Positions 1 through 64,000 of a stretch of DNA of 64,000 bases are shown here, one piece after another (positions within the stretch are counted from its first letter, which is position 1; every line of letters starts with the position of its first letter). A program made the position numbers and the translations under genes. Source of the stretch: Oscillospiraceae bacterium (GTDB lineage: Bacteria > Bacillota > Clostridia > Oscillospirales > Oscillospiraceae). Under the pieces are notes generated by a model. The model worked only from the letters and a program-made list of their open reading frames with translations, did not search any database and had not been told where the DNA came from. The DNA lies in contig JAFQCX010000037.1 of NCBI GenBank assembly GCA_017416245.1, positions 23,166-87,165 on the forward strand, given 5' to 3'.

Positions 1-140
1 TTTTTTACAAAAGTGCTATAATGCAACGTTGGAAAAACGGAGCGCAACCATAAAGATTCTTCTGAGAGCATTTTAATACCCTCACTTCACATCTGAATGA
101 TTAAACTCTGAAAAAAGATTTTGAAAGAAGGCGTATTGTT

Positions 141-1433
141 ATGACTCAAACAGCAAGTATTTTTTTGAGTCTGTCTATCGCTTTGCTTTCCGGCCTTCTC
201 CTGTCAAGACTGGCCAAGAAAGCAAAGCTTCCCGCAGTTACTGCATACCTGATCTCCGGCGTTCTCATCGGCCCGTTTGTTCTCGGCGCAATCGGTATTC
301 CCGGGATCGGTATTACCGCAGAGCAAATCGAAAGCTTTGGTCTGATCTCCGACCTGGCGCTGGGCTTTATCGCATTTGCCATGGGCAATGAGTTCCGGCT
401 GGCACAGCTTAAAAAGATCGGCAAACAGGCAACGGTAATCGGCGTTGTTCAAGCACTGTTCACCACCGTCATTGTGGATGTGGCATTGATCGGCCTGCAT
501 TTCCTTATGCCGGATAAGCTGTCGCTTTCTGCTGCCATTGTTCTTGCATCCGTTGCAACCGCTACAGCCCCTGCCGCCACGTTGATGGTAGTAAAGCAGT
601 ACAAGGCAAAAGGCCCTGTTACGGATGTTCTGCTTCCCGTGGTCGCGCTGGATGATGCGGTTGGCCTTGTTGTGTTTGCGATCTCCTTCGGTGTTGCCAA
701 ATCCGTCAGCACCGGGGCAGTTGACGTGCTTTCGGTTATTTTAGAGCCGTTGCTGGAGGTCGTTCTTTCTTTGGGGCTGGGCTTTATTATGGGACTGCTG
801 TTCACGCTATGCGAAAAGTATTTCCACTCCCGTTCCAAGAGAATGGCTGTGTCAGTTACCTTTGTTATGATGACCGTTGCTATCTCCAGCCTGCGGTTCG
901 ATGTCGGTGGTATTCATATCGGTTTCTCTTCCTTGCTTGCCTGTATGATGCTGGGCACTGTGTTCTGCAATATGTGCGAGGTGTCGGAAGAACTGATGGA
1001 GAGAGCCGACAGATGGACCACCCCCATTCTCATATTGTTCTTCGTGATCAGCGGCGCTGAGCTGGAGCTTTCGGTATTCGCAGATTGGGCAGTTGTGGTA
1101 GCTGGTATCGTCTACATCCTATCCCGCTCCGTTGGCAAATACTACGGCGCAAACATCAGCGCAAAAATGACGAATTCCGATCCCAGTATTGTCAAATACC
1201 TCGGCATCACCTTGCTGCCGCAAGCGGGTGTTGCCCTGGGTATGGCGATCAAGGCGATGGAGCTTGGTCCCGATGGCGCCATCGTTCGTAACATCACCTT
1301 ATTTGCGGTTCTGATCTACGAGATCGTTGGACCCTTCCTCACAAAGATCGCCCTTACCAAGGCCGGCGATATCAAGGAAGAGGGACGCACAAACGCAAGA
1401 GAAGAACACCTTGCCAAAAAAGCCCAGGCATAG
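141..1433 (+). CDS. Cation:proton antiporter, CPA2/KefB-like
   Basis: A 430-residue membrane protein, hydrophobic almost throughout with roughly 12-13 membrane segments and a short charged tail after about residue 405. The family exchanges H+ for Na+ or K+ across the cytoplasmic membrane. The motif ATAPAATL (141-148) and the Asp pair in LDDAVGL (D171, D172) sit where CPA transporters keep their ion-binding acidic residues. It lacks the C-terminal TrkA-N domain of KefB/KefC, hence the shorter length. ATG 141 follows GAAAGAAGG. A TATAAT hexamer lies at 17-22, but its -35 would be outside the window. A terminator follows, so the gene is probably its own unit. The ion cannot be read from sequence. 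Confidence 0.85.
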   Translation: MTQTASIFLSLSIALLSGLLLSRLAKKAKLPAVTAYLISGVLIGPFVLGAIGIPGIGITAEQIESFGLISDLALGFIAFAMGNEFRLAQLKKIGKQATVIGVVQALFTTVIVDVALIGLHFLMPDKLSLSAAIVLASVATATAPAATLMVVKQYKAKGPVTDVLLPVVALDDAVGLVVFAISFGVAKSVSTGAVDVLSVILEPLLEVVLSLGLGFIMGLLFTLCEKYFHSRSKRMAVSVTFVMMTVAISSLRFDVGGIHIGFSSLLACMMLGTVFCNMCEVSEELMERADRWTTPILILFFVISGAELELSVFADWAVVVAGIVYILSRSVGKYYGANISAKMTNSDPSIVKYLGITLLPQAGVALGMAIKAMELGPDGAIVRNITLFAVLIYEIVGPFLTKIALTKAGDIKEEGRTNAREEHLAKKAQA

Positions 1434-1447
1434 CGCAATAAATAACC

Positions 1448-1485
1448 GCCCGAAAGCCCTTGAGAAAAAGGGCTTTCGGGCATTT
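1448..1485 (+). terminator. Terminator after the antiporter
   Basis: A perfect 14-bp stem (1448-1461 with 1468-1481) with a 6-nt loop, followed by a weak T-rich stretch. Confidence 0.7.
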
Positions 1486-1573
1486 GTGCAATATGACGGA
1501 ATATTGCTGCAATATACAGGTAATAAACAGCAAAGAAATATGTCGTAGGAGTAAAAACTTCTGCCCACCCGTC

Positions 1574-1602
1574 TTGTAACGCGGGCTTAAATATGCTATA
1601 AT
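1574..1602 (+). promoter_or_regulatory. Sigma-A promoter of the hdr-flx-frd-fum operon
   Basis: TTGTAA (1574-1579), 17-bp spacer, TATAAT (1597-1602), about 90 bp before the hdrB start. No similar promoter is seen inside the following 12 genes. Confidence 0.7.
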
Positions 1603-1695
1603 CTAATCAAAGGATTGTGAGAATGTTTTGCACATATTTCAAAATCTCTTGTTTACGCAAACTCTTTTTAAACTGTGAAATGTGAGGTCTGTGCT

Positions 1696-2481
1696 ATGAA
1701 GTATAGTTATTTCCCGGGCTGCACCCTGCGAAACAAAGCAAAGAATCTGGACGATTACGCAAGAGCCTGCGCAGAAAAGCTCGGTTTCTGTCTGGAGGAG
1801 CTGACCGACTGGCAGTGCTGCGGCGGTGTGTATCCTCTGGGTGCGGACGAGATCGCCAGCAAGCTGCCCTCTGTCCGGGCGCTGAATGCGGCAAAAGAAA
1901 AGGGGCAAGACCTGGTGGCGGTGTGTTCCGCCTGCTACCATGTACTGAAGCGGGTCAACGACGATATGGCAAATGTATCTGACATGCAGACCCGCGCCAA
2001 CAATTATATGGCGCTTTCCGAGCCCTATACGGGTGAAACCAAGGTGCTGCATTATTTGGAAGTGCTGCGGGATGTGGTGGGCTTTGACAATCTTAAAAAG
2101 CAGGTGGTCAATCCCCTGACCGGTCGGAAAATCGGCGCTTACTACGGCTGCTTGCTGCTGCGGCCCAGCTCTGTGATGGCCTTTGATGACCCTGAAAATC
2201 CCACCATTTTGGAGGATTTCATCCGGGCATTGGGCGCAGAACCTGTCGTATATCCCTACCGCAACGAGTGCTGCGGCGGTTACATATCCATCAAGGAAAA
2301 AGAGCAGGCAGGCGCGCTTTGTGAGAAAATCACCCAAAGCGCCGCCGGATACCAGGCAGATTGCCTTGTAACCGCTTGCCCCCTGTGTAAGTATAATCTG
2401 AGCAAAAACAGCGATCTTCCTATCGTCTATTTCACAGAGCTTCTGGCAGAAGCCCTGGGCATCAAGGAGGTGCAGGAATGA
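1696..2481 (+). CDS. hdrB: Heterodisulfide reductase subunit B-like (HdrB)
   Basis: A 261-residue protein of the HdrB/CCG family. Both cysteine-rich CCG motifs are complete: C9 ... CCGG (41-44) ... CSAC (77-80), and a second set with YYGC, NECCGG and CPLC in the C-terminal half. In methanogens these bind two non-cubane [4Fe-4S] clusters that split a disulfide. In bacterial Hdr-Flx complexes HdrB is the high-potential exit site. Intact motifs suggest it is catalytically or electron-transfer competent. ATG 1696 is chosen over GTG 1675 because the SD-like TGAGGT precedes it and the protein then begins at the conserved PGC motif. Its stop overlaps the hdrC start (ATGA). First gene of the operon. 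Confidence 0.88.
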   Translation: MKYSYFPGCTLRNKAKNLDDYARACAEKLGFCLEELTDWQCCGGVYPLGADEIASKLPSVRALNAAKEKGQDLVAVCSACYHVLKRVNDDMANVSDMQTRANNYMALSEPYTGETKVLHYLEVLRDVVGFDNLKKQVVNPLTGRKIGAYYGCLLLRPSSVMAFDDPENPTILEDFIRALGAEPVVYPYRNECCGGYISIKEKEQAGALCEKITQSAAGYQADCLVTACPLCKYNLSKNSDLPIVYFTELLAEALGIKEVQE

Positions 2482-2855
2482 ACAAGGTTGACGAAATCAA
2501 GCAAATCAGCGGGGTAAACCCTCTGAAATGTATGAAGTGCGGCAAATGCTCCGCTTCCTGCCCGTCTTTTAACGAAATGGACATCAAGCCCCATCAGTTT
2601 GTGACCTATGTGGTAAACGATGATGTGGAGGCGCTGGCCAATTCCAAATCTGCATGGAAGTGTCTGAGCTGCTTTGCCTGTATTGAGCGCTGCCCCCGGA
2701 ATGTGCAGCCCGGCAAGCTGATCGACGCTGCCCGGCAGATCCTTATCCGTCAGCGGGGGCAGGAAGGACTTTCTGCAGATGAAATCCCTGCTCTGTTGGA
2801 CGAGGATATGCCCCAGCAGCTTCTGATGAGTGCATTCAGAAAGTATCGGAGGTAA
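2478..2855 (+). CDS. hdrC: Heterodisulfide reductase subunit C-like (HdrC)
   Basis: A 125-residue ferredoxin-like protein with two CxxCxxCxxxCP [4Fe-4S] motifs: CMKCGKCSASCP (about 18-29) and CLSCFACIERCP (about 60-71). HdrC relays electrons between HdrA and HdrB. The start overlaps the hdrB stop by 4 nt and is preceded by AAGGAGGTG, so the two are translationally coupled, as usual for this pair. Confidence 0.9.
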   Translation: MNKVDEIKQISGVNPLKCMKCGKCSASCPSFNEMDIKPHQFVTYVVNDDVEALANSKSAWKCLSCFACIERCPRNVQPGKLIDAARQILIRQRGQEGLSADEIPALLDEDMPQQLLMSAFRKYRR

Positions 2856-2858
2856 CAA

Positions 2859-4847
2859 ATGCGTAGAATCGGTGTATTTGTGTGCCACTGCGGCAGCAAC
2901 ATTGCCGCAACAGTGGATGTGAAAAAAGTCGTGGAAATGGCTCTGCTAGAGCAGGGCGTTGTCCACGCGGAAGATTATCCCTATATGTGCAGTGAGGCGG
3001 GTCAGTCCCGCATTGCCGAGGCCATTCGGGAAAAGCAACTGGAGGGCATCGTGGTTTGCTCCTGCTCTCCCCGTATGCACGAGGCCACCTTCCGCAAGTG
3101 CGCGGAGCGAAACGGCCTGAACCCCTATCTGGTGGAAATTGCCAACATTCGTGAGCATTGCTCCTGGATCCATAAGGATATGCAGGAAGCCACGGAAAAG
3201 GCCGTCATTCTGATGCGCGCGGCTGTTGCCAAGGTGCATCTGAACGCTCCCCTGCTGGCCGGCGAAAGCGCCGTTACCAAGCGGGCGCTGGTCATCGGCG
3301 GCGGCATTGCCGGTATTCAGACTGCTCTGGACATCGCCGATGCCGGTTATCACGTGGATATCGTGGAAAAAGAGCCCTCTATCGGCGGCCGTATGAGCCA
3401 GCTGGATAAGACCTTCCCCACCCTGGACTGCTCCGCCTGTATTCTGACACCCAAAATGGTGGAGGCGGCAAGCCACGAGAACATCACCATACATACCTGG
3501 AGCGAAGTGGAAAAGGTTTCCGGCTTCGTGGGCAACTTTACGGTGGATATCCGCAAAAAGGCCCGCTATGTGAATATGGATAAGTGTACCGGCTGCGGTA
3601 TCTGTCAGGAAAAGTGCCCCTCCAAGAAGCCTCTGAACGAGTTTAACCGGGGTCTGAACAACCGCAGCGCCATCTATACGCCCTTTGCCCAGGCCATTCC
3701 CAATGTGCCTGTGATCGATGCAAGCGCCTGCATCAAGCTCAATACCGGCAAGTGCGGTATCTGCGAGAAGTTCTGTCAGGCCGGCGCTATCGACTATAAA
3801 CAGCAGGACGAGATCATCACCGAGCAGTATGGCGCCATTGTGGTTGCCACCGGTTTTGATACCATCAAGCTGGATAAGTACGGTGAATACGCTTACAACG
3901 AGAGCAAGGATGTGATCACCTCTCTGGAACTGGAACGTATTATGAATGCCGCCGGTCCTACCAAGGGTCATTTAGAGCGTCTGTCTGACGGCAAGGCTCC
4001 CAAGGAGATCGTGTTCATCCAGTGTGTGGGCAGCCGCTGCTCCGACGACCGGGGCAAGCCCTACTGCTCCAAGATCTGCTGTATGTACACCGCCAAGCAC
4101 GCTATGCTGATCCGGGACAAATACCCGGATACCAACGTGACGGTATTCTACATCGACGTCCGTACCCCCGGCAAGAACTTTGACGAGTTCTACCGCCGGG
4201 CAGTGGAGGACTACGGTGTCAACTATGTGAAGGGCCAGGTAGGCAAGGTCGCGCCCCAACCCGATGGCAGCCTGCTGGTTCACGGCGTAGATCTGCTGGA
4301 AAACAAGCAGATCCTCAAGAAAGCGGATATGGTGGTGCTGGCTACCGCCATTGAGCCCAATCCCGATGTGCGGAAGATCGCCACTATGCTCACCGCTTCC
4401 ATCGATACCAACAACTTCCTGACCGAGGCCCATCCCAAGCTCCGTCCCGTGGAATCCCCCACAGCAGGCGTGTTCCTGTCCGGCGTGTGCCAGGGTCCCA
4501 AGGACATTCCCGAAACCGTAGCCCAGGCGGGCGCGGCAGCGGTGAAGGTCATCGGCTTGCTTGCCAAGGATAAGCTGAAAACCAACCCCTGCACTGCTAA
4601 GGCAGACGAGCTGCGCTGCAACGGCTGCAGCCAGTGCGCCAACGTATGTCCCTATGGTGCTATTTCTTATGAAACCAAGCAGGTCAACGACCACGGCATC
4701 CGTGAGGAACGCCGCATTGCGGTAGTCAATTCCGCTCTGTGTCAGGGTTGCGGCGCCTGTACCGTTACCTGTCCCAGCGGCGCTATGGACCTGCAGGGCT
4801 TCTCTAACAGACAAATTATCGCGGAGGTGGATGCAATATGCCGGTAA
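2859..4847 (+). CDS. hdrA: Heterodisulfide reductase subunit A-like, electron-bifurcating flavoprotein (HdrA)
   Basis: A 662-residue HdrA of usual length. Visible parts: N-terminal Cys-rich domain (VCHCGSN at 8-14, CSCSPRMHE at 67-75), an FAD dinucleotide fold (VIGGGIAGIQ at 145-154), the inserted FeS region with CTGCGICQEKCP (about 243-254) and C191/C194 nearby, and a C-terminal pair of [4Fe-4S] motifs (CNGCSQCANVCP, CQGCGACTVTCP). In Hdr complexes the HdrA FAD bifurcates electrons between low-potential ferredoxin and a high-potential acceptor. It starts 3 nt after hdrC and overlaps the following mvhD-type gene by 10 nt. Confidence 0.92.
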   Translation: MRRIGVFVCHCGSNIAATVDVKKVVEMALLEQGVVHAEDYPYMCSEAGQSRIAEAIREKQLEGIVVCSCSPRMHEATFRKCAERNGLNPYLVEIANIREHCSWIHKDMQEATEKAVILMRAAVAKVHLNAPLLAGESAVTKRALVIGGGIAGIQTALDIADAGYHVDIVEKEPSIGGRMSQLDKTFPTLDCSACILTPKMVEAASHENITIHTWSEVEKVSGFVGNFTVDIRKKARYVNMDKCTGCGICQEKCPSKKPLNEFNRGLNNRSAIYTPFAQAIPNVPVIDASACIKLNTGKCGICEKFCQAGAIDYKQQDEIITEQYGAIVVATGFDTIKLDKYGEYAYNESKDVITSLELERIMNAAGPTKGHLERLSDGKAPKEIVFIQCVGSRCSDDRGKPYCSKICCMYTAKHAMLIRDKYPDTNVTVFYIDVRTPGKNFDEFYRRAVEDYGVNYVKGQVGKVAPQPDGSLLVHGVDLLENKQILKKADMVVLATAIEPNPDVRKIATMLTASIDTNNFLTEAHPKLRPVESPTAGVFLSGVCQGPKDIPETVAQAGAAAVKVIGLLAKDKLKTNPCTAKADELRCNGCSQCANVCPYGAISYETKQVNDHGIREERRIAVVNSALCQGCGACTVTCPSGAMDLQGFSNRQIIAEVDAICR

Positions 4848-5275
4848 CTGAAAATTGGAAACCCACCATCGTTGCCTTCTGCTGCAACTGGTGCAGCTAC
4901 GCAGGCGCAGACCTGGCAGGCTCCAGCCGTCTGGCCTACCCTGCGGATGTAAAGATCATCAAAGTGCCCTGCTCCTGCCGGGTCAACCCTATGTTCATTC
5001 TCCGTGCCTTTGAAAAGGGCGCAGACGGTGTGATCCTCTGCGGCTGCCACCCCGGTGACTGCCACTACTCCACCGGCAACTACTATGCCCGCCGCCGAAT
5101 GACCCTGCTGTTTAGCATGCTGGATTATCTGGGCGTGGAAGATGGACGCACCCGTGTGGAATGGGTATCCGCCGCGGAGGGTGTAAAGTTCTCCGAAACC
5201 ATGAATAGCTTTGTAGAAAAAGTTCGCGCCCTTGGCCCGAATGTAAGATTGGGGGATCTGCGATGCAAGAATTGA
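4838..5275 (+). CDS. flxD: MvhD/FlxD-like [2Fe-2S] electron-transfer protein
   Basis: A 145-residue MvhD-family protein, the adaptor that feeds electrons into HdrA. The cysteines of the family are present (CCNWCSYAGAD near the N-terminus, CSCR, CGCHPGDCHY). ATG 4838 lies within the end of hdrA behind GGAGGTGGATGCAAT. No hydrogenase or formate dehydrogenase gene follows. FlxA-like and FeS genes do, so the input is expected to be NAD(P)H rather than H2 or formate. Confidence 0.85.
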   Translation: MPVTENWKPTIVAFCCNWCSYAGADLAGSSRLAYPADVKIIKVPCSCRVNPMFILRAFEKGADGVILCGCHPGDCHYSTGNYYARRRMTLLFSMLDYLGVEDGRTRVEWVSAAEGVKFSETMNSFVEKVRALGPNVRLGDLRCKN

Positions 5276-6207
5276 TTGTAAGAGCGAAAGAACTTCTGGC
5301 ATCCGGCCAGGTTGCCCGTGTTTTAGGTTGGAAAAAGGGTGAGCACAGCTACGACCCTGAGGTTGCCTTTTTTAACGATGCCGAGAGTCTGCAGGATTTT
5401 GTATACGACGGCTTCTGCGGTGCAAACCTGAGCAAATATATGATCGAAGCCTCCAAATTGGAGGGTAAGACCCTGGTTTTCCTGAAGCCCTGCGACAGCT
5501 ACAGCTTTGTACAGCTTATGAAGGAGCATCGTGTGGATCGGGAAAAGGCTTACATCATCGGTGTGGGCTGCTGGGGCAAGCTGGATGTCCGTAAGCTGGG
5601 CGCTGAGGGCATTCTGGATGTGGAAATTGCCGGCGATGTGCTGAAGGTTTCCTCCCTGTACGGTGACAGCGAGGTAGCTTATAAGGACGCTATGCTGGAG
5701 CGCTGCCATGTGTGCAAAGGCAAGGAGCATAAGGTATTCGACGAAACGCTGCTGGAGTCTGCCGACACCGTGGATCTTGATCGTTTTGCCGAGGTGGAAA
5801 GAATCGAGGCTATGAGCCCCGAGGAGAAATTTGCCTACTTCCAGAGTGAGCTAAGTAAGTGCATCCGCTGCAATGCCTGCCGCAACGTCTGCCCCGCCTG
5901 CTCCTGCCGCAAGTGCGTGTTTGACAGCACTGCCTTCAACTCCGAGCAGAAGGCTAACACCACCTCCTTCGAGGAAAAGATGTTCCATATCATCCGGGCA
6001 TTCCATGTGGCCGGTCGTTGTACCGACTGCGGCGAGTGCAGCCGCGTCTGCCCTCAGGGTATCCCGCTGCACCTGTTCAACCGCAAGTTCATTAAGGATA
6101 TCAACCGTCTGTACGGTGAATATCAGGCTGGCGCTGATCTGGAGGAAAAGGCTCCTCTGACCAGCTTCCAAACCGACGATGCCGAACCCGGCGCAGACAG
6201 GAGGTAA
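5263..6207 (+). CDS. FrhB-like iron-sulfur protein, Flx complex subunit
   Basis: A 314-residue soluble protein. The N-terminal half resembles F420-hydrogenase beta (FrhB)-type proteins (FLKPCDSYSFVQLMKE near residue 70). The C-terminal third carries two cluster motifs, CIRCNACRNVCPAC followed by CSCRKC, and CTDCGECSRVCP. By position (FlxD, this, AsrA-like, FlxA) it corresponds to one of the FlxB/FlxC proteins of Desulfovibrio-type FlxABCD-HdrABC. I cannot say which letter. It overlaps the preceding gene by 13 nt, with GGGGGAT as SD. Confidence 0.75.
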   Translation: MQELIVRAKELLASGQVARVLGWKKGEHSYDPEVAFFNDAESLQDFVYDGFCGANLSKYMIEASKLEGKTLVFLKPCDSYSFVQLMKEHRVDREKAYIIGVGCWGKLDVRKLGAEGILDVEIAGDVLKVSSLYGDSEVAYKDAMLERCHVCKGKEHKVFDETLLESADTVDLDRFAEVERIEAMSPEEKFAYFQSELSKCIRCNACRNVCPACSCRKCVFDSTAFNSEQKANTTSFEEKMFHIIRAFHVAGRCTDCGECSRVCPQGIPLHLFNRKFIKDINRLYGEYQAGADLEEKAPLTSFQTDDAEPGADRR

Positions 6208-6212
6208 GGTCT

Positions 6213-7238
6213 ATGTATAAGATTCAAAAGGCTGATCTTCCCAAGCTGTACGCCTCCATTGCCGCAGAAAGCGACCTGTTTCTGCCGGTAAAGGTGGCAG
6301 ATCAGACCAATTTCGGTCTGTACACCGAAACCGCCGACGTGGATATCGACACCTTGAAAACCGTGAAGTCTGCCAAGGATATTTTCTTCCCCCAGAGCGA
6401 GACCCTTTACAAGGTCCGTCGGGAAAATGACAACTTCTCCATTGATGTTGAGCAGCACCGGACATCTCCCTTTGTGGTATTCGGTATCCGTGGCTGCGAT
6501 GTAAGAGCCATGACCGTTCTGGACAAGGTTTTTCTGTCCGAACCCATTGACAGCTACTATGCTGCCCGTCGGCAGATGGGCACCATCGTTTCCCTGGCCT
6601 GTGGCCGTCCCGACACCTCCTGCTTCTGCAAGGTGTTTGGCATCGACTGCGCTGAGCCCGAGGGCGATGTGGTTACCTGGCTGGTTGGGAAGGTACTGTA
6701 CTGGCAGCCCAAGACCAAGAAGGGCGAAGCTCTGACCGAAAAAGTCGCCTCCCTGCTGGAAAAGGCTGACGAGGCTATGGTGGAATCTGCCAAGAACGCT
6801 ATCCGCGCCATTGTGAAAAAGCTTCCCTACGCCAATCTGTCTTTGGAGAAGTGGGGCGCAGCCGCTGCTGACGCCAACTTTGATTCCAAGCTTTGGGAAG
6901 AAATGTATAAGCCCTGCCTGGCTTGCGGCACCTGCACCTTTGTGTGCCCCACCTGCCAGTGCTACGACATTAAAGACTATGACACCGGAAGTAGTGTCCA
7001 GCGTTACCGTTGCTGGGACAGCTGTATGTACAGTGATTTCACCATGATGGCTCACGGCAACAACCGCACCTCTCAAATGCAGCGCTTCCGCCAGCGCTTT
7101 ATGCACAAGCTGGCTTACTTCCCCGCAAACAATCAGGGTATGTTCTCCTGCGTCGGTTGCGGCCGGTGCGTTGACAAGTGCCCCAGTCACTTGAATATCG
7201 TCAAGGTCATCAAGGCCTTTGAAAAGGAGGGTGTATGA
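6213..7238 (+). CDS. AsrA/HydB-like 4Fe-4S protein, Flx complex subunit
   Basis: A 341-residue protein of the family that includes anaerobic sulfite reductase subunit A and the sulfhydrogenase beta subunit. It has an N-terminal domain with GIRGCDVRAM (about 93-102) and a C-terminal dicluster region with CLACGTCTFVCPTCQC (about 236-251) and CVGCGRCVDKCP (about 316-327). Such subunits wire an NAD(P)H flavoprotein to further clusters. The start follows AGGAGGTAAGGTCT and the end overlaps the flxA-like start by 4 nt. No AsrC-type siroheme subunit follows, so this is not a sulfite reductase operon. Confidence 0.78.
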   Translation: MYKIQKADLPKLYASIAAESDLFLPVKVADQTNFGLYTETADVDIDTLKTVKSAKDIFFPQSETLYKVRRENDNFSIDVEQHRTSPFVVFGIRGCDVRAMTVLDKVFLSEPIDSYYAARRQMGTIVSLACGRPDTSCFCKVFGIDCAEPEGDVVTWLVGKVLYWQPKTKKGEALTEKVASLLEKADEAMVESAKNAIRAIVKKLPYANLSLEKWGAAAADANFDSKLWEEMYKPCLACGTCTFVCPTCQCYDIKDYDTGSSVQRYRCWDSCMYSDFTMMAHGNNRTSQMQRFRQRFMHKLAYFPANNQGMFSCVGCGRCVDKCPSHLNIVKVIKAFEKEGV

Positions 7239-8104
7239 TGTCCGAGCCTATGCACGAATGTAAGTATAACCCCGGCTTTATGCGGGACACGCTGATCCCT
7301 CAGGTGGGTATCATCACCGATATCCGCACAGAAACGCCGGATGTAAAAACCTTCCGGGTAGAAGCCCCCAGTGGCGGCAAGCTCTTTGAGCATATGCCCG
7401 GACAGTGCGCCATGGTGTGCGCCCCCGGCGTGGGTGAGGCAATGTTCTCCATCACCTCCTCCCCCACCAACAAGCTGTATCAGGAATTCTCCATCAAGCG
7501 CTGCGGCGTGCTCACTGAACATCTGCACTCCCTGAAGGCCGGTGATGAGATCCTGGTCAGAGGCCCTTACGGCAACAACTTCCCTGTGGAAACAGAGCTG
7601 AAGGGCAAAAACCTGTTGTTCATCGCAGGCGGCATTGCGCTGGCGCCTTTGCGCAGCGTGATCAACTACTGTCTGGACAATCGGGAAAACTACGGTGATA
7701 TCGACATCGTTTACGGCTCCCGTTCCGCTGACGATCTGGTGCAGCGCAAGGAAATTGAAGAGGTTTGGTCCAAGATTCCCGGTGTAAATGTCCATCTGAC
7801 CATCGACCGGGAGCAGGAAGGCTGGGATGGCCACGTGGGCTTTGTTCCCTCCTATCTGCAGGAGCTGGCCTTTGACACCAACCGTACCGCAATTCTCTGC
7901 GGCCCTCCCATTATGATCAAATTCTGCCTGCAGGGTCTGAAAGAGATGGGCTTTGCTATGGAACAGGTATATACCACGCTGGAACTTAGAATGAAGTGCG
8001 GCGTGGGCAAATGCGGCCGCTGCAATATCGGCACCAAGTATGTCTGCAAGGACGGCCCTGTGTTCCGCTTTGACCAGGTAGACGAACTGCCTAACGAATA
8101 CTAA
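7235..8104 (+). CDS. flxA: FlxA-like NAD(P)H/FAD oxidoreductase (AsrB/HydG family)
   Basis: A 289-residue ferredoxin-NADP reductase-fold protein: FAD-binding barrel (about 25-115), nucleotide-binding Rossmann domain starting at LLFIAGGIALAPLRS (about 128-142), and a C-terminal [2Fe-2S] motif CGVGKCGRCNIGTKYVC (about 253-269). The family oxidises NAD(P)H at the entry of FlxABCD and AsrABC complexes. It is therefore the likely electron input of the operon. ATG 7235 is behind AAAAGGAGGG. ATG 7238 is an equally possible start and changes one residue. Confidence 0.82.
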   Translation: MMSEPMHECKYNPGFMRDTLIPQVGIITDIRTETPDVKTFRVEAPSGGKLFEHMPGQCAMVCAPGVGEAMFSITSSPTNKLYQEFSIKRCGVLTEHLHSLKAGDEILVRGPYGNNFPVETELKGKNLLFIAGGIALAPLRSVINYCLDNRENYGDIDIVYGSRSADDLVQRKEIEEVWSKIPGVNVHLTIDREQEGWDGHVGFVPSYLQELAFDTNRTAILCGPPIMIKFCLQGLKEMGFAMEQVYTTLELRMKCGVGKCGRCNIGTKYVCKDGPVFRFDQVDELPNEY

Positions 8105-8120
8105 GGAGGACAATACCGAA

Positions 8121-8798
8121 ATGGAAAACAATATGGTAAATGTCTATTTTTACGGTAAAAAATATTCTGTTCCCGGCGATCTGACCATTATGACCGCTAT
8201 GGAATATGCAGGCTACACCCTGACCCGTGGCTGCGGCTGCCGCCACGGCTTCTGCGGCGCTTGCGCTACTATCTACCGTATCAAGGGAAAGAACGAGCTG
8301 AAGACCTGCCTGGCTTGCCAGACACAGGTGCAGGAAGGTATGTATGTGGCTTCCATCCCCTTCTTCCCCACAGATAAGCGTACATACGACATCAACGAGA
8401 TCAAGGCCGATCAGCGGGTGATGATGGAGCTGTATCCTGAGATCTATGCCTGCATCGGCTGCAATGCCTGCACCAAGGCCTGTACCCAGAGTCTGAATGT
8501 TATGCAGTACATTGCCTATGCCCAACGGGGCGAGCTGGAAAAGTGCGCTGAGGAGTCCTTTGACTGCGTAGGCTGCGGCTGCTGCTCTGTTCGCTGCCCT
8601 GCCGGAATCAGCCATCCCATGGTGGGTCTGCTGGCAAGACGCCTTACCGGCAAGTACATTGCTCCCAAGTCTGAGCATTTGCAGACCAGAGTGGACGAGA
8701 TCAACTCCGGCGCTTACGACGAACTGATTGAAGCGATCATGCAAAAGCCCATTACCGAAATGCAAGAGCTTTACAATCACCGGGATATCGAGAAGTAA
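8121..8798 (+). CDS. FrdB/TfrB-like iron-sulfur subunit without CCG domain
   Basis: A 225-residue protein with a plant-type [2Fe-2S] domain (C40, C45, C48, C63, plus C38) and two [4Fe-4S]-type motifs (C111-C114-C117-C121 and C149-C152-C155-C159). This is the arrangement of fumarate reductase/succinate dehydrogenase B subunits, except that the C-terminal clusters look like two cubanes. Methanogen thiol:fumarate reductase TfrB continues with HdrB-like CCG domains; this protein stops before them. The operon instead encodes a separate HdrB. No cytochrome or membrane-anchor gene follows, so the enzyme should be soluble. SD AAGGAGG. Confidence 0.8.
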   Translation: MENNMVNVYFYGKKYSVPGDLTIMTAMEYAGYTLTRGCGCRHGFCGACATIYRIKGKNELKTCLACQTQVQEGMYVASIPFFPTDKRTYDINEIKADQRVMMELYPEIYACIGCNACTKACTQSLNVMQYIAYAQRGELEKCAEESFDCVGCGCCSVRCPAGISHPMVGLLARRLTGKYIAPKSEHLQTRVDEINSGAYDELIEAIMQKPITEMQELYNHRDIEK

Positions 8799-8810
8799 GG
8801 AGGGGACGAG

Positions 8811-10409
8811 ATGTTTACAGAATCTATGCTGGAATCCATCAAGAAGGTGGAAGCTACCCGTGCAGAAAGAATGGGCACGGAACCCCGCAGAATGACTGCT
8901 GAGGAAAAGAGTGAGCTGCTGAAAGCTTATCACCCCGACTACCGTCCCGAAGGCTTTAAGGAAATTCAGATCGGCCCTAACAAGGGTCAGAAGGCTCCCG
9001 TGGAGCTGGCAGATCTGCTCCACTCCAACAGCCGCCTGCTGAACGAAAATATTGACCTGTCCAAGATCGACTATGATGTGGATGTGCTGGTCATCGGCGG
9101 CGGTGGCGCAGGTTCTTCCGCAGCCATCGAGGCTCACGAAGCCGGCGCAAATGTTATGGTTGTTACCAAGCTGCGAATCGGCGATGCCAACACTATGATG
9201 GCTGAAGGCGGTATTCAGGCTGCGGACAAGGAGAACGACTCTCCCGTACAGCACTATCTGGACGCATTCGGCGGCGGTCACTTTGCTGCCCGTCCCGAAC
9301 TGCTGCGCCGTCTGGTTATGGAAGCCCCGGATGCTATCCGCTGGCTCAACGACCTGGGCGTTATGTTCGACAAGGACGAGGACGGCCGTATGGTAACCAC
9401 CCACGGCGGCGGTACTTCCCGCAAGCGTATGCACGCCTGCAAGGACTACTCCGGCGCAGAAATTATGCGTACCGTTCGGGATGAGGTGCTCAACCGCAAG
9501 ATCCCCGTAGTGGAGTTTACCTCCGCTGTGGAGCTGATCAAGGACGATAAGGGCCAGGTAGCTGGCGCTGTTCTGCTGAATATGGAAACCGGCGATTATA
9601 TGGTAGCCCGCGCCAAGACCGTTATCATCGCCACCGGCGGCGCAGGACGGCTTCACTATCAGAATTTCCCCACTTCCAATCACTACGGCGCTACCGCAGA
9701 CGGCCTGATCCTGGGCTACCGCGCCGGCGCGCCTCTGCTGTACCAGGATACCATTCAGTATCACCCCACCGGCGTGGCATACCCCAGCCAGATCTTTGGC
9801 GCGCTGGTCACAGAGAAGGTCCGTTCCATCGGCGCTATGCTGGTGAATAAGGACGGCGAAGCTTATGCCCATCCTTTGGAAACAAGAGATGTTTCCGCAT
9901 CTGCCATCATCCGCGAATGCGCCAATGGCAAGGGCGTGGACACCCCTCTGGGCAGCGGTGTTTGGCTGGATACGCCTATGATCGAGCTGCTCCACGGTGA
10001 GGGCACCATCGAAAAAAGAATTCCTGCAATGCTGCGTATGTACTTAAACTACGGCATTGATATGCGAAAAGTCCCGATCCTGGTCTACCCCACCCTCCAC
10101 TATCAGAACGGCGGTCTGGAGATCGGCGGCGATGGCTTCACCAAGGCCATCCCCAACCTGCTGGTTGCCGGCGAAGCCGTTGGCGGCATCCACGGACGTA
10201 ACCGTTTGATGGGTAACAGTCTGCTGGATATCATCGTTTTTGGCCGTAATGCCGGCAAGGCTGCTGCTGCGAAAGCCAAGGAAGTGAAGCTGGGTGAAAT
10301 GAATTTGGATCACATAACTGCCTATACTGAAGAACTGAAGAAGGCCGGTATCCGGCAGGAGGGTGTTTCTCCTCTGCTGCTTCCCAAATATGCCCGCCAC
10401 GAGAGATAA
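8811..10409 (+). CDS. Fumarate reductase flavoprotein-like subunit (FrdA/TfrA type)
   Basis: A 532-residue FAD protein of the FrdA/SdhA/NadB family. FAD fold at DVLVIGGGGAGSS (91-103). Active-site positions of fumarate reductases are kept: HPTG at 318-321, R359 in ETRDVSASAI, H430 in LHYQNGG, and R465 in GRNRLMGNSL. The His that binds FAD covalently in FrdA/SdhA is Asn (N127, in ANTMMAEGG), so FAD should be non-covalent, as in L-aspartate oxidase. An 85-90 residue N-terminal extension precedes the FAD fold, and the C-terminal helical domain is shortened. The neighbouring fumarase and FrdB-like genes favour fumarate reduction over aspartate oxidation (no nadA/nadC nearby). Confidence 0.82.
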   Translation: MFTESMLESIKKVEATRAERMGTEPRRMTAEEKSELLKAYHPDYRPEGFKEIQIGPNKGQKAPVELADLLHSNSRLLNENIDLSKIDYDVDVLVIGGGGAGSSAAIEAHEAGANVMVVTKLRIGDANTMMAEGGIQAADKENDSPVQHYLDAFGGGHFAARPELLRRLVMEAPDAIRWLNDLGVMFDKDEDGRMVTTHGGGTSRKRMHACKDYSGAEIMRTVRDEVLNRKIPVVEFTSAVELIKDDKGQVAGAVLLNMETGDYMVARAKTVIIATGGAGRLHYQNFPTSNHYGATADGLILGYRAGAPLLYQDTIQYHPTGVAYPSQIFGALVTEKVRSIGAMLVNKDGEAYAHPLETRDVSASAIIRECANGKGVDTPLGSGVWLDTPMIELLHGEGTIEKRIPAMLRMYLNYGIDMRKVPILVYPTLHYQNGGLEIGGDGFTKAIPNLLVAGEAVGGIHGRNRLMGNSLLDIIVFGRNAGKAAAAKAKEVKLGEMNLDHITAYTEELKKAGIRQEGVSPLLLPKYARHER

Positions 10410-10421
10410 AGAGGTGCGGTA

Positions 10422-11564
10422 ATGGAGTGGATCAAAAATTACTGGAGCAGTATTGTTACCAACGAATTGTTTATGGTTTTTGCAATCCTTGCTCTGGGCT
10501 ATATCATTGGACGAATCACCGTGTGTGGTTTGAATCTGGGCTCTGCCGGCGTTCTGCTGGTCGCTCTGGTGTTCGGCCATTTTGGCGTTACGATCCCCGA
10601 TGTAGTCGGAGATATCGGCCTTGTCCTGTTTGTAACGGCGGTAGGTCTTATTGCCGGTCCTAAGTTCTTTCGAAATTTCAAGATCAATGCCAAGTCCTAT
10701 GTCTTACTGGGCGTGATCATCATTGTGGCCGGCGCTTTGACTTGCCTGGCCGGTGTTTACCTGCTGGGTGTTCCGTCCGATGTAAGCGCAGGTCTGCTGG
10801 CCGGCGCACTCACCAGCACCCCCGGTCTGGGCGCTGCCAAGGAAGCGGTTGCCACCCCCGGTAACGCCGCTGCCGGATATAGCATTGCCTATATCTTTGG
10901 CGTTGTGGGTGTTGTCCTGTTTGTGCAGATCATTCCCAAGCTGCTGAAGGTGGATATGGAGAGCGAGCGGGAAAAATTCACCTCCGCTTCCGGCGTAGAG
11001 CTTAAGAGCGAAGGGAAAAAGCTGCTGGAATTGGACAGCATGGGCTTCTGCGCTCTGGCTATTACCGTTGTGCTGGGTATTTTCCTTGCCAAGCTGAAAA
11101 TCGGCAACTTCTCTCTGGGCAGCTCCGGCGGTCCTCTGATCTTAGGCTTGATCATCGGCCATTTCGGCAAGGTAGGCCCTGTTAGCCTGAAGGTTCAAAA
11201 GTCTGTGCTGGAAGCCGTTCGGGAACTGGGTCTGGTGCTGTTCCTGTTGGGTGCCGGCGTGGAAGGTGGCGCGGGTTTCCTGCAATGCCTGGCAGAAAAC
11301 GGCGGTGTTAAGCTGTTCATCGTTGGCGCGTTCATCACCCTGATTCCTATGTTCGTAGGCTATTTCTTCGCCAGAAAGATCCTGAAGCTGGACATTCTCA
11401 ATGCCCTGGGCTCTATCTGCGGCGGTATGACCAGCACACCTGCCCTGGGCAGTCTGATCCGGGTCGCAGGCACAGACGATGTGGCCGCTGCCTATGCAGC
11501 CACCTACCCCTTTGCGCTTGTATGCGTTGTGCTGGCTTGCCAGCTGATCGGAATGATTTCGTGA
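10422..11564 (+). CDS. AspT/YidE-family (AAEx) carrier, probable dicarboxylate exporter
   Basis: A 380-residue membrane protein with two homologous halves, each with the family signature: ALTSTPGLGAAKEA (about 127-140) and MTSTPALGSLIR (about 340-351). This is the aspartate:alanine exchanger family, which also contains the Corynebacterium succinate exporter SucE. Relatives such as YidE (about 550 residues) carry two TrkA_C domains between the halves. Here they are absent, which accounts for the short length. Placed between fumarate reductase and fumarase genes, export of succinate or exchange against malate or aspartate is the natural inference. SD AAAGAGGTGCGG. Confidence 0.78.
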   Translation: MEWIKNYWSSIVTNELFMVFAILALGYIIGRITVCGLNLGSAGVLLVALVFGHFGVTIPDVVGDIGLVLFVTAVGLIAGPKFFRNFKINAKSYVLLGVIIIVAGALTCLAGVYLLGVPSDVSAGLLAGALTSTPGLGAAKEAVATPGNAAAGYSIAYIFGVVGVVLFVQIIPKLLKVDMESEREKFTSASGVELKSEGKKLLELDSMGFCALAITVVLGIFLAKLKIGNFSLGSSGGPLILGLIIGHFGKVGPVSLKVQKSVLEAVRELGLVLFLLGAGVEGGAGFLQCLAENGGVKLFIVGAFITLIPMFVGYFFARKILKLDILNALGSICGGMTSTPALGSLIRVAGTDDVAAAYAATYPFALVCVVLACQLIGMIS

Positions 11565-11585
11565 TACATTAGGAGGAATTGATAA

Positions 11586-12428
11586 ATGCGTGAGATCCAG
11601 GTATCTGCCATCACAGATGTGGTGGAGAAGCTGTGTATTGAAGCAAATACGCACCTGCCCGGTGATGTAAAATGCGCCATTGAAACCTGCCGCGCCTGTG
11701 AGGACAGCAGCTTTGCCCAGAGCGTTTTGGATAAGATCATTGAAAACTATCAGATTGCCGACAATGAAAACGTTCCCATCTGCCAGGATACAGGTATGGC
11801 CTGTGTATTTTTGGAGATCGGACAGGATGTCCACCTGGTGGGTGGCGATCTGCGTGAGGCTGTGGACGAGGGCGTCCGCCGGGGCTACGACAAGGGCTAC
11901 CTGCGCAAGAGCGTAGTTGGCGACCCGGTTCGTCGCGGCAACACCGGCGACAACACCCCCGCTATGCTCTACACCGAGATCGTGCCCGGCGAAAATGTGA
12001 AGATCACCGTAGGCCCCAAGGGCTTTGGCAGTGAGAATATGAGCGCCATTCGGATGTTCAAGCCCTCCGCCGGTCTGCAGGGTATTAAGGATTTTATTCT
12101 GGAAACGGTGGAAACTGCCGGCCCTAACCCCTGCCCTCCTATGGTGATCGGCGTGGGCATCGGCGGCACCTTCGATAAGGCCGCCCTGCTGGCTAAGAAA
12201 GCCATTATGCGTCCTTTGGACACCCACCATCCCGATCCTTTCTATGCAGATCTGGAAAAGGAGATGCTGGAGAAGGTCAATGGGCTGGGCATCGGCCCTC
12301 AGGGCTTCGGTGGAAAAACCACCGCTATCGGCCTGAACATTGAAACTATGCCCACCCATATTGCAGGTATGCCCTGCGCCATCAACATCAACTGCCACGT
12401 GACCCGGCATAAAACGGAGGTGCTGTAA
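11586..12428 (+). CDS. fumA: Class I fumarate hydratase, alpha subunit
   Basis: A 280-residue protein of the FumA N-terminal/TtdA family, the oxygen-sensitive [4Fe-4S] hydro-lyases that interconvert malate and fumarate. Recognisable segments include PICQDTGMACVF (about 59-70), PKGFGSENMSA and the GIGGTFDKAALLAKKA stretch. Class I enzymes in anaerobes often split into alpha and beta subunits, as here: the beta gene begins right after this stop. L-tartrate dehydratase is the close alternative, but the fumarate reductase context favours fumarase. Strong SD AGGAGGAATTGATAA. Confidence 0.88.
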   Translation: MREIQVSAITDVVEKLCIEANTHLPGDVKCAIETCRACEDSSFAQSVLDKIIENYQIADNENVPICQDTGMACVFLEIGQDVHLVGGDLREAVDEGVRRGYDKGYLRKSVVGDPVRRGNTGDNTPAMLYTEIVPGENVKITVGPKGFGSENMSAIRMFKPSAGLQGIKDFILETVETAGPNPCPPMVIGVGIGGTFDKAALLAKKAIMRPLDTHHPDPFYADLEKEMLEKVNGLGIGPQGFGGKTTAIGLNIETMPTHIAGMPCAININCHVTRHKTEVL

Positions 12429-12986
12429 ATGGAAAAGCATATTACTCTGCCTCTGACCGAGGAGCTTGCCAAAAGCCTGAAGGCCGGTGATATTGTCTAT
12501 TTGACCGGCACGATCTATACCTCCCGGGATGCAGGTCACAAGCGGATGTGCGAAACCCTTGCCAAGGGCGAGCCCCTTCCCTTTGACCCTAAGGATGCAA
12601 CCATCTATTATGTAGGCCCCACCCCCGCCAAGCCCGGACAGGTCATCGGCTCTGCCGGTCCTACCACCTCCGGCCGTATGGATGCCTATGCCCCCACCAT
12701 GATGTCTGTGGGCGCAAGAGGTATGATCGGCAAGGGCGCAAGATTGCCCGAGGTAGTAGACGCTATGAAGCAGTATTCCGGTGTCTATTTCGGCGCTATC
12801 GGCGGTGCAGGCGCATTACTTGCCAAGTGCATTAAAAAGTGCGAGCTGATCGCCTATGAGGATCTGGGCGCAGAGGCTCTGCGCAAGCTTTATGTGGAGG
12901 ATATGCCTCTGTTCGTCATCATCGACAGTGAGGGCAATAACCTCTACGAATCCGGCAGACAAGAATATCTTGCCGCCCGGGGCTAA
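12429..12986 (+). CDS. fumB: Class I fumarate hydratase, beta subunit
   Basis: A 185-residue protein of the FumA C-terminal/TtdB family. It contains the YVGPTPAKPGQVIGSAGPTT segment (about 58-77), which lines the active site, and IGKGARLPE. It forms the [4Fe-4S] enzyme with the preceding alpha subunit, from which it is separated by 0 nt (SD ACGGAGGTGC lies inside the alpha gene). Last gene of the 12-gene operon. No clear terminator follows within the next 100 bp, so read-through into the GH43-like gene is possible. Confidence 0.88.
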   Translation: MEKHITLPLTEELAKSLKAGDIVYLTGTIYTSRDAGHKRMCETLAKGEPLPFDPKDATIYYVGPTPAKPGQVIGSAGPTTSGRMDAYAPTMMSVGARGMIGKGARLPEVVDAMKQYSGVYFGAIGGAGALLAKCIKKCELIAYEDLGAEALRKLYVEDMPLFVIIDSEGNNLYESGRQEYLAARG

Positions 12987-13089
12987 GAGAAAATCGAAAC
13001 TGCATTCAAGTAGGAATCATTACAGAAATTCCAAGCAATATTTCACGGAACCGACCTGTCCGCAACAACAGGAAAGGATGGTTTGTTTT

Positions 13090-14541
13090 ATGAAAGCAAC
13101 CTATTGCAACCCCTTATGCGTCGAAAAAATCGGAAGCGGAAGATGGCTTGATATGCACCTGTCCAAGCAGGACATCAGCAGCTTTGCGGATTATCGTTCC
13201 ATTTCTGACCCCAGTGTTATATATCACCAGGGAAAATGGATCATGTATGCAAGCTACAGCCTTGCTCATGTCACCGAAGACTTTGTCCATTGGGAGAAAG
13301 TGGATATTGGAGTAGAGCATCTGCGCTATAGTCCTGCCGTGGTAGAGTTTCGCGGAAAGTGGTATCTAAGCGGTCACTCCATGCCCGAAATGTATGTTGC
13401 AGATTCCCCGCTCGGTCCATTTACCCACTGTGGAAATCTCACTGATATGCACGGCAACGAAATGTCTGTTCCCGATGGTTGTTATTTTGCAGAGAATGAC
13501 AGACTGTATTTTTACTGGTGCGCTGTACGGGAACCTGAGCAAAACGAAGATGTGGAGCTTATTATCGGAACCGTCGGCGCTGAATGTGACCCTGATGAGC
13601 CTTGGAAGCTGATTTCTGAGCCTGTATGGATAAACACCTTTACCCCGTCAAAAGAGTGGGAACGCCACGGCGAATACAACCAGAACGAGCGTATCGGTTG
13701 GACTGAAGGACAATGGATGATCAAGATAGGAAATCGCTATTACCTTCTTTATTCCGGAAGCGGAACTCAGTATTCCAGCTATGCCTGCGGAATCCTGTAT
13801 TCCGACGAAGGCCCTCTTACAGGATTTCGCCGGCAGGAAAAACATGATCCGTTAACGCGTAAGAGATACGGACTTCTCCGCGGTGCAGGTCACGGAAGCA
13901 TTGCAGAGGGACCTGACAAGTCTTATTGGATATTCTACACCTATTTCTTCGGTCACAATTATAAATTTGAACGCAGGATAGGTATGGATCCCCTCGGAAT
14001 TGATGAAAACGGCGAGCTTTTCTGTCCTGCCCTTACGGAAACACCCCAGTTTGCACCGGGCGTTCTGAAAAATCCGGAAAATGGCAATGATGCAGGCCTT
14101 CTGCCGCTTACATTCTTCCAGCCGGTTAACGCATCCAGCTTTGTCCCCGGCCGTGAGCCGATTTATGCAACGGATGACAGTGCGATCACCTGGTGGCAGC
14201 CTGAAGCTTCCGACAAGGAGAAAACCCTTGAAATTGACCTTGCCGCAAAAAAAGGATATCATATTGAGGCTATGCGCATTATCTGGCGTGATATCGGTAT
14301 GGAAACCCTTGACGGGATCAATCCCGGAGCATTCCAGTATAAGGTTGAATATACCTCTCCTGATTCCGATGAATGGAAGATGCTCCTTGATGCATCCCGC
14401 AACGAAAAGGACTATTGCGTTGACTACCGCACATTCGAAACGGTAACAGCGCAAAAAGTTCGGCTCACTGTGCTGGGCGCACCGGAGGGAATCGAGCCCG
14501 GTGTCACAAGCTTCACGGTATTCGGAAAATGCGCCCATTAG
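13090..14541 (+). CDS. GH43-like five-bladed beta-propeller protein with C-terminal F5/8-type domain
   Basis: A 483-residue protein. Residues about 30-330 form a GH43/GH62/GH117-like propeller (SDPSVIYHQGKWIMYAS near 40, SPAVVEFRGKWYLSGHS near 81, repeated W/Y-rich blade ends). Residues about 355-480 look like a galactose-binding-like (F5/8, CBM32-type) jelly roll. There is no signal peptide, so it probably acts in the cytoplasm on imported oligosaccharides. ATG 13090 follows GGAAAGGATG. The in-frame codons upstream of it read through the end of the fumarase gene region and are not likely coding. The substrate is unknown. Arabinofuranosidase or galactosidase activities are typical of such folds. 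Confidence 0.72.
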   Translation: MKATYCNPLCVEKIGSGRWLDMHLSKQDISSFADYRSISDPSVIYHQGKWIMYASYSLAHVTEDFVHWEKVDIGVEHLRYSPAVVEFRGKWYLSGHSMPEMYVADSPLGPFTHCGNLTDMHGNEMSVPDGCYFAENDRLYFYWCAVREPEQNEDVELIIGTVGAECDPDEPWKLISEPVWINTFTPSKEWERHGEYNQNERIGWTEGQWMIKIGNRYYLLYSGSGTQYSSYACGILYSDEGPLTGFRRQEKHDPLTRKRYGLLRGAGHGSIAEGPDKSYWIFYTYFFGHNYKFERRIGMDPLGIDENGELFCPALTETPQFAPGVLKNPENGNDAGLLPLTFFQPVNASSFVPGREPIYATDDSAITWWQPEASDKEKTLEIDLAAKKGYHIEAMRIIWRDIGMETLDGINPGAFQYKVEYTSPDSDEWKMLLDASRNEKDYCVDYRTFETVTAQKVRLTVLGAPEGIEPGVTSFTVFGKCAH

Positions 14542-14600
14542 GATTCTGCTTTTAAGAATTTGCGCCATTGGTGGCAGCAAACATCTATGATTTAACGAAA

Positions 14601-14640
14601 AAGAGCTAACCGCTTTTGAACAAGTCGGTTAGCTCTTTTT
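14601..14640. terminator. Bidirectional terminator between convergent glycosidase genes
   Basis: A 12-bp perfect stem (14601-14612 with 14626-14637) flanked by A-rich and T-rich runs. It can serve both the + strand GH43-like gene and the - strand hydrolase ending at 14685. Confidence 0.85.
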
Positions 14641-14684
14641 ATTTCCTATATAAGAATCCCTATGCGATATTCTGTCATATGTCT

Positions 14685-17093
14685 TTATTTGCAGTAGCGG
14701 ATGGTAACAGGTGACATAAGGCCACTGCTTAAGGTGTCCCGCTCAAACTGCTTGGCAACCTTATGGTAAGGTCCGATAATGTGATACGGAATCTCATCCA
14801 GCCACTTGGTTGCGGTATACTGATTGGCCGGCGTATTGGTCACCCGGACCAGCAAGGTGTTTTCCTTTTGCAGCTGCGACCGTTCTGCCGTGCAGGTAAA
14901 GGGCGCGAAGCAGCAGGTGCCAAGGGATTCCCCATTCAAGGTCACATCGCAGGAATAACCCACCTTGCCCAGATCGATCAGGATACTGTCCGGGATCTGA
15001 TCCAGGGTAAACTGCATACGGTACAGCACCGTGCCGGAAAAAGCCTCCCCGTACAGTTCACACCAGTCACCGGGTACCGCTGGCCGGTACTCCTCGCTGA
15101 TCTCGTGCTTTTCGAAGTTCTCATCTCCGATCACAAATGCAGATTCCCGCTTCATCTCAAACGCCTCAATGGAGATCTGCACATCGCCGTATTCTCTGCG
15201 CGCCTTTGCATCATAGCTTTCCGGCGTCACAAGGAACACCTTGCCCTCACCGGATGCCAAGGTCAGCGGCCTGCCGTCATAAACATATAACGCGCCGTCC
15301 ATGGCATCCAGCTCGTAAATATTGCCACATTCTCTGAACTGCACCGTGACCGAGTCGGTTTCGGTGTGCTCATTGGTAATGAGATAAAACATTCCGTTGT
15401 CTGCCCGGCGCTTTGCCAGATTGACCTTTACGCCCGTGATCTCTGCGCCCCGTTCTACCTTTTCAACCTCCCCGGCGCAGACCACCTGTCCGCCCTGGGC
15501 CTTGAACGCATCCAGCACGCTGCCGGCTGCTTTCGTAACTGTAACTGCTTCCGGGATGACAACCGACGTGTATGCTGCCGTGCCGGTCACCAGCGCTCCA
15601 TTTTTGATCCGGGCAGTTTCCAGGAAATCATCGTCAATAATGTCACAGGGTGTATGCCGGGCCTCCAGCGCAAACACCGCATCATCAAAGGCCTTTGCTG
15701 CCGCCTGCGCCTGGCTGCCGCCGGACCAAAGGTCGGTCATAGGCATATACACCGCGCATTTGTTTTCCGGCACACCCAGCGCCATCAGGTAGGACATTCT
15801 TGCCGTGTACCCACAGTAGTCCTTTAAATGCCGCCAAGTAGGCAGCAGCGGCATAAATGCAGGCCGGGCGTCCTTCCGATTCAGTCCTGAGAAAGAATAA
15901 TTAGTCAGCATAATGTTGATCATATTGATGCCACGGGACATTTGATACAACATTACATATCGCATCTGGTCAAAGGTCAGTCCTGCGCCGTAAATGGAAA
16001 ACGACTCGGACATGGTGTAAGGATTGCCGGTCTGGTTGGCTGCGGAACCGGCAAACCGGGGGAAGAAATGATTCTTCTGTCCGGGGAAGATCTGCCGCCA
16101 GATGGTATCGATACCCGGCATATCAAAGCAGCGCAGCTGGCGCATCAAATGGAAAAAGCCCTGGCCTTTGCTGAGGGTCACATGTTCATCGTCCAGGTGG
16201 CCGGTAAAGAGCAGGCCGTTGTCCCGGCACCAATTCCGGCACTTGAGGAAAAAGTTTTCCGCAAAGGTCTCTGCCAGCAGATCGTAGTAATCGATCCGAA
16301 GCTGCTTGCCTGCATCATCTACATCCGTATCCGGGTCGGTGACCAGCTCCGGCAAACGATCCAGCAGGTCATAGCCATAGCGCTCCCGGAACTTTTCCGT
16401 AAAGCCCTGGGGAAAACCAAACCGGCTGGCGAAGGGCTCGTCGGTAAACACCGCCACCATACTCTTGCCAAACATATGCCCCAGATGCTTCTTATACTGC
16501 TCGTGGGTCAGCCGAATGAACTCATCCACCGTCTCAGCATCGCTGATGTTGGGGAAAATGCCGCCACGGGGCTTGAAATAGTATTCCGTTATGGGTTTCT
16601 CGCTTTCAAATCCCGCCGCAATACGCTTTCCCTCGCAGAATGCCGCCACGGCGTTTTCTCCCGGAACATAGGGCGATGCCGTTTCACGGGTTGCCATCAG
16701 CTTGTACATCAAATGGGGCTTGTTCTTCAGCACTTGACCGCAGGCGCTGCCCGAGGGCCATCCGCCTTCATCGTACAGCCAAAGCTGCATTCCCTTTTCC
16801 GCTGCGTACTCCGCCGCATAGCGATATACGTCAAAATATGCTTCCGTCAAATAGTCGGGTGCCATAGTAGTGGGCATAGTATCGGGCCGGAATTCCTTGG
16901 GCTCCGGCAGAATGTAAAGCACCCGCACATCGTTTGCCGCATACTGGTCCAGCTGTTCCTTGATGCCCTCCTTGGTAACCGGCTGTGACCAGACCCAGCT
17001 GAAGGCCGGATAGAACTCCGTCCGCGGCGCCAGGAATCCCTCCCGTGAAAAGGCGGAATCGTTGACAGGCTGATTGGTATGGGAATATTTCAT
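14685..17093 (-). CDS. Glycoside hydrolase, GH106-like (putative alpha-L-rhamnosidase)
   Basis: An 802-residue cytosolic protein. The N-terminal half is a TIM-barrel hydrolase with WLYDEGGWPSG (about 105-115) and VAVFTDEPFASRFG (about 213-226), segments typical of GH106 alpha-L-rhamnosidases and related unclassified glycosidases. The C-terminal about 150 residues (DWCELYGEAFSGTVLYR onward) form a GH2-like sugar-binding jelly roll. No signal peptide is seen, so it should act on imported rhamnosylated oligosaccharides. rhaB and rhaA lie 12 kb away on the other strand, which supports rhamnose as product. SD AGGAGGTGCC precedes ATG 17093. It is transcribed alone, since terminators lie on both sides. 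Confidence 0.7.
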   Translation of the reverse strand: MKYSHTNQPVNDSAFSREGFLAPRTEFYPAFSWVWSQPVTKEGIKEQLDQYAANDVRVLYILPEPKEFRPDTMPTTMAPDYLTEAYFDVYRYAAEYAAEKGMQLWLYDEGGWPSGSACGQVLKNKPHLMYKLMATRETASPYVPGENAVAAFCEGKRIAAGFESEKPITEYYFKPRGGIFPNISDAETVDEFIRLTHEQYKKHLGHMFGKSMVAVFTDEPFASRFGFPQGFTEKFRERYGYDLLDRLPELVTDPDTDVDDAGKQLRIDYYDLLAETFAENFFLKCRNWCRDNGLLFTGHLDDEHVTLSKGQGFFHLMRQLRCFDMPGIDTIWRQIFPGQKNHFFPRFAGSAANQTGNPYTMSESFSIYGAGLTFDQMRYVMLYQMSRGINMINIMLTNYSFSGLNRKDARPAFMPLLPTWRHLKDYCGYTARMSYLMALGVPENKCAVYMPMTDLWSGGSQAQAAAKAFDDAVFALEARHTPCDIIDDDFLETARIKNGALVTGTAAYTSVVIPEAVTVTKAAGSVLDAFKAQGGQVVCAGEVEKVERGAEITGVKVNLAKRRADNGMFYLITNEHTETDSVTVQFRECGNIYELDAMDGALYVYDGRPLTLASGEGKVFLVTPESYDAKARREYGDVQISIEAFEMKRESAFVIGDENFEKHEISEEYRPAVPGDWCELYGEAFSGTVLYRMQFTLDQIPDSILIDLGKVGYSCDVTLNGESLGTCCFAPFTCTAERSQLQKENTLLVRVTNTPANQYTATKWLDEIPYHIIGPYHKVAKQFERDTLSSGLMSPVTIRYCK

Positions 17094-17109
17094 ATGGCAC
17101 CTCCTGAAA

Positions 17110-17123
17110 TGAAAGCACTTTTC
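17110..17123 (-). promoter_or_regulatory. cre-like site upstream of the GH106-like gene
   Basis: TGAAAGCACTTTTC resembles the CcpA/LacI-type catabolite operator (two half-sites around a CG-like centre; here the centre is CA). It lies between the candidate promoter and the start codon, a position suited to roadblock repression. Confidence 0.3.
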
Positions 17124-17138
17124 TTTTAGATTATCCCT

Positions 17139-17167
17139 ACTTTACCACCTTCCCCAACCCATGTCAA
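17139..17167 (-). promoter_or_regulatory. Candidate promoter of the GH106-like gene
   Basis: On the - strand, TTGACA (17167-17162), 17-bp spacer, TAAAGT (17144-17139). The -35 is perfect, the -10 is poor. Confidence 0.4.
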
Positions 17168-17181
17168 CAAATTTTACCTTT

Positions 17182-17213
17182 AAAAAATGCTCTGCTTTTT
17201 TATAGCAGAGCAT
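17182..17213 (-). terminator. Terminator of the beta-propeller gene
   Basis: Stem 17187-17195 with 17205-17213 (9 bp). On the - strand it is followed by TTTTTT. It isolates the downstream GH106-like gene from this one. Confidence 0.75.
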
Positions 17214-17243
17214 CTTTTTTATGACAGGAAAATAATGGGATCC

Positions 17244-18404
17244 TTAAATGTTTTTCAGATCAATAATGTGAACAGAGGGGGTAAATCCGTCTGTTTCGCC
17301 AAGATACAGCTTGTTGTTGTGGTAAGCGGAGGAATGGAAATAGCAGCGGAGATTCTTGTCGTTTACCGGACCGAGGTCGATCAATCTGTCAGAGCCGGAA
17401 GCCTTTCTGTCAAATCTTACCAAGTGCATATTGGGATATCCTGCGCCGATCCAGATAATGCCGTCATCGTCTTCTTCCATAACGGCAACTCTGCCGCTAT
17501 AGGTTGCCTGACCGATACATTCAAATCGTTCTTCCTCCCAATGGAATCGGAACAGCAGGGAATTCGCCACCATACCAACATAAATCTCTCCGTCTTTTGT
17601 GACGATCCATTGGTCGATGCCCTGATTGCCGGCGATTTTCGCGCCGATATCCCGCAGGATAACGGTATCTGTATGATAGAAACGGTCCTCATCGGGGACA
17701 TATTTTGCAAGTCTTAAGGTCTTGCTGTAATAATCTACCCAGCCCAGATAGCAAATTCCGTTAGGTGCGATTACCATATTGTGGTGACCAAACTCGGAAA
17801 TTCTGCCGTGATCGGTTACTTTTCCGGTGTTGATATCCACAACAAGGAAGTGGTTGTCGGGAAGGGTGTTGATATATGCCTTGTTTCTGACAGGGTCAAC
17901 CTGCATGGACTGCGAATACATAAACTGAGGCATATCAGCATTGATCCAGCTTGTATCGGTAGCGGGATCGTAAATAACGACCTTACCACCCTTATCGTCT
18001 CTTACGCGGTTCCACTGCTCAAGATTGTCAAGGGCAAACTCGCTGTAAGAAATATCTTTGTAGCCCTGCTGTCTTTTCCGTTCCAGCATAGATTCGGGAA
18101 GCTCACTTTTCAGGTAAGAATTGAAAACAGGCAGGCCGTCCCATGTGAAGTGGCTGCATTCACCCATAATGAGCTTGCCGTCGGAAAGCACGCCCAGGGA
18201 ATTATGTATTTTTACATTATAGTTTCTGTTCTTTGCCCAAGGGAAAACATCGTTGCAAATCGTGATTTCGTCAGTTTTTGTGTCAAGCCATGCCAGCGTA
18301 TCGCTGCCGCCCGTCAGGCCAAGGTAAATACGGTCTCCGATTTTTCTCATAGCGGTAACTGCGGTGGCGCGTCTGCTTTGTACATATACTTCTTTCGTGT
18401 TCAT
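17244..18404 (-). CDS. Beta-propeller protein of unknown function
   Basis: A 386-residue protein made of repeated beta-strand blades with recurrent motifs such as GDRIYLGLTGG, GEIYVGMVANSLLF and DGIIWIGAGYPNMHL, consistent with a 6- to 7-bladed propeller of the YVTN/SMP-30/oligogalacturonide-lyase fold class. No signal peptide. I do not recognise the exact family. Its position among glycosidases suggests a lyase, lactonase or carbohydrate-binding role. ATG 18404 is chosen because TTGGAGGATTTTAT precedes it. The 20 in-frame codons upstream have no SD. Nearby upstream DNA (18485-18530) is AT-rich and contains a GTTAAAAT/ATTTTAAC inverted repeat. Confidence 0.6.
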   Translation of the reverse strand: MNTKEVYVQSRRATAVTAMRKIGDRIYLGLTGGSDTLAWLDTKTDEITICNDVFPWAKNRNYNVKIHNSLGVLSDGKLIMGECSHFTWDGLPVFNSYLKSELPESMLERKRQQGYKDISYSEFALDNLEQWNRVRDDKGGKVVIYDPATDTSWINADMPQFMYSQSMQVDPVRNKAYINTLPDNHFLVVDINTGKVTDHGRISEFGHHNMVIAPNGICYLGWVDYYSKTLRLAKYVPDEDRFYHTDTVILRDIGAKIAGNQGIDQWIVTKDGEIYVGMVANSLLFRFHWEEERFECIGQATYSGRVAVMEEDDDGIIWIGAGYPNMHLVRFDRKASGSDRLIDLGPVNDKNLRCYFHSSAYHNNKLYLGETDGFTPSVHIIDLKNI

Positions 18405-18545
18405 ATAAAATCCTCCAATTTTACTTTGGCCAAACAATGGCGCGTGTTGTTCGCATACTACCAAATTTAATGATAAATGCTGTTAATGTGTTAAAATGTA
18501 AACATTTTTAATATTTTAACAATTATTCATTGGGGGGTCTTGATT

Positions 18546-20384
18546 TTATGCTTTCTTAATGATGATGGATGCGGTGGTTTGCAAGTTCTTAATGGTGATC
18601 GTATCGCCTTCAATTTTGGAAATGCTTGCATTTTCCAGAGAAATACAGTCTGCGGAAAGGATCTTGACACCTTCCACCGTGACCGTCAATTCGGGGATCG
18701 TATTTTCATTTGCCACATGGAGAAGGTGCAAAACGATCTGACCGTCTTTGCCCTCTTTCCGTTCCACCATCACGAGCTTTTCGCTGACGGAGATGGTGCG
18801 GCCACGGAGATGCTCCTGCAGGACGGGAATGAAGTCGTCACCGGTGCGGTAGAAGCCGTCGTTTTCATTCAAAGCGAATACGGGATGGCTATGGCGGCGT
18901 TCCTTGCCATCTTCGTAGTACCGGGCAAAATGACTGATGGAAATAAACTGCACACCCCGCGCGGCTGCCGCCCGGACGGTTTCAATCAAAGCTTCGTCTG
19001 CGTAGAAAATCTTAGGCAGCAGCACGATTTGGCCAGCTTCCAAAGATTCCAGATCGCTCTGGGTGACAAGGGAGAAGGGGATCGTGTTGTTCACCAGCTC
19101 GTCAATGGTATGGAAGATGTTGTCTACACCGGCATCGATCATACACAGGCAACTGTCCGGAGAATAGAGAATCTTTACATAGTTTTTGGACGGTAAATTG
19201 AACAGCTCCACATTTTTATGGTAGTAACCGAAAGCCTCGCCCAGATTCTCTGACAGAGGGGAATTCTCCAGGAAGTTTTTGCAACCGTCTTTCAGCGTTC
19301 TGGCAGTCCAGGGAACACCGCAAAGACCGGTGTAGATCATGGACTGGGCCGCAAACCGTACGACCTGCGCCCGACTGGACGGAAGCTGAGGTTTATTTGT
19401 TACGGGATCCCAGTACCAACAGGTGTCGAAGACCTTGTAGCCAAAGCGCTCGCCGAACTTGAACGCATGGACCATACTCTTGACGCGTCCTTCTTCTGCG
19501 CGGATAAAGCTAACGCCGTTTTCCGCGAAAACGAGGTCGCAATTGGAAGAAATTCTGGAAGGCTCAAAGCCTCTTTGGGCCATCTTTCGTCCCGGGTTGG
19601 GGAAGGTGGGGTTGTGGAGCACGATGCAGTCCTTTCCACCCACTTCTTTTACATAGCTAAATAGCTCCTCGTGAACTTTGGCAACCAGATCAGCCTTGTA
19701 ACGCAGCCACCAAATAAACAGAGGATCATGGGTCTCCTTGTGGCGGTCTTCCGGTGGGATCCGTACATGGCGAAAGTGGCGCAGACCCATAGTGGTCGGG
19801 TCGGCATGTTCTGTTAGGTAATCCCGGAATGCCTGGGTGCATTTTTCACAGTGACAGGCAGTATTGTAAGAATTATCAAAGTGGAAACCGGAAAGGCCCA
19901 CATGTTCAATGCCGTATTTGATTACTTTCTTTATGTATTCGATGAAGGAACGGCTGTTAAAGCAGGGCTTCCAGCGATAATACTGACCCAGCCAGACTTG
20001 AATAGCGCCGGTGGCATCCCGCATGGTCCAGTCCTCCAGGTCGGGGACTTCGTCCATCAGGGTTTCGTTGTAGAGGGAACCCAGCTGGCAATAACCAAGG
20101 ACCTTGATGCCATGCTTGGCGGCCCGCTGGCACAGCATTCTGGTGTTTTCCATTTCTTCGCGCTCGGTTTCCAAACCAAAGCCTTTGAAAAAATGGGTGT
20201 AGATTACATTAACGCCTTTTTTTGCCGCTGCTTCCACCATTTCTTCCGTGTGGATCCGGTCATACCATTCTTTGGCCCAATCACCAAGCGTGAAAATGGA
20301 GTCACCGTCATTACCCATTCTTTGCAAGTGTCTTAGCGGTTCATGTCCCCAGAAGGACCATACAACAGGGGTATTCCTATCCAT
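18546..20384 (-). CDS. Putative TIM-barrel glycoside hydrolase, family not recognised
   Basis: A 612-residue cytosolic protein. It begins with FWGHEPLRH, continues with a TIM-barrel-like region (GVNVIYTHFFKG, GIKVLGYCQLGSLYNE, GLSGFHFDNSYN, CHCEKCTQAF), has a middle domain similar to the trimerisation/GATase-like domain of GH42 enzymes (YVKILYSPDSCLCM, AGQIVLLPKIFYADE), and ends in a small beta domain. The CHCEKC motif resembles that of putative glycosidases with a structural metal site. The acid/base cannot be assigned. SD AAAGGAGATAAACT. It is the third gene of a probable operon with the esterase (15-nt gap) and the GNAT-like gene. Confidence 0.6.
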   Translation of the reverse strand: MDRNTPVVWSFWGHEPLRHLQRMGNDGDSIFTLGDWAKEWYDRIHTEEMVEAAAKKGVNVIYTHFFKGFGLETEREEMENTRMLCQRAAKHGIKVLGYCQLGSLYNETLMDEVPDLEDWTMRDATGAIQVWLGQYYRWKPCFNSRSFIEYIKKVIKYGIEHVGLSGFHFDNSYNTACHCEKCTQAFRDYLTEHADPTTMGLRHFRHVRIPPEDRHKETHDPLFIWWLRYKADLVAKVHEELFSYVKEVGGKDCIVLHNPTFPNPGRKMAQRGFEPSRISSNCDLVFAENGVSFIRAEEGRVKSMVHAFKFGERFGYKVFDTCWYWDPVTNKPQLPSSRAQVVRFAAQSMIYTGLCGVPWTARTLKDGCKNFLENSPLSENLGEAFGYYHKNVELFNLPSKNYVKILYSPDSCLCMIDAGVDNIFHTIDELVNNTIPFSLVTQSDLESLEAGQIVLLPKIFYADEALIETVRAAAARGVQFISISHFARYYEDGKERRHSHPVFALNENDGFYRTGDDFIPVLQEHLRGRTISVSEKLVMVERKEGKDGQIVLHLLHVANENTIPELTVTVEGVKILSADCISLENASISKIEGDTITIKNLQTTASIIIKKA

Positions 20385-20399
20385 AGTTTATCTCCTTTT

Positions 20400-22331
20400 T
20401 TACATTTTTAGCAAATCGATAAGAAGTGGCAGGTCAAATTCTTTCAAAATACCGAAAACTTCCAGTTGCTCGTCCCGCTGATAATCCGGATTTCTAACAA
20501 AGTCCGCATACGAAACCGGCGGTTCCACACACGCAGCCGTAGTCCCGGCTACAGATGCAGCCAAAAGTGCATACAGGGCGCAGCGGGCATCTCCGGCAAA
20601 GCTGATATCGTCATAATACTGCTTGATCAAATCGTAGGCCCGCAGGGTGTCATAGGTGCGGAGAGCCGCAATAGAGGTGCCGCACATAACTGCGTCGCAA
20701 TTTCGCCGATATTCCGGGCTTAAGATCTTACCAACGGAGGATCTGATGCCGGTAATATTGGGAAGGTCCAAAGACTTTATTGCGCCAATGCCTCTGGGAT
20801 AGAACAGGAACACGGCGTTGCCCTCCTGCAGAAGCCGTTCGTAATGCTGGGTACATTCCTGGGAATCCTGCAAAAGGATGACGCATTTTTTTGCACCGGC
20901 AGGCTCCATCAGGACACCACACACAGCAATGCGTCTGTCGGTAAAATCAGATTCTCCCTCGGAGAAAAACCACACTTTTCGGTAGCAAATATCGTTTTGG
21001 GTTCTAAACATAAAAAACCGGGGAAACCGCACCGGCGGTCTGTTTTCCAGATCATTGGGTGTTTGCAGAAAACGCAGAACACGTGCGCGCAGCTCCTCGC
21101 GTGTGCAGGGTGTATACCGGTGCGCATCCAAGTATTCGTTGTAGCAATCGAATATCGTTTTGGTTTTCTCGTGTTCCGTTATCAAACAGCCGGTTTCGGT
21201 AGCCCGCAGCAATTCCTGCGGAACAAGAGGCGGCTGAGCATCTTCCACCGTTTTCCGGCGCGCATCCAGCACTTCCGACAGGAAAAGGGTAATCTCTCTA
21301 CGATGGACCTCAAACAGCCCATGGGCGGTTGGTGCGGTAATGAAGCGGGCATTTTCTTCCGCATTCCACAACCGATACACTTCACGAGCCCGGTGATGGG
21401 TAAATTCAGCGCCGGCAATATCCACGCCATCATATTCGGCAGCGCAGATCATATGGGGCTTCGGCGCAAGCAAAGCCATAAAATCGTCATGGTTGATGCC
21501 CAGCTTGACCACATCGGGGATGACCTGCTCCGGGTCTTGAGGACGGCCGTTCCGTAGCAGAGCCTGTCTTGTGGTGATATAGCAGGAGGCAGCTGCAGCT
21601 GCAAACCGGTCGTCCCACAATGCCATATACGATGTCATCATACCGCCACCCGAACAGCCGGTAATGGCAATTCGTTTGCTATCCACATAGGGCAGGTCCT
21701 CCAAAAGATCCAACCCTCTTTCCAAATCCCGGACAAAAAACGATGCAAGCGTCAGACCCGTCAACTGGCAGGGGAAGCCCATCTGAAAATGCTCCGCCAC
21801 AGCGCCACCAATGCGGGACTTTCCGTCCGGACCGGGGTATTGGACGCGCTCATACTGTCCCGGAGGATCTGCAGACAGCACAACGATGCCGTTGCGCGCC
21901 AGCATTCTGGCCAGGGAAATATATGTATCGTGCGCCCGGCCGATCGGAGAGTGACCCACCGCCACAATGGCGGCAGGCAGTCTGCCGGCCTGTTCATAAC
22001 CTTCAGGAAGCCAAAGTGTGGCCGTGACCGGCAATCCCGGAAGCGAATCGTATATGATATTTTGCAGCGTGATCCCATCATCCAAAATGTGCCGGTTGCA
22101 GATGCGGACATTCAGCGGCGCATATCGGTCCGGCAGAATGCCAACAGCCTTTTTGAATTTGGCCTGTATGTCTTTTCTGCGCTGTATGACATCCTCTTTT
22201 GTCAAAAGCCGGGTTTTTTCTTCAGCTTCCTTCCGGAAGTATTCATCTGAAAGATGGCGGATATAGTTTGCTTCTTGCGTACCCACATCATAGTAGCTTT
22301 CGATGCGTTCGGAAAAAACGGTCTCTTTCAT
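20400..22331 (-). CDS. Alpha/beta-hydrolase, acetyl-xylan-esterase-like carbohydrate esterase
   Basis: A 643-residue cytosolic protein with two alpha/beta-hydrolase-like halves. The first has the nucleophile elbow GCSGGG (in RIAITGCSGGGMM, about 224-236), the preceding VVLSADPPGQYER oxyanion-side segment and a His in APTAHGLFEVHRRE. The second half (about 440-643) has FAGDARC where a GxSxG elbow would be, so it is probably non-catalytic. This layout is seen in AXE1/CE7-like and CE15-like esterases that deacylate pectin or xylan oligosaccharides. Start ATG 22331 behind TGGAGGTGCC. It lies 18 nt downstream of the GNAT-like gene and 15 nt upstream of the TIM-barrel gene. Confidence 0.68.
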   Translation of the reverse strand: MKETVFSERIESYYDVGTQEANYIRHLSDEYFRKEAEEKTRLLTKEDVIQRRKDIQAKFKKAVGILPDRYAPLNVRICNRHILDDGITLQNIIYDSLPGLPVTATLWLPEGYEQAGRLPAAIVAVGHSPIGRAHDTYISLARMLARNGIVVLSADPPGQYERVQYPGPDGKSRIGGAVAEHFQMGFPCQLTGLTLASFFVRDLERGLDLLEDLPYVDSKRIAITGCSGGGMMTSYMALWDDRFAAAAASCYITTRQALLRNGRPQDPEQVIPDVVKLGINHDDFMALLAPKPHMICAAEYDGVDIAGAEFTHHRAREVYRLWNAEENARFITAPTAHGLFEVHRREITLFLSEVLDARRKTVEDAQPPLVPQELLRATETGCLITEHEKTKTIFDCYNEYLDAHRYTPCTREELRARVLRFLQTPNDLENRPPVRFPRFFMFRTQNDICYRKVWFFSEGESDFTDRRIAVCGVLMEPAGAKKCVILLQDSQECTQHYERLLQEGNAVFLFYPRGIGAIKSLDLPNITGIRSSVGKILSPEYRRNCDAVMCGTSIAALRTYDTLRAYDLIKQYYDDISFAGDARCALYALLAASVAGTTAACVEPPVSYADFVRNPDYQRDEQLEVFGILKEFDLPLLIDLLKM

Positions 22332-22349
22332 AACGGCACCTCCATAGAC

Positions 22350-23420
22350 CTATTTCAGAATATATCCTCTTCCGGAGTACAGGCTGCCACCGTCCTTGAT
22401 CCGCTGCAAAAGCTCCGCCTGAAAACGGTTTCGGGGCACCAATTCCTCGATGGGACATTTGTTGACACCAAAAATATTCTTAAACAGAGGTGTATTGCTT
22501 TTCGCACTCAAAACAATGCGAAAACGCTTCTGAAACTGCAAAATATTGGAATCCTCTTTCAAAAACGCCTGCAGGCCGGTATCCAGCAGCCAGGTGCTGC
22601 AGATAAAGGCTTTGTAGTGAAGCGCGGGGAAATACGTTTTCAAAAATCGTTCAGCCCCCTCCAGGGATTTTGTAACCGCATCGGCGCTGAGCTTATCGCT
22701 GCCCGGTATATGGACCGCAATGGCCATATCTTCATTATTTAGTACGCAGCTTTGGTTATAAAAGGTTTTCTTGTTAAAATCTATGCGCCCGTCGCTTGTA
22801 TAGGTGTAGCCGGAAATCGCCTCTCCATTTTTCTCCAATGTGGTGACAAAGCTGCCTTCGCTATCCGGAAGGCCTGCTTCGTCAAAGCGCAGACCTGCCA
22901 GCGCTACCGGGAAGGTTTCGCCGGTATTGGTGTCTTGATACACATGGAACTGATAGGGATACTCCGTGATCTCAAAGGCCAGCCGCCCCAGTTCAAAGAA
23001 GATCGGCTTTAAATAGCAGTAGCACCAGAAGCGCTTAACGTCCTGCAGACCCACAGAATCAAAAGTCTGCACATTGCCACGGAAATGCCGCAGCAGCGGC
23101 GCAAAGAAATTCAGCGGCTTGCCGTCATAAACGTAGCGTTTGGTGGCATTCAATTCATAAGCCCGCACAAACATAACCACCGTAAAGAGCATATGGCTGC
23201 CGATGGTCGCCTCTGCGCAGGGATCCTGCCACTGGATAACGCTCTCACGATCCAGCAGCTTCTCCTGCACAAACAATGTGCGATACAGCTCCTGCGCGGC
23301 TTCCAGCAAACCTGTATCTGCAGACACCGCATCGACGGCAGCAGAAATGGCCGCAGCTTCTTCCTTTTTTATATCCAACTCTGAAAGATAACCCTTCAGT
23401 TGCGGCAGTAATGCGTTCAT
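22350..23420 (-). CDS. Acyltransferase-domain protein (DUF5596 / GNAT-like C-terminal)
   Basis: A 356-residue protein resembling a family with an N-terminal DUF5596 region (FVRAYELNATKRYVYD, LKPIFFELGRLAFEI) and a GNAT-like C-terminal domain (VHIPGSDKLSADAV then FICSTWLLDTGLQAFL). These proteins recur in glycosidase clusters of Clostridia but have no established function. A role in acylating or sensing a sugar intermediate is only a guess. ATG 23420 is chosen for the adjacent GGGGGGGAT purine-rich SD. In-frame codons further upstream cover the promoter and are unlikely to be translated. First gene of the three-gene operon ending at 18546. Confidence 0.6.
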   Translation of the reverse strand: MNALLPQLKGYLSELDIKKEEAAAISAAVDAVSADTGLLEAAQELYRTLFVQEKLLDRESVIQWQDPCAEATIGSHMLFTVVMFVRAYELNATKRYVYDGKPLNFFAPLLRHFRGNVQTFDSVGLQDVKRFWCYCYLKPIFFELGRLAFEITEYPYQFHVYQDTNTGETFPVALAGLRFDEAGLPDSEGSFVTTLEKNGEAISGYTYTSDGRIDFNKKTFYNQSCVLNNEDMAIAVHIPGSDKLSADAVTKSLEGAERFLKTYFPALHYKAFICSTWLLDTGLQAFLKEDSNILQFQKRFRIVLSAKSNTPLFKNIFGVNKCPIEELVPRNRFQAELLQRIKDGGSLYSGRGYILK

Positions 23421-23550
23421 ACGATCCCCCCCCATATAGGCGTTTCCATTGCAATCTTCCAATTTCATTATATTGCAAGGCAGGCTCTGTTCCAATATAT
23501 AGTTCGCTTTGTATTTGTATAATTCGACTTTTATGCTTACCCTGCATTTT

Positions 23551-23579
23551 ATTATAATATGGGCAGCTTGTTTTAACAA
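23551..23579 (-). promoter_or_regulatory. Promoter of the GNAT-like/esterase/TIM-barrel operon
   Basis: On the - strand, TTGTTA (23579-23574), 17-bp spacer, TATAAT (23556-23551). The distance to ATG 23420 leaves a leader of about 120 nt. Confidence 0.65.
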
Positions 23580-23580
23580 G
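23567..23580. promoter_or_regulatory. Palindromic operator over the -35 box
   Basis: CTTGTTTTAACAAG is a 6-2-6 perfect palindrome covering the -35 hexamer of the promoter above, a typical place for a repressor site. The cognate regulator is unknown. Confidence 0.45.
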
Positions 23581-23605
23581 CATACGAAAAGCCACCACCC
23601 AAAGA

Positions 23606-25633
23606 TTATAGCGGCTGTCCTCTGAAGAACACCTTGCGTTTTCCAGGCTCCACACCGGGGCGGAAGGAAATATCCAGCTTTTTGACTGCATTATTTTCGA
23701 TTTCCGCTTCCACGATCGCTCCGCCCTTTGCCGCCAGCTTGAAGTGAACTGTTTCCCATTCCTCCGGCGCGGCAGGCAATAAATAAATATTCTCTCCGTC
23801 GCTTTGCAGCAGCATTTCCTGCACCGCTGACGAAAACACACCGGCGGCTGTGCCAAACCACGGCCGCATCATCCGGTCCTTTTCATTGATCTCAAACACC
23901 TCCGCAAAGGCGCCAAGGGACTCTGTTGCCTGTTTCAGTCCCTGGTAGGCATCCTTTCCTAGGCCAGTCCGGGCCAGCGCCACCGCCTTCCAGGACGCAT
24001 ACCAGATAGACACCCGCTTCCCTTGTGGGTACATATTGCCGTAGGTGGTCTCATACTTTCTGAAATCGTTCATAGCAGGCAGCAGCTTGGGATCGTTGGA
24101 GTCGATCACATGGAAGGGGTATTTCCCCGCGAATACCGCAATGCTCTTCTGACTACAGCCGGTAAAGGGAACATATTTTTCTCCGTCGTGGGGCAGGGTT
24201 TTCCTTAAACGCTTGGCTTTTTCGCTGCATTCGATACCGTATTCCAAGTCCACATTCAAAAGAACGGACGCCTTTTCGCACACCTCCAGCGCCTTGATTG
24301 CGCCACAGGATGTGAAAAAGGGATTGAACACCGATGATCCCAGCCGTTCCAGATCTGTGCATTTTCCAAGGTAGAGCCCTCCGTCCCGATCCTCATACAG
24401 CATATTCAGGGTAAAGAACTTGGCGCAGGCTCTGATCATCGGATAACAAGGCTGCAGAAAATCCCGGTCCATAGTATATTCGTAGTATTCAAAAGCGCCC
24501 ACCGCAAGCATAGCAATATGGAACACATGGTCCATCCAGAAGCCGGGACGGGACACCTCATTTCCGTACTCGTCCGTCTGCCATTGGAAGCGGGCCTGCA
24601 CCATATCCGGGTTCTTGCTGTAGTCCGTAGCTCTGGTAACAGCGTTCTTAAGGCAAGTTTCCAGCCGGTACTGAGGCACGTGCTTAGCCAGCTCTGTTTT
24701 GTTGCCCTCCAACAAGGCAAGATAGGGATAGTATTCATCAAAGGCAAAATATTTTCCCTGCCAGCAAATGTCGCACAAGCCAACAGGTATGGACCAACGG
24801 GTCGTATAGCATTTCAGGTGATACATAGCCGTGGCATAGGTTGCATCGATAAGCCCATCGCCGGTATGTACAAAGCCCTCGTTATGGTATGCCCGCCAAA
24901 TGCTCTGATTTTCTTCCAATAGTGAGGAAAATCCTGCATCCAAAATGTGCTTTTCCAAATGCACCATAGATGTCGGGAACTGTTCGTCGTACAGAGAATC
25001 CTCCAACAGATAATAGTAGCACACCACATCGCCATCGGCAGCGCTATGGGTTATGACCGCCCGATTCTCCCCCGCCACCGCTTCACCTGCCGTGGAAGCC
25101 AGCCAAATGCCGGCCCGATAGCTATCATACGCCCGAACCTCCATATCCACCTTCGCAGTGCTGCCCTCTGCTGTGATCTTCAGGCTGCGCAGCTCCTCCA
25201 ACAGCATTTGATCCAATATAAGCTCCAGCGAAACCGACGGAAAATCCCCGTGGAACGTCTTCTGGACTGCATACAGGTTGTGCTGTGGATGCACGAAGCA
25301 TACCGTATCCACAGACCTTCCGCTCTCATAATCGCAGTGAGAAAACAGTGTTCCGGTCACAGGATCCAGTTCCTGCGTAAATGCGCACACTGTGCCTGAA
25401 CAGGAAAAATGCAGGCTGCCCCATTGCATCAGGACCCCTTGCACCGGCTGCGTGTGGGTAAACGCCGTCCGGCGGCCCGCCCGAAACACGCAGCCCTTGG
25501 GACCCAGAATACCCTTTGTGCGTTCTTCCGCATCGCAAACTGAGCCCTCCCGGTCTGCCCAAAGGGCAATATCACCGTTACCCAATAGCGGTGGGAAATA
25601 GTCCTTTCGGTTTTCACTGCTGCTGTATATCAT
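23606..25633 (-). CDS. Six-hairpin glycosidase-like protein (GH95/GH65-type fold)
   Basis: A 675-residue cytosolic protein. The N-terminal beta-sandwich begins at YFPPLLGNGDIALW (about 12-25), the usual opening of GH95-like enzymes. An (alpha/alpha)6 barrel follows from about residue 250 to 590 (WQGKYFAFDEYYPYLALL, GFWMDHVFHIAMLAVGAFEYYEYTMDRDFL, SIWYASWKAVALARTGLGKDA), and a C-terminal beta domain with ENIYLLPAAPEEW. The likely substrate is a fucosyl, galactosyl or rhamnosyl side chain; it is not decided by sequence. ATG 25633 is chosen because AGAGGTGATTTT precedes it. Divergent from the AraC regulator gene, which may control it. Confidence 0.68.
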   Translation of the reverse strand: MIYSSSENRKDYFPPLLGNGDIALWADREGSVCDAEERTKGILGPKGCVFRAGRRTAFTHTQPVQGVLMQWGSLHFSCSGTVCAFTQELDPVTGTLFSHCDYESGRSVDTVCFVHPQHNLYAVQKTFHGDFPSVSLELILDQMLLEELRSLKITAEGSTAKVDMEVRAYDSYRAGIWLASTAGEAVAGENRAVITHSAADGDVVCYYYLLEDSLYDEQFPTSMVHLEKHILDAGFSSLLEENQSIWRAYHNEGFVHTGDGLIDATYATAMYHLKCYTTRWSIPVGLCDICWQGKYFAFDEYYPYLALLEGNKTELAKHVPQYRLETCLKNAVTRATDYSKNPDMVQARFQWQTDEYGNEVSRPGFWMDHVFHIAMLAVGAFEYYEYTMDRDFLQPCYPMIRACAKFFTLNMLYEDRDGGLYLGKCTDLERLGSSVFNPFFTSCGAIKALEVCEKASVLLNVDLEYGIECSEKAKRLRKTLPHDGEKYVPFTGCSQKSIAVFAGKYPFHVIDSNDPKLLPAMNDFRKYETTYGNMYPQGKRVSIWYASWKAVALARTGLGKDAYQGLKQATESLGAFAEVFEINEKDRMMRPWFGTAAGVFSSAVQEMLLQSDGENIYLLPAAPEEWETVHFKLAAKGGAIVEAEIENNAVKKLDISFRPGVEPGKRKVFFRGQPL

Positions 25634-25703
25634 AAAATCACCTCTGATTGGAATATTAGCACGAAAACAGCAATGTTTATATAGGAAAATCACCTGTGTC
25701 TTA

Positions 25704-25732
25704 TTGACAATCACGCATCTTTTTTCTATACT
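25704..25732 (+). promoter_or_regulatory. Promoter of the AraC-type regulator gene
   Basis: TTGACA (25704-25709), 17-bp spacer, TATACT (25727-25732). This near-consensus promoter ends only 18 bp before the TTG start, giving a very short leader. Confidence 0.8.
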
Positions 25733-25750
25733 GCAAGGGAGGTGATAACA

Positions 25751-26545
25751 TTGAGACCCCGCATTCACTATTATACACGCTCACCGGGAAGCGTGCAGAT
25801 CACAGAATTTGCTCACTCCCGTCCCCAAAAAACCACCTTCATTTCCCCTTATGTGCGGAATGTTTACCTGTTGCACATCGTCACCAAGGGCGTATGCCGT
25901 TTCTGCGACTTTGATGCGCCTGCCGGCAGCGCTTTTCTGATCTCCAAGAACAAGCTCCACTCCTTTTCTGTAGAGCCGGAATACGAGCATTACTGGTTCG
26001 GCTTTGACGGCGACGGAGTGGCAGCGCTTTTCCGCCAGTACAACATCCAGCCAAATTCCCATCAGCTGTTTCGTATCCGCAATTTTGAATTGTTGAAAGT
26101 GATTTTGGAAAACGCTATGGAGCAGGCAGAAAATCAGGTCAGCGCCGCCCTGTGCGCCTTTTCTGCGGTATTCCCCCTTCTTATCTGCGGAGAAAACCCG
26201 GAGGAGTCGCCGGCAGATATTGCCATCGTGGCCAAGAATTTTATGGAAAAGAACTACCAAAGCCACATCACTATGGAGGATGTTGCCGGGCAGGTGTGTG
26301 TTTCTGAAAAATATCTGTGCCACCGATTCAAAAAAGCCTTTCAGGTAACGCCTCAGCATTATCTGCTTTCTTTGCGGATCAAGAAGGCGGAACGGCTGCT
26401 GAAAACAACTGACCTGAAAATCAATGAGATCTCCACCTCTGTGGGCTATCGTTCCCAACTGACCTTCTCCTATGCATTTAAAAACAAAACCGGCTACAGC
26501 CCCAGCTTGTACCGTACGCTTTATCTAAATCAAGAAGAAAGGTGA
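25751..26545 (+). CDS. AraC-family transcriptional regulator
   Basis: A 264-residue regulator with an N-terminal cupin-like sensor domain (HIVTKGVCRFCDFDAPAG, about 39-56) and a C-terminal AraC double HTH (about 160-260: MEDVAGQVCVSEKYLCHRFKK, INEISTSVGYRSQLTFSYAF). TTG 25751 is chosen because AAGGGAGGTGAT ends 4 nt before it. The GTG at 25742 lies within that SD and cannot be the start. It is divergent from the six-hairpin glycosidase gene and co-oriented with the esterase and rha genes, so it is the obvious candidate local activator responding to a sugar. Confidence 0.82.
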   Translation: MRPRIHYYTRSPGSVQITEFAHSRPQKTTFISPYVRNVYLLHIVTKGVCRFCDFDAPAGSAFLISKNKLHSFSVEPEYEHYWFGFDGDGVAALFRQYNIQPNSHQLFRIRNFELLKVILENAMEQAENQVSAALCAFSAVFPLLICGENPEESPADIAIVAKNFMEKNYQSHITMEDVAGQVCVSEKYLCHRFKKAFQVTPQHYLLSLRIKKAERLLKTTDLKINEISTSVGYRSQLTFSYAFKNKTGYSPSLYRTLYLNQEER

Positions 26546-26550
26546 TCACT

Positions 26551-27129
26551 ATGGCTACCAAAACGATTGATTTTCGCACCCCGGATTGGAAACGGCAATC
26601 CCTTGTAAATGCCTATTATTTTTTCAAAGGCACCGAAACCCCGGAATTTACGCAGCAGGACGACTGTATCACCACCAGTGTCAATCCGCAGTTCTCCTGG
26701 GGCTATGACGATATCAGCCTGCTTACCACTGAGCAATACAGCGCCGGTGTGGAGATCACGCTTACCTGCGCCTTTGAAGGCAGAGGCTGTCCTGAGATCA
26801 TTTTCGTTGAAGATCTGAAGCGCCATACAGACGGCTCTTTCCGCTACGGACCCTGCTTTGAGGTGGTTTTGTATAAAGACGGTCTGAATGTATGGCACCA
26901 TTTTCTTGAGGACGGCTCACGCTGGCATAAGCAGCTGGGTCTTACCTTCCCTGTTGCAGAAAACGAAACGCACACCCTGCGGGTGAAGGTTACGCACAAA
27001 ACCCTGCTGATCCAAACGGAAGATCAGAACATCACCTTGCACGTAGAAGATCTGCCCGAAACATTCCACGTGGGACTGACCGCCTGCGAGGGCATCGTAC
27101 GCCTGTATGAAATGACCATTGCAGAATAG
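26551..27129 (+). CDS. Hypothetical beta-sandwich protein
   Basis: A 192-residue protein without signal peptide, predicted mostly beta: alternating strands such as SAGVEITLTCAFEGRGCPEIIF, FEVVLYKDGLNVWHHF, HTLRVKVTHKTLLIQTEDQ and FHVGLTACEGIVRLYEMTI. The pattern is that of concanavalin-like or LamG-like jelly rolls that bind glycans. No catalytic motif is recognised. ATG 26551 is preceded by AAAGGTGAT, which overlaps the stop of the AraC gene, so the two are co-transcribed and probably coupled. Confidence 0.55.
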   Translation: MATKTIDFRTPDWKRQSLVNAYYFFKGTETPEFTQQDDCITTSVNPQFSWGYDDISLLTTEQYSAGVEITLTCAFEGRGCPEIIFVEDLKRHTDGSFRYGPCFEVVLYKDGLNVWHHFLEDGSRWHKQLGLTFPVAENETHTLRVKVTHKTLLIQTEDQNITLHVEDLPETFHVGLTACEGIVRLYEMTIAE

Positions 27130-27195
27130 GTAAGCTTGATTTCTGCGTCAAAAAGGGCTATACTACAAGTAATACTACTATCGAGGAGAAAACTG

Positions 27196-28611
27196 ATGGA
27201 CTACATTGTACATACCCCCTGCGGCGCGGTACAGGGCACAGCCGGCAAACACCCCGGCACGGCAGCCTATAAGGGTATCCGCTACGCGCTTGCCGGCCGC
27301 TGGGAAGCGCCTGTTCAGGTCACCCACTGGGACGGCATTTATGAAGCTGCCGACTACGGCGCCACTGCCTATCAGAGCACCGCTTTTGTAAAAAGTGTAA
27401 ATCCAAACAACTTTTATCACAACGAATTCCGCAAGGGCATCGAATATACCTACAGTGAGGACTGCCTGTTCCTGAACGTATTTACCCCCGACACCGCCAA
27501 AGCCGGGGACAACCTGCCGGTGCTGATCTATATCCACGGCGGCGCTTTCCAGGGCGGCAGCAGCCAGCAGAAGCAGTTCGATGAGCCTGTCTGGGCTACC
27601 CAGGGTGTGATTGGCGTTACCATTCACTACCGGCTTGGACCTCTGGGCTTTGTCTGCCTGCCGGAGCTGAAAGAAGAGGCCGGCTTCACCGGCAACTACG
27701 GTCTTTACGACCAGCTTACCGCCATCCGTTGGGTAAAGGACAACATCGCTGCCTTCGGCGGTGACCCGGAGAACATCACCGTTATGGGTCAGTCTGCCGG
27801 TGCCGAGAGCGTACAGCAGCTTTGCCTGAGCCCCCTGAGCAAGGGTCTGTTCCAAAAGGCAGTTATGTCCAGCGCCGGCGGTGTATTTTCTGCAAAAAAA
27901 CGATATCTGAATCCCCAACGAGCCAAGGCCTTCCGTTTCCTGAAAAAGCATCGCCCCAAAACCTACAACATTATGAGCTCTCTGCCTGCGGAGTATTACT
28001 ATCCTCTGTGGCAGGCGGTTATGAAGCAGGCCGGCTGCACTACCTTGGCAGAATTCCGAGCCATCTCCCCGGAGGCCCTTTACAAGGCCTTTGATGGGGT
28101 AAAAGAGGCATTTCCGGATATGGGCGCGCATCCCTGCATCGACGGCAAGCTGAGCGTAGCGCCCGGCGCAGAGATCCTGGCTGCCGGCAAGCATATGCAG
28201 ATTCCCTATATGGTGGGCTCTACCAGCGAGGATATGATTCCGGCTGTTTTGCAGGAGCTTGCGAAAATGTGGTGCGACCCTCAGCAAAAGCCCGGTTATA
28301 TCTGGTATTTCGACCGGCAGCTGCCCGGTGATAACGAGGGTGCGTGGCACTCTGCCGACCTGTGGTACTGGTTTGGTACGCTGGGTAATTGCTGGCGGCC
28401 TATGACCGAAAAGGACTATGATCTGAGCCGGCAAATGGCTACCTATCTGTGTAACTTCGCCCGCACCGGCAACCCCAATCAGACAGGTCTGCCTGTATGG
28501 ATCGCAGCCGACAAAAAGCAGAAGAAGGTTCTGTGGCTGGGCGAACAGGACACCCACATGGAAAAGCCCCCTATGAAAAAGCTGCGCCGCACAATGTATT
28601 CGGCAAAATAA
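27196..28611 (+). CDS. Type-B carboxylesterase family hydrolase
   Basis: A 471-residue alpha/beta-hydrolase of the carboxylesterase/p-nitrobenzyl esterase family: oxyanion motif YIHGGAFQGG (about 111-120), nucleophile elbow GQSAGAES (about 196-203, Ser at the centre) and the EDCLFLNVF segment (about 90-98). The family hydrolyses small carboxylic esters. Beside rhamnose genes it may remove acyl or feruloyl groups from plant oligosaccharides. No signal peptide, so intracellular. ATG 27196 has GAGGAGAAAACTG as SD. A terminator follows at 28622. Confidence 0.82.
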   Translation: MDYIVHTPCGAVQGTAGKHPGTAAYKGIRYALAGRWEAPVQVTHWDGIYEAADYGATAYQSTAFVKSVNPNNFYHNEFRKGIEYTYSEDCLFLNVFTPDTAKAGDNLPVLIYIHGGAFQGGSSQQKQFDEPVWATQGVIGVTIHYRLGPLGFVCLPELKEEAGFTGNYGLYDQLTAIRWVKDNIAAFGGDPENITVMGQSAGAESVQQLCLSPLSKGLFQKAVMSSAGGVFSAKKRYLNPQRAKAFRFLKKHRPKTYNIMSSLPAEYYYPLWQAVMKQAGCTTLAEFRAISPEALYKAFDGVKEAFPDMGAHPCIDGKLSVAPGAEILAAGKHMQIPYMVGSTSEDMIPAVLQELAKMWCDPQQKPGYIWYFDRQLPGDNEGAWHSADLWYWFGTLGNCWRPMTEKDYDLSRQMATYLCNFARTGNPNQTGLPVWIAADKKQKKVLWLGEQDTHMEKPPMKKLRRTMYSAK

Positions 28612-28621
28612 CCTATAAGCT

Positions 28622-28654
28622 ACCGGCAGATGCAACCGCGTCTGCCGGTTTTTT
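28622..28654 (+). terminator. Terminator after the carboxylesterase gene
   Basis: Stem ACCGGCAGA (28622-28630) with TCTGCCGGT (28641-28649) and a T6 run. It separates the esterase from the rha operon. Confidence 0.85.
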
Positions 28655-28723
28655 GGAGCAAAAATGCCTGGGGCGGCAAATTTTTTCTTCCCCTTAAAAA
28701 AGGATAGCAATTTTCCAAAAATA

Positions 28724-28732
28724 TGGTATAAT
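28724..28732 (+). promoter_or_regulatory. Extended -10 promoter of the rha operon
   Basis: TGGTATAAT is an extended -10 element (TGn-TATAAT). No good -35 is found at 16-18 bp, which suits a promoter that needs an activator. The leader contains a GGCGC-GTTT-GCGCC hairpin at about 28749-28762. Confidence 0.5.
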
Positions 28733-28787
28733 TTTTACAGAAGGAAACGGCGCGTTTGCGCCCACAAGCAAATGGAGGAATCTGATC

Positions 28788-30059
28788 TTGAAATACTGTT
28801 TAGCCATTGATATTGGCGCTTCCTCCGGCCGGCATATCGTCGGTTGGAAAGAAGACGGCCAAATTTGTACAGATGAGGTATACCGTTTTCCCAACGGCGT
28901 TCAGCAAAAGGGTGACCATCTTGTTTGGGACATCCAAGCCTTGCTGCAGCACGTGAAAGAGGGAATCCGTCTTGCAAAGGAAAAATACCCCTGCATCCAG
29001 AGCCTTTCCATAGACACCTGGGGCGTGGACTACGTGCTGCTGGAGGGGGATACAGAGATTTTCCCTGTGTATGCGTATCGGGATACCCGGACGGAGGCAG
29101 CCGTTGTGAACGTCCACAAGAAGATCCCCTTTGCCCAGCTATACAGCCACACAGGCTGCCAGTTCCAGCCCTTTAACACCATCTATCAGCTGTATGACGA
29201 CAAAGTAAACGGCCGGCTGGAAAAGGCCACGGATATGCTGATGATCCCCGAGTACCTGCTGTATAAGCTCTGCGGCGTAAAGGCAAGAGAATACACCAAT
29301 GCCACCACCTCGGGTATGGTAAACGCCGAAACCGGCGCGTTCGATCTGGAAATCACCGATGCCCAGGGCTATCCCCGATGCTTGTTCCCCACCCTGGCGC
29401 AGCCGGGAACCGTTTTGGGAGAATATGAGGGAATCTCCTGCGTTCTGTGCGCGACCCACGATACAGGCTCTGCCGTGGAGGGCATCCCCATGGAGGGCAA
29501 TCACCCCTATATCTCCTCCGGCACCTGGAGTCTGCTGGGCGTGAAGACCCCCAAGCCCATTACCGATGAAGGCAGCCAAAAGGCAAATTACTCCAACGAG
29601 GGCGGTGTAGGCTACAACCGCTATCAGAAAAACATTATGGGTATGTGGCTGGTGAACGAGCTGCAGCGGGAGCTGTGTCCCGATACCCCCTTCCCGGAGA
29701 TCGTCAAGCTGGCAGAGGAAAGCACGTGTGACTTGCTTGTAGATGCCAACGCTCAGGAGTTTTTAGCGCCCAAGAGTATGAAATCCGCCTTTGATAAGGC
29801 AACCGGCAATCATCTGCATACCGTTGGCGACTATTTCCGCTGCGCTTATCTGAGCCTGGCAGAAAGCTACCGGCAGGCGATCGCCGAGCTTGAAAGCAAC
29901 ACCGGCGTAGCCTACAGCAAGCTCTATATCGTAGGCGGCGGCGCAAAGAACGGCTTTTTGAACGATCTCACCGCCAAGGCCACCGGCAAGGAAGTCATCG
30001 CTCTGCCTATTGAGGCAACGGCGCTTGGTAATTTGAAAATTCAACTGGAGGTAAACTAA
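28788..30059 (+). CDS. rhaB: Rhamnulokinase, C-terminally short
   Basis: A 423-residue FGGY kinase that phosphorylates L-rhamnulose. It opens with AIDIGASSGRHI (about 5-16), the rhamnulokinase phosphate-binding signature, has SIDTWGVDYVLL (about 73-84), ATHDTGSAVEGIP (about 223-235) and ISSGTWSLLGV, and near the end IVGGGAKN and EATALGNLKIQL. The usual protein is 460-490 residues and continues about 40-50 residues past EATALGN. Here translation stops and rhaA begins at the next base. TTG 28788 is used, behind ATGGAGGAAT. First gene of the rha operon. Confidence 0.88.
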   Translation: MKYCLAIDIGASSGRHIVGWKEDGQICTDEVYRFPNGVQQKGDHLVWDIQALLQHVKEGIRLAKEKYPCIQSLSIDTWGVDYVLLEGDTEIFPVYAYRDTRTEAAVVNVHKKIPFAQLYSHTGCQFQPFNTIYQLYDDKVNGRLEKATDMLMIPEYLLYKLCGVKAREYTNATTSGMVNAETGAFDLEITDAQGYPRCLFPTLAQPGTVLGEYEGISCVLCATHDTGSAVEGIPMEGNHPYISSGTWSLLGVKTPKPITDEGSQKANYSNEGGVGYNRYQKNIMGMWLVNELQRELCPDTPFPEIVKLAEESTCDLLVDANAQEFLAPKSMKSAFDKATGNHLHTVGDYFRCAYLSLAESYRQAIAELESNTGVAYSKLYIVGGGAKNGFLNDLTAKATGKEVIALPIEATALGNLKIQLEVN

Positions 30060-31310
30060 ATGTCTTACATAGATGCAAAGGAAAAATATGCAGCCCTCGG
30101 TGTGGACACCGATGCTGCCATTGAAAAGCTGAAAAACGTGCCGGTTGCCCTGCACTGCTGGCAGGGTGACGACGTGCGTGGCTTTGACACCGACCCGAAT
30201 AAGCCTCTCACCGGCGGCATTCAAACCACCGGCAACTACCCCGGCAGAGCCAGAACGCCGGAGGAGCTGATGGCAGATCTGGATCTGGCGCTGAAGCTGT
30301 GCCCCGGCACCAAAAAGATGAACCTTCACGCCTCCTATGCCATTTTTGAAGATGGCCAGTGGGCAGATCGGGACAAATTAGAGCCCAAGCATTTTGCAAA
30401 ATGGGTGGCTTTCTGTAAGGAGCGGGGTCTTGGCTGTGACTTTAACCCCACCTTCTTCTCCCACCCCAAGGCAAACGGCCTGACCCTGTCCTCCCCCGAC
30501 CCGGAGATCCGTAAGTTCTGGATCGAGCACGGCAAGGCCTGTATCCGCATTTCCACCTACCTTGCCGAAGAGCTGGGGCAGCCCTGTGTTATGAACATCT
30601 GGACCGGCGACGGCTTCAAGGACATCCCCGCTGACCGGATGGGTCCCCGTATCCGTTACAAGGAGGCCATCGACGAGATCCTCTCCGAGCCCTTTGACTT
30701 TAACAAGGTCAAGCCCTGCGTAGAGAGCAAGGTCTTTGGCATCGGCGTGGAGGCCTACACTGCAGGCAGCGCGGAGTTTGCTCTGAGCTATGCGGCAATG
30801 AACAAGGAAAAGTGCATTCCGCTGATGGATAACGGTCACTACCACCCCACCGAGATGGTATCCGATAAAATTCCCGCGCTGCTGGCATTCTTCCCGGAGA
30901 TCGCACTGCACATTACCCGTCCCATCCGTTGGGACAGCGATCACGTGGTGCTGCTGGACGACGAAACCAAGGAGATCTGCAAGGAGATCGTCCGCTGCGG
31001 CGGCCTGGAGGGTCGTGTAAAGATCGCGCTGGACTACTTTGATGCGTCCATCAACCGGGTAGCCGCCTGGGTGGTGGGTCTGCGGAACGTGCAAAAGGCG
31101 CTGCTGCAAGCCCTTCTCGCCCCCGACTATACCGCCCTGCAGGATGCCGGCGACTGGACGAAGCTGATGGTACTGCAGGAGGAGCAGAAGACCCTGCCCT
31201 TCGGTGAAGTTTGGGAGCAGTACTGCCGGATCTGCAATGTACCCGGCGACGGCCAGTGGTTTGCCGCAGTACAGGCATACGAAACAGAAACACTCAGCAA
31301 GAGAGGATAA
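30060..31310 (+). CDS. rhaA: L-rhamnose isomerase
   Basis: A 416-residue RhaA of normal length, converting L-rhamnose to L-rhamnulose in the cytosol with Mn2+/Zn2+. Conserved stretches include ALHCWQGDDVRGFD (about 30-43), MNLHASYA, GLGCDFNPTFFSHPKA (about 121-136), MDNGHYHPTEMV (about 256-267) and HITRPIRWDSDHVV (about 283-296), which supply the metal and substrate ligands. ATG 30060 follows the rhaB stop with no gap; its SD CTGGAGGTAAACTAA lies in rhaB. Confidence 0.95.
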   Translation: MSYIDAKEKYAALGVDTDAAIEKLKNVPVALHCWQGDDVRGFDTDPNKPLTGGIQTTGNYPGRARTPEELMADLDLALKLCPGTKKMNLHASYAIFEDGQWADRDKLEPKHFAKWVAFCKERGLGCDFNPTFFSHPKANGLTLSSPDPEIRKFWIEHGKACIRISTYLAEELGQPCVMNIWTGDGFKDIPADRMGPRIRYKEAIDEILSEPFDFNKVKPCVESKVFGIGVEAYTAGSAEFALSYAAMNKEKCIPLMDNGHYHPTEMVSDKIPALLAFFPEIALHITRPIRWDSDHVVLLDDETKEICKEIVRCGGLEGRVKIALDYFDASINRVAAWVVGLRNVQKALLQALLAPDYTALQDAGDWTKLMVLQEEQKTLPFGEVWEQYCRICNVPGDGQWFAAVQAYETETLSKRG

Positions 31311-31315
31311 GAAAT

Positions 31316-32395
31316 ATGTTTAACGAAAAAGATGCTTTGCGTATGGAGGGCTTTTTGACCCTTTCCCACATTGCCGGCAGCCGGGCAGACTACGTGCAGG
31401 GCGGCGGCGGAAACACCTCTGTAAAGCTGGAAGACGGCACAATGGCTATCAAGGCCTCCGGCTTCTGTCTGAAGGACATTGAGATGGACAACGCCTTTGC
31501 CCTGCTGGACGGCAATGCCCTGCGCGCTTTCTACCGGGAGCATAACCCCGAGGATTTTGAAGATTGCGAAAAGTCCGGCGCTCAGTGCACCAAGGATAAC
31601 ATCAAGACCATCGAGGGCTTGCCCCTGCTGCGTCCCTCTGTGGAGGCCGGCTTCCACTCCATTCTGAAGACCTATGTGCTCCACACCCACAGCGTGTATG
31701 CCAACCTTGCCGCCTGCGCGGTAGAGGGTAAGGAAATCGCCGCCAAGGCATTCCAAAACGCTCCCTACAGCTGGGGCTGGGTGGATTATCAGGACCCCGG
31801 CGCCAAGCTTGCCTTTGCCATTCGTGACGAGATGGCACGGGTAGAACAGGTGACCGGCAAAGTCCCCGCTGTGATCCTTATGCAGAACCACGGCATCATT
31901 GTCCACGACGACGATGCCCTGACTACCCTTGCCATTCACGCAGATGCCAATGTGCGGCTGGCCGCCCAGTTCGGTCTTGCAGAAAATGCCTTCCCTGCCA
32001 TTTGCGTAGAGGAGCTATCAGGTGGTGTTTACAGAGCCGCGACTCCCTACCTCAAGAGCCAGCTGGTCGGTTGCAAGTACACCCAGGAGCAGCTGATCAC
32101 CGAGCCTCTGTACCCCGATCAGATGGTGTTCCTCACCGGCACCTATTTCCAGGATCAGGACACCATTGATGAAGGACAGGCAGTAGCTTCCACCTGCAAC
32201 GGCGAACTGGTAATGCGTATGGGCGCAGGCAAGGCGCTGACCCTGACCGAAACCTTGAGCGCTGTGTTCTTCATTATGGAAAAGGTGCAAAAAGCAGGCT
32301 ACACCCTTTCCACCATGAGCGACGCGGCAAGAAACTTCATTGCCAACTGGGAAAGCGAAAAGTACCGCAAGTCCCTGGGCGAAAAGAAGAAATAA
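31316..32395 (+). CDS. Class II aldolase, probable rhamnulose-1-phosphate aldolase
   Basis: A 359-residue class II aldolase/adducin-family protein. It has QGGGGNTSVKLEDG (about 24-37), PSVEAGFHSIL (about 107-117, catalytic Glu), HTHSVYANL (about 124-132, zinc His pair) and MQNHGIIVH (third zinc His). The opening resembles the aldolase half of bifunctional RhaD/YuxG-type rhamnulose-1-P aldolase/lactaldehyde dehydrogenases, here without the dehydrogenase half. It directly follows rhaA (5-nt gap, SD GAGAGGAT), so cleavage of rhamnulose-1-P to DHAP and L-lactaldehyde is the expected role. Confidence 0.75.
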   Translation: MFNEKDALRMEGFLTLSHIAGSRADYVQGGGGNTSVKLEDGTMAIKASGFCLKDIEMDNAFALLDGNALRAFYREHNPEDFEDCEKSGAQCTKDNIKTIEGLPLLRPSVEAGFHSILKTYVLHTHSVYANLAACAVEGKEIAAKAFQNAPYSWGWVDYQDPGAKLAFAIRDEMARVEQVTGKVPAVILMQNHGIIVHDDDALTTLAIHADANVRLAAQFGLAENAFPAICVEELSGGVYRAATPYLKSQLVGCKYTQEQLITEPLYPDQMVFLTGTYFQDQDTIDEGQAVASTCNGELVMRMGAGKALTLTETLSAVFFIMEKVQKAGYTLSTMSDAARNFIANWESEKYRKSLGEKKK

Positions 32396-32520
32396 CAAAG
32401 CTGCCGCAAGAAAATTCCAAACCGTAACCGAACCGAATACGTTAGAGGCATTCCGCCTGCCCTCCCTTTGCGGCGCAGGCATCCTCTTTCACAAAAATAC
32501 ATTTCAACAGGAGGCCTATT

Positions 32521-33813
32521 ATGAACATCGACTATATTCATCCTGCTGACCAACTGGTTATGTTTATGCAGCGTATCTACGACAAGGGCATGACCACCAC
32601 CTCCGGCGGCAACCTGTCCATTATGGACAACGAGGGAAACATCTGGATCACCCCTGCCGGTGTGGACAAGGGCACCCTGACCCGCAACGATATTATCTGC
32701 GTAAAGCCCGACGGCACCACCGTAGGCCCGCACAGACCCTCCTCTGAGCTTCCCTTCCACGCCTCGGTCTATAAAATGCGGCCTGACTTAAAGGCTGTGC
32801 TCCACGCCCATCCCCCTGCGCTGGTGGCTTTTTCCATCGTGCGCCGCTGCCCCAATCTGGACCTGGTCCCCTCGGTGCGGAAGGTTTGCTCCGACGTGCA
32901 GATCGCCGTTTACGATGTGCCCGGCAGCGATGCCCTGGGTGACCGTATCGGCACAGTTTTCGCCGGTGGCTGCGATATTGCAATTTTGGAAAACCACGGC
33001 GTATGCATCGGCGCGCCGGATATGTTCACCGCATTCCAGCGCTTTGAAACCTTGAACTACACTGCTACATTGGAGGGTCTTGCCAAGAAAGTGGGCAACA
33101 TCCACGCGCTGCCTCCGGAGAGCTACCGAATCAGCCAGACCCTTTACCACACCAAGATGGATGACTTTATCCCCCACAGCCACACCTCAGAGGAGCTGGC
33201 TGCCCGTCGGGATATGATCACGCTCATCAAGCGTTCCTACAAAATGGGTCTGTTTACCGCAACCCACGGCACTTATTCCGTCCGTCTGGCGGACGGCAGC
33301 TTCCTGATCACCCCCTACAACTGTGACCGCGCTTATCTGGAGGAGGATGATCTGGTACGGGTAAAGGCAGGTATGAAGGAGCAGGGCAAGATCCCCTCCC
33401 GCGCCGTGCAGTTCCACGAAAAGGTCTACGAGAAGCACCCGGAGATCAAGGCTATTTTGCAGGCGCACCCTGTTCACGCTATGGCCTTTGCCATTACCGA
33501 TGCGGCGTTTGATCCCAGAACCATTCCCGAAAGCTATATTCTGCTGCGGGATGTGAAAAAGCTGCCCTACGAGCAGGTTTATCTGGATCCCGACACTACC
33601 GCTGAGGAATTTGCCCCCAGCCGTCCCGCTGTGATGATTGAGAACAGCAGCGTGGTGGTCACCGGTGAGAGCCTCTTGCAGGCCTTTGACCGGCTGGAGG
33701 TTATGGAATCCACCGCCCATTCCATTATTTTGTCCAAAGAAATCGGCCAGATCATCCATATCACCGACAAGGAAATCGACGATCTGAAGGTGGCTTTCCA
33801 CTTGACCGATTAA
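32521..33813 (+). CDS. Tandem class II aldolase-like protein, second half degenerate
   Basis: A 430-residue fusion of two class II aldolase domains. Domain 1 (about 1-210) has TTTSGGNLSI (26-35), the catalytic Glu in PSSELPFH (E76), zinc His pair HAHPP (H95, H97) and third His in ILENHGVCIG. Domain 2 (about 225-430) has ATHGTYSVRLADG in place of the GGN loop, SRAVQFH in place of SSEL (Glu lost), QAHP instead of HAHP, and MIENSS instead of ENHG, so two zinc ligands and the Glu are missing. It may be fuculose- or rhamnulose-phosphate aldolase-like. SD CAGGAGGCC. Probably the last gene of the rha operon. Confidence 0.72.
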   Translation: MNIDYIHPADQLVMFMQRIYDKGMTTTSGGNLSIMDNEGNIWITPAGVDKGTLTRNDIICVKPDGTTVGPHRPSSELPFHASVYKMRPDLKAVLHAHPPALVAFSIVRRCPNLDLVPSVRKVCSDVQIAVYDVPGSDALGDRIGTVFAGGCDIAILENHGVCIGAPDMFTAFQRFETLNYTATLEGLAKKVGNIHALPPESYRISQTLYHTKMDDFIPHSHTSEELAARRDMITLIKRSYKMGLFTATHGTYSVRLADGSFLITPYNCDRAYLEEDDLVRVKAGMKEQGKIPSRAVQFHEKVYEKHPEIKAILQAHPVHAMAFAITDAAFDPRTIPESYILLRDVKKLPYEQVYLDPDTTAEEFAPSRPAVMIENSSVVVTGESLLQAFDRLEVMESTAHSIILSKEIGQIIHITDKEIDDLKVAFHLTD

Positions 33814-33831
33814 GCCGGTTATACACAAAAA

Positions 33832-33865
33832 CACCGCAGTACCTAAAAAGTACTGCGGTGCTTTG
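33832..33865. terminator. Bidirectional terminator between rha operon and P-ATPase gene
   Basis: An 11-bp perfect stem (33832-33842 with 33850-33860), T-rich on both sides, placed between convergent genes. Confidence 0.85.
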
Positions 33866-33867
33866 TT

Positions 33868-35751
33868 TTATAGATTCTTTACCTGCAAGGCGCGAATGGC
33901 ATTGACAACGGCAATCACCATAACCCCCACATCCGCAAAGATGGCAAGCCACATATTGGCAAAGCCTGCTGCGCCCAAAATAAGGCACACCAGTTTTACG
34001 CCAATGGCAAAGTACACGTTCTGCTTCACGATGCCTAAGCACTTTCTGGAGATCTTCACTGCCTTTGCGATCTTTAGAGGGTTATCGTCCATCAGCACCA
34101 CGTCGGCCGCCTCCACGGCAGCGTCAGACCCCATTGCGCCCATGGCGATACCGATATCCGCACGGGCCAATACAGGCGCATCGTTGATGCCGTCACCCAC
34201 AAAGGCCAGCGTTTCTCTGCCAGACTTGCCGGCCAGGATTTCTTCCACTCGTTGTACCTTATCCCCCGGCAGAAGCTGGCTGTAATAGCCGTCCAAGCCC
34301 AGGGCTGCGGCCACATCCTTGGCCACCGCCTCCCGGTCTCCCGTGAGCATAATGCACTGTTTCACACCGGCCTTTTTCAGCTCTGCAACCCCACTTGCCG
34401 CGTCCTGCTTCACCACATCGGAAATGACGATATGACCTGCATACGCCCCGTCGATGGCAATGTGAATGATCGTTCCTGTCTGGTGGCAATCCTGATAGGC
34501 GGCGCCAACGCTGTCCATCAGCTTACTGTTACCCACGGCAATTCTCTTGCCGTCGATCACCGCAAGAACTCCGTGGCCGCTGATCTCCTGGATTTCCCCA
34601 ACGCGGTCAAGCTCCGGCTCTTTGCCGTAAGCTCTTTGAAGGCTTTGGGCTATTGGGTGAGAGCTTGCGCTTTCTGCCAGCGCCGCGTAAGCAAGAAGTG
34701 TATCCTCGTCCACGGTGTTGTGGTGTACGCCTGTCACCTGAAATACGCCCTGGGTGAGGGTGCCTGTTTTGTCAAAGACCACATATTTTGTCTGAGCAAG
34801 GGCCTCCAAATAGTTGGAGCCCTTTATGAGAATGCCCTCTCTGCTTGCGCCGCCGATGCCTGCAAAAAAGCTGAGGGGCACGCTGATCACCAGCGCGCAG
34901 GGGCAGCTGATCACCAGGAAGGTCAGCGCTCTGTAGATCCAATCTCCCCACATTCCACTCTTTCCCAGCGCCGTCAAAACCAGCGGCGGCAAAATTGCAA
35001 GGGCCAACGCGCTGATGCACACCGCAGGGGTGTAGATACGGGAGAAGCGGGAGATAAATTTCTCGGATTTGGACTTCCGGCTGCCGGCATTTTCCACCAG
35101 CTCCAAAATCCTGGAAACGGTGGATTCTCCAAATGCCTTGGTGGTGCAAATGGTGAGAACGCCCCGCATATTCACGCAGCCGCTGATGACTGCATCCCCT
35201 ACCGTTACCTCACGGGGCAGGCTCTCGCCGGTGAGGGCACTGGTGTTCAGGCTGGACGCGCCCTTTACCACCACCCCGTCCAGAGGGATCTTCTCTCCGG
35301 GGCGGACTACGATCTCACTGCCCACCGCCACGGTGTCGGGGGATACCTGTATCAGCTTTCCCTCCTGCTCCACATTGGCATAGTCGGGGCGAATATCCAT
35401 AAGAGCGTTGATGTTTTTTCTGCTTTTTCCCACCGCATAGCTTTGAAACCACTCGCCGATCTGGTAGAACAGCATAACCGCAACCGCTTCGTTATAGTCG
35501 CCGGTTTTTGCATAAACTGCCAATGCAATGGCGCCCACCGTGGCAACGGCCATAAGAAAATTCTCATCAAACATTCTGCCGTTGACAATGCCCCGGCCTG
35601 CTTTTCTGAGAATGTCATATCCGATGACCAGATAGCAGGTCAGAAACAGCCCTGCCCGTAAAAGCCCTGTTGTGGGAACGATGTTTAATACAATGAGAAA
35701 AACAGAGCTGACAATGATTCTAATGAGGTTTCTTTTCTGTTTCCTCGTCAT
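33868..35751 (-). CDS. P1B-type heavy-metal ATPase (Zn/Cd/Pb exporter type)
   Basis: A 627-residue metal-exporting ATPase. TGES (174-177, actuator), CPC at 283-285 in SCPCALVIS (ion site), DKTGTLT with phosphorylated D327, SSHPIAQ (HP motif) and GDGINDAPVLA are all present, and the final membrane region (LGAAGFANMWLAIFADVG) is typical of the ZntA/CadA subgroup. It has no N-terminal HMA domain; that domain is encoded separately just upstream. ATG 35751 is preferred over the in-frame GTG 35760 because AGGTGA precedes it. Its 3' end meets the bidirectional terminator. Confidence 0.88.
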   Translation of the reverse strand: MTRKQKRNLIRIIVSSVFLIVLNIVPTTGLLRAGLFLTCYLVIGYDILRKAGRGIVNGRMFDENFLMAVATVGAIALAVYAKTGDYNEAVAVMLFYQIGEWFQSYAVGKSRKNINALMDIRPDYANVEQEGKLIQVSPDTVAVGSEIVVRPGEKIPLDGVVVKGASSLNTSALTGESLPREVTVGDAVISGCVNMRGVLTICTTKAFGESTVSRILELVENAGSRKSKSEKFISRFSRIYTPAVCISALALAILPPLVLTALGKSGMWGDWIYRALTFLVISCPCALVISVPLSFFAGIGGASREGILIKGSNYLEALAQTKYVVFDKTGTLTQGVFQVTGVHHNTVDEDTLLAYAALAESASSHPIAQSLQRAYGKEPELDRVGEIQEISGHGVLAVIDGKRIAVGNSKLMDSVGAAYQDCHQTGTIIHIAIDGAYAGHIVISDVVKQDAASGVAELKKAGVKQCIMLTGDREAVAKDVAAALGLDGYYSQLLPGDKVQRVEEILAGKSGRETLAFVGDGINDAPVLARADIGIAMGAMGSDAAVEAADVVLMDDNPLKIAKAVKISRKCLGIVKQNVYFAIGVKLVCLILGAAGFANMWLAIFADVGVMVIAVVNAIRALQVKNL

Positions 35752-35766
35752 AGCCCTCACCTGCCA

Positions 35767-35985
35767 TTACAGTTCAATTTCAAAATCCGGCTCAACCTTT
35801 CTGCAAACCTTCATAACCGCCTTCATAACCTTCTTTTCGTCCGCGCCGGGGGCAAATTCCACCGTCATCTTCTGGGCCCAAAAGTTTATGGTGGCAGAAG
35901 CAATGCCTTCTACCTTGTTTGCTTCTATCTCGCACAGATTTGCGCAGTTGGCGCAGTCCACTTCAATTTGGTATGTTTTCATCAT
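35767..35985 (-). CDS. Stand-alone HMA metal-binding protein
   Basis: A 72-residue heavy-metal-associated (ferredoxin-fold) domain with the motif DCANCAN (about 10-16), the CxxC pair that binds soft metal ions. It is co-transcribed with the P-ATPase gene 15 bp downstream and probably delivers metal to it, replacing the missing N-terminal domain. SD AAAGGATG. Driven by the - strand promoter at 36043-36071. Confidence 0.82.
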   Translation of the reverse strand: MMKTYQIEVDCANCANLCEIEANKVEGIASATINFWAQKMTVEFAPGADEKKVMKAVMKVCRKVEPDFEIEL

Positions 35986-36021
35986 AATATGTCATCCTTT
36001 TCCTATATTTCAATTAAGTGC

Positions 36022-36050
36022 TTGTTTAATCGTTGCAGGGGTAGTATAAT
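36022..36050 (+). promoter_or_regulatory. Promoter of the ArsR-AraC regulator gene
   Basis: TTGTTT (36022-36027), 17-bp spacer, TATAAT (36045-36050). Confidence 0.65.
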
Positions 36051-36076
36051 AGATTACACACCCATTGTCAACGATT
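36028..36076. promoter_or_regulatory. Long-spaced inverted repeat flanking the divergent promoters
   Basis: AATCGTTG (36028-36035) and CAACGATT (36069-36076) are perfect inverted copies 33 bp apart, one beside each promoter's -35 region. They are candidate binding sites for the ArsR-AraC protein. Confidence 0.45.
36043..36071 (-). promoter_or_regulatory. Promoter of the HMA/P-ATPase genes, overlapping the divergent promoter
   Basis: On the - strand, TTGACA (36071-36066), 17-bp spacer, TATACT (36048-36043). Its -10 shares 4 bp with the + strand -10, so the two promoters exclude each other. Confidence 0.7.
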
Positions 36077-36138
36077 TGGGCGCAATCCCTTCTGTTTGGG
36101 AGAAAAACATTTCCAAAAAGGATATTCGGAGGAGCGTT

Positions 36139-36849
36139 ATGACTTTTTTACACCAGCATCCCGAAAAAAACGGCAAGGAACGCCTGTACCATTCTATGCC
36201 CCAGAGCGAAAATTTCGTGGCGGTAGCGGAGCTGTTAAAGCTGCTGGGTGACCCTACCCGCTTGCAGCTGTTTTGGATCTTGTGCCACACAGAGGAATGT
36301 GTTGTGAACCTGGCGGCGGTTTTAAATGTGTCCAGCCCTGCTGTTTCCCATCATATCCGTTTTCTGAAAGAGTGCGAATTGCTGGAATCCCGCAAGGAGG
36401 GCAAGGAGGTCTACTATAAGGCAGCCCCCACCGAAACCGCAAAGCTGCTGCACATCACCATTGAAAAAATTATGAAAACCGCCTGTCCCATAGTGCAGGA
36501 GCAGAGCTGCAGCCCCCGCCAGGCAGATGAAACCATCGCCCAAATGCACACGTATCTGCTTGCCAATCTGGACAAGCGCATTTCCGTTGACACCCTCTCC
36601 CGCAAATTCCTGATGAATCCCACTACCTTAAAGAGCAAATTCAAGGCCGCCTACGGCCACTCCATTGCCACCCATATCAAGCGCCACAGAATGGAAAAGG
36701 CCGCCAGGCTGCTTTTGGAAACGGATATGCCTGTGGGCGAGATTTCCACAAGCGTGGGCTACGCCAGCGGCAGCAAATTTTCCTCTGCCTTTTCTGAATC
36801 CTACGGTCTTCTGCCCCTGGAATACCGCAAGAAATACGCGCAGAAATAA
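36139..36849 (+). CDS. ArsR-AraC fusion transcriptional regulator
   Basis: A 236-residue protein with two DNA-binding modules. Residues about 25-112 are an ArsR/SmtB winged helix (LLGDPTRLQLFWIL at 35-48, recognition helix SSPAVSHHIRFLKE at 65-78, wing REGKEVYYKA-like). Residues about 135-232 are an AraC double HTH (ISVDTLSRKFLMNPTTLKSKF, GEISTSVGYASGSKFSSAF). C54, C79, H105, C116 and C124 are possible metal ligands. It is divergent from the HMA/P-ATPase genes and should control them. ATG 36139 follows GGAGGAGCG. The in-frame codons upstream cross the promoter and are not coding. Confidence 0.85.
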   Translation: MTFLHQHPEKNGKERLYHSMPQSENFVAVAELLKLLGDPTRLQLFWILCHTEECVVNLAAVLNVSSPAVSHHIRFLKECELLESRKEGKEVYYKAAPTETAKLLHITIEKIMKTACPIVQEQSCSPRQADETIAQMHTYLLANLDKRISVDTLSRKFLMNPTTLKSKFKAAYGHSIATHIKRHRMEKAARLLLETDMPVGEISTSVGYASGSKFSSAFSESYGLLPLEYRKKYAQK

Positions 36850-36856
36850 AGGAAAG

Positions 36857-36885
36857 TTGCCAAACAGCAAATAATTTGTTATAAT
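36857..36885 (+). promoter_or_regulatory. Promoter of trkA-trkH
   Basis: TTGCCA (36857-36862), 17-bp spacer, TATAAT (36880-36885), 33 bp before trkA. Confidence 0.7.
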
Positions 36886-36917
36886 ATTAGTTAATACGCA
36901 AAAAAGAGGTATTGCTT

Positions 36918-38276
36918 ATGAATATCATCATTGCAGGTATCGGTAAGGTCGGCAAGGTGCTGGTGCAGCAACTCACCGCTGAGGGACACTCCCTGACCCT
37001 GATCGATCAGAACAATCAGGTTTTGGAAAAGCTGGTGGTGCAATACGACGCTATCGGTGTGCAGGGCAACTGCGCCGCAAAGACCATACTGGAGCAAGCC
37101 GGTGTGGGTGATGCAGATCTGGTGATCGCCGCCACCGACGCCGACGAAGTGAATCTGTTGTGTTGCCTCACCGCCCACGGCATCAACCCCAACATACATA
37201 CCATCGCCCGTATTCGCGACCCGGAATACACCGAGCAGATCATGACCATGGGCGATACCTTCCCCCTGTCTATGACGGTGAATCCGGAAAAGCAGGCAGC
37301 TATGGAAATTGAACGGCTGCTGAAATTCCCCGGCTTCCTCCGGCGGGAATCCTTCGCCAAGGGTCGCTCTCAGATCGTGGAGCTGCGAATCGACGGCAAA
37401 AGTAAGCTGAAAAACGTTTCTCTGATGGATATGGGCAGCATCGTCAAATGCCGGGTGCTGGTGTGCGCCGTTCTCCGAAACGGACAGGCCGTAGCCCCCA
37501 GCGGTAGCTTCGTGCTGCAGGAGGGCGACCGTATTTTCGTCACCGCGCCCACCTCAGATCTGGCAGTGCTGCTGAAGAATTTGGATATTGTCACCCGTCG
37601 GGTCCGTCGGGTGCTGCTGTGCGGCGGCGGCCGTGTCAGCTTCTATCTGGCAAGTCTATTAGAGGACGACGGTATGTCCGTCAGTATTTTGGAAAAGAAT
37701 CCCCAGCGGTGCATCGAGCTGGCAGAGGAGCTGCCTAACGCCAGCGTGATCCGTGGCGATTGCAGCAACCAGTCCGTTTTGGAGGATCAGGGCATGGACG
37801 AGTGTGATGCGGTTGTGGCGCTCACAGGTCTGGATGAAACCAATATGATCCTGTCCCTGTACGCAGCCGGTCGGGGTGTGGCGCAGACCATCACCAAGCT
37901 CAGCCGCGAAGAGAGCGTCCGCATTGCCAACACCATGAACTTAGGCAGCGTTATCAGCCCCAAGGAGCTGTGCAGTAACGCCATTGTCCGCTATGTGCGG
38001 GCTATGCAGAACCAGACCGGCGCTGCGGTGTCCGTCCACGCGATCGCTGACGGGCAGGTAGAGGCGGTGGAATTTGTGGTGGACGAAAACACCCCCAACT
38101 GCGGTGTGCCCTTGAAGAGCATCCGCCTGACCGCAGGCGTGCTGATCGCAGGCATTGTCCACGGCACCAGATCCGAAGTGCCTAACGGCGACTCCTGTTT
38201 TGTGCCGGGCGACCGGGTGGTGGCCGTCACCAGCCACCGGGGCAGCCTGCAGCAGCTCAGTGATATCTTCGCCTGA
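36918..38276 (+). CDS. trkA: Trk potassium uptake regulator TrkA
   Basis: A 452-residue peripheral protein with two TrkA-N NAD(H)-binding folds (IIIAGIGKVGKVL at about 3-15; VLLCGGGRVSFYLASLL at about 233-249), each followed by a TrkA-C domain. It gates the K+ channel TrkH. ATG 36918 is used because AGAGGT is 7 nt upstream; an in-frame TTG lies 6 nt before it. It is followed 11 nt later by trkH. Confidence 0.92.
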   Translation: MNIIIAGIGKVGKVLVQQLTAEGHSLTLIDQNNQVLEKLVVQYDAIGVQGNCAAKTILEQAGVGDADLVIAATDADEVNLLCCLTAHGINPNIHTIARIRDPEYTEQIMTMGDTFPLSMTVNPEKQAAMEIERLLKFPGFLRRESFAKGRSQIVELRIDGKSKLKNVSLMDMGSIVKCRVLVCAVLRNGQAVAPSGSFVLQEGDRIFVTAPTSDLAVLLKNLDIVTRRVRRVLLCGGGRVSFYLASLLEDDGMSVSILEKNPQRCIELAEELPNASVIRGDCSNQSVLEDQGMDECDAVVALTGLDETNMILSLYAAGRGVAQTITKLSREESVRIANTMNLGSVISPKELCSNAIVRYVRAMQNQTGAAVSVHAIADGQVEAVEFVVDENTPNCGVPLKSIRLTAGVLIAGIVHGTRSEVPNGDSCFVPGDRVVAVTSHRGSLQQLSDIFA

Positions 38277-38287
38277 GAGGTACGCCC

Positions 38288-39739
38288 ATGAATGTGAAGA
38301 TGATGGGGCGGTTTATCGCCCAAATTATCGCCATTGAGGCGGTATTTATGGTGCCTGCCCTTGGTATCAGCCTTGGCTATGGAGAGTGGCCGGGGGTACA
38401 GGCCTTTGCCGTAACCATTGGCATTATGCTGATCCTGGCGGCAATTATGTACGCTCTGTGCCGCAAGGCAGACCGGCTTTTCGGCGCAAGAGAGGGTCTT
38501 GTGTGCGTGGCTTTGAGTTGGATCGTTATGAGTCTTTTGGGGGCGCTGCCCTTTGTTCTCAGCGGACAGGTGAAATCTTACATCGATGCCCTGTTTGAAA
38601 TTGTCTCCGGCTTTACCACCACCGGCTCTTCTGTGATCGCCGATGTGGAAAGCCTGTATCGGGGCATTCTCTACTGGCGCAGCTTCAGCCACTGGGTTGG
38701 CGGTATGGGTGTGCTGGTGTTCCTGCTGGCGATCCTGCCGGGCAGCCAGGGCTCCGGCTTTACTATGCACCTGCTGCGGGCGGAAAGCCCCGGCCCGGAC
38801 GTGGGCAAGCTGGTGCCGAAAATGCGCCAGACCGCGCTGATCCTCTACTGCATTTATATTGTTCTGACCATTGTAAACGTCGTCTTTCTGCTGTGCGGCA
38901 GAATGCACTGGCTGGATGCCCTCTGCACCGCCTTTGGTACGGCAGGCACCGGTGGCTTCGGCGTTTATAATGATTCTTTGGGAAGTGTCAGCCCCTATAT
39001 TCAAAAAGTGACCACCGTGTTTATGTTCCTGTTCGGCATCAATTTCAGCTGCTACTATCTGCTTCTGCTGGGCAAGCTGAAAAGCGTGTTTAAGGATGAG
39101 GAGCTGCGGCTGTATGTGGGACTGGCGGTTGCCAGCGTGATTGCTTTGGTGCTGAGCATTCGACCTTTGTATGCCACATTGGAGGAGACCATTCGCCACG
39201 CGGCATTTCAAGTGTCCTCCATTATGACCACCACCGGCTATACCACCACGGACTATGACCTGTGGCCTGCCTTTTCCAAGGGAATTCTGTTGCTGCTGAT
39301 GATCGTGGGCGCTTGCGCCGGGTCTACCGGCGGCGGTCTGAAATGTATCCGGGTGCTATTGCTGTTCAAAGCCTTGCGCCGGAATATCCGCCAGATCCTG
39401 AACCCCCGGAAGGTGCTGGTCGTACGCTCCAACGGCAAGCCCGTAAACGAAAAGGTTCTGGAAAACACCAATGCCTACCTTGCGGCGTATGTGATCATCA
39501 TTGTGCTTTGCACCTTGATTCTGTCACTGGACGGTTTCAGCTTTGAAACCAATCTGTCTGCAACGCTGGCTACCTTCAACAACATCGGCCCCGGAATGGC
39601 CGCCGTTGGGCCAACCTGCAATTTCAGCAGCTACAGCGCTCTTTCCAAGCTGACGATGACCCTTGCAATGCTGGCAGGACGGTTGGAGATATTCCCCATT
39701 CTGGTACTGTTTTCCCGCAGCACCTGGAACAAAAAGTAA
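38288..39739 (+). CDS. trkH: Trk potassium uptake channel subunit TrkH
   Basis: A 483-residue membrane protein of the TrkH/KtrB family with four pore-loop repeats, seen as GFTTTGSSV (about 97-105), GTAGTGGFG (about 218-226), MTTTGYTTTD (about 313-322) and FNNIGPGM (about 436-443). Each loop holds a selectivity-filter Gly. It forms the K+ uptake system with TrkA. SD GAGAGGTACGCCC. The operon ends in a terminator 3 bp after the stop. Confidence 0.92.
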   Translation: MNVKMMGRFIAQIIAIEAVFMVPALGISLGYGEWPGVQAFAVTIGIMLILAAIMYALCRKADRLFGAREGLVCVALSWIVMSLLGALPFVLSGQVKSYIDALFEIVSGFTTTGSSVIADVESLYRGILYWRSFSHWVGGMGVLVFLLAILPGSQGSGFTMHLLRAESPGPDVGKLVPKMRQTALILYCIYIVLTIVNVVFLLCGRMHWLDALCTAFGTAGTGGFGVYNDSLGSVSPYIQKVTTVFMFLFGINFSCYYLLLLGKLKSVFKDEELRLYVGLAVASVIALVLSIRPLYATLEETIRHAAFQVSSIMTTTGYTTTDYDLWPAFSKGILLLLMIVGACAGSTGGGLKCIRVLLLFKALRRNIRQILNPRKVLVVRSNGKPVNEKVLENTNAYLAAYVIIIVLCTLILSLDGFSFETNLSATLATFNNIGPGMAAVGPTCNFSSYSALSKLTMTLAMLAGRLEIFPILVLFSRSTWNKK

Positions 39740-39742
39740 AGC

Positions 39743-39771
39743 AAAAAGCCTGTCAATCGACAGGCTTTTTT
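39743..39771. terminator. Bidirectional terminator between trkH and the DtxR-type gene
   Basis: Stem 39743-39754 with 39759-39770 and an AATC loop, with A/T runs on both sides. The 3' end of the - strand regulator gene lies inside the stem. Confidence 0.85.
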
Positions 39772-40136
39772 GTATGCTCTTGCACGTGTTTTTTGATGGC
39801 CTCAAAGGACTCATCGCTGATATCGTGCTCCAGCTTGCAAGCATCCTCCATGGCTGTTTTCTCGTTCACGCCCAGAGAAACCAGCAGCCGTGATAAAAGC
39901 GTATGGCGTTCATAGATCTTCTCCGCCACGGTATAGCCGCTATCGGTCAGCGTGATCGCGCCATCCGGCGCAATTTCAATGAAATCGCCCTTTTTCAGCA
40001 AGCCCATAGCTCTGCTGACGCTGGGCTTGGAATAGCCCATATGCTCCGCCACGTCCACTGCGCGCACGTGGTTACTCTTTTTTTGCAGCACAAAAATTGT
40101 TTCCAAATACATCTCGCCGGATTCCTGAATACGCAT
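39753..40136 (-). CDS. DtxR/MntR-family metal-dependent repressor
   Basis: A 127-residue regulator with an N-terminal winged helix (ESGEMYLETIFVL at 5-17, YSKPSVSRAMGLLKK at about 35-49) and a dimerisation/metal domain with ERHTLLSRLLVSLGV and ACKLEHDISDESFEAIKKH. The Glu/His residues are those of Mn2+ or Fe2+ binding MntR/IdeR proteins. It lacks the C-terminal SH3 domain, like MntR. No metal transporter target is beside it. SD GGGAGGTGTAGT before ATG 40136. Confidence 0.85.
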   Translation of the reverse strand: MRIQESGEMYLETIFVLQKKSNHVRAVDVAEHMGYSKPSVSRAMGLLKKGDFIEIAPDGAITLTDSGYTVAEKIYERHTLLSRLLVSLGVNEKTAMEDACKLEHDISDESFEAIKKHVQEHTKKPVD

Positions 40137-40167
40137 ACTACACCTCCCGGGCGCAAACTACTGTTAT

Positions 40168-40196
40168 AGTGTATCACAAGAAACGCTATTTTGCAA
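40168..40196 (-). promoter_or_regulatory. Promoter of the DtxR/MntR-type gene
   Basis: On the - strand, TTGCAA (40196-40191), 17-bp spacer, TACACT (40173-40168). Confidence 0.5.
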
Positions 40197-40206
40197 ACAG
40201 GAAAGA

Positions 40207-40235
40207 AAAACAGGGAAGGCTCCCCTCCCCTGTTT
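40207..40235 (-). terminator. Terminator of the second GH43-like gene
   Basis: AACAGGG (40209-40215) pairs with CCCTGTT (40227-40233), extended inside by imperfect G/C pairs. On the - strand a T-rich run follows. Confidence 0.6.
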
Positions 40236-40246
40236 TCGGTATCCAA

Positions 40247-41227
40247 TCAATCTACATTGGGTTCAAAGAAGCTGCGACAGAACTTGTGCATAGGTCCTTC
40301 GTACCAGGCCTCTGCCAAGAATTCTGTGCCCTTCTGGTCACCCCAGGCGTAGTAGATCAGGGTTCTGCCCTGATATTCGCACATTTCAAGGTCAGACAGG
40401 TTGATGTTCAGCGCGCCATCGATACGCTCCCGCTCTGCAGGAGTCAGATGGGGGTTGGCGATCTGCTTGTCCTCATCATCGTAGACCATAATGGGGTTGA
40501 TGGGGCTGTATTCCCAGTTTACCAGATCCTTACTGCGGGCAATGCAGCTGGCAAAGCGGTAGTTCTGATAACCCTCCAAATAGCCCACATAGTAGTGGTC
40601 ATCACCGGGGAAGGTATACAAGGCGGGAGAGCCACAGTACACATCTCTCTGGAATGCGTGATCCCAGGGAGTCAAGGTCCAGTTGGTCAGATCCTTAGAC
40701 TGCATAAACCGGAAGGTGAAGTGCACAGGACCGCACTCCTCGCGGGGGGCGGAGATCTCAATGAGCAGGGTGTAGGTGTCACCCATTTTTGCGATGTTTA
40801 CATTGTAGATCTTCCAGCCGGGCATTTCCACTTCCTGGTACTGCTCCCAGTTCACCAGATCCTTGGAACGGAAAAATACCAGCGTATCGTTGCCCCAGCC
40901 GGCGTTATCGGTGGCGTGGAACTTGGATTTGCCGGTAACTACGTACATAGTATCCCCGTCAACAAAGGGGAATCCGAAGGTATGTCCCTGGGCAAAATAG
41001 GGCGTGGGCGCATCGGTACGCACATGCACAAAACGCAGAGCCGGCTCACCGGGCAGATCGTGCCAGCTGCCCTGCAGGATTTCGTGGGTGGCAAGCATCG
41101 GACGGCGGATCACTTCAAAGCGGTACAGCTCGTCTTTCCAGATCAAAGGGGTGGTCTCCGCAACGTCGCACTGCAGTGTGCCCATCTTGCGGATCTTAGG
41201 ATGTTTGGGGAATCTGTTCGCAGCCAT
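40247..41227 (-). CDS. GH43-like five-bladed beta-propeller protein
   Basis: A 326-residue cytosolic protein without accessory domain. Blade-like repeats carry SKDLVNWE (twice) and SKDLTNWT, the phrase common to GH43/GH117-type and DUF-type propellers, along with DNAGWGNDTLVFF, SPALYTFPGDDHYYVGY and EMCEYQGRTLIYYAWGDQ. It is probably a glycosidase on imported oligosaccharides, but the catalytic carboxylates cannot be assigned confidently. SD CTGGAGGTCATAACA. It is a single-gene unit between a promoter at 41264-41291 and a terminator. Confidence 0.68.
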   Translation of the reverse strand: MAANRFPKHPKIRKMGTLQCDVAETTPLIWKDELYRFEVIRRPMLATHEILQGSWHDLPGEPALRFVHVRTDAPTPYFAQGHTFGFPFVDGDTMYVVTGKSKFHATDNAGWGNDTLVFFRSKDLVNWEQYQEVEMPGWKIYNVNIAKMGDTYTLLIEISAPREECGPVHFTFRFMQSKDLTNWTLTPWDHAFQRDVYCGSPALYTFPGDDHYYVGYLEGYQNYRFASCIARSKDLVNWEYSPINPIMVYDDEDKQIANPHLTPAERERIDGALNINLSDLEMCEYQGRTLIYYAWGDQKGTEFLAEAWYEGPMHKFCRSFFEPNVD

Positions 41228-41263
41228 TGTTATGACCTCCAGTATGTAAAATATTCCAAGTCA

Positions 41264-41291
41264 ATTATAGCAATTTACCAAGGAAAGTCAA
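41264..41291 (-). promoter_or_regulatory. Promoter of the second GH43-like gene
   Basis: On the - strand, TTGACT (41291-41286), 16-bp spacer, TATAAT (41269-41264). Confidence 0.65.
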
Positions 41292-41314
41292 CACGATTTA
41301 CCTCCAATTATGTA

Positions 41315-41335
41315 TCGCAGGGTAAAACCCTGCGA
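41315..41335 (-). terminator. Hairpin after the spore-protein gene
   Basis: TCGCAGGGT (41315-41323) pairs perfectly with ACCCTGCGA (41327-41335). There is no T run, so termination is uncertain. Confidence 0.4.
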
Positions 41336-41340
41336 CTGCA

Positions 41341-41535
41341 TTACTGCATGCCCTGCTCGTAAGCCTCGATCATCTTCTTGACCATCTGGCCGCCTACGGA
41401 GCCGGCCTCACGAGAGGTCAGGTGACCGTTGTAACCATTGGTCAGGTTTACGCCCACTTCCTGAGCAGCCTGCATCTTGAAGCGGTCCATAGCTTCACGA
41501 GCCTGAGGAATGTTGATCTGGTTGTTGTTCTTCAT
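41341..41535 (-). CDS. Small acid-soluble spore protein, alpha/beta type
   Basis: A 64-residue SASP: Q/A-rich helix (IPQAREAMDRFKMQAAQEVGV) followed by the two signatures NLTNGYNGHLTSREAGSVGG and MVKKMIEAYEQ. These proteins coat and protect DNA in dormant spores. The GPR protease site motif (TSREAGSVGG region) is kept. ATG 41535 follows AAAAAGGAGAGAAAC. Its presence shows that the organism has a spore programme; expression should be forespore-specific (sigma G), although I could not identify a convincing sigma-G promoter. Confidence 0.93.
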   Translation of the reverse strand: MKNNNQINIPQAREAMDRFKMQAAQEVGVNLTNGYNGHLTSREAGSVGGQMVKKMIEAYEQGMQ

Positions 41536-41571
41536 AATGTTTCTCTCCTTTTTCGGCATTTTTCTATGCCT

Positions 41572-41608
41572 GCTTTCTTTGGAAAGTCCGGCGCTTTCCA
41601 AAGAAAGC
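41572..41608. repeat. 15-bp perfect hairpin upstream of the spore-protein gene
   Basis: GCTTTCTTTGGAAAG (41572-41586) and its exact reverse complement (41594-41608) with a 7-nt loop, 36 bp before the SASP start. It could end transcription from the upstream - strand gene or structure the SASP leader. Confidence 0.6.
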
Positions 41609-41707
41609 ACTTTTCTTTCCTGAGCCTAGCTTTGCCTTTTTAGGAGAAAATATAAATGTTTCTTTTCGGAAAATGACGCAAAATTTGGAAAAAACGAGGT
41701 GAGGAGT

Positions 41708-42844
41708 TTATCCGTTCAAGCCCAAAACATCGTAGCACATATCCCGGATGGGCGCGTGTCCGCAGCCGATCAGCTTCGGCCAGCTTCGGACATGCATGGC
41801 AAAAAAGATGGAAAGATGGTATGCCGGATCTATCATTACATAGGAGCCTGCTGCGCCATCCCAGCCGAACTCTCCCAGAGAACTGCGAGCGCATTCCTTT
41901 TTAACGAGCGTCCTGACACCCAGTCCGTATCCGTAACCCGGACCGGCAGCACAGCCAAATCTCGGGTCCATAACATATTCGCCCAGTTGTTCTGTGCGCA
42001 TCAGGTCGATGGTTTGGGCTTTGAGGATCCGGTTTCCGGTTGCGCCCACACCACCGCAGGCCAACGCATCGGCGAACAGGCTATAGTCCTCTACTGTTGA
42101 ATAAAGTCCTGCGCCGCCGCTTTCATATTGATCAGTCAGATTGAAATCCCCAAACTCTGTAAAGGGAAGGATCTTCCCCGGCTCGTAACATTCATACAGA
42201 GCAGCCATTCGTTCCATCACACTGTCAGTGATCTGAAAACCGGTATTTTTCATACCCAGAGGTTTCCAGATATGTTTTTCCATATACTGAGAAAAGCGCA
42301 TTCCGGATGCCACTTCCACCACTGCCGCCAACACATCGTGGCAGAGGCTATATAAAAACCTCTCTCCCGGCTCAAACTGCAGCGGCGAACGGGTCAGCGC
42401 ATTGACGATATCCACTGTGCCGGCGTGAGGATCGTTTTGGATCACATCCAAAATCGGCTGTGTAGCCCGGTCATAATTAAAACCTGCGCTCATAGTGAAC
42501 AAGTGCCGCACCGTCATAGTTTTTTGAGGACAGACTTTTTGTTCGTCTTTCATCAAAAATACACTTTCAAATTCCGGCAAAAATTTATGCACCGGGTCAT
42601 CCAGATTCAGAATTCCCTGCTCTACCAACTGCATAGCGCAGACACAGGTCATCACTTTGGTGCAGGAATACATCTGATAAATATCCCTATCCGACACCGG
42701 CCGTTTGCCCTCATAATCAGAAACACCACTACTATAACGCAGAAGCACTTCGTGGTCACGCTTGATCACAAGATCGCAGCCGGGAACGCCCTTTTCCTTG
42801 CGCAGAACCTGCTCTATATATTCCGTAATCGGTGAAAAATCCAT
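41708..42844 (-). CDS. Beta-lactamase-fold serine hydrolase (class C/EstB-like)
   Basis: A 378-residue protein of the beta-lactamase/D-Ala-D-Ala carboxypeptidase superfamily. The nucleophile motif SCTK (about 55-58) is in the usual N-terminal place, followed by YSLCHDVLAA where a YxN motif is expected (Asn not obvious). A GYGYGLGVRT/GEFGWDGAAGSY region near the C-terminus corresponds to the KTG-like wall. No signal peptide, so it is probably an intracellular esterase or peptidase, not a resistance enzyme. SD GGAAGGAGAAAGAG. Single gene. Confidence 0.75.
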   Translation of the reverse strand: MDFSPITEYIEQVLRKEKGVPGCDLVIKRDHEVLLRYSSGVSDYEGKRPVSDRDIYQMYSCTKVMTCVCAMQLVEQGILNLDDPVHKFLPEFESVFLMKDEQKVCPQKTMTVRHLFTMSAGFNYDRATQPILDVIQNDPHAGTVDIVNALTRSPLQFEPGERFLYSLCHDVLAAVVEVASGMRFSQYMEKHIWKPLGMKNTGFQITDSVMERMAALYECYEPGKILPFTEFGDFNLTDQYESGGAGLYSTVEDYSLFADALACGGVGATGNRILKAQTIDLMRTEQLGEYVMDPRFGCAAGPGYGYGLGVRTLVKKECARSSLGEFGWDGAAGSYVMIDPAYHLSIFFAMHVRSWPKLIGCGHAPIRDMCYDVLGLNG

Positions 42845-43001
42845 TCTCTTTCTCCTTCCGTTTCCTGTTGCAATTTATTTTACTCATACCTACACTGCAA
42901 ATAAAGATCATTTCCCCCCGGACAGTTTTTTCCTATTTCCCAATTCTGTCAAACCGCGTCAATCTTTGTAAAAACGAAGTTTGGAAATACAAAGGAACAA
43001 C

Positions 43002-43793
43002 TCACCACTTAGCCGGGGTCGTTCCTGTGATTTGCTTAAAGCAACGGGAGAAATAGTACACGTTGGAAAAACCGCATTCCTGGGCTATCTGCGCCATGGT
43101 GTACTGGCCGGTACGCAGAAGATTTTTTGCGTGCATAATGCGGATTTGGTTCAGATACTGAATAGGAGAGGTGTTGTAGACCTTAGAAAACACCCGGGCG
43201 AAGTGGGAAGCAGAATAGCCGCTGCGCTCCGCCAGCTCCTGCACGGTGATTTTCTCCCGGTAGTTCTGCTCCATATAATCTGATACATTTTTCATTGCCT
43301 GCAGGGCAGTGTCAGTGCCTACCATATAAGACACATTTTCCTGCATCAGCGAAAACAAAATTTGATGAATGAGCGCCTTGGTCTGCAGCTTATAGCCAAA
43401 GCCGCACCCCGACCACACAGAATAAGCCTGCCCGAACAATTCCGCAAATCGGTTGCTGTGGGACACCTTGGTTACGCCCTCGGCAGGAAAATCGCCGATC
43501 TCTCCGTCAATTCGGAACGCAACTGCAATATGCTCCCAGGGGTCTTTGGAGGTGACCTTTGCGGTATAATGGGTACCCTTGCGGAAAAACAGAACATCTC
43601 CCTTTTGCACGGTAAAGGTGTTCTTGTTCACGCGGTACTGGGCGCTTCCGCCCAGGATCATTGCCACGATATAATAGTCCTGATCTCCCTTGGAAAATGT
43701 AAAGCCCTGAGGGCGTTTCATATGATAGACATACTCGGTTTCGGTGATGGTAATGTCCGTATCTGCGTGATGGATTTGCACATAATTCTCCAT
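43002..43793 (-). CDS. AraC-family transcriptional regulator
   Basis: A 263-residue regulator: N-terminal cupin (FTVQKGDVLFFRKGTHYTA, about 62-80) and C-terminal double HTH (about 165-260; ITVQELAERSGYSASHFARVF, MAQIAQECGFSNVYYFSRCF). SD AAAAGGAGGGGTTTT. It is divergent from the FeS redox pair at 43978-46076 with 184 bp between, the standard layout for a local activator. Confidence 0.85.
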   Translation of the reverse strand: MENYVQIHHADTDITITETEYVYHMKRPQGFTFSKGDQDYYIVAMILGGSAQYRVNKNTFTVQKGDVLFFRKGTHYTAKVTSKDPWEHIAVAFRIDGEIGDFPAEGVTKVSHSNRFAELFGQAYSVWSGCGFGYKLQTKALIHQILFSLMQENVSYMVGTDTALQAMKNVSDYMEQNYREKITVQELAERSGYSASHFARVFSKVYNTSPIQYLNQIRIMHAKNLLRTGQYTMAQIAQECGFSNVYYFSRCFKQITGTTPAKW

Positions 43794-43889
43794 AAAACCC
43801 CTCCTTTTAACTTGATTTTAGCAGGTATTTGTCTGTTTGTCAATTTCTGTAGATGATAGGATTGTATAAAAAAACAACGGAAATATATA

Positions 43890-43918
43890 TTGCATTTGCC
43901 CGCAGGTGACTCTATAAT
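43890..43918 (+). promoter_or_regulatory. Promoter of the FeS redox pair
   Basis: TTGCAT (43890-43895), 17-bp spacer, TATAAT (43913-43918), followed by a GGCGG/CCGCC inverted pair in the leader. Confidence 0.7.
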
Positions 43919-43977
43919 TAAGCTAGTGGCGGTGCGCGCAAAAAATCAAGCCGCCAAAATAACACAGGAGGTTATTT

Positions 43978-45048
43978 ATGAACGCTGAACAAATTAAAAA
44001 ACTGGCGTACGAGTGCGGCGCGGACCTGTGCGGTATCGCATCCATGGACCGTTTCGAAGGCGCACCCCCCGAGATGGATCCCCGTTTCATTATGCCCGAA
44101 GCAAAGAGCATGATCGTTATGGGTTTCCGTGTTATGCGTGGTTCCCTGCGTGGTATTGAGGAAGGCACCTTCTTCTCCAACTACGCTGCTATGGGCTACG
44201 GCGGACTGACCTATTTGTACATCCCCATGACCGTTATGAATATGTGCCGTGTCATTGAGGATCAGGGCTACGAAGCCATCCCCATCGGCCACCAGAGTGA
44301 CTGGCGTGGTATCGACAACGAGGGTAATCGCCGTGAGCATTACTCCAAGCCTGTTGAGCCCGGCAAGCCCCAGCCCGATATTATGCTCCACCTGCGTATA
44401 TGCGCATACCTGGCAGGTCTGGGCGAGATCGGCTACTCCAAGATGTTCCTGACTCCCGAGTTCGGTCCCCGTCTGCGTATTGGTGTTATCCTCACCGAGA
44501 TGGAGCTGGAGCCCGATCCCATCTACAACGGTCCCAAGCTGTGTAACAAGTGTAAGGCCTGTGTCCGCGAGTGTCCCGGTAACGCTATCAGCGGCGAGAA
44601 GACCGTTAAGGTCACTCTGGCCGGCCACGAGGTTGAGTGGGGCGAGCTGGACTGCGACGCTTGTGATATCGCTTTCCGCGGCGGCGAGCTGTGTAAGGAT
44701 GGCGAAAAGGGTACTTATCAGGAAGGCCGTGACGATGTGAAGCCTGCTTCTCACTCCCCCTTCTACTACAAGCCCGCTAACCTGTACAACACCGGACAGG
44801 CCGTTTGTGGCGCTAAGGGTTGTACCCGCGCTTGTATGATCTCTATGGAGAAGCGTGGTGTCCTCTCCAACAAGTTCCACAAGCCCTTCCGCAGAAAGCC
44901 TCTGTGGAGTGTTGACTGGTCCGACTACGAGGCTGTTGAGGGTGGTAACACCGCAGTTAGTGGTCTGGGCGCTATGGCCAAGGTCAAGAACGCTCCTCAG
45001 GATGTGCAGAACGAGCTGTCCAGAAAGCACGAGAAAGAAGCTGACTAA
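43978..45048 (+). CDS. QueG/reductive-dehalogenase-like 4Fe-4S protein
   Basis: A 356-residue cytosolic protein similar in layout to epoxyqueuosine reductase QueG and the core of reductive dehalogenases: an N-terminal domain beginning CGADLCGIASMDRFEGAP (about 13-30), a canonical ferredoxin motif CNKCKACVRECP (about 186-197) and a second, split cluster motif (CGAKGCTRACM, about 276-286). No Tat signal. It may hold a corrinoid, but no sequence proof is visible. Codon use (GTT, CGT, GCT, GGT rich) differs from its neighbours and suggests strong expression. It is not the queuosine enzyme of this genome, since queH is present at 55873. SD CAGGAGGTTATTT. Confidence 0.65.
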   Translation: MNAEQIKKLAYECGADLCGIASMDRFEGAPPEMDPRFIMPEAKSMIVMGFRVMRGSLRGIEEGTFFSNYAAMGYGGLTYLYIPMTVMNMCRVIEDQGYEAIPIGHQSDWRGIDNEGNRREHYSKPVEPGKPQPDIMLHLRICAYLAGLGEIGYSKMFLTPEFGPRLRIGVILTEMELEPDPIYNGPKLCNKCKACVRECPGNAISGEKTVKVTLAGHEVEWGELDCDACDIAFRGGELCKDGEKGTYQEGRDDVKPASHSPFYYKPANLYNTGQAVCGAKGCTRACMISMEKRGVLSNKFHKPFRRKPLWSVDWSDYEAVEGGNTAVSGLGAMAKVKNAPQDVQNELSRKHEKEAD

Positions 45049-45053
45049 TTGTT

Positions 45054-46076
45054 ATGCTGAAATTTTCCGTAGGCTATCAATACAATGAGGATCGGCCCTT
45101 CTCCGATGTGATCTGTGATTACGCAGACCATATCGAAACCGTCTATTTCCCCTGGGTGGATACGGCCAGCGGCCGGTCTATGATCGGCGGATTCGACGGC
45201 TATTTCGACTACGGTCTGCAGGAGAAGCTGGTGGAGGACTTGGCCCGCATCAAGGCCTTGGGCATCAAGCTGAATTTGCTGTTCAACGCAAATTGCTACG
45301 GTGAGGATGCTATGAGCAAAGCCCTGGAGGGCAAGGTCTGCTCCATTATTGACTATTTGGGTCAACGCGATCTGTGCCCCGATTCCGTGACCACCACCTC
45401 CCCTGCCATCGCCCATATGATCCGGGAGCATTACGGTAATGACATTGAGCTTACCGCTTCCGTGAATATGAAGATCGGCTCGGTGAAGGGTATGCAGTAT
45501 GTGGCGCATCTGTTTGACAACTACTGCGTCGCCAAGGAGTGTAACCGGGATCTGCCCCGCCTGAAGGCTATGAAGCAGTGGGCAGAGGAGAATGGTAAGA
45601 AAATTACCATCCTTGCCAACAGCGGCTGTATGCGGGATTGCAGCGGTCAGATCTTCCACGATAATATGGTTGCCCACGAGGCAGAGGTTTCCAAGCAGCA
45701 GAACATTCAGTTCCTTCCCTATATGTGCTATACCTACCTGAAGGATCCCAAGAATTTTGTGGCAGTGCTGCAGAACACCTGGATCCGTCCCGAGGATATC
45801 CACAATTATGAGGGCCTTGCCGATACGGTGAAGCTGGCTACCCGCGCCCATCAACTGCCGGGTATGGTCATCGGTGCCTATATCAGAGGCAAGTATGCCG
45901 GAAACCTGCTGGATCTGTTTGAGCCCAGCTTTAGTCCTGCCTTTGCTCCCTTTGTGATCGATAGTTCTAAGATCCCCGCCGACTTCTGGCAGCATACCAC
46001 CTCCTGCAACAAAGATTGCACCAAGTGCAATTACTGCAAGGGCGTACTGAAAGAAGCAAAGGTCGTGGCATTCTAA
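45054..46076 (+). CDS. U32-like TIM-barrel protein with Cys-rich FeS motifs
   Basis: A 340-residue protein resembling the U32 'peptidase' superfamily (YhbU/YegQ/UbiU-UbiV), which is now linked to [4Fe-4S]-dependent hydroxylation of small molecules and RNA. Cysteines occur in LANSGCMRDCSGQ (about 183-195) and in a C-terminal cluster TTSCNKDCTKCNYCKG (about 317-332), consistent with one or two FeS clusters. It starts 5 nt after the QueG-like gene with hardly any SD, so it is probably coupled to it. The substrate is unknown. Confidence 0.62.
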   Translation: MLKFSVGYQYNEDRPFSDVICDYADHIETVYFPWVDTASGRSMIGGFDGYFDYGLQEKLVEDLARIKALGIKLNLLFNANCYGEDAMSKALEGKVCSIIDYLGQRDLCPDSVTTTSPAIAHMIREHYGNDIELTASVNMKIGSVKGMQYVAHLFDNYCVAKECNRDLPRLKAMKQWAEENGKKITILANSGCMRDCSGQIFHDNMVAHEAEVSKQQNIQFLPYMCYTYLKDPKNFVAVLQNTWIRPEDIHNYEGLADTVKLATRAHQLPGMVIGAYIRGKYAGNLLDLFEPSFSPAFAPFVIDSSKIPADFWQHTTSCNKDCTKCNYCKGVLKEAKVVAF

Positions 46077-46081
46077 AAAAT

Positions 46082-46113
46082 ACGCCGTGTAGGTTTCCTA
46101 CACGGCGTTATTT
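46082..46113. terminator. Bidirectional terminator between the redox pair and the opp operon
   Basis: A 12-bp perfect stem (46082-46093 with 46097-46108), TTT loop, with A6 before and T5 after. Confidence 0.9.
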
Positions 46114-46121
46114 TTATGGGA

Positions 46122-47009
46122 TCACAGGTTGCTTCCCTTGCGGTTGGCGGCTTTTCGCATATAATTGCCCACATTGGTAATGCACATCAAAAGGGTCACC
46201 AGGAACGTGCCGGGGATAATAATGATCCACCAGCTATCGGTCAGAAGCGCCTTTTCCGCCAAGGACAGCATACTGCCCCAGGAGATGATCTCCAAGGGAA
46301 GTCCCATACCCATAAAGCTGAGGGTAGACTCTGTGACGATGGCAGTGCGTACATTCATAACCACCATAAACATTACGCAGGACACAAAGTTCGGGGCAAG
46401 GTGCTTGCCCAAAACGTGGAAAAACCTTCCTCCCATACAACGGGATGCTACCACATACTCACTTGACCGGATCTGACGCACCTCTGTGCGGATGATCTTG
46501 GCGATGGAAGCCCAGCCGGTCACACCGATGACGATGGACAGAGTCAGCACATTGGCCTGTCCTAAGATCGCCTGCAGGAACAGTACCAGCAGCAATCCCG
46601 GTACGCTGAGAAAAATCTCGGCAAAGCGCATCATCAGGTTATCCAGCCACGCTGGCGCAATGCCGCTGACAGAGCCGTAGACCACTGCGATAAATGTGGC
46701 AATCACCGTGGCGAAAAAGCCTATGGTTATGGAGATGCGGCCGCCGTACCAAATGCCGGAGAAAATATCGCGTCCAAGGGTGTCTGTGCCGAACAGGAAC
46801 TCTCCGTTGGGCGCTACATTGAAGTTCTCCAGGTCCAGGTAACCGGGGTCTTTGGTCATCAGCAATTCCGCTGCCAGGCAGCACAGCACGATTGCGGTCA
46901 TCAGCACAACAGATACCCAGGGAAAACCTTTGCGTCTGCTCACTTTCTTTTCGGGGGTTGCAGATTCGGGTCGGATGCCGACCATTGTAAACAGCTTTTC
47001 TTCCGTCAA
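46122..47009 (-). CDS. Peptide ABC transporter permease (OppC/DppC-like)
   Basis: A 295-residue permease with an N-terminal segment (PWVSVVLMTAIVLCCLAAELL), the OppC_N feature NVAPNGEFLFGTDTLGRDIFSG (shortened here; about 69-90) and five further membrane segments. The EAA loop is seen as ASRCMGGRFFHVLGKHLAPN. TTG 47009 is taken as start: GGAGGTGACGGTAGA precedes it and it overlaps the dppB-type stop. No good ATG lies nearer than about 25 codons downstream. Last gene of the operon. Confidence 0.86.
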   Translation of the reverse strand: MTEEKLFTMVGIRPESATPEKKVSRRKGFPWVSVVLMTAIVLCCLAAELLMTKDPGYLDLENFNVAPNGEFLFGTDTLGRDIFSGIWYGGRISITIGFFATVIATFIAVVYGSVSGIAPAWLDNLMMRFAEIFLSVPGLLLVLFLQAILGQANVLTLSIVIGVTGWASIAKIIRTEVRQIRSSEYVVASRCMGGRFFHVLGKHLAPNFVSCVMFMVVMNVRTAIVTESTLSFMGMGLPLEIISWGSMLSLAEKALLTDSWWIIIIPGTFLVTLLMCITNVGNYMRKAANRKGSNL

Positions 47010-48010
47010 TCTACCGTCACCTCCGAGATTTGCACCACTTCGTTTGCCTTGATCCTGGGGTCGATTCTCTCGTTGATGATCCCGCCGATCAGATTGCAGA
47101 AAATCACCAAAACACCGGTCATCATACAAAGCACCATCAACAGGTTGTAATCGTGATACCGGGCGCTTTCGTAGGACAGGGCGCCGATACCGGGGTAGCT
47201 GAACACGGTTTCTACAATGTAAGTGCCGCCTACCACGTGGGGAACAGAGATGGCCATCATACTGATGTAAGAGGGCAGAACATTCCGCAGGCAATGCTTA
47301 AGCATAATGTCCTTTTTGGACAGGCCCTTGGATTTGCCCAGCAGCACATAGTCTGCCCGGGTTTCCTCCAGCAGCTTGTTGCGAACCATATAGGCATAGT
47401 ACCAAAGGTGCTGCAGCACCACGATGGTCAACGGCAGAATCAGGTGTGTGACACGGTTCAGCCAATCATCCTTATAGCCGATGTCATAAGCCCCACTGCT
47501 TGGAAGCCAGCGCAGCGTCACCGCAAAGATCAGGATCAGCGCCAGTGACAGCCAAAACTCCGGGATGCAGCTCAGCAGCGTGCCGCCCTTGCATAGGATT
47601 TTATCCACCCATTTATCTTCATGCCAGGCGCAAAGAACACCCAAGAGCAGTGCGCCCGCAAAGGTGAGAACAAAACCGATACCGCCGAGAATCAGCGTAA
47701 AGCCGATCCGGCTTCCGATCACTTCCATCACATCCTGCTTGTACTTAAAGGAAATGCCAAACTCACCCTTAGCTGCATTTTCTACCCAACGGATGTACTG
47801 GATATAGATGGGGTCATTCAGACCCAGTTTTTCACGGGCTGCTTCCTTTTCCTCCACGGACATCTTTTCTGTTCGTTCCCCGTAATAGCTCATCAGCGGA
47901 TCGCCGGGAGCAAGACGGGAGATATAGAATACCGCCACAGAAAGGACAAATACGCTCAGCAAAAATACAAGGGCTTTTTTGCCGTAATAAAGGGCAGGAT
48001 TTCTTCTCAT
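47006..48010 (-). CDS. Peptide ABC transporter permease (OppB/DppB-like)
   Basis: A 334-residue permease with the OppB N-terminal domain (FYISRLAPGDPLMSYYG, about 28-44) and six membrane segments. The EAA loop appears as GLSKKDIMLKHCLRNVLPS (about 225-243). It forms the channel with the OppC-like protein. It overlaps oppF by 4 nt, SD AAAGGAGGACTCCC. Confidence 0.88.
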   Translation of the reverse strand: MRRNPALYYGKKALVFLLSVFVLSVAVFYISRLAPGDPLMSYYGERTEKMSVEEKEAAREKLGLNDPIYIQYIRWVENAAKGEFGISFKYKQDVMEVIGSRIGFTLILGGIGFVLTFAGALLLGVLCAWHEDKWVDKILCKGGTLLSCIPEFWLSLALILIFAVTLRWLPSSGAYDIGYKDDWLNRVTHLILPLTIVVLQHLWYYAYMVRNKLLEETRADYVLLGKSKGLSKKDIMLKHCLRNVLPSYISMMAISVPHVVGGTYIVETVFSYPGIGALSYESARYHDYNLLMVLCMMTGVLVIFCNLIGGIINERIDPRIKANEVVQISEVTVD

Positions 48011-48906
48011 TGGGAGTCCTCCTTTCGGAGCACCCAGTGGCCGGGCGCGATCTCCACCATTGTTCCCTCACGGTCAAAGGCTGTTTCGTCAAAGTCTATG
48101 TGACTCCGATTCCGTTCTGCGATAGGGTCGGGAACAGGGATGGCAGACAGCAGCGCCTTGGTGTAGGGATGCTGAGGATTTGCGTAAAGCGCAGCAGTAG
48201 GCGCAACCTCCACCAGCTTGCCGTGGTACATCACACCCACCCGGTTGCACAGGTATTCTACCATAGAAAGGTCGTGGGCAATGAACAGTATGGAACAGCC
48301 GTGCTGTTCATTGCAGTGGCGCAGCAGGTTGATGATCTGCGCCTGTATGGACACATCCAGGGAAGCCACCGGCTCATCCGCCACCAAAAGCTCCGGCTCC
48401 ATGGAAAGCGCCCGGGCAATGGCAACTCTCTGACGCTGGCCGCCGGAAAGCTCCGTGGGGTATTTATCCAAATAGCTGCTATCCATACCTACATAGCTTA
48501 GCTGAAACTCTGCTTCTGCCCGTAAGCTTCCTCTGGGGGGCTTGATGTGGTGAATGGACATGGGCTCTGCAATGATTTTCTCTACCGTCATACGCTGATT
48601 GAGGCTTGAGGTAGAATCCTGGAAGATGATCTGCCGGCTGGATTCCAGCATTTTGCGGTGCTTGCGGAATGCACGGCTGTCACATACGTCAATGCCGTTG
48701 TAGAGGATCTTGCCTGCGGCAGGCTTGTAGACATTCATAATGCACCGGGCAACGGTGGACTTGCCCGAGCCGGACTCGCCCACAAGGCCGAAGATCTCCC
48801 CCTTCTTCATTTGGAAGGACACGTCATCCACTGCTTTGATAACGGCATATTTACCCAGCTTGAACACGTGGGAAAGGCGCTGCACATCCAGTAAAATCTC
48901 AGACAT
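48007..48906 (-). CDS. Peptide ABC transporter ATPase (OppF/DppF-like)
   Basis: A 299-residue ATPase with Walker [10 protein letters not shown] (about 40-48), Q-loop, signature [15 protein letters not shown] (about 153-167), Walker [13 protein letters not shown] and a C-terminal oligopeptide-transport domain containing [17 protein letters not shown]. It pairs with the OppD-like ATPase; their reading frames overlap by 8 nt. Confidence 0.92.
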
Positions 48907-49912
48907 GACCCATCCCTCCCATCGGTGAATCTATCTTAGGCGCTCTGGGGTCTAAAAGCCAGGTTGCCGCATAGTGGGTATCCGTGATCCTAAACATAGG
49001 CGGCTGCTCCAGATAGTCGATCTCCAAAGCGTATTCGTTCCTGCAGGCAAAGGCATCGCCCTTGGGCGGGTCGATGAGCGTAGGGGGCATACCGGGGATG
49101 GTCTTCAGCTCCTTTGCTCCCTTGTTCAGAGCAGGCAGAGATTGCATCAAGCCCCAGGTATAGGGATGACGGGGGTCATAATAGACCTCCTCTGCCGTGC
49201 CGATCTCCACGATCCTGCCTGCGTACATGATCGCCACCCGGTCGGCGCACCTTGCCACCACGCCCAAATCGTGGGAAACCAGGATCGTTGCCGTGCCCAG
49301 CTTGGTTTGGATCTGCCTCAGCAGATCCAAAATCTGCGCCTGGATGGTCACATCTAAGGCAGTAGTGGGCTCGTCAGCCAGCAAAATCTTGGGATTGGCT
49401 GCCAAAGCAATGGCCATAACGCTTCGCTGCCGCATACCGCCGGAAAAATTGTAGGGGTACAGCTTATACCGCTCATGGGGCTGCTTGATGCCCACCAGTT
49501 CCATCAGTTCAATGACCCGGTTGTACACTTTCTCTTTGGAAAGCTTAGGCTCGTGGATCGCAATGGCTTCGGCGATCTGCTTGCCGATGGGAATGGTGGG
49601 ATTCAGCGCCGTCATAGGATCCTGGAAAATCATAGAGAACAGCTTGCCCCGAAGACGGCGCATATCCTTATCGGCATAGTCTGTAATATCCACACCGTTT
49701 GCAATGATCTTACCGCCCTCGATCTTGGCAGACTTAGGCAGCAGCTTCATAATGGTCTTGCAGAGTATACTCTTTCCGCAGCCACTCTCGCCTACAATGG
49801 CAAGCACCTCGCCGGGGTGCAGCTCCAAGCTCACATCACGGACAGCCTGCACCTTACCTGCAGGAGATGCGATTCCTACGGTTAAATTTTCTATTTTCAA
49901 TAATTCTTCCAC
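48899..49912 (-). CDS. Peptide ABC transporter ATPase (OppD/DppD-like)
   Basis: A 337-residue ATPase: Walker [10 protein letters not shown] (about 39-47), signature [19 protein letters not shown] (about 154-172), Walker [13 protein letters not shown], and the C-terminal oligopeptide domain ([32 protein letters not shown] with a Cys-containing region). GTG 49912 is used behind AAGGAGGATTCCT; the in-frame codons upstream run through the intercistronic hairpin and are not coding. Confidence 0.92.
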
Positions 49913-49938
49913 AGGAATCCTCCTTCCAAAAATGTCAC

Positions 49939-49965
49939 ATAAGGGGCTGGAAACCAGCCCCTTAT
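49939..49965 (-). terminator. Intercistronic hairpin between the binding-protein and ATPase genes
   Basis: ATAAGGGGCTGG pairs perfectly with its complement across an AAA loop, with no T run. Such hairpins commonly stabilise or partly terminate after the binding-protein gene, so that it is made in excess. Confidence 0.7.
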
Positions 49966-49982
49966 ATGGTGCGTTTAGTATA

Positions 49983-51515
49983 TTACCCCATAGTCCACTG
50001 GGTAACATTCCAGAAAATGCCCACGCCGTGGTGACCCAGAACGGTATTGGCATCAATTCCCTTGATGGCATCGTCCGCAACGAACATCGCATCGATGTAA
50101 GCAAAGAAGGTATAGGCAGGCGATTTTGCCATGGCGATCTGGAACTGCTTGTAGTACTCCTTGCGCTGGGCTTCATCCTTTGTCTGACGGGCCATCTTCA
50201 GAAACGCATCAACCTCTGCATTGGAATAGCCGGAGTAGTTTGCGCCTGCATCGGTGGAGAACACCTTGTAGGTGTGGTCGTCAGCATCATAGGGAGAGCC
50301 CCAGCCGATGATACAGCACTCCTGCTTTCCCCAGTCAATGCCGTCGGCAGGCACATTGGCCTTCACATCCAAGCCAGCAGAGCGCAGCTGCTGAGCAGCG
50401 ATCTGCGCCATATCCACACGGACCTGATCGCCGGGAGTTGCGTTGATGGTGAAGGAGATCCGCTTGCCACCCCGGCACCAGAAGCCCTCGCTATCCTTTT
50501 CGCAGCCGGCAGCGACAAATGCAGCCTCTGCCTTGGCAAGGTCAAAGGCGTACTTCTCCACGCCGTCGTAGTTATATTCGTTCAGCTGAATGGGACTGTA
50601 GGCCACAAAGCCCTCCCCCAGCAGCACAGCATTCACGATGGCCTGCCGGTCAATGCAGTAGCTGATAGCGGGGATCAGATCGCCGTTTTCCTGCCAGTAG
50701 GGATTCCAGAAGTTATACAGAATGCCCCGGTAGTCGGCGGTTTTCATATCGTAAACGGTCAGACCTTCCGCGTCCTTGAAGTTTTGGGCATCCTTGGGGG
50801 TGACCTGGGCCAGATCCAAAGTGCCTTCCTTCAGCTGCAGCGCCTTGGCATTATCGTCGGTGACGATCTTAAAAATGATGGTGTCAATGTTGGCTGCGCC
50901 TGCAAAATAATCTTCATTTTTCACCATCGTAATGGCCTGACCTACATCCCAGCTTTCCAGCTTGTAAGGGCCGGTGCCGATAGGGCTTTTGAAGTATGCA
51001 GACTCCCACATATCCTCGCCCTTGAGCTTATGCTCAGGCAGGATAGACATGGTCATATAGTCCAAAAATGCATAGTTGGCTTCACGCAGAACAAAGGCGA
51101 TCTCAGTATCGGAACCTACCTTGATCTCCTTGATCTCGATGTAGTTGGGGTAGTTCTCGGAGCCGTTATCTTCATTCATAATGGCTTCGATGGTGAACTT
51201 CACATCGTCGGCGGTGAAAGCTTCACCGTCGTGCCACTTGACATCACTGCGAAGCTTGAAGGTATAGGTTAACGTTTGGGCATCGTAGTTCCAGCTTTCC
51301 GCCAATGCGGGAACTATCTCACCTTTTGCGTCACGGGTAACCAGGCCATCGAACAGCAGATGCTTGATCTCGCAGTGTTCGTTCATAATGGGGTTAATGG
51401 AATCGTAGTCGCCGGAGCCGTAGACCAGGGTGCTGCCATCCCGTTTTGCAGAACAGCCGGAAAGTATACCGATCGCCAATGTAGCTGCCACAATTATCGC
51501 AAGTAGCTTTTTCAT
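49983..51515 (-). CDS. Peptide-binding lipoprotein (SBP family 5, OppA/DppA-like)
   Basis: A 510-residue extracytoplasmic binding protein. Lipoprotein signal MKKLLAIIVAATLAIGILSGC (cleavage before C21), then SBP_bac_5 features such as YTFKLRSDVKWHDGEAFTADDV (residues about 78-99), FVLREANYAFLD and LPEHKL. It captures peptides or a similar ligand for the ABC importer encoded downstream. ATG 51515 follows AAAAGGGAGCGTATCAA. First gene of the five-gene operon. Confidence 0.92.
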   Translation of the reverse strand: MKKLLAIIVAATLAIGILSGCSAKRDGSTLVYGSGDYDSINPIMNEHCEIKHLLFDGLVTRDAKGEIVPALAESWNYDAQTLTYTFKLRSDVKWHDGEAFTADDVKFTIEAIMNEDNGSENYPNYIEIKEIKVGSDTEIAFVLREANYAFLDYMTMSILPEHKLKGEDMWESAYFKSPIGTGPYKLESWDVGQAITMVKNEDYFAGAANIDTIIFKIVTDDNAKALQLKEGTLDLAQVTPKDAQNFKDAEGLTVYDMKTADYRGILYNFWNPYWQENGDLIPAISYCIDRQAIVNAVLLGEGFVAYSPIQLNEYNYDGVEKYAFDLAKAEAAFVAAGCEKDSEGFWCRGGKRISFTINATPGDQVRVDMAQIAAQQLRSAGLDVKANVPADGIDWGKQECCIIGWGSPYDADDHTYKVFSTDAGANYSGYSNAEVDAFLKMARQTKDEAQRKEYYKQFQIAMAKSPAYTFFAYIDAMFVADDAIKGIDANTVLGHHGVGIFWNVTQWTMG

Positions 51516-51548
51516 TTGATACGCTCCCTTTTCTTTCGTTCTTTTGCT

Positions 51549-51577
51549 ATTATAGTCAGCCATTTCCACCGGCACAA
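51549..51577 (-). promoter_or_regulatory. Promoter of the peptide transporter operon
   Basis: On the - strand, TTGTGC (51577-51572), 17-bp spacer, TATAAT (51554-51549). Confidence 0.65.
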
Positions 51578-51654
51578 GCCCCCTGGGGGGATGAAATTTA
51601 AACAAAGCCAATGCTTGCCGTTGGAACTGTGAGAATTATCTCTGTGAAATAAGC

Positions 51655-51683
51655 TTGATTTGCCGGGTATATCGTGGTATTTT
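51655..51683 (+). promoter_or_regulatory. Promoter of the eutH-like gene
   Basis: TTGATT (51655-51660), 17-bp spacer, TATTTT (51678-51683). Confidence 0.55.
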
Positions 51684-51721
51684 AGAAACAGGTGAAACGT
51701 ATATCAAAGGAGACATTGCAC

Positions 51722-52798
51722 GTGAAATTAGAATTGATATTTGCTTTTTTTGCCCTGCTGGGTGTAATCGACCAAGTGATCGGTAATAAATTCCGGTTGG
51801 GACAGGCCTTTGAAAAGGGGTTAATGACAGCCGGCCCTTTGATTCTGTCAATGGCAGGTATGATCGTGTTGTCACCGGTGGTAGCAGCCGGACTATCCAA
51901 GGTGATGGCGCCCGTCTGCAGCGCCCTCGGTATGGATACGTCTGTGTTGTCCGGTTTCTTTGCGGTAGACGCCGGCGGCGCCAGTATGGCGTATGCGCTA
52001 TCCCAGGATGAAACCATGCGCGCCTACAACGGCATCGTGGTGGCATCCATGCTGGGCGCGACCATATGCCCGGTGATACCGCTGGCCATGCAGTTGGTAA
52101 AAAAAGAACTGCATCAGGATGTTTTGACAGGACTTCTTTGCGGTATCGCTGCCATTCCGGCAGGCTGCGCGCTATCTGGAATTATGATGGGCTGCGACTT
52201 CCTCCCGCTGGTGCTAAACAGCTTACCTATGCTGATCATTTCAGCAGTCATTTGTCTGGGCTTATGGAAAAATCCTGCGCTGATCACCAAAATCTTCGGA
52301 TTGCTGGGTAAGGTTCTGATGGCTTTTGTCAGCGTAGGCTTATTGCTTGGTATGCTGGAGCTGTTTGCCGGGGTGAAGGTGTTTGCAGAAATGGCTCCTC
52401 TGAGCGAAGCGTTTTCTATTATCGGCAGTATCGCCGTAATCCTCGCAGGTGTATTTCCTCTATTGGAGATTGCCTCCCGTTTGCTGCGCAGACCTATGGC
52501 TTGGCTGGGCAAGCGGCTTGGCATAAACGATACGGCAGTGCTTGGACTTGTCACGACCCTCGCCAATTCCATTCCGGTATTTTCTATGCTGAAGGATATG
52601 GACAGAAAAGGACGGATCCTCAATATGGCCTTTGCCGTGTCGGCAGGCTATGTGTTTGGAGATCATCTTGCTTTTGTGCTATCCTATGACAGAGCCTATG
52701 CGCTGCCGATGGTGGCAGGCAAGCTGGTGGGCGGCCTTGTGGCGATGGTTTTGGCTGTTCTGGTGCTGAACCGAAAAAATAGCCACGTTAATGTGTGA
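51722..52798 (+). CDS. eutH: EutH-family ethanolamine transporter-like protein
   Basis: A 358-residue membrane protein of the EutH family with about 10-11 membrane segments. Family-like segments are LSGFFAVDAGGASMAYAL (about 78-95), LTTLANSIPVFSMLKDM-like (about 276-292) and AVSAGYVFGDHLAF (about 302-315). EutH imports ethanolamine (or facilitates its protonated form). None of the eut enzymes or microcompartment genes is in this window, so it is an orphan and the substrate is inferred only from family. GTG 51722 is the start behind AAAGGAGAC. Confidence 0.82.
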   Translation: MKLELIFAFFALLGVIDQVIGNKFRLGQAFEKGLMTAGPLILSMAGMIVLSPVVAAGLSKVMAPVCSALGMDTSVLSGFFAVDAGGASMAYALSQDETMRAYNGIVVASMLGATICPVIPLAMQLVKKELHQDVLTGLLCGIAAIPAGCALSGIMMGCDFLPLVLNSLPMLIISAVICLGLWKNPALITKIFGLLGKVLMAFVSVGLLLGMLELFAGVKVFAEMAPLSEAFSIIGSIAVILAGVFPLLEIASRLLRRPMAWLGKRLGINDTAVLGLVTTLANSIPVFSMLKDMDRKGRILNMAFAVSAGYVFGDHLAFVLSYDRAYALPMVAGKLVGGLVAMVLAVLVLNRKNSHVNV

Positions 52799-52806
52799 TC
52801 TGTAAT

Positions 52807-52842
52807 AAAAATGCCTCCCTTTCTGACGAGGGAGGCATTTTT
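52807..52842. terminator. Bidirectional terminator between eutH and the small phage-like module
   Basis: A 14-bp perfect stem (52807-52820 with 52829-52842), A/T-ended on both sides. Confidence 0.9.
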
Positions 52843-53280
52843 CTAAAGTTCTGCATAGCCGTACATAGCAAGGGTAAAGCGCTCCAGCGCCTGGTCCCTT
52901 TTCCGGTAAATGGTAGATTGCTCCACCCCCAGCTCACTGCACAGCCGTTCGATCGCTCCCTTTTCAGGGTACAGATACAGCCGCTGCAGCACCAGCCGTT
53001 CATCATCTTTCAGCGCCAAAAGCCCTCTGTCTGTAACGTGCAGCCAGCGCTTCACCTGCTCAAGGGTCAGCTTCAGCTCCTGCCGCTGCACCAGATTGTT
53101 GATGAGCGCCTCCTCCCGCCGGCTTCCGCCGCCCTTCACAGGAGTCCTGTCCGTGGTTGCGCCACGCAACGCGCAGGCATCTTTCTGCAAGCGTTCGATT
53201 TCCGCAGGAATATTCCGCAACGCCTGGCGCATCACATCGTATCTGCGCAATTTATCCATTGCCTCGTTCTTCCACTTCAT
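52843..53280 (-). CDS. ArpU/sigma-70 region 4-like phage-type transcription regulator
   Basis: A 145-residue protein. The N-terminal half is helical and charged (AEIERLQKDACALRG). The C-terminal half has a helix-turn-helix like sigma region 4 and phage late-gene activators (DDERLVLQRLYLYPEKGAIERL, LGVEQSTIYRKRDQALERF, about 95-138). Such proteins end the early operon of many Clostridial prophages and also occur alone in chromosomes. ATG 53280 is preferred (AAAGGGTGAAAGAA upstream). It is the last of three genes under the doubly-operated promoter at 53648. Confidence 0.72.
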   Translation of the reverse strand: MKWKNEAMDKLRRYDVMRQALRNIPAEIERLQKDACALRGATTDRTPVKGGGSRREEALINNLVQRQELKLTLEQVKRWLHVTDRGLLALKDDERLVLQRLYLYPEKGAIERLCSELGVEQSTIYRKRDQALERFTLAMYGYAEL

Positions 53281-53285
53281 TTCTT

Positions 53286-53438
53286 TCACCCTTTCTTTCC
53301 GTATTTCTGCCCAAAGCGATAAATTTCTGCCCAGCGGTGAAGAAACCATATTCTCCAATCCTTGCAGAGCTTATTCTCACACCCCGCGGGGTTCTGCACC
53401 CGTGTGCAATATGCACAGGGACTTTCTGTTCTTTTCAT
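53286..53438 (-). CDS. Small Cys-rich protein, phage-type
   Basis: A 50-residue protein. CAYC (about 8-11) and CENKLC (about 19-24) could bind zinc, followed by the aromatic segment DWRIWFLHRW. Proteins with a CxxC and a WRxWFLxRW motif are common in Clostridial prophage regulatory blocks. ATG 53438 has the excellent SD AAGGAGGCGCAAA. It ends 5 nt before the regulator gene. Confidence 0.65.
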   Translation of the reverse strand: MKRTESPCAYCTRVQNPAGCENKLCKDWRIWFLHRWAEIYRFGQKYGKKG

Positions 53439-53604
53439 TTTGCGCCTCCTTCTTGCATCTTTGGCAATACATTTTACCTTGTAAAAAAATCTCTGTCCCG
53501 CACCCGACACACCACGATCGCGGGATCACTCCCTGCAGATCCTGCAGCCCCAGCCGCGGACCGACCCAAACAGGCCGCCTGTATTTTTCCTGCAATACCC
53601 ACAT
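53377..53604 (-). CDS. Small zinc-ribbon-like protein
   Basis: A 75-residue protein with CVGCGTEIFLQGKMYCQRC (about 31-49), a two-CxxC zinc ribbon. ATG 53604 has SD CGGAGGTGTCT. Its C-terminal 20 codons overlap the next gene in another frame, which is unusual, so the true end could differ or the tail may be unconstrained. First gene after the operator-bearing promoter. Confidence 0.55.
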   Translation of the reverse strand: MWVLQEKYRRPVWVGPRLGLQDLQGVIPRSWCVGCGTEIFLQGKMYCQRCKKEAQNEKNRKSLCILHTGAEPRGV

Positions 53605-53619
53605 AGACACCTCCGTTTT

Positions 53620-53635
53620 GTACTTGTTCAAGTAC
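53620..53635. promoter_or_regulatory. Operator 1 (perfect 7-2-7 palindrome)
   Basis: On the - strand GTACTTGAACAAGTAC. The arms are perfectly complementary. It lies just downstream of the start point of the promoter at 53648-53676. Confidence 0.75.
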
Positions 53636-53647
53636 GTTTGTAGCCCA

Positions 53648-53676
53648 ATAATAGTACGTGAACAAGTACTTGTCAA
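53648..53676 (-). promoter_or_regulatory. Consensus promoter of the small phage-like module
   Basis: On the - strand, TTGACA (53676-53671), 17-bp spacer, TATTAT (53653-53648). The spacer is almost wholly occupied by operator 2. Confidence 0.85.
53654..53669. promoter_or_regulatory. Operator 2, inside the promoter spacer
   Basis: On the - strand GTACTTGTTCACGTAC, the operator 1 sequence with the centre inverted and one mismatch. A repressor bound here would block RNA polymerase directly. Confidence 0.75.
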
Positions 53677-53759
53677 GAGAATTCCAAAACATTTGTTCGG
53701 TTTTGGCTGTTTGCACAAGTCCGGGCGGTGTTTTTTGTTTATTTTCATAAAACACGCAA

Positions 53760-53790
53760 AAAACCTGCTGCAAGATTTGCAGCAGGTTTT
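53760..53790. terminator. Bidirectional hairpin terminator
   Basis: A 14-bp stem (53760-53773 with 53777-53790) and 3-nt loop. On the - strand it terminates the queH-methyltransferase-kinase operon before the module promoter. Confidence 0.85.
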
Positions 53791-53796
53791 GCTTTC

Positions 53797-54732
53797 TTAT
53801 ACACTTGTCAGTTCCTTTTCTGGAAGGGCTTCCCAGCGAAGCCCCTTTGGATAGAAGAAGCGGAGCTTCTCCTTTGCAACGGACACCTCCATAGCATCGC
53901 CCATCATTTGCTCGCCGTCTAAGTTAATGGAGGTGGGCTTGTCAAAGAGGATCTTCAGCTTATCGGTGCGGTAGTGCTTCACCAGCTTGGGAAGTAGCTT
54001 ATACTGCCCGTTTTTGTACTTACCGATCACCGCCGGCACTTGCAACAGGTTGATGGCATCCACCACCAGTACATCGAGTTTCCCGTCTGTGGGGTCAGCC
54101 TCCGGCACAGGGTTAAAGCCGCCACCGTAAAACCGGCCGTTGCAGGCGCAGATCATAGTCTTTTTACCGTCGATCCGCTGCCCGTCAATTTCAACGATAT
54201 AATGCTCCGTGATGCCCTTCAGAAGATTCACTACGGTGGATGCCACATAGGCGCGGAATCCGCTTAAGAGGGGCAGCCGCTTGTAGGCAGCCACATCTGC
54301 GGCAATACGGGCATCCAGCCCCACGGAGCAGATATTCAGGCTATAGGCATCGTTGACTTTGATCAGATCCAGGGTAAACTCATCGGCATCCATCAGGCGG
54401 TTTAAATCCCGAAAGGCCTCCGGCTGGTCAAAAATGCGGATAAAATCATTGCCGCTACCGCCGGCGAACATAGTCACCGCCACATTGGAATACCCGGCAA
54501 CACCGCACACGATCTCATTCATCGTGCCGTCACCGCCGCAGGAGTAAATGCGGTACTCCTCTCCTGTTTCCGCCGCCCGGCGGGCAATTTTTTTGCAATG
54601 ACCGGGGGCGCCGGACACCTCAATGGCATAGTCCAGCCTCTGCGCCTCGCAGGCCTCTGCGATCTTTTTGCGGTACTTTTCCGTTTGATTGTAGCTGCCT
54701 GCGGCAGGATTGATAATAAACAGGTGCTTCAT
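53797..54732 (-). CDS. Diacylglycerol/lipid kinase family protein (DagK/YegS-like)
   Basis: A 311-residue protein of the DAGK catalytic family. It opens with FIINPAAGSYNQTEKY (about 5-20), has the nucleotide loop CGGDGTMNEIVCG (about 69-81) and FAGGSGNDFIRIF (about 91-103), and the C-terminal beta domain with CNGRFYGGGFNPVPEADPTDG-type residues (about 200-220) and SINLDGE. It phosphorylates diacylglycerol or a related lipid at the membrane. ATG 54732 behind AAGGAAGTAAGCCT. Last gene of a three-gene operon, 4 nt after the methyltransferase gene. Confidence 0.87.
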   Translation of the reverse strand: MKHLFIINPAAGSYNQTEKYRKKIAEACEAQRLDYAIEVSGAPGHCKKIARRAAETGEEYRIYSCGGDGTMNEIVCGVAGYSNVAVTMFAGGSGNDFIRIFDQPEAFRDLNRLMDADEFTLDLIKVNDAYSLNICSVGLDARIAADVAAYKRLPLLSGFRAYVASTVVNLLKGITEHYIVEIDGQRIDGKKTMICACNGRFYGGGFNPVPEADPTDGKLDVLVVDAINLLQVPAVIGKYKNGQYKLLPKLVKHYRTDKLKILFDKPTSINLDGEQMMGDAMEVSVAKEKLRFFYPKGLRWEALPEKELTSV

Positions 54733-54736
54733 AGGC

Positions 54737-55861
54737 TTACTTCCTTCTTCGGGAATTGTCGGTGAACATATAGTAGTCACACTTGATCTTGCCGTTGTAG
54801 AACTTCCGCTTTTTATCGGCGCGGCGGCCGAAATAATGCTCGAATTCCGGCTCGGAGGTAATGACGTATTGCTTCCAATCGTTTGCAAATTTTAGGTGCC
54901 TGCCCAGCTCCCGATAGAGCCGCTGGGCACTTGATTGCTCCATCATTCGCTCGCCGTAGGGAGGATTGCAGATCAGAATGCCGCTGTCGGCAGGCAGGCT
55001 CATTTTGGTGGCATCGCCATCTCTAAAGGTCACGCAATCGGAAACCCCCGCCTTTCTGGCATTGGCAAAGGCCAGGGATACGCAGGTGGGGTCGTTATCC
55101 GAGCCCATAATGCGGTACTTGCCGTCGAATTCCAAATCTCTTGCCTCTTGCTTAGCCTGCTCCCAGGCCTCCTTTGGCATCCAGGGATAATTTTGGGCAG
55201 CAAAGGTGCGGTTCAGACCGGGGGCTCTGTTTTTTGCGATCAGCGCCGCCTCAACGGGAATGGTGCCGGAACCGCAGAAGGGATCCCACAAGAACTCCTT
55301 GCCCCGGTAACGGGCCAACTGGATCATACCTGCAGCCAAGGTTTCGTGCAGCGGGGCATCGTTGCTGATGGCCCGGTAGCCACGCTTATGCAGACCCTGC
55401 CCGGAGGTATCCAGTGACAGTGTCACCTGGTCGTTCAAAATGGTGAAATGCAGCTGGAACTTCACCCCTGTTTCGGGAAGCCAGCTGATGCCGTACTTCT
55501 CCCCCAACCGGCGGGAGGCAGCCTTTTTGATAATGGCCTGGCAATCGGAGGTGCTCATAAGCTGGCTGTTCAGACAGTGACCCTTTACGGGGAATTGGCC
55601 GTCCTTGGGAATGTAATCCTCCAAGTTGGCGTGGTACACCCCTTGGAACAGTTCCTCAAAGCTTTTTGCCTGGAACTGGGCCAGCACCACCATGACCCGT
55701 TCGCCGGTACGCAGGCGGATATTGGCCTTGGCCAAGGCATTTTCGTCCCCCTCAAACAGGACGCGCCTGTCCTCCACCCGGACATTTTCCATATGCATTC
55801 TTCGCAATTCATCGCCTGCCAGACCCTCTAAGCCAAACAAGCACGGCACAATCAGTTGCAT
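54737..55861 (-). CDS. THUMP-domain class I RNA methyltransferase (RlmL-N/YpsC-like)
   Basis: A 374-residue methyltransferase: N-terminal ferredoxin-like/THUMP region (about 1-155), then a SAM-dependent domain with DPFCGSGTIPVEAA (about 193-206), SDNDPTCVSLA (about 253-263) and the catalytic NPPYGERM (about 298-305), typical of guanine-N2 methylation of RNA. Bacillus relatives act on 23S rRNA. It sits 11 nt after queH and 4 nt before the lipid-kinase gene. Confidence 0.88.
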   Translation of the reverse strand: MQLIVPCLFGLEGLAGDELRRMHMENVRVEDRRVLFEGDENALAKANIRLRTGERVMVVLAQFQAKSFEELFQGVYHANLEDYIPKDGQFPVKGHCLNSQLMSTSDCQAIIKKAASRRLGEKYGISWLPETGVKFQLHFTILNDQVTLSLDTSGQGLHKRGYRAISNDAPLHETLAAGMIQLARYRGKEFLWDPFCGSGTIPVEAALIAKNRAPGLNRTFAAQNYPWMPKEAWEQAKQEARDLEFDGKYRIMGSDNDPTCVSLAFANARKAGVSDCVTFRDGDATKMSLPADSGILICNPPYGERMMEQSSAQRLYRELGRHLKFANDWKQYVITSEPEFEHYFGRRADKKRKFYNGKIKCDYYMFTDNSRRRK

Positions 55862-55872
55862 ATTTTACCCTC

Positions 55873-56418
55873 CTAAGGGATAATCTTATTTTTCTTCAGG
55901 TAACGTTCTTCCTCGGAAAACACACAGCCGCAGTACTTCTGCATATAAAAGCCGTGCTCCCGGGCAAAGGCCTGTCCTGCCTTGAATTCCTCCCGGAAAT
56001 CCCGATACAAAAAGTCCACGCCGTAGGCTGCCGCTGCCTGCTCCGCAACGGATTTCATCAGCTCGTGGTTCTGATAGGGGCTGATGAAAAGCGACGATGT
56101 AAAGCTGTCAAAGCCTTGCTCTGCGGCGGTTTTTGCGGTCTCCATCAGCCGCATTTCGTAGCATTTTACGCAGCGATTCTCAATGTCGCCAGCCACCTCC
56201 CGCACAAAGGGGCGCAGGGCATAGTCGTTCTTTTCTATAAGGGGCAGATGAATTTCGCTGCTATACTCCCGCAGGCAGTTCCGTCTTGCCCGATACTCCG
56301 TAAAGGGGTGGATATTGGGGTTGTACCAAAAGCCCGTTACCTCTATGTTTTCTGTGCGCAGCACCTCAATGCACCGGCTGGAACAGGGGGCGCAGCAGAT
56401 ATGCAATAATGTTTTCAT
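55873..56418 (-). CDS. queH: Epoxyqueuosine reductase QueH
   Basis: A 181-residue QueH, the non-cobalamin enzyme that makes queuosine from epoxyqueuosine in tRNA. The cysteine pattern is complete: HICCAPCS (7-14), NRCVKCYEMRL (about 81-91) and the C-terminal YMQKYCGCVFSEEER (about 157-171), which bind the [4Fe-4S] cluster and non-heme iron. First gene of the operon; its promoter diverges from tadA. Confidence 0.93.
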   Translation of the reverse strand: MKTLLHICCAPCSSRCIEVLRTENIEVTGFWYNPNIHPFTEYRARRNCLREYSSEIHLPLIEKNDYALRPFVREVAGDIENRCVKCYEMRLMETAKTAAEQGFDSFTSSLFISPYQNHELMKSVAEQAAAAYGVDFLYRDFREEFKAGQAFAREHGFYMQKYCGCVFSEEERYLKKNKIIP

Positions 56419-56451
56419 TGTTTTCTCCTTAAATAAGGAAATATTTTAAAT

Positions 56452-56480
56452 ATTATAACACAAACCCCTACGAATCGCAA
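56452..56480 (-). promoter_or_regulatory. Promoter of the queH operon
   Basis: On the - strand, TTGCGA (56480-56475), 17-bp spacer, TATAAT (56457-56452). Confidence 0.7.
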
Positions 56481-56493
56481 TGCAATATTCTGT

Positions 56494-56521
56494 TTGTTTC
56501 GTAACAATCAAATGCTATACT
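56494..56521 (+). promoter_or_regulatory. Promoter of tadA
   Basis: TTGTTT (56494-56499), 16-bp spacer, TATACT (56516-56521), divergent from the queH promoter. Confidence 0.55.
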
Positions 56522-56569
56522 TGACGGACAAACTCCAATTTAGTATGATACTAAAAAAGGAGGTGCGCC

Positions 56570-57052
56570 ATGGAACACGAAGCGTATATGCGCCAGGCTC
56601 TCGCCCTTGCGGAGGAAGCGGAAAAGGACGGCGAAGTGCCTGTAGGTTGCGTGATCGTTTGCAAAGGCGAAATTGTGGGACGGGGCAGAAACCGCCGGGA
56701 AACCGCCAAAACTGCCTTGGGTCACGCGGAGATCGAGGCCATCAGCGACGCCTGCAAAAATTTGGGCGGCTGGCGGCTGTGGGAATGCACTATGTATGTG
56801 ACCTTAGAGCCATGCCCCATGTGCGCCGGCGCCATTATCAACGCCCGTATTCCCAGGGTGATCGTAGGCGCAAAGGACGAAAAGTGCGGCGCCTGCGGCT
56901 CTGTGTGCGACCTGTTTGCCATGGAGTTTAACCACCACCCCCAGGCAGAATTTGGCGTTATGGAAGCAGAAGCGCAGGAAATCCTATCCCGCTTCTTCAA
57001 AAATCTTCGGGAGGAACTGAAAACCCGCCCCAAATGGAAAAAACCTGAATAA
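56570..57052 (+). CDS. tadA: tRNA-specific adenosine deaminase
   Basis: A 160-residue zinc deaminase converting A34 to inosine in tRNA-Arg(ACG). HAEIEAI (His 52 region, with catalytic Glu) and LEPCPMCAGAI (about 82-92) are the zinc site. The position of the gene opposite queH puts two wobble-base modification functions side by side. SD AAAAGGAGGTGCGCC. A terminator follows. Confidence 0.93.
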   Translation: MEHEAYMRQALALAEEAEKDGEVPVGCVIVCKGEIVGRGRNRRETAKTALGHAEIEAISDACKNLGGWRLWECTMYVTLEPCPMCAGAIINARIPRVIVGAKDEKCGACGSVCDLFAMEFNHHPQAEFGVMEAEAQEILSRFFKNLREELKTRPKWKKPE

Positions 57053-57055
57053 CGA

Positions 57056-57090
57056 GAAAGAGAGCGTATCAAACGCTCTCTTTCTTTTTG
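57056..57090 (+). terminator. Terminator after tadA
   Basis: A 12-bp stem (GAAAGAGAGCGT with its complement, 57056-57084), followed by a T5 run. Confidence 0.85.
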
Positions 57091-57119
57091 ATGGCCTGTA
57101 AACCGCAAAGGAGGATGCT

Positions 57120-58109
57120 ATGGAACAAAAGGTCTTACGCGCCGGCGCTTTGGCGCTGGTCTTTGCGTTGCTGCTGCGGCTGTTCGGCCCGGTCCCGGAC
57201 CTCTCTGCATCCTCCCTGTCCCCCAAGATCGCCTCCCTCATCCTGCTGCTGCAAACAGGGCGGCTGGTCCGTCCGTCACAGATCGTCTTCTCTCCCGCCC
57301 CCACCGAGCCGTCTGCGCCCGATGACACCACGCCCACCGACCCTGTCCAAGAAATCCTCATCCCCACCTTTTCTGCTCAGGATGCGGAGGGGCTTAAAAT
57401 CAACTGCAGCTTTTCCCACACTGCTGACGTGCCGCGACTTCTGACCCAGCCCCTGCAATGGGATCTGACGGGGAGCAAACCAACGGTGCTGATCCTGCAC
57501 ACCCACGGCACGGAGAGCTTTGCTCCCACAGGGGAATATGTCGAGTCCACCCCTTATCACACCACCGACACCGCAAACAATATGATCTCCGTGGGCGCTT
57601 ATGTGGCAGAATTGCTGGAAAAGGGCGGCATTTCCGTTTTGCAGGATACCAGTCTTCACGATACTCCCTCCTACAACGCCGCTTACACCAACAGCCGCAA
57701 GAGTATTGAGGATTATTTGCAGGAGTACCCCTCCATACGGCTGGTGCTGGATCTGCACCGGGATTCCTTTGAGGACGAGGCGGGGAATCAGCTGGTGCAA
57801 ACCGTCTTTTCCCAGAACACCACCTACGCGCCCCTTATGTTTGTGGTGGGCACGGACAACAGCGGGCTGACCCACCCCAACTGGCAGAACAATCTCTCCC
57901 TGGCGCTGAAGCTGCAAACCCAGTTGGAGGACATTTGCCCCGGCATTTGCCGGGATATCAGTCTGCGGGCCCAGCGGTTCAATCAGGATTTGTGTGGCCA
58001 GGCGCTCCTTGTGGAGGTGGGCGCATCGGGAAACACCCGCCAGGAAGCCCTGCGGTCAGCCGGGCTTTTGGCTGAGGGGATCCTCTCTCTTGCCCACGGC
58101 AGCAAATAG
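57120..58109 (+). CDS. spoIIP: Stage II sporulation protein P
   Basis: A 329-residue SpoIIP. It has an N-terminal membrane anchor (AGALALVFALLLRLFG), a low-complexity Pro/Thr linker (about 58-80) and the amidase domain with HTHGTESFAP (about 125-134), NSRKSIEDYL and LVLDLHRDSF (about 209-218). With SpoIID it degrades peptidoglycan during engulfment of the forespore. SD AAAGGAGGATGCT. Its stop codon directly abuts the convergent DUF4363 gene. Confidence 0.9.
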   Translation: MEQKVLRAGALALVFALLLRLFGPVPDLSASSLSPKIASLILLLQTGRLVRPSQIVFSPAPTEPSAPDDTTPTDPVQEILIPTFSAQDAEGLKINCSFSHTADVPRLLTQPLQWDLTGSKPTVLILHTHGTESFAPTGEYVESTPYHTTDTANNMISVGAYVAELLEKGGISVLQDTSLHDTPSYNAAYTNSRKSIEDYLQEYPSIRLVLDLHRDSFEDEAGNQLVQTVFSQNTTYAPLMFVVGTDNSGLTHPNWQNNLSLALKLQTQLEDICPGICRDISLRAQRFNQDLCGQALLVEVGASGNTRQEALRSAGLLAEGILSLAHGSK

Positions 58110-58490
58110 TCAAAGGATGTTCCACCAGCTGAAGCGGTGAGCAGTTGCCACCGCCTGCACCCGCCGGGCGAGCTCCTGACAGCAGGCGGCAAAATGGGGC
58201 TCCTCCCCTGTTTTTGCGTAGATCTCCATCTCCCCGAACAGAGCATCCACATCGTCCATAGGAGAATGGTCTGCCACCGTCGCCGTGCCGTTCCACTGCC
58301 GCTCCCAGCGGCTTTTCGCTTCTTTGCCCAATGTAACCGCCTGCTCAAATTCGCCTTGCAGGGTCTTTTCTGCGGCCTGCTCCAGCAGCTTTTCCGTGGG
58401 TATATGAGCCTGATCCATCCAGCCGGAAACCAGCAGCCCCAACACCAGAAACACCGCCAAAATACCGGCGCCTATCCAGCCACGAAACAT
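58110..58490 (-). CDS. DUF4363 family membrane-anchored protein
   Basis: A 126-residue protein with one N-terminal membrane helix (GAGILAVFLVLGLLVSGWM) and an extracytoplasmic helical domain. DUF4363 proteins regularly follow DUF421 proteins in spore-forming Clostridia, as here (start directly after the DUF421 stop). Function unknown, possibly spore membrane related. Confidence 0.78.
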   Translation of the reverse strand: MFRGWIGAGILAVFLVLGLLVSGWMDQAHIPTEKLLEQAAEKTLQGEFEQAVTLGKEAKSRWERQWNGTATVADHSPMDDVDALFGEMEIYAKTGEEPHFAACCQELARRVQAVATAHRFSWWNIL

Positions 58491-59165
58491 TTATTTCCCC
58501 TCCTTGCGGTAAAACAGAATTTTGTCACTTCCGTCTACGGTCAGCAGCCACGTTTGCTCCAGGGTTGCGCCTTTTTCCCGCAAGACTTTTCGCAACCACG
58601 CCTTATCCTTGTTTGCCTTTTGGAGATTCTTCTCCAGCAGATCCCCGTCGGACACAATGGTAATGGGCAAATACTGTTTTTTCACCTGCACACCGGATTC
58701 CCTTGCGGAAGCCGGTTTTTCCTTTGGGTAAGGAAACACCGACAGATTGCCGTTGGTCTCCAAAATCGCATACTGCACCGACTGCAGATCCAGCACATCC
58801 TTCTCCCGCAGGTGACCGGTCAGCTCATCCAGCGTCACCCGGGTCTTCTGCAGATTTTTCTGCAAAATATTGCCGTTTTCAATGAGAATTACCGGTTTTC
58901 CGCAGAGAACACGTCTGATATGCATATTTTTCATAGACAGCGCCGACAGCACAAGCTCCACCCCCAGCACCGTCACGATGGGTATAAAGCCGGAGAACAG
59001 CGGGATCCCCCCGTCCTGCATAGGGATCGCCGCCAAATTGGCCACCAGCATGGTCACCACGAATTCCGACGGCTCCATCTGACCGATCTGCCGTTTGCCC
59101 ATCATGCGCACAACCGCAATCAAAACCAAATACAGCAAAATCGTCCGAATGTAGGAAAGAATCAA
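58491..59165 (-). CDS. DUF421 (YetF-like) membrane protein
   Basis: A 224-residue protein with three N-terminal membrane helices (the family motif GKRQIGQMEPSEFVVTMLVANLAAIPMQD is seen in part, e.g. RMMGKRQIGQMEPSEF) and a cytosolic YetF domain (GKPVILIENGNIL). Bacillus YetF-type proteins are linked to spore membranes and germination. TTG 59165 is chosen because AAGAGG lies 8 nt before it. GTG 59174 overlaps that SD and would add 3 residues. Confidence 0.8.
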   Translation of the reverse strand: MILSYIRTILLYLVLIAVVRMMGKRQIGQMEPSEFVVTMLVANLAAIPMQDGGIPLFSGFIPIVTVLGVELVLSALSMKNMHIRRVLCGKPVILIENGNILQKNLQKTRVTLDELTGHLREKDVLDLQSVQYAILETNGNLSVFPYPKEKPASARESGVQVKKQYLPITIVSDGDLLEKNLQKANKDKAWLRKVLREKGATLEQTWLLTVDGSDKILFYRKEGK

Positions 59166-59185
59166 ATCTACCACCTCTTGTTAAT

Positions 59186-59246
59186 GTAGGGCGGGGGCTT
59201 GCTCCCGCCGGGAGAATGTGGTGGCAGGACAAAGGCCCTGCCCTAC
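59186..59246. repeat. MITE-like element with GTAGGGC terminal repeats
   Basis: 61 bp bounded by GTAGGGC (59186-59192) and GCCCTAC (59240-59246), with an internal GGCGGGGGCTTGCTCCCGCC-like hairpin. It shares its end with the larger element at 63641-63807. Confidence 0.65.
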
Positions 59247-59336
59247 GGCATCCAAAAAACAGTCTTGTTTGCCTATCATCTTCCGTAGTTTTCCCCCAAA
59301 TTCTACCGATATACGGAATTTTTTGGATAAAATCTC

Positions 59337-59365
59337 TTGACATTTGGCGATCCAGTGGCTATAAT
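59337..59365 (+). promoter_or_regulatory. Perfect consensus promoter of rpsF-ssb-rpsR
   Basis: TTGACA (59337-59342), exactly 17 bp, TATAAT (59360-59365). Confidence 0.92.
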
Positions 59366-59371
59366 GTTCTA

Positions 59372-59416
59372 GCCTGCGTGTGCAGGCGATCCTTGCTCAC
59401 GGCGCGTCCGTGGGCC
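59372..59416 (+). ncRNA. Structured rpsF leader, possible S6:S18 autoregulatory RNA
   Basis: The leader contains GCCTGC-GTGT-GCAGGC (59372-59387) and GCTCACGG-CGCGT-CCGTGGGC, just before the rpsF SD. Bacterial rpsF leaders often carry an S6:S18-binding hairpin with an exposed CCG. The position and GC-rich hairpins fit, but the conserved motif is not proven. Confidence 0.4.
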
Positions 59417-59443
59417 AAAAGTCCAAAAGGAGGTGCAAACAAC

Positions 59444-59740
59444 ATGGCCAAAATCACTGGTAAGTACGAGGTTCTCTACATTATCGACGCCACTCTGGGC
59501 GAAGAGGACACCGCCGCACTTGTGAACAAGTTCAAGGCAATGGTGGAAGCGGAGGGTGCTCTGACAAACATTGACGAATGGGGCAAGCGTCGCTTGGCTT
59601 ATCTGATCAATGACATGGCTGAGGGCTACTACGTTCTGATGAACTTTGAGTCCAAGCCCGAGTTCCCTGCAGAGCTGGAGCGTGTGATGAAGATCACCGA
59701 CGGCATCCTGCGCTGCATGACCACCGTAGTGGAGGAGTAA
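59444..59740 (+). CDS. rpsF: 30S ribosomal protein S6
   Basis: A 98-residue S6 with the usual opening KYEVLYIIDATL and the segment WGKRRLAYLINDMAEGYYVL. It binds S18 in the platform of the small subunit. ATG 59444 follows AAAGGAGGTGCAAAC. First gene of the conserved rpsF-ssb-rpsR operon. Confidence 0.96.
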   Translation: MAKITGKYEVLYIIDATLGEEDTAALVNKFKAMVEAEGALTNIDEWGKRRLAYLINDMAEGYYVLMNFESKPEFPAELERVMKITDGILRCMTTVVEE

Positions 59741-59744
59741 GAAT

Positions 59745-60191
59745 ATGCTCAACCACATCACGATTATGGGTCGTCTGACCCGTGACCCCGAGCTGCGCCG
59801 TACCGGTAGCGGTATTGCCGTAGCCAGTTTCCGTGTAGCCGTCGATCGGGACTATCAGCCCAAGGACGGCAGCGAAAGAAAGACCGACTTCATTGATTGT
59901 GTCGCTTGGCGTCAAACCGGAGAGTTCATCTCCAAGTATTTCACCAAGGGCCGTATGATCGTAGTTGACGGTCGTCTGGAAATGCGGGACTGGACCGATA
60001 AGGACGGTAACAAGCGCACATCCGCTGAAATTATGGTAGAAAATGCCTACTTCGGCGACAGCAAGCGCGATGGCGACGGTGGCAACACCTATTCCACCCC
60101 GCAAAGCTTTGGCAGCTACTCTGCTCCCGCATCCAACACCGCATCTGATTTTGCAATGCTGGATGACGATGATGCTCAGCTGCCCTTCTGA
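59745..60191 (+). CDS. ssb: Single-stranded DNA-binding protein
   Basis: A 148-residue SSB: OB fold (MGRLTRDPELRRTGSGIAVASF at about 5-26; FIDCVAWRQTGEF), a Gly/Ser-rich linker, and the acidic tip DDDDAQLPF at the C-terminus that recruits replication and repair partners. It starts 4 nt after rpsF. Confidence 0.96.
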   Translation: MLNHITIMGRLTRDPELRRTGSGIAVASFRVAVDRDYQPKDGSERKTDFIDCVAWRQTGEFISKYFTKGRMIVVDGRLEMRDWTDKDGNKRTSAEIMVENAYFGDSKRDGDGGNTYSTPQSFGSYSAPASNTASDFAMLDDDDAQLPF

Positions 60192-60233
60192 TTTTTGAAC
60201 TTTTCACAACTGCTAACAAAGGAGGTCGTTCCA

Positions 60234-60470
60234 ATGGCAAACGAACAGCGTATGCGTCCCCGTAAGCGCAAGAAGGTATGTGCTTTCTGCGTTGACAAGG
60301 TGACCGCTATCGACTACAAGGACACTGCAAAGCTCCGCCGTTACCTGTCCGAGCGCGGCAAGATCCTGCCCCGCCGTACCACCGGTACCTGCGCAGCTCA
60401 CCAGCGCGCCCTGACCACCGCTATCAAGCGCGCACGTCAGATCGCTCTGCTGCCCTACGTAGCTGACTAA
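60234..60470 (+). CDS. rpsR: 30S ribosomal protein S18
   Basis: A 78-residue S18 with CAFCVDK (Cys pair kept, a zinc-type S18), [21 protein letters not shown] and the C-terminal [17 protein letters not shown] 60234 follows AAAGGAGGTCGTTCCA. Last gene of the operon. Confidence 0.96.
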
Positions 60471-60480
60471 CCAGAAAAAC

Positions 60481-60517
60481 AAATCGCCCACCTCTTTCGA
60501 GGTGGGCGATTTTTTGT
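60481..60517 (+). terminator. Terminator after rpsR
   Basis: A 14-bp stem (60481-60494 with 60499-60512), TTTC loop and T-run. Confidence 0.92.
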
Positions 60518-60529
60518 TCGTTGTTTGTA

Positions 60530-60550
60530 GGGGACGGGTTTCCCGTCCCC
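60530..60550. repeat. Short GC-rich palindrome
   Basis: GGGGACGGG-TTT-CCCGTCCCC, preceded by GTA as in the GTAGGGC-type elements. Probably a further small intergenic repeat, possibly also acting as a transcription barrier for the - strand gene at 60564. Confidence 0.55.
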
Positions 60551-60563
60551 TGCATTCTTTACT

Positions 60564-61883
60564 TTATTCGGCAACCTTCAGAGCCTTGCGCTCTTCCTTG
60601 GTCTTGCAGTATTTTTCCAGCACGGGCACCAGAATGATGCACACGAAGATAGCGGTGAAGCCGCCGTTATACAAGCAGGCGCCGCCGTGGAGCTGAGGAA
60701 CGAGGGTAACGAAGGCATAGTGGATCATGGCTGCCACAAAGCTATATACCCAGCCGTACTTGTCGGTGATGGGGCTCAGACCGTTGGCATAGCAAAGGCC
60801 GATGCAAATAGCAGCTGCGTTGATCTGCAGGGCAAAATCGCCACCCATCCATTGGGCATAATACTTTGCGCCAAAGGATGCCACCACATAGCCTGCCATA
60901 ATGGGCCATACATTGGTGGGACGAGAGCCGGAATTACAGGTGCAGAGCATACAGAAAATAAGGCCCAGCTGCACACTGTTGAAACTAGCGCCGATAGCAT
61001 TGTAGTAAGCCAGAATGAACAGACCGAACACGCCCACATTCATCAGGAACACCGCGTTGCCGCAGGTGCCGGAAACGTTAGCGACCTGATTGGGGTTTTT
61101 CAGCAGCTTCCAGTAGTCCTTTGCGCCGCCCATCAGAAGTGCGACCAGAACAAACAAACCGAACAGCGCACAATAGAAAATATTCGCAATAGCTGCGCTG
61201 GCAACGGTGCCATCGCCTGTGGAAATGGGGCCGGCAACGCCGGGAACCTCGTAGAGAATTGCGTTGAGCAGGAAAGCGACCATACCCACAGGTAATGCGG
61301 CAGAGTACAGATTCATACCCTTATGCACATTGGGAGAATGGGGCAATCCGGCAGGCACCACAACACCCACGATCAAGCCTACAACCAGCGCCAGGCCCAA
61401 GCCCAGATAGTTGAAGCCGACGGCTTCTGCCTTGGGATAGACCACCAGCAGATTGGAAATAAAGGGTGCAACACCGGTGGTAAAGAGCATTGCATTCACA
61501 TTGGCTCCCAGCTTCTGCTTTTTCAGCAGGGTGATAATTGCAACACCCAGCATGGTGGGCCACATATTCAGCACATTGATGCCCCAGGAGCAGAAGCCTA
61601 AGGTCAGCAAGAAGGCCAGGGTGGACACATTGTTGACCACGGCGCCGGTGACGCAGAACAAAATGGTCATAATGGCAGCAACCAATCCCATATTCAGGAA
61701 GGTGGCTGCATAGCCGCCCACGCTGGTATAGAACTTAGCCGGACTTTTGAGGATCTCCCATAAGCCGGTGAACATTGTGCCTCTGTCGGGCATACACACT
61801 GCTGCAATCAACAAACAAAGGGAAATAACGGCGAAGAATAATTTCAGAAATTTACTCTCTTCTAACTGGTTCAATTTTTTCAT
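60564..61883 (-). CDS. DUF1576 multi-pass membrane protein
   Basis: A 439-residue membrane protein with about 11-12 hydrophobic segments, matching in layout the DUF1576 family of Firmicutes (VNNVSTLAFLLTLGFCSWGIN, GLPHSPNVHKGMNLYSAALPVG, CNSGSRPTNVWPIMAGYVVAS). Function unknown; a transporter is plausible. ATG 61883 behind TTGAGGTGTATT. It lies downstream of folD on the same strand, but 126 bp with a leader hairpin separate them. Confidence 0.78.
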   Translation of the reverse strand: MKKLNQLEESKFLKLFFAVISLCLLIAAVCMPDRGTMFTGLWEILKSPAKFYTSVGGYAATFLNMGLVAAIMTILFCVTGAVVNNVSTLAFLLTLGFCSWGINVLNMWPTMLGVAIITLLKKQKLGANVNAMLFTTGVAPFISNLLVVYPKAEAVGFNYLGLGLALVVGLIVGVVVPAGLPHSPNVHKGMNLYSAALPVGMVAFLLNAILYEVPGVAGPISTGDGTVASAAIANIFYCALFGLFVLVALLMGGAKDYWKLLKNPNQVANVSGTCGNAVFLMNVGVFGLFILAYYNAIGASFNSVQLGLIFCMLCTCNSGSRPTNVWPIMAGYVVASFGAKYYAQWMGGDFALQINAAAICIGLCYANGLSPITDKYGWVYSFVAAMIHYAFVTLVPQLHGGACLYNGGFTAIFVCIILVPVLEKYCKTKEERKALKVAE

Positions 61884-61900
61884 AATACACCTCAATGAAA

Positions 61901-61939
61901 TCTGGGCAATCCGAGCCCATAGAGTTCGAATTGCCCAGA
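61901..61939 (-). promoter_or_regulatory. Inverted repeat in the DUF1576 leader
   Basis: TCTGGGCAAT (61901-61910) and ATTGCCCAGA (61930-61939) pair perfectly around a 19-nt centre, 17 bp before the start codon. It may be an operator or a leader hairpin; no known riboswitch consensus is recognised. Confidence 0.5.
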
Positions 61940-62009
61940 CAGTCGGCTTTTTTCTTTCTTACACTCCCCGGTAGTAAACTACCTTAATTCTGTCAGTTAT
62001 GTAAGAAAA

Positions 62010-62882
62010 TTAAATTTTCTCAGCGGCCTCAACCACGTGCTTCATCAGCACAGAGGTAGTAACAGCGCCAACACCGCCGGGAACGGGGGTAATTGCGCCA
62101 ACGATGGGCTCGACCTCATCGAATACGCAGTCGCCGGACATACCGCCCTTGCCCTTGGAGGTGATCTTCTCGGGATTCCAGTTCATGGAAACGTCGATAA
62201 CGACCTGACCCTCACGGACAAACTCCTTGGTCAGGCTGCCCAGCACGCCGGCAGCGGTAACGATAATGTCTGCATTCTTGCAGATCTCAGCGGTGTTCAC
62301 AGTCTTGGTGTGGCACACGGTAACGGTAGCGTTCTTTGCCATCAGCATCATAGCGGCAGGCTTGCCGACTACGAGGCTGCGGCCGATGACCACAGCGTTC
62401 TTGCCCTTGCAGTCGATGCCGTAGTGATCCAGAATTTCCATACAGGCGGCGGGGGTGCAGGGAGCGTAGCCCAGATCCTGGCCCTCAAATACGCCGGCGT
62501 TGGACATATGGGTCATGGAATCCACATCCTTGGCAGGCGCCAGGCGGTTGCAGATCTCGTCCTGATCAGCCTTCAGATGCTTGGGCAGAGGACGGAACAT
62601 CAAAACGCCGTGAACGGTCGCGTCAGCATTGACTTCGTCGATCACCTTCAGCACGTCTTCCTTGGAAGCGTCTTCCGGCAGAATGTAGTTCTTAACAGCT
62701 ACGCCTACTTCCTCAGCGCGCTTGGTAGCGCCCTTTTCGTAGCTCAGGTCGGAGGGGTTTTCGCCCAGACGAATGATACCCAAGGTGGGGGTGATGCCCT
62801 TTGCCTTCAGGGCGGCAGTACGGGTTTGCAGGGAAGCAACCAAAGCCTCGTTGACTTCCTTACCCAGCAATTGCTTTGCCAT
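62010..62882 (-). CDS. folD: Bifunctional methylene-THF dehydrogenase/methenyl-THF cyclohydrolase
   Basis: A 290-residue FolD. Conserved YEKGATKRAEEVGV (catalytic Lys, about 49-62), GVLMFRPLPKH (variant of the usual VQLPLP), VIGRSLVVGKPAAMML (about 165-180) and PVPGGVGAVTTSVLMKH (about 266-282). It interconverts methylene-THF and formyl-THF. fchA and the end of fhs lie upstream on the same strand. The variant MFRPLPKH instead of QLPLPxH is notable. SD AAGGAGAAAATACTT. Confidence 0.92.
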   Translation of the reverse strand: MAKQLLGKEVNEALVASLQTRTAALKAKGITPTLGIIRLGENPSDLSYEKGATKRAEEVGVAVKNYILPEDASKEDVLKVIDEVNADATVHGVLMFRPLPKHLKADQDEICNRLAPAKDVDSMTHMSNAGVFEGQDLGYAPCTPAACMEILDHYGIDCKGKNAVVIGRSLVVGKPAAMMLMAKNATVTVCHTKTVNTAEICKNADIIVTAAGVLGSLTKEFVREGQVVIDVSMNWNPEKITSKGKGGMSGDCVFDEVEPIVGAITPVPGGVGAVTTSVLMKHVVEAAEKI

Positions 62883-62991
62883 AAGTATTTTCTCCTTGTT
62901 ATATGTTGTGTTTCACTTGCCCTATTATTGCAGAAAGGGCAGGGTAAATCAATAAGATAACAGAGCTAAATTTATAGTTTTCTTCTATAAA

Positions 62992-63612
62992 TTACTGACC
63001 GAAGCCAGCCTTCACGGTGGTGAAGATCTCGTCAGCCATTGCGCCGTACTTGTTAAGCATACCGTTGGCCTTGACGTTCATCTCCTCGGCAACCTCACGG
63101 TTCTTAAGGCTCTTGGTGTTGATGAACACGTTCAAGGAAGCAGCCTGCAGAGCAGCCTTGCAGCAAACAGCGCCGCAGCCTGCATCGGAAACAGCCAGGC
63201 GGCTGCCCTTGGCGGCAAACACGGCAATGTACTCGATGGCCTCGCAGCACAGCTCCATGATCTTCATAGGCGTGGAGCAGGCGATAATGGTAGCCTCTTC
63301 CATAACGGTGTCGCGGTTGGGGTCATCCTTGGGGATGCCGTAAGCCTTGGCAAGAGGCAGGAAGTTCACTTCGTCAGCCTCTACCTGATTGAGAAGCTCC
63401 GTCTGCAAAGCGTCGCACTTTGCCTTCAGCGCAATGATCTCAGCCTCCACGTCAGCGTACTTCTTCTTGCCAACGGTCAGGGAGCCGACCATATTGCCCA
63501 GCGCAGTGCCGATAGCGCCAACCAGCGCAGCAGCGCCACCGCCGCCGGGTGCGGGTGCGTCAGATGCCAAAACCTCCACAAATTTGCGGCAGGATTCCAA
63601 TGTCATATCCAT
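62992..63612 (-). CDS. fchA: Formiminotransferase-cyclodeaminase-like protein (FchA, methenyl-THF cyclohydrolase)
   Basis: A 206-residue protein of the FTCD_C family with APAPGGGGAAALVGAIGTALG (about 19-39) and the four-helix layout of FchA. Stand-alone FchA hydrolyses methenyl-THF or deaminates formimino-THF, next to FolD and Fhs in C1 metabolism. ATG 63612 follows TAGGAGAAAAAACT; in-frame codons upstream run into the repeat element and are not coding. Confidence 0.88.
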   Translation of the reverse strand: MDMTLESCRKFVEVLASDAPAPGGGGAAALVGAIGTALGNMVGSLTVGKKKYADVEAEIIALKAKCDALQTELLNQVEADEVNFLPLAKAYGIPKDDPNRDTVMEEATIIACSTPMKIMELCCEAIEYIAVFAAKGSRLAVSDAGCGAVCCKAALQAASLNVFINTKSLKNREVAEEMNVKANGMLNKYGAMADEIFTTVKAGFGQ

Positions 63613-63640
63613 AGTTTTTTCTCCTAAATTAAATAGTATT

Positions 63641-63807
63641 GTAGGGCGGGGGTTTACTCCCGCAAAGCCTTCCCCTTGAGGGGAAGGTGGCCCGGCGCAG
63701 CCGGGTCGGATGAGGTGGAAAAACGACCACAGCTCATCAGTCACCTGCGGTGACAGCTTCTCCTCCAGGAGAAGCCCTTGTGCGGCGGGAGCAAGCCCCC
63801 GCCCTAC
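63641..63807. repeat. 167-bp MITE-like element with 12-bp terminal inverted repeats
   Basis: It begins GTAGGGCGGGGG (63641) and ends CCCCCGCCCTAC (63807). Four internal hairpins are visible: CTTCCCC/GGGGAAG (63669-63686), CCCGGC/GCCGGG (63691-63705), GTCACC/GGTGAC (63740-63754) and CTTCTCC/GGAGAAG (63757-63774). It has no coding capacity. It is inserted between the fhs and fchA genes. Confidence 0.75.
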
Positions 63808-63863
63808 ATAAAGTCCCAAAAGGCACAGGCGGCTGCCCGCCTGTGCTTTTTGAGAAAAGTAAA

Positions 63864-64000
63864 TTAGAACAGGCCGGATACCTTGCCGGTTTCTACGTCA
63901 ACGTCAACACGGCGGTATGCGGGGTCAGCAGCAGTACCGGGCATCATGGAGATGGTGCCGGCCATGGGGCACAGGAACTTAGCGCCGCCGTACTCCAGAA
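63864..64000 (-). CDS. fhs: 3' end of formate-tetrahydrofolate ligase
   Basis: A partial gene running off the window end; the last 45 codons are present. The translation has [19 protein letters not shown] and ends [14 protein letters not shown], which matches the C-terminal shape of Fhs (GA-F-------MPG ... DVD--TGK--GLF). With fchA and folD downstream, a formate -> formyl- -> methenyl- -> methylene-THF set is present. Confidence 0.68.

Follow-up and report, generated by a model that had tools for sequence, protein, structure and literature searches.

Gene arrangement of the operon

The window, the whole stretch of 64,000 nt analysed here, derives from a MAG that is 66% complete. It contains an operon of 12 genes, all on the plus strand between positions 1696 and 12986, in the order hdrB-hdrC-hdrA-flxD-flxC-flxB-flxA-frdB-frdA-aspT-fumA-fumB (Table 1). 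In agreement with a preliminary description of this DNA, the genes are tightly spaced, with intergenic distances of −13 to +21 bp; a purine-rich stretch, judged by eye, precedes the start of most of them. The same description assigned all genes to a single promoter. A good match does lie ahead of hdrB, one of the two best-scoring sites in the stretch scanned (10/12) and the only listed site with an extended −10 element. Because the scan returned 12 sites compared to 7.9 expected, this promoter is plausible rather than proven. The scan also picked up, on its minus strand, a terminator-like hairpin at 1447–1482. For hdrB, the ATG at 1696 is favoured over a GTG at 1675 as the start codon.

Table 1 Features of the operon and its upstream region
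Feature	Position	Strand	Length (aa)	Description	Basis
Promoter-like site	1574–1602	+		TTGTAA-17-TATAAT, extended −10	Motif scan
hdrB	1696–2481	+	261	Two CCG domains (non-cubane cluster ligands)	Family profiles; alignment to solved HdrB chains
hdrC	2478–2855	+	125	Two [4Fe-4S], dicluster family	Profiles
hdrA	2859–4847	+	662	FAD and [4Fe-4S] clusters, C-terminal ferredoxin domain	Profile, structure-chain alignment, Cys conservation
flxD	4838–5275	+	145	FlpD/MvhD type	PF02662, 183 bits
flxC-like	5263–6207	+	314	Fe-S protein, 4Fe-4S dicluster	Profile
flxB-like	6213–7238	+	341	Fe-S protein, Fer4_22	Profiles
flxA	7238–8104	+	288	FAD/NAD-binding, [2Fe-2S]	PF00970, PF00175, PF10418
frdB	8121–8798	+	225	[2Fe-2S] and two [4Fe-4S]	Profiles, alignment
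frdA	8811–10409	+	532	Soluble fumarate reductase flavoprotein, FAD_binding_2	Profiles, structure alignment
aspT	10422–11564	+	380	AspT/YidE-YbjL type permease	PF06826 twice; TIGR01625 above cut-off
fumA	11586–12428	+	280	Fumarase class I alpha subunit	NF004885, 417 bits (cut-off 276)
fumB	12429–12986	+	185	Fumarase class I beta subunit	NF005310, 289.8 bits (cut-off 238)

As described before, the 12-gene operon contains no membrane-anchor, hydrogenase or DsrC gene. Its only match to a membrane-protein family is that of the AspT-type permease, and no anchor of the complex II kind was found among its genes. The genes called fumA and fumB encode the two subunits of a single class I fumarase.

Hdr-Flx subunits

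FlxA, an MvhD-type FlxD, HdrA, HdrB, HdrC and two further Fe-S subunits are encoded together, which is the complete subunit set of FlxABCD-HdrABC in one operon, given the list that we take to define this complex. The label flxC presumably fits the 314-aa Fe-S protein, judging from its position and Flx nomenclature, and we likewise assume from the nomenclature that the 341-aa protein is FlxB; the latter scored 188.6 bits with sulfhydrogenase subunit beta, under that model's cut-off. HdrA aligned with 5ODC chain A over residues 3–660 (678 bits) and reached 805 bits with the HdrA2 model, under its cut-off of 1100. The ligands of its C-terminal ferredoxin clusters are present in 97/97 aligned rows, the eight cysteines of HdrC in 100/100, and the FlxA motifs are mostly kept across 99 rows. 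HdrB could be aligned with the solved 9SFI and 8RVV chains. Its ten cluster cysteines are kept in 102/102 rows, leaving both CCG motifs and the ligands of the two non-cubane clusters intact. The sequences thus support an intact NADH-side and HdrA machinery, for which homology suggests NADH rather than NADPH as the donor and ferredoxin as an acceptor.

The fumarate reductase FrdBA

FrdB has its eight 4Fe-4S ligand cysteines in 139/139 rows. FrdA carries an extra N-terminus of ~88 aa and had no Succ_DH_flav_C match in the profile search. Its active-site residues are invariant save for one row at one site. At the position of the covalent-FAD His of 1NEK chain A, FrdA has Asn in 134/134 rows. Relatives with non-covalent FAD reduce fumarate without oxidising succinate (PMC9557727, in excerpt), and the replacement of this His by Asn points to FrdA as a one-way fumarate reductase, predicted to lack succinate oxidation. 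This bears on a confurcating direction, in which net succinate oxidation and reduced ferredoxin would yield NADH. Confurcation has been proposed for the Desulfovibrio complex in fermentation (PMC10920352, in excerpt), but the Asn argues against it here, as does the excretion of succinate by Blautia luti (PMC12773636, in excerpt), and we regard this direction as extremely improbable.

The solved relatives of FrdA include urocanate reductase and aspartate oxidase, so that FrdA might reduce something other than fumarate, the fumarase being incidental. This is highly improbable: the top NCBIfam model is TfrA, though at 337.9 bits it stays below the cut-off of 718, the fumarate-site residues are conserved, and the neighbours in several lineages include fumarase, MDH-like, malic enzyme-like, pyruvate carboxylase-like or aspA-type genes.

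Conservation and co-inheritance of the core genes

Among 20 loci fetched from the same family, 17 have the nine-gene core from hdrB to frdA in this order, and so do 64 of 80 genome_contigs loci, one locus with hdrA in two pieces (L062) being counted among the ordered ones. The remaining 3 and 16 loci are truncated where a contig stops and show the same order up to that point. Such conservation of order far exceeds chance. Many gut Clostridia have the operon, B. luti and B. wexlerae (named strains) among them.

Within 300 genomes of the same GTDB family, operon-type FlxD (73–100% identity) was found in 23, all of which fall within the 25 genomes with operon-type FrdB. Co-inheritance was high for FrdA with HdrA (Mantel r 0.89, 79 loci) and for FrdB with HdrC (0.92, 83 loci), compared to 0.66 for FumA (73 loci) and 0.55 for AspT (42 loci); shared species history may account for part of it. 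On the FrdA tree the link to Hdr-Flx requires three label changes, three being forced by the starred branches, and the link occurs in three gene orders.

Arguing against an obligate link, there are other genomes in the phylum where FrdBA is not accompanied by Hdr-Flx. No hdr match lies within the fetched stretch of 17 out of 38 distant FrdBA loci. Four genomes with such loci (G366, G369, G594 and G678) belong to the larger FrdA clade of the window and lack any FlxD match (E ≤ 1e-15), which 151 of 398 genomes have. FrdBA can hence use another donor. Eleven of the 38 distant loci have hdr genes beside frdBA but no flxA match, two of them (L187 and L193) with kor- or suc-like genes nearby, as read by eye. 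In five of the 38, an HdrCB-FrdBA cluster stands without an hdrA match in the stretch. HdrB, HdrC and FrdB, moreover, match parts of a single protein, TfrB, albeit as partial matches to NF004898 only. Both observations suggest a direct link between HdrB and FrdB.

Since HdrB keeps both non-cubane cluster sites, a small disulfide could nevertheless be its true substrate. Hdr-Flx would then act at HdrB on a disulfide, small or in a protein, while reducing ferredoxin, and the resulting thiols would drive FrdAB as a diffusible carrier, in line with methanogen Tfr, a thiol:fumarate reductase (Heim 1998, cited in PMC6315080), and with the tie of the Desulfovibrio complex to DsrC (PMC10920352, in excerpt). 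However, a search for DsrC (PF04358) was positive in the E. coli control and yielded no match in the 25 operon genomes (11 at least 90% complete; 14 less complete than 90% or with contamination above 5%). FrdB itself gave no CCG match, leaving FrdAB alone without an evident thiol-oxidising site. CoM and CoB are not expected in these bacteria. We consider a thiol-linked route unlikely.

Two further associations were discarded. RnfC scored above cut-off in 19/25 operon genomes vs 17/18 same-genus genomes without the operon, and an association of the operon with Rnf was rejected. For PEPCK (18/25 vs 10/18) the association is too weak for use. Neither RnfC above cut-off nor PEPCK was found in the 66%-complete MAG of the window.

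Carrier, fumarase and neighbouring genes

The AspT-type permease is probably a dicarboxylate (succinate) carrier, as suggested by the substrates of its family (PMC9527358, in excerpt). The preliminary description treated it as part of the operon, which holds for the window; across loci it is accessory, present in 42/80 genome_contigs and 2/20 same-family loci. The conserved co-occurrence of hdrBCA-flx-frdAB-fum, for which that description suggested searching, was recovered for the core, whereas fumAB accompanies it in 72/80 genome_contigs loci and in just 1/20 same-family loci. At least 6 of these 20 loci end within ~2.3 kb past frdA or inside frdA, and some absences of aspT or fumAB are therefore unsure. 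On these counts, both were rejected as defining parts of the unit.

Directly upstream of hdrB, 12/20 same-family and 54/80 genome_contigs loci carry a gene of the LDH/MDH fold. By NCBIfam, the two copies tested rate as L-LDH (331 and 328 bits, above cut-off). Its specificity position is Arg in 67/67 copies, which we take to be the malate type; lactate dehydrogenase was set aside on these grounds despite the NCBIfam preference, and the gene may, with some uncertainty, be read as a malate dehydrogenase. No such malate dehydrogenase-like gene lies next to the operon in the window, unlike in many relatives. The window genome has its own homologue of the LDH/MDH-fold gene. A fumC/aspA-type gene was found near the operon in 11/20 same-family loci, and the one copy tested scored above the fumC cut-off (class II fumarase).

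Fumarate as the acceptor, already proposed in the preliminary description, is thus supported by the intact FrdA site, the fumarase in the operon, the malate dehydrogenase-like and class II fumarase genes that lie upstream in many relatives and the failure to find DsrC.

Relation to known systems

Whether this combination had been described was left open before; a literature search led us to reject the idea that it is new. A 'succinate operon' of P. thermosuccinogenes, a heat-loving relative, unites Flx-Hdr, a fumarate reductase, fumarase and a putative succinate transporter, and the same bifurcation proposal has been made for it (PMC7282089, citing the Koendjbiharie & van Kranenburg 2019 preprint). 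Compared by gene list, it differs from the operon in the window in its host and in its layout, the locus tags placing the fumarase at one end and the transporter at the other. In the tubeworm-symbiont rTCA cluster (tfrAB, korABCD, flxABCD-hdrABC), fumarate reductase genes are likewise interspersed with Hdr-Flx genes, and its authors suggest a complex with direct electron transfer (PMC6315080), though in an autotrophic rTCA setting unlike that of the operon here.

With Desulfovibrio FlxABCD-HdrABC (Ramos 2015; PMC4215793, PMC10920352, in excerpt) the operon shares the subunit set and NADH and ferredoxin as proposed partners. There, DsrC is the proposed acceptor; here, FrdBA is present instead and DsrC was not found. 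Methanogen TfrAB resembles it in the FrdA-like flavoprotein and in the FrdB- and HdrB-like parts within one TfrB model, but frdB and hdrB are separate genes here, HdrA and Flx are added, and neither the TfrA nor the TfrB model comes near its NCBIfam cut-off. In 8-methylmenaquinol:fumarate reductase (SdhABE), too, an HdrB-like subunit, SdhE, serves an FrdAB pair. HdrB of the window reached 140.3 bits with the SdhE model (cut-off 500), and in NCBIfam SdhE bears the name of a membrane anchor subunit, belonging to a quinol enzyme, whereas the operon has HdrA/Flx and, by homology, NADH as the donor. The operon differs from SdhABE in the missing covalent-FAD His of FrdA, and from membrane quinol:fumarate reductases/complex II in this respect and in having no anchor subunit.

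We found no purification of an Hdr-Flx-Frd complex in the open-access PMC articles consulted. In the main text of the B. luti paper (PMC12773636), words starting with 'hdr' or 'flx' occur 0 times. That the fumarate reductase measured in B. luti is the operon enzyme cannot be claimed, because other candidates are present in the B. luti assembly, namely an sdh-type flavoprotein/Fe-S set next to a small protein that matched no family (L210), and nadB (L211). Moreover, the published work may have used a strain other than MSK.16.34.

Proposed reaction and energetics

We consider it probable that the operon encodes a soluble, quinone-free, flavin-based electron-bifurcating NADH:fumarate/ferredoxin oxidoreductase, with fumarase and carrier feeding and draining it; complex formation, electron path, bifurcation and carrier substrate are what we infer here. 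FlxA would accept hydride from NADH, and electrons would move via FlxB/FlxC and then FlxD to the HdrA flavin. There, one electron would pass to ferredoxin via the C-terminal HdrA clusters and the other via HdrC to HdrB, which would hand it to FrdB, for irreversible reduction of fumarate to succinate by FrdA. The net reaction would be 2 NADH + ferredoxin(ox) + fumarate → 2 NAD+ + ferredoxin(red) + succinate. By our own arithmetic this is favourable by about −33 to −53 kJ/mol, at E0′ values of +33, −320 and −400 to −500 mV taken from excerpts of the literature.

The electron flow from NADH to fumarate is steeply downhill, and the B. luti model takes fumarate reductase as NADH-dependent (PMC12773636, in excerpt); Hdr-Flx might merely channel NADH electrons to FrdBA, the energy being lost. 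A full HdrA with conserved C-terminal ferredoxin cluster ligands would then be superfluous, which, like the far smaller number of subunits in simple soluble fumarate reductases, makes such a role distinctly unlikely.

The bifurcating reading can be widened: HdrB would be the electron input of the fumarate reductase and not a disulfide reductase, and one soluble Hdr-Flx-Frd complex would split NADH electrons between fumarate and ferredoxin. For Blautia and other gut Clostridia that form succinate, this quinone-free 'soluble fumarate respiration', joined by Rnf in those that have it, would be a widespread way of saving energy that moves by horizontal transfer. For this wider proposal the arguments appear to us evenly balanced.

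Overall, the earlier interpretation is partly supported. The bifurcation idea itself was already published; added here are the conservation of the core order, the Asn of FrdA, the HdrB cysteines, the failure to find DsrC in the 25 operon genomes and the malate dehydrogenase-like gene that often precedes the operon in relatives. As named B. luti and B. wexlerae strains carry the operon, the 2019 proposal becomes testable outside one thermophile. If the enzyme bifurcates, each succinate would come with one reduced ferredoxin and use up one NADH more, and this ferredoxin, if reoxidised by Rnf, would be worth about 2 H+ pumped per succinate. With the values of PMC12773636 (in excerpt; Rnf, 2 H+ per 2 e−; ATP synthesis, 3.6 H+/ATP; succinate, 0.42 per glucose), we calculate ~0.23 ATP per glucose beyond the 3.05–3.15 given there, assuming that the reaction is carried out by the operon enzyme. 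The operon probably lets a gut bacterium save energy during succinate formation. If this is true, soluble fumarate reduction would stand beside butyrate formation by Bcd-Etf, and energy models of gut succinate producers would change.

Gene content and layout of the operon

As claimed in the preliminary description, twelve genes form an operon on a single strand in the order hdrB, hdrC, hdrA, flxD, flxC, flxB, flxA, frdB, frdA, aspT, fumA and fumB, with overlaps of up to 13 bp and gaps of at most 21 bp. The gene names given there agree with the domain and family matches of the encoded proteins, although for the Hdr, Flx and Frd proteins the scores are mostly under the named-equivalog cut-offs of NCBIfam. 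The names FlxB and FlxC were assigned by gene position and follow what we take to be the usual nomenclature. The last two genes, fumA and fumB, together encode a single class I fumarase, one subunit each.

Features of the window and of one B. luti locus
Feature	Position	Strand	Remark
Terminator-like hairpin	1447-1482	-	strand of scan
Promoter-like site, extended -10	1574-1602		one of two top-scoring sites in the stretch
Twelve-gene operon	1696-12986	+	hdrB to fumB
ORF run resembling carbohydrate-active enzymes and an esterase	14685-26545	-	by eye only
AraC-like regulator	25742-26545	+	by eye only
Probable rhamnose utilisation genes	28788-33813		kinase, isomerase, two aldolase-like ORFs; by eye only
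RNA methyltransferase-like gene	54737-55858		used for comparison
Complex-II-like set, locus L210 (B. luti)	2572-5362		Fe-S subunit, flavoprotein, small hydrophobic-looking protein without family match

Conservation and probable transfer of the operon

Of 300 genomes searched in the window's GTDB family, 25 encode FrdB of the window type (≥66% identity). This count includes the genome of the window itself and one match cut by a contig end; below these 25, the score falls from 323 to 37 bits. The conserved co-occurrence that the preliminary description had proposed to look for was found: the nine core genes, hdrB through frdA, lie in the window's order at 17 of 20 family loci (fetched from the 24 other FrdB-positive regions), and the remaining three are truncated by contig ends but consistent as far as the sequence goes. 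A wider scan of genome contigs (E ≤ 1e-3) yielded at least 581 stretches encoding a relative. The best 80 of these, which were kept, have titles mostly of gut Lachnospiraceae, Oscillospiraceae and other Clostridia, Blautia luti, B. wexlerae and Oliverpabstia intestinalis among them. All nine core genes follow in order in 64 of the best 80, including one locus (L062) with hdrA split in two pieces, and contig ends truncate the other 16. Of the 80 loci, 72 have fumAB nearby and 42 an AspT-type gene.

Operon-type FlxD (≥73% identity) was detected in 23 of the 300 family genomes, all 23 also FrdB-positive; the FlxD search found none in two FrdB-positive genomes (G167, G185) whose frdB contigs are short. 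Nine further family genomes encode a more distant FlxD (50–57%) without operon-type FrdB. Five other genomes from the window's genus were searched, and three of them lack both genes. Mantel correlations were 0.82–0.92 for the six core gene pairs tested, 0.83 for the neighbouring dehydrogenase described below, 0.66 for fumA and fumB and 0.55 for aspT (permutation p 0.001 each). The core parts are co-inherited in the window's group, with common species history also raising the Mantel values.

For comparison we used the RNA methyltransferase-like gene located 42 kb from the operon on the same contig. Its protein is 72–76% identical in four of the five other genus genomes, 62% in the fifth and 43% to B. 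luti; the window FrdA is 82% identical to B. luti, and 70% and 68% to the two genus members having FrdA. DNA matches longer than 200 bp covered the operon and not its flanks (14 records compared). Judged from these sequences, the operon probably moved horizontally between these lineages as a unit, in a comparison that is neutral as to direction.

Cofactor sites and proposed electron route

Alignment to solved relatives shows that the fumarate-site residues are present in FrdA; the roles of the aligned residues are presumed. Six catalytic His/Glu/Arg positions were checked and are invariant except for one row at one His. Asn replaces the covalent-FAD His of E. coli SdhA (1NEK) in all 134 FrdA rows (fetched loci plus window). 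The N-terminus is ~88 residues longer, and Succ_DH_flav_C was not matched in the window FrdA. According to the available text of PMC9557727, soluble relatives whose FAD is bound non-covalently reduce fumarate only, so FrdA is predicted to work one way, in fumarate reduction. At one locus (L125, Sporofaciens musculi), the FrdA match has four in-frame stops, which may be sequencing error.

Cluster cysteines are kept throughout in HdrB (ten, 102/102 rows), HdrC (eight, 100/100), the C-terminal part of HdrA (97/97), FrdB (eight for 4Fe-4S, 139/139) and the 2Fe-2S domain of FlxA (four, 99/99), and FlxB, FlxC and FlxD are invariant at most cysteines. HdrA residues 3–660 align to 5ODC chain A. Many FlxD/MvhD homologues of the phylum (e.g., G533:C37, G508:C37 and G688:C1, genome and contig) have a single in-frame TGA within the matched region, which may encode selenocysteine; the window FlxD has none.

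In the favoured reading, electrons would pass from NADH via FlxA, FlxB/C and FlxD to the HdrA flavin, from which one electron would go to ferredoxin and the other through HdrC, HdrB, FrdB and FrdA to fumarate. The earlier interpretation as an NADH-dependent, ferredoxin-reducing soluble fumarate reductase is supported in part: the co-inheritance speaks for it, and conserved cofactor sites support the predicted NADH, HdrA and fumarate sides, whereas we infer both the electron splitting (bifurcation) and the HdrB–FrdB step, the latter because HdrCB-FrdBA clusters occur without an hdrA match, the TfrB model is matched in part by HdrB, HdrC and FrdB each, and HdrB matches SdhE of methylmenaquinol:fumarate reductase, under cut-off. 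With E0' values of +33 mV for fumarate and −320 mV for NADH (available text of PMC5861303) and −400 to −500 mV for ferredoxin (available text of PMC12773636), the coupled reaction comes to about −33 to −53 kJ/mol by our arithmetic. DsrC is the proposed partner in Desulfovibrio, whereas none was found in the 25 operon genomes (11 of them ≥90% complete).

FrdBA with other partners across the phylum

In a sample of 398 genomes across the phylum, FrdB was detected in 39 (E ≤ 1e-20, own genome counted), and all 38 other regions were fetched. In five, frdBA adjoins hdrABC and flxABCD. The order is frdBA-hdrBCA-flxDCBA in four of these and hdrCBA-flxDCBA-frdBA in one, and by eye an aspA/fumC-type gene lies upstream of frdBA in two of the five. 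The Hdr-Flx/FrdBA link is seen in three gene orders. Another five (L179, L182, L184, L194, L196) are hdrC-hdrB-frdB(-frdA) clusters without adjacent hdrA or flx matches, which may correspond to thiol:fumarate reductase in split-gene form. In eleven regions hdrA is matched and flxA is not; at these loci (L187, L193 and nine similar ones) hdr genes and further HdrA-like matches adjoin frdBA. Downstream in L187 and L193 lie, by eye, genes resembling 2-oxoacid:ferredoxin oxidoreductase or succinyl-CoA synthetase, a content that recalls the rTCA clusters of tubeworm symbionts.

The remaining 17 regions have no hdr match within the fetched stretch; several show, by eye, fumarase with malic enzyme, pyruvate carboxylase or multihaem cytochromes nearby. 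An FrdA tree (quick method, 80 rows) requires three changes for the Hdr-Flx label, three being forced by starred branches, with gain and loss undirected. Four no-hdr genomes in the window's larger clade are absent from the 151 FlxD-matching genomes, so FrdBA does not depend on Hdr-Flx everywhere.

Neighbouring genes

Directly upstream of hdrB, a same-strand gene of the lactate/malate dehydrogenase fold is present at 12 of 20 family loci and 54 of the best 80 loci of the wider scan. L-LDH models scored best for both copies tested. Arg at the specificity position marks malate dehydrogenases. As all 67 copies have this Arg, we read the gene as a putative malate dehydrogenase despite these scores. 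The window has no such gene adjoining the operon; its MAG encodes a 53% homologue on another contig. A fumC/aspA-type gene occurs at 11 of 20 family loci, the single one tested scoring as a class II fumarase above cut-off. One locus (L049) additionally has PEP carboxykinase downstream; none was found in the window's own MAG, which is 66% complete.

Relation to published systems

The preliminary description left open whether the combination had been described; both it and the bifurcation proposal are already in print. The available text of PMC7282089 reports a P. thermosuccinogenes operon of fumarase, Flx-Hdr, fumarate reductase and a possible succinate transporter, ~4-fold up under CO2 limitation, though not significantly for all subunits; a 2019 preprint is cited there. 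For tubeworm symbionts, direct transfer from Flx-Hdr to tfrAB was suggested (PMC6315080, available text). The literature searchable here yielded no biochemical proof of an Hdr-Flx-Frd enzyme and no link between gut Blautia and the operon.

For B. luti, the available text of PMC12773636 reports fumarate reductase activity with reduced methyl viologen (504–989 mU/mg), highly transcribed frdAB, succinate as a main product and a model assuming an NADH-dependent fumarate reductase; its main text has no word starting with hdr or flx. The B. luti assembly searched also has a second complex-II-like, sdh-type set (L210), adjoining a P-type ATPase-like gene, and nadB (L211), a caveat on tying these data to the operon. 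The operon is present in many gut Clostridia, named Blautia strains included, and is directly testable.
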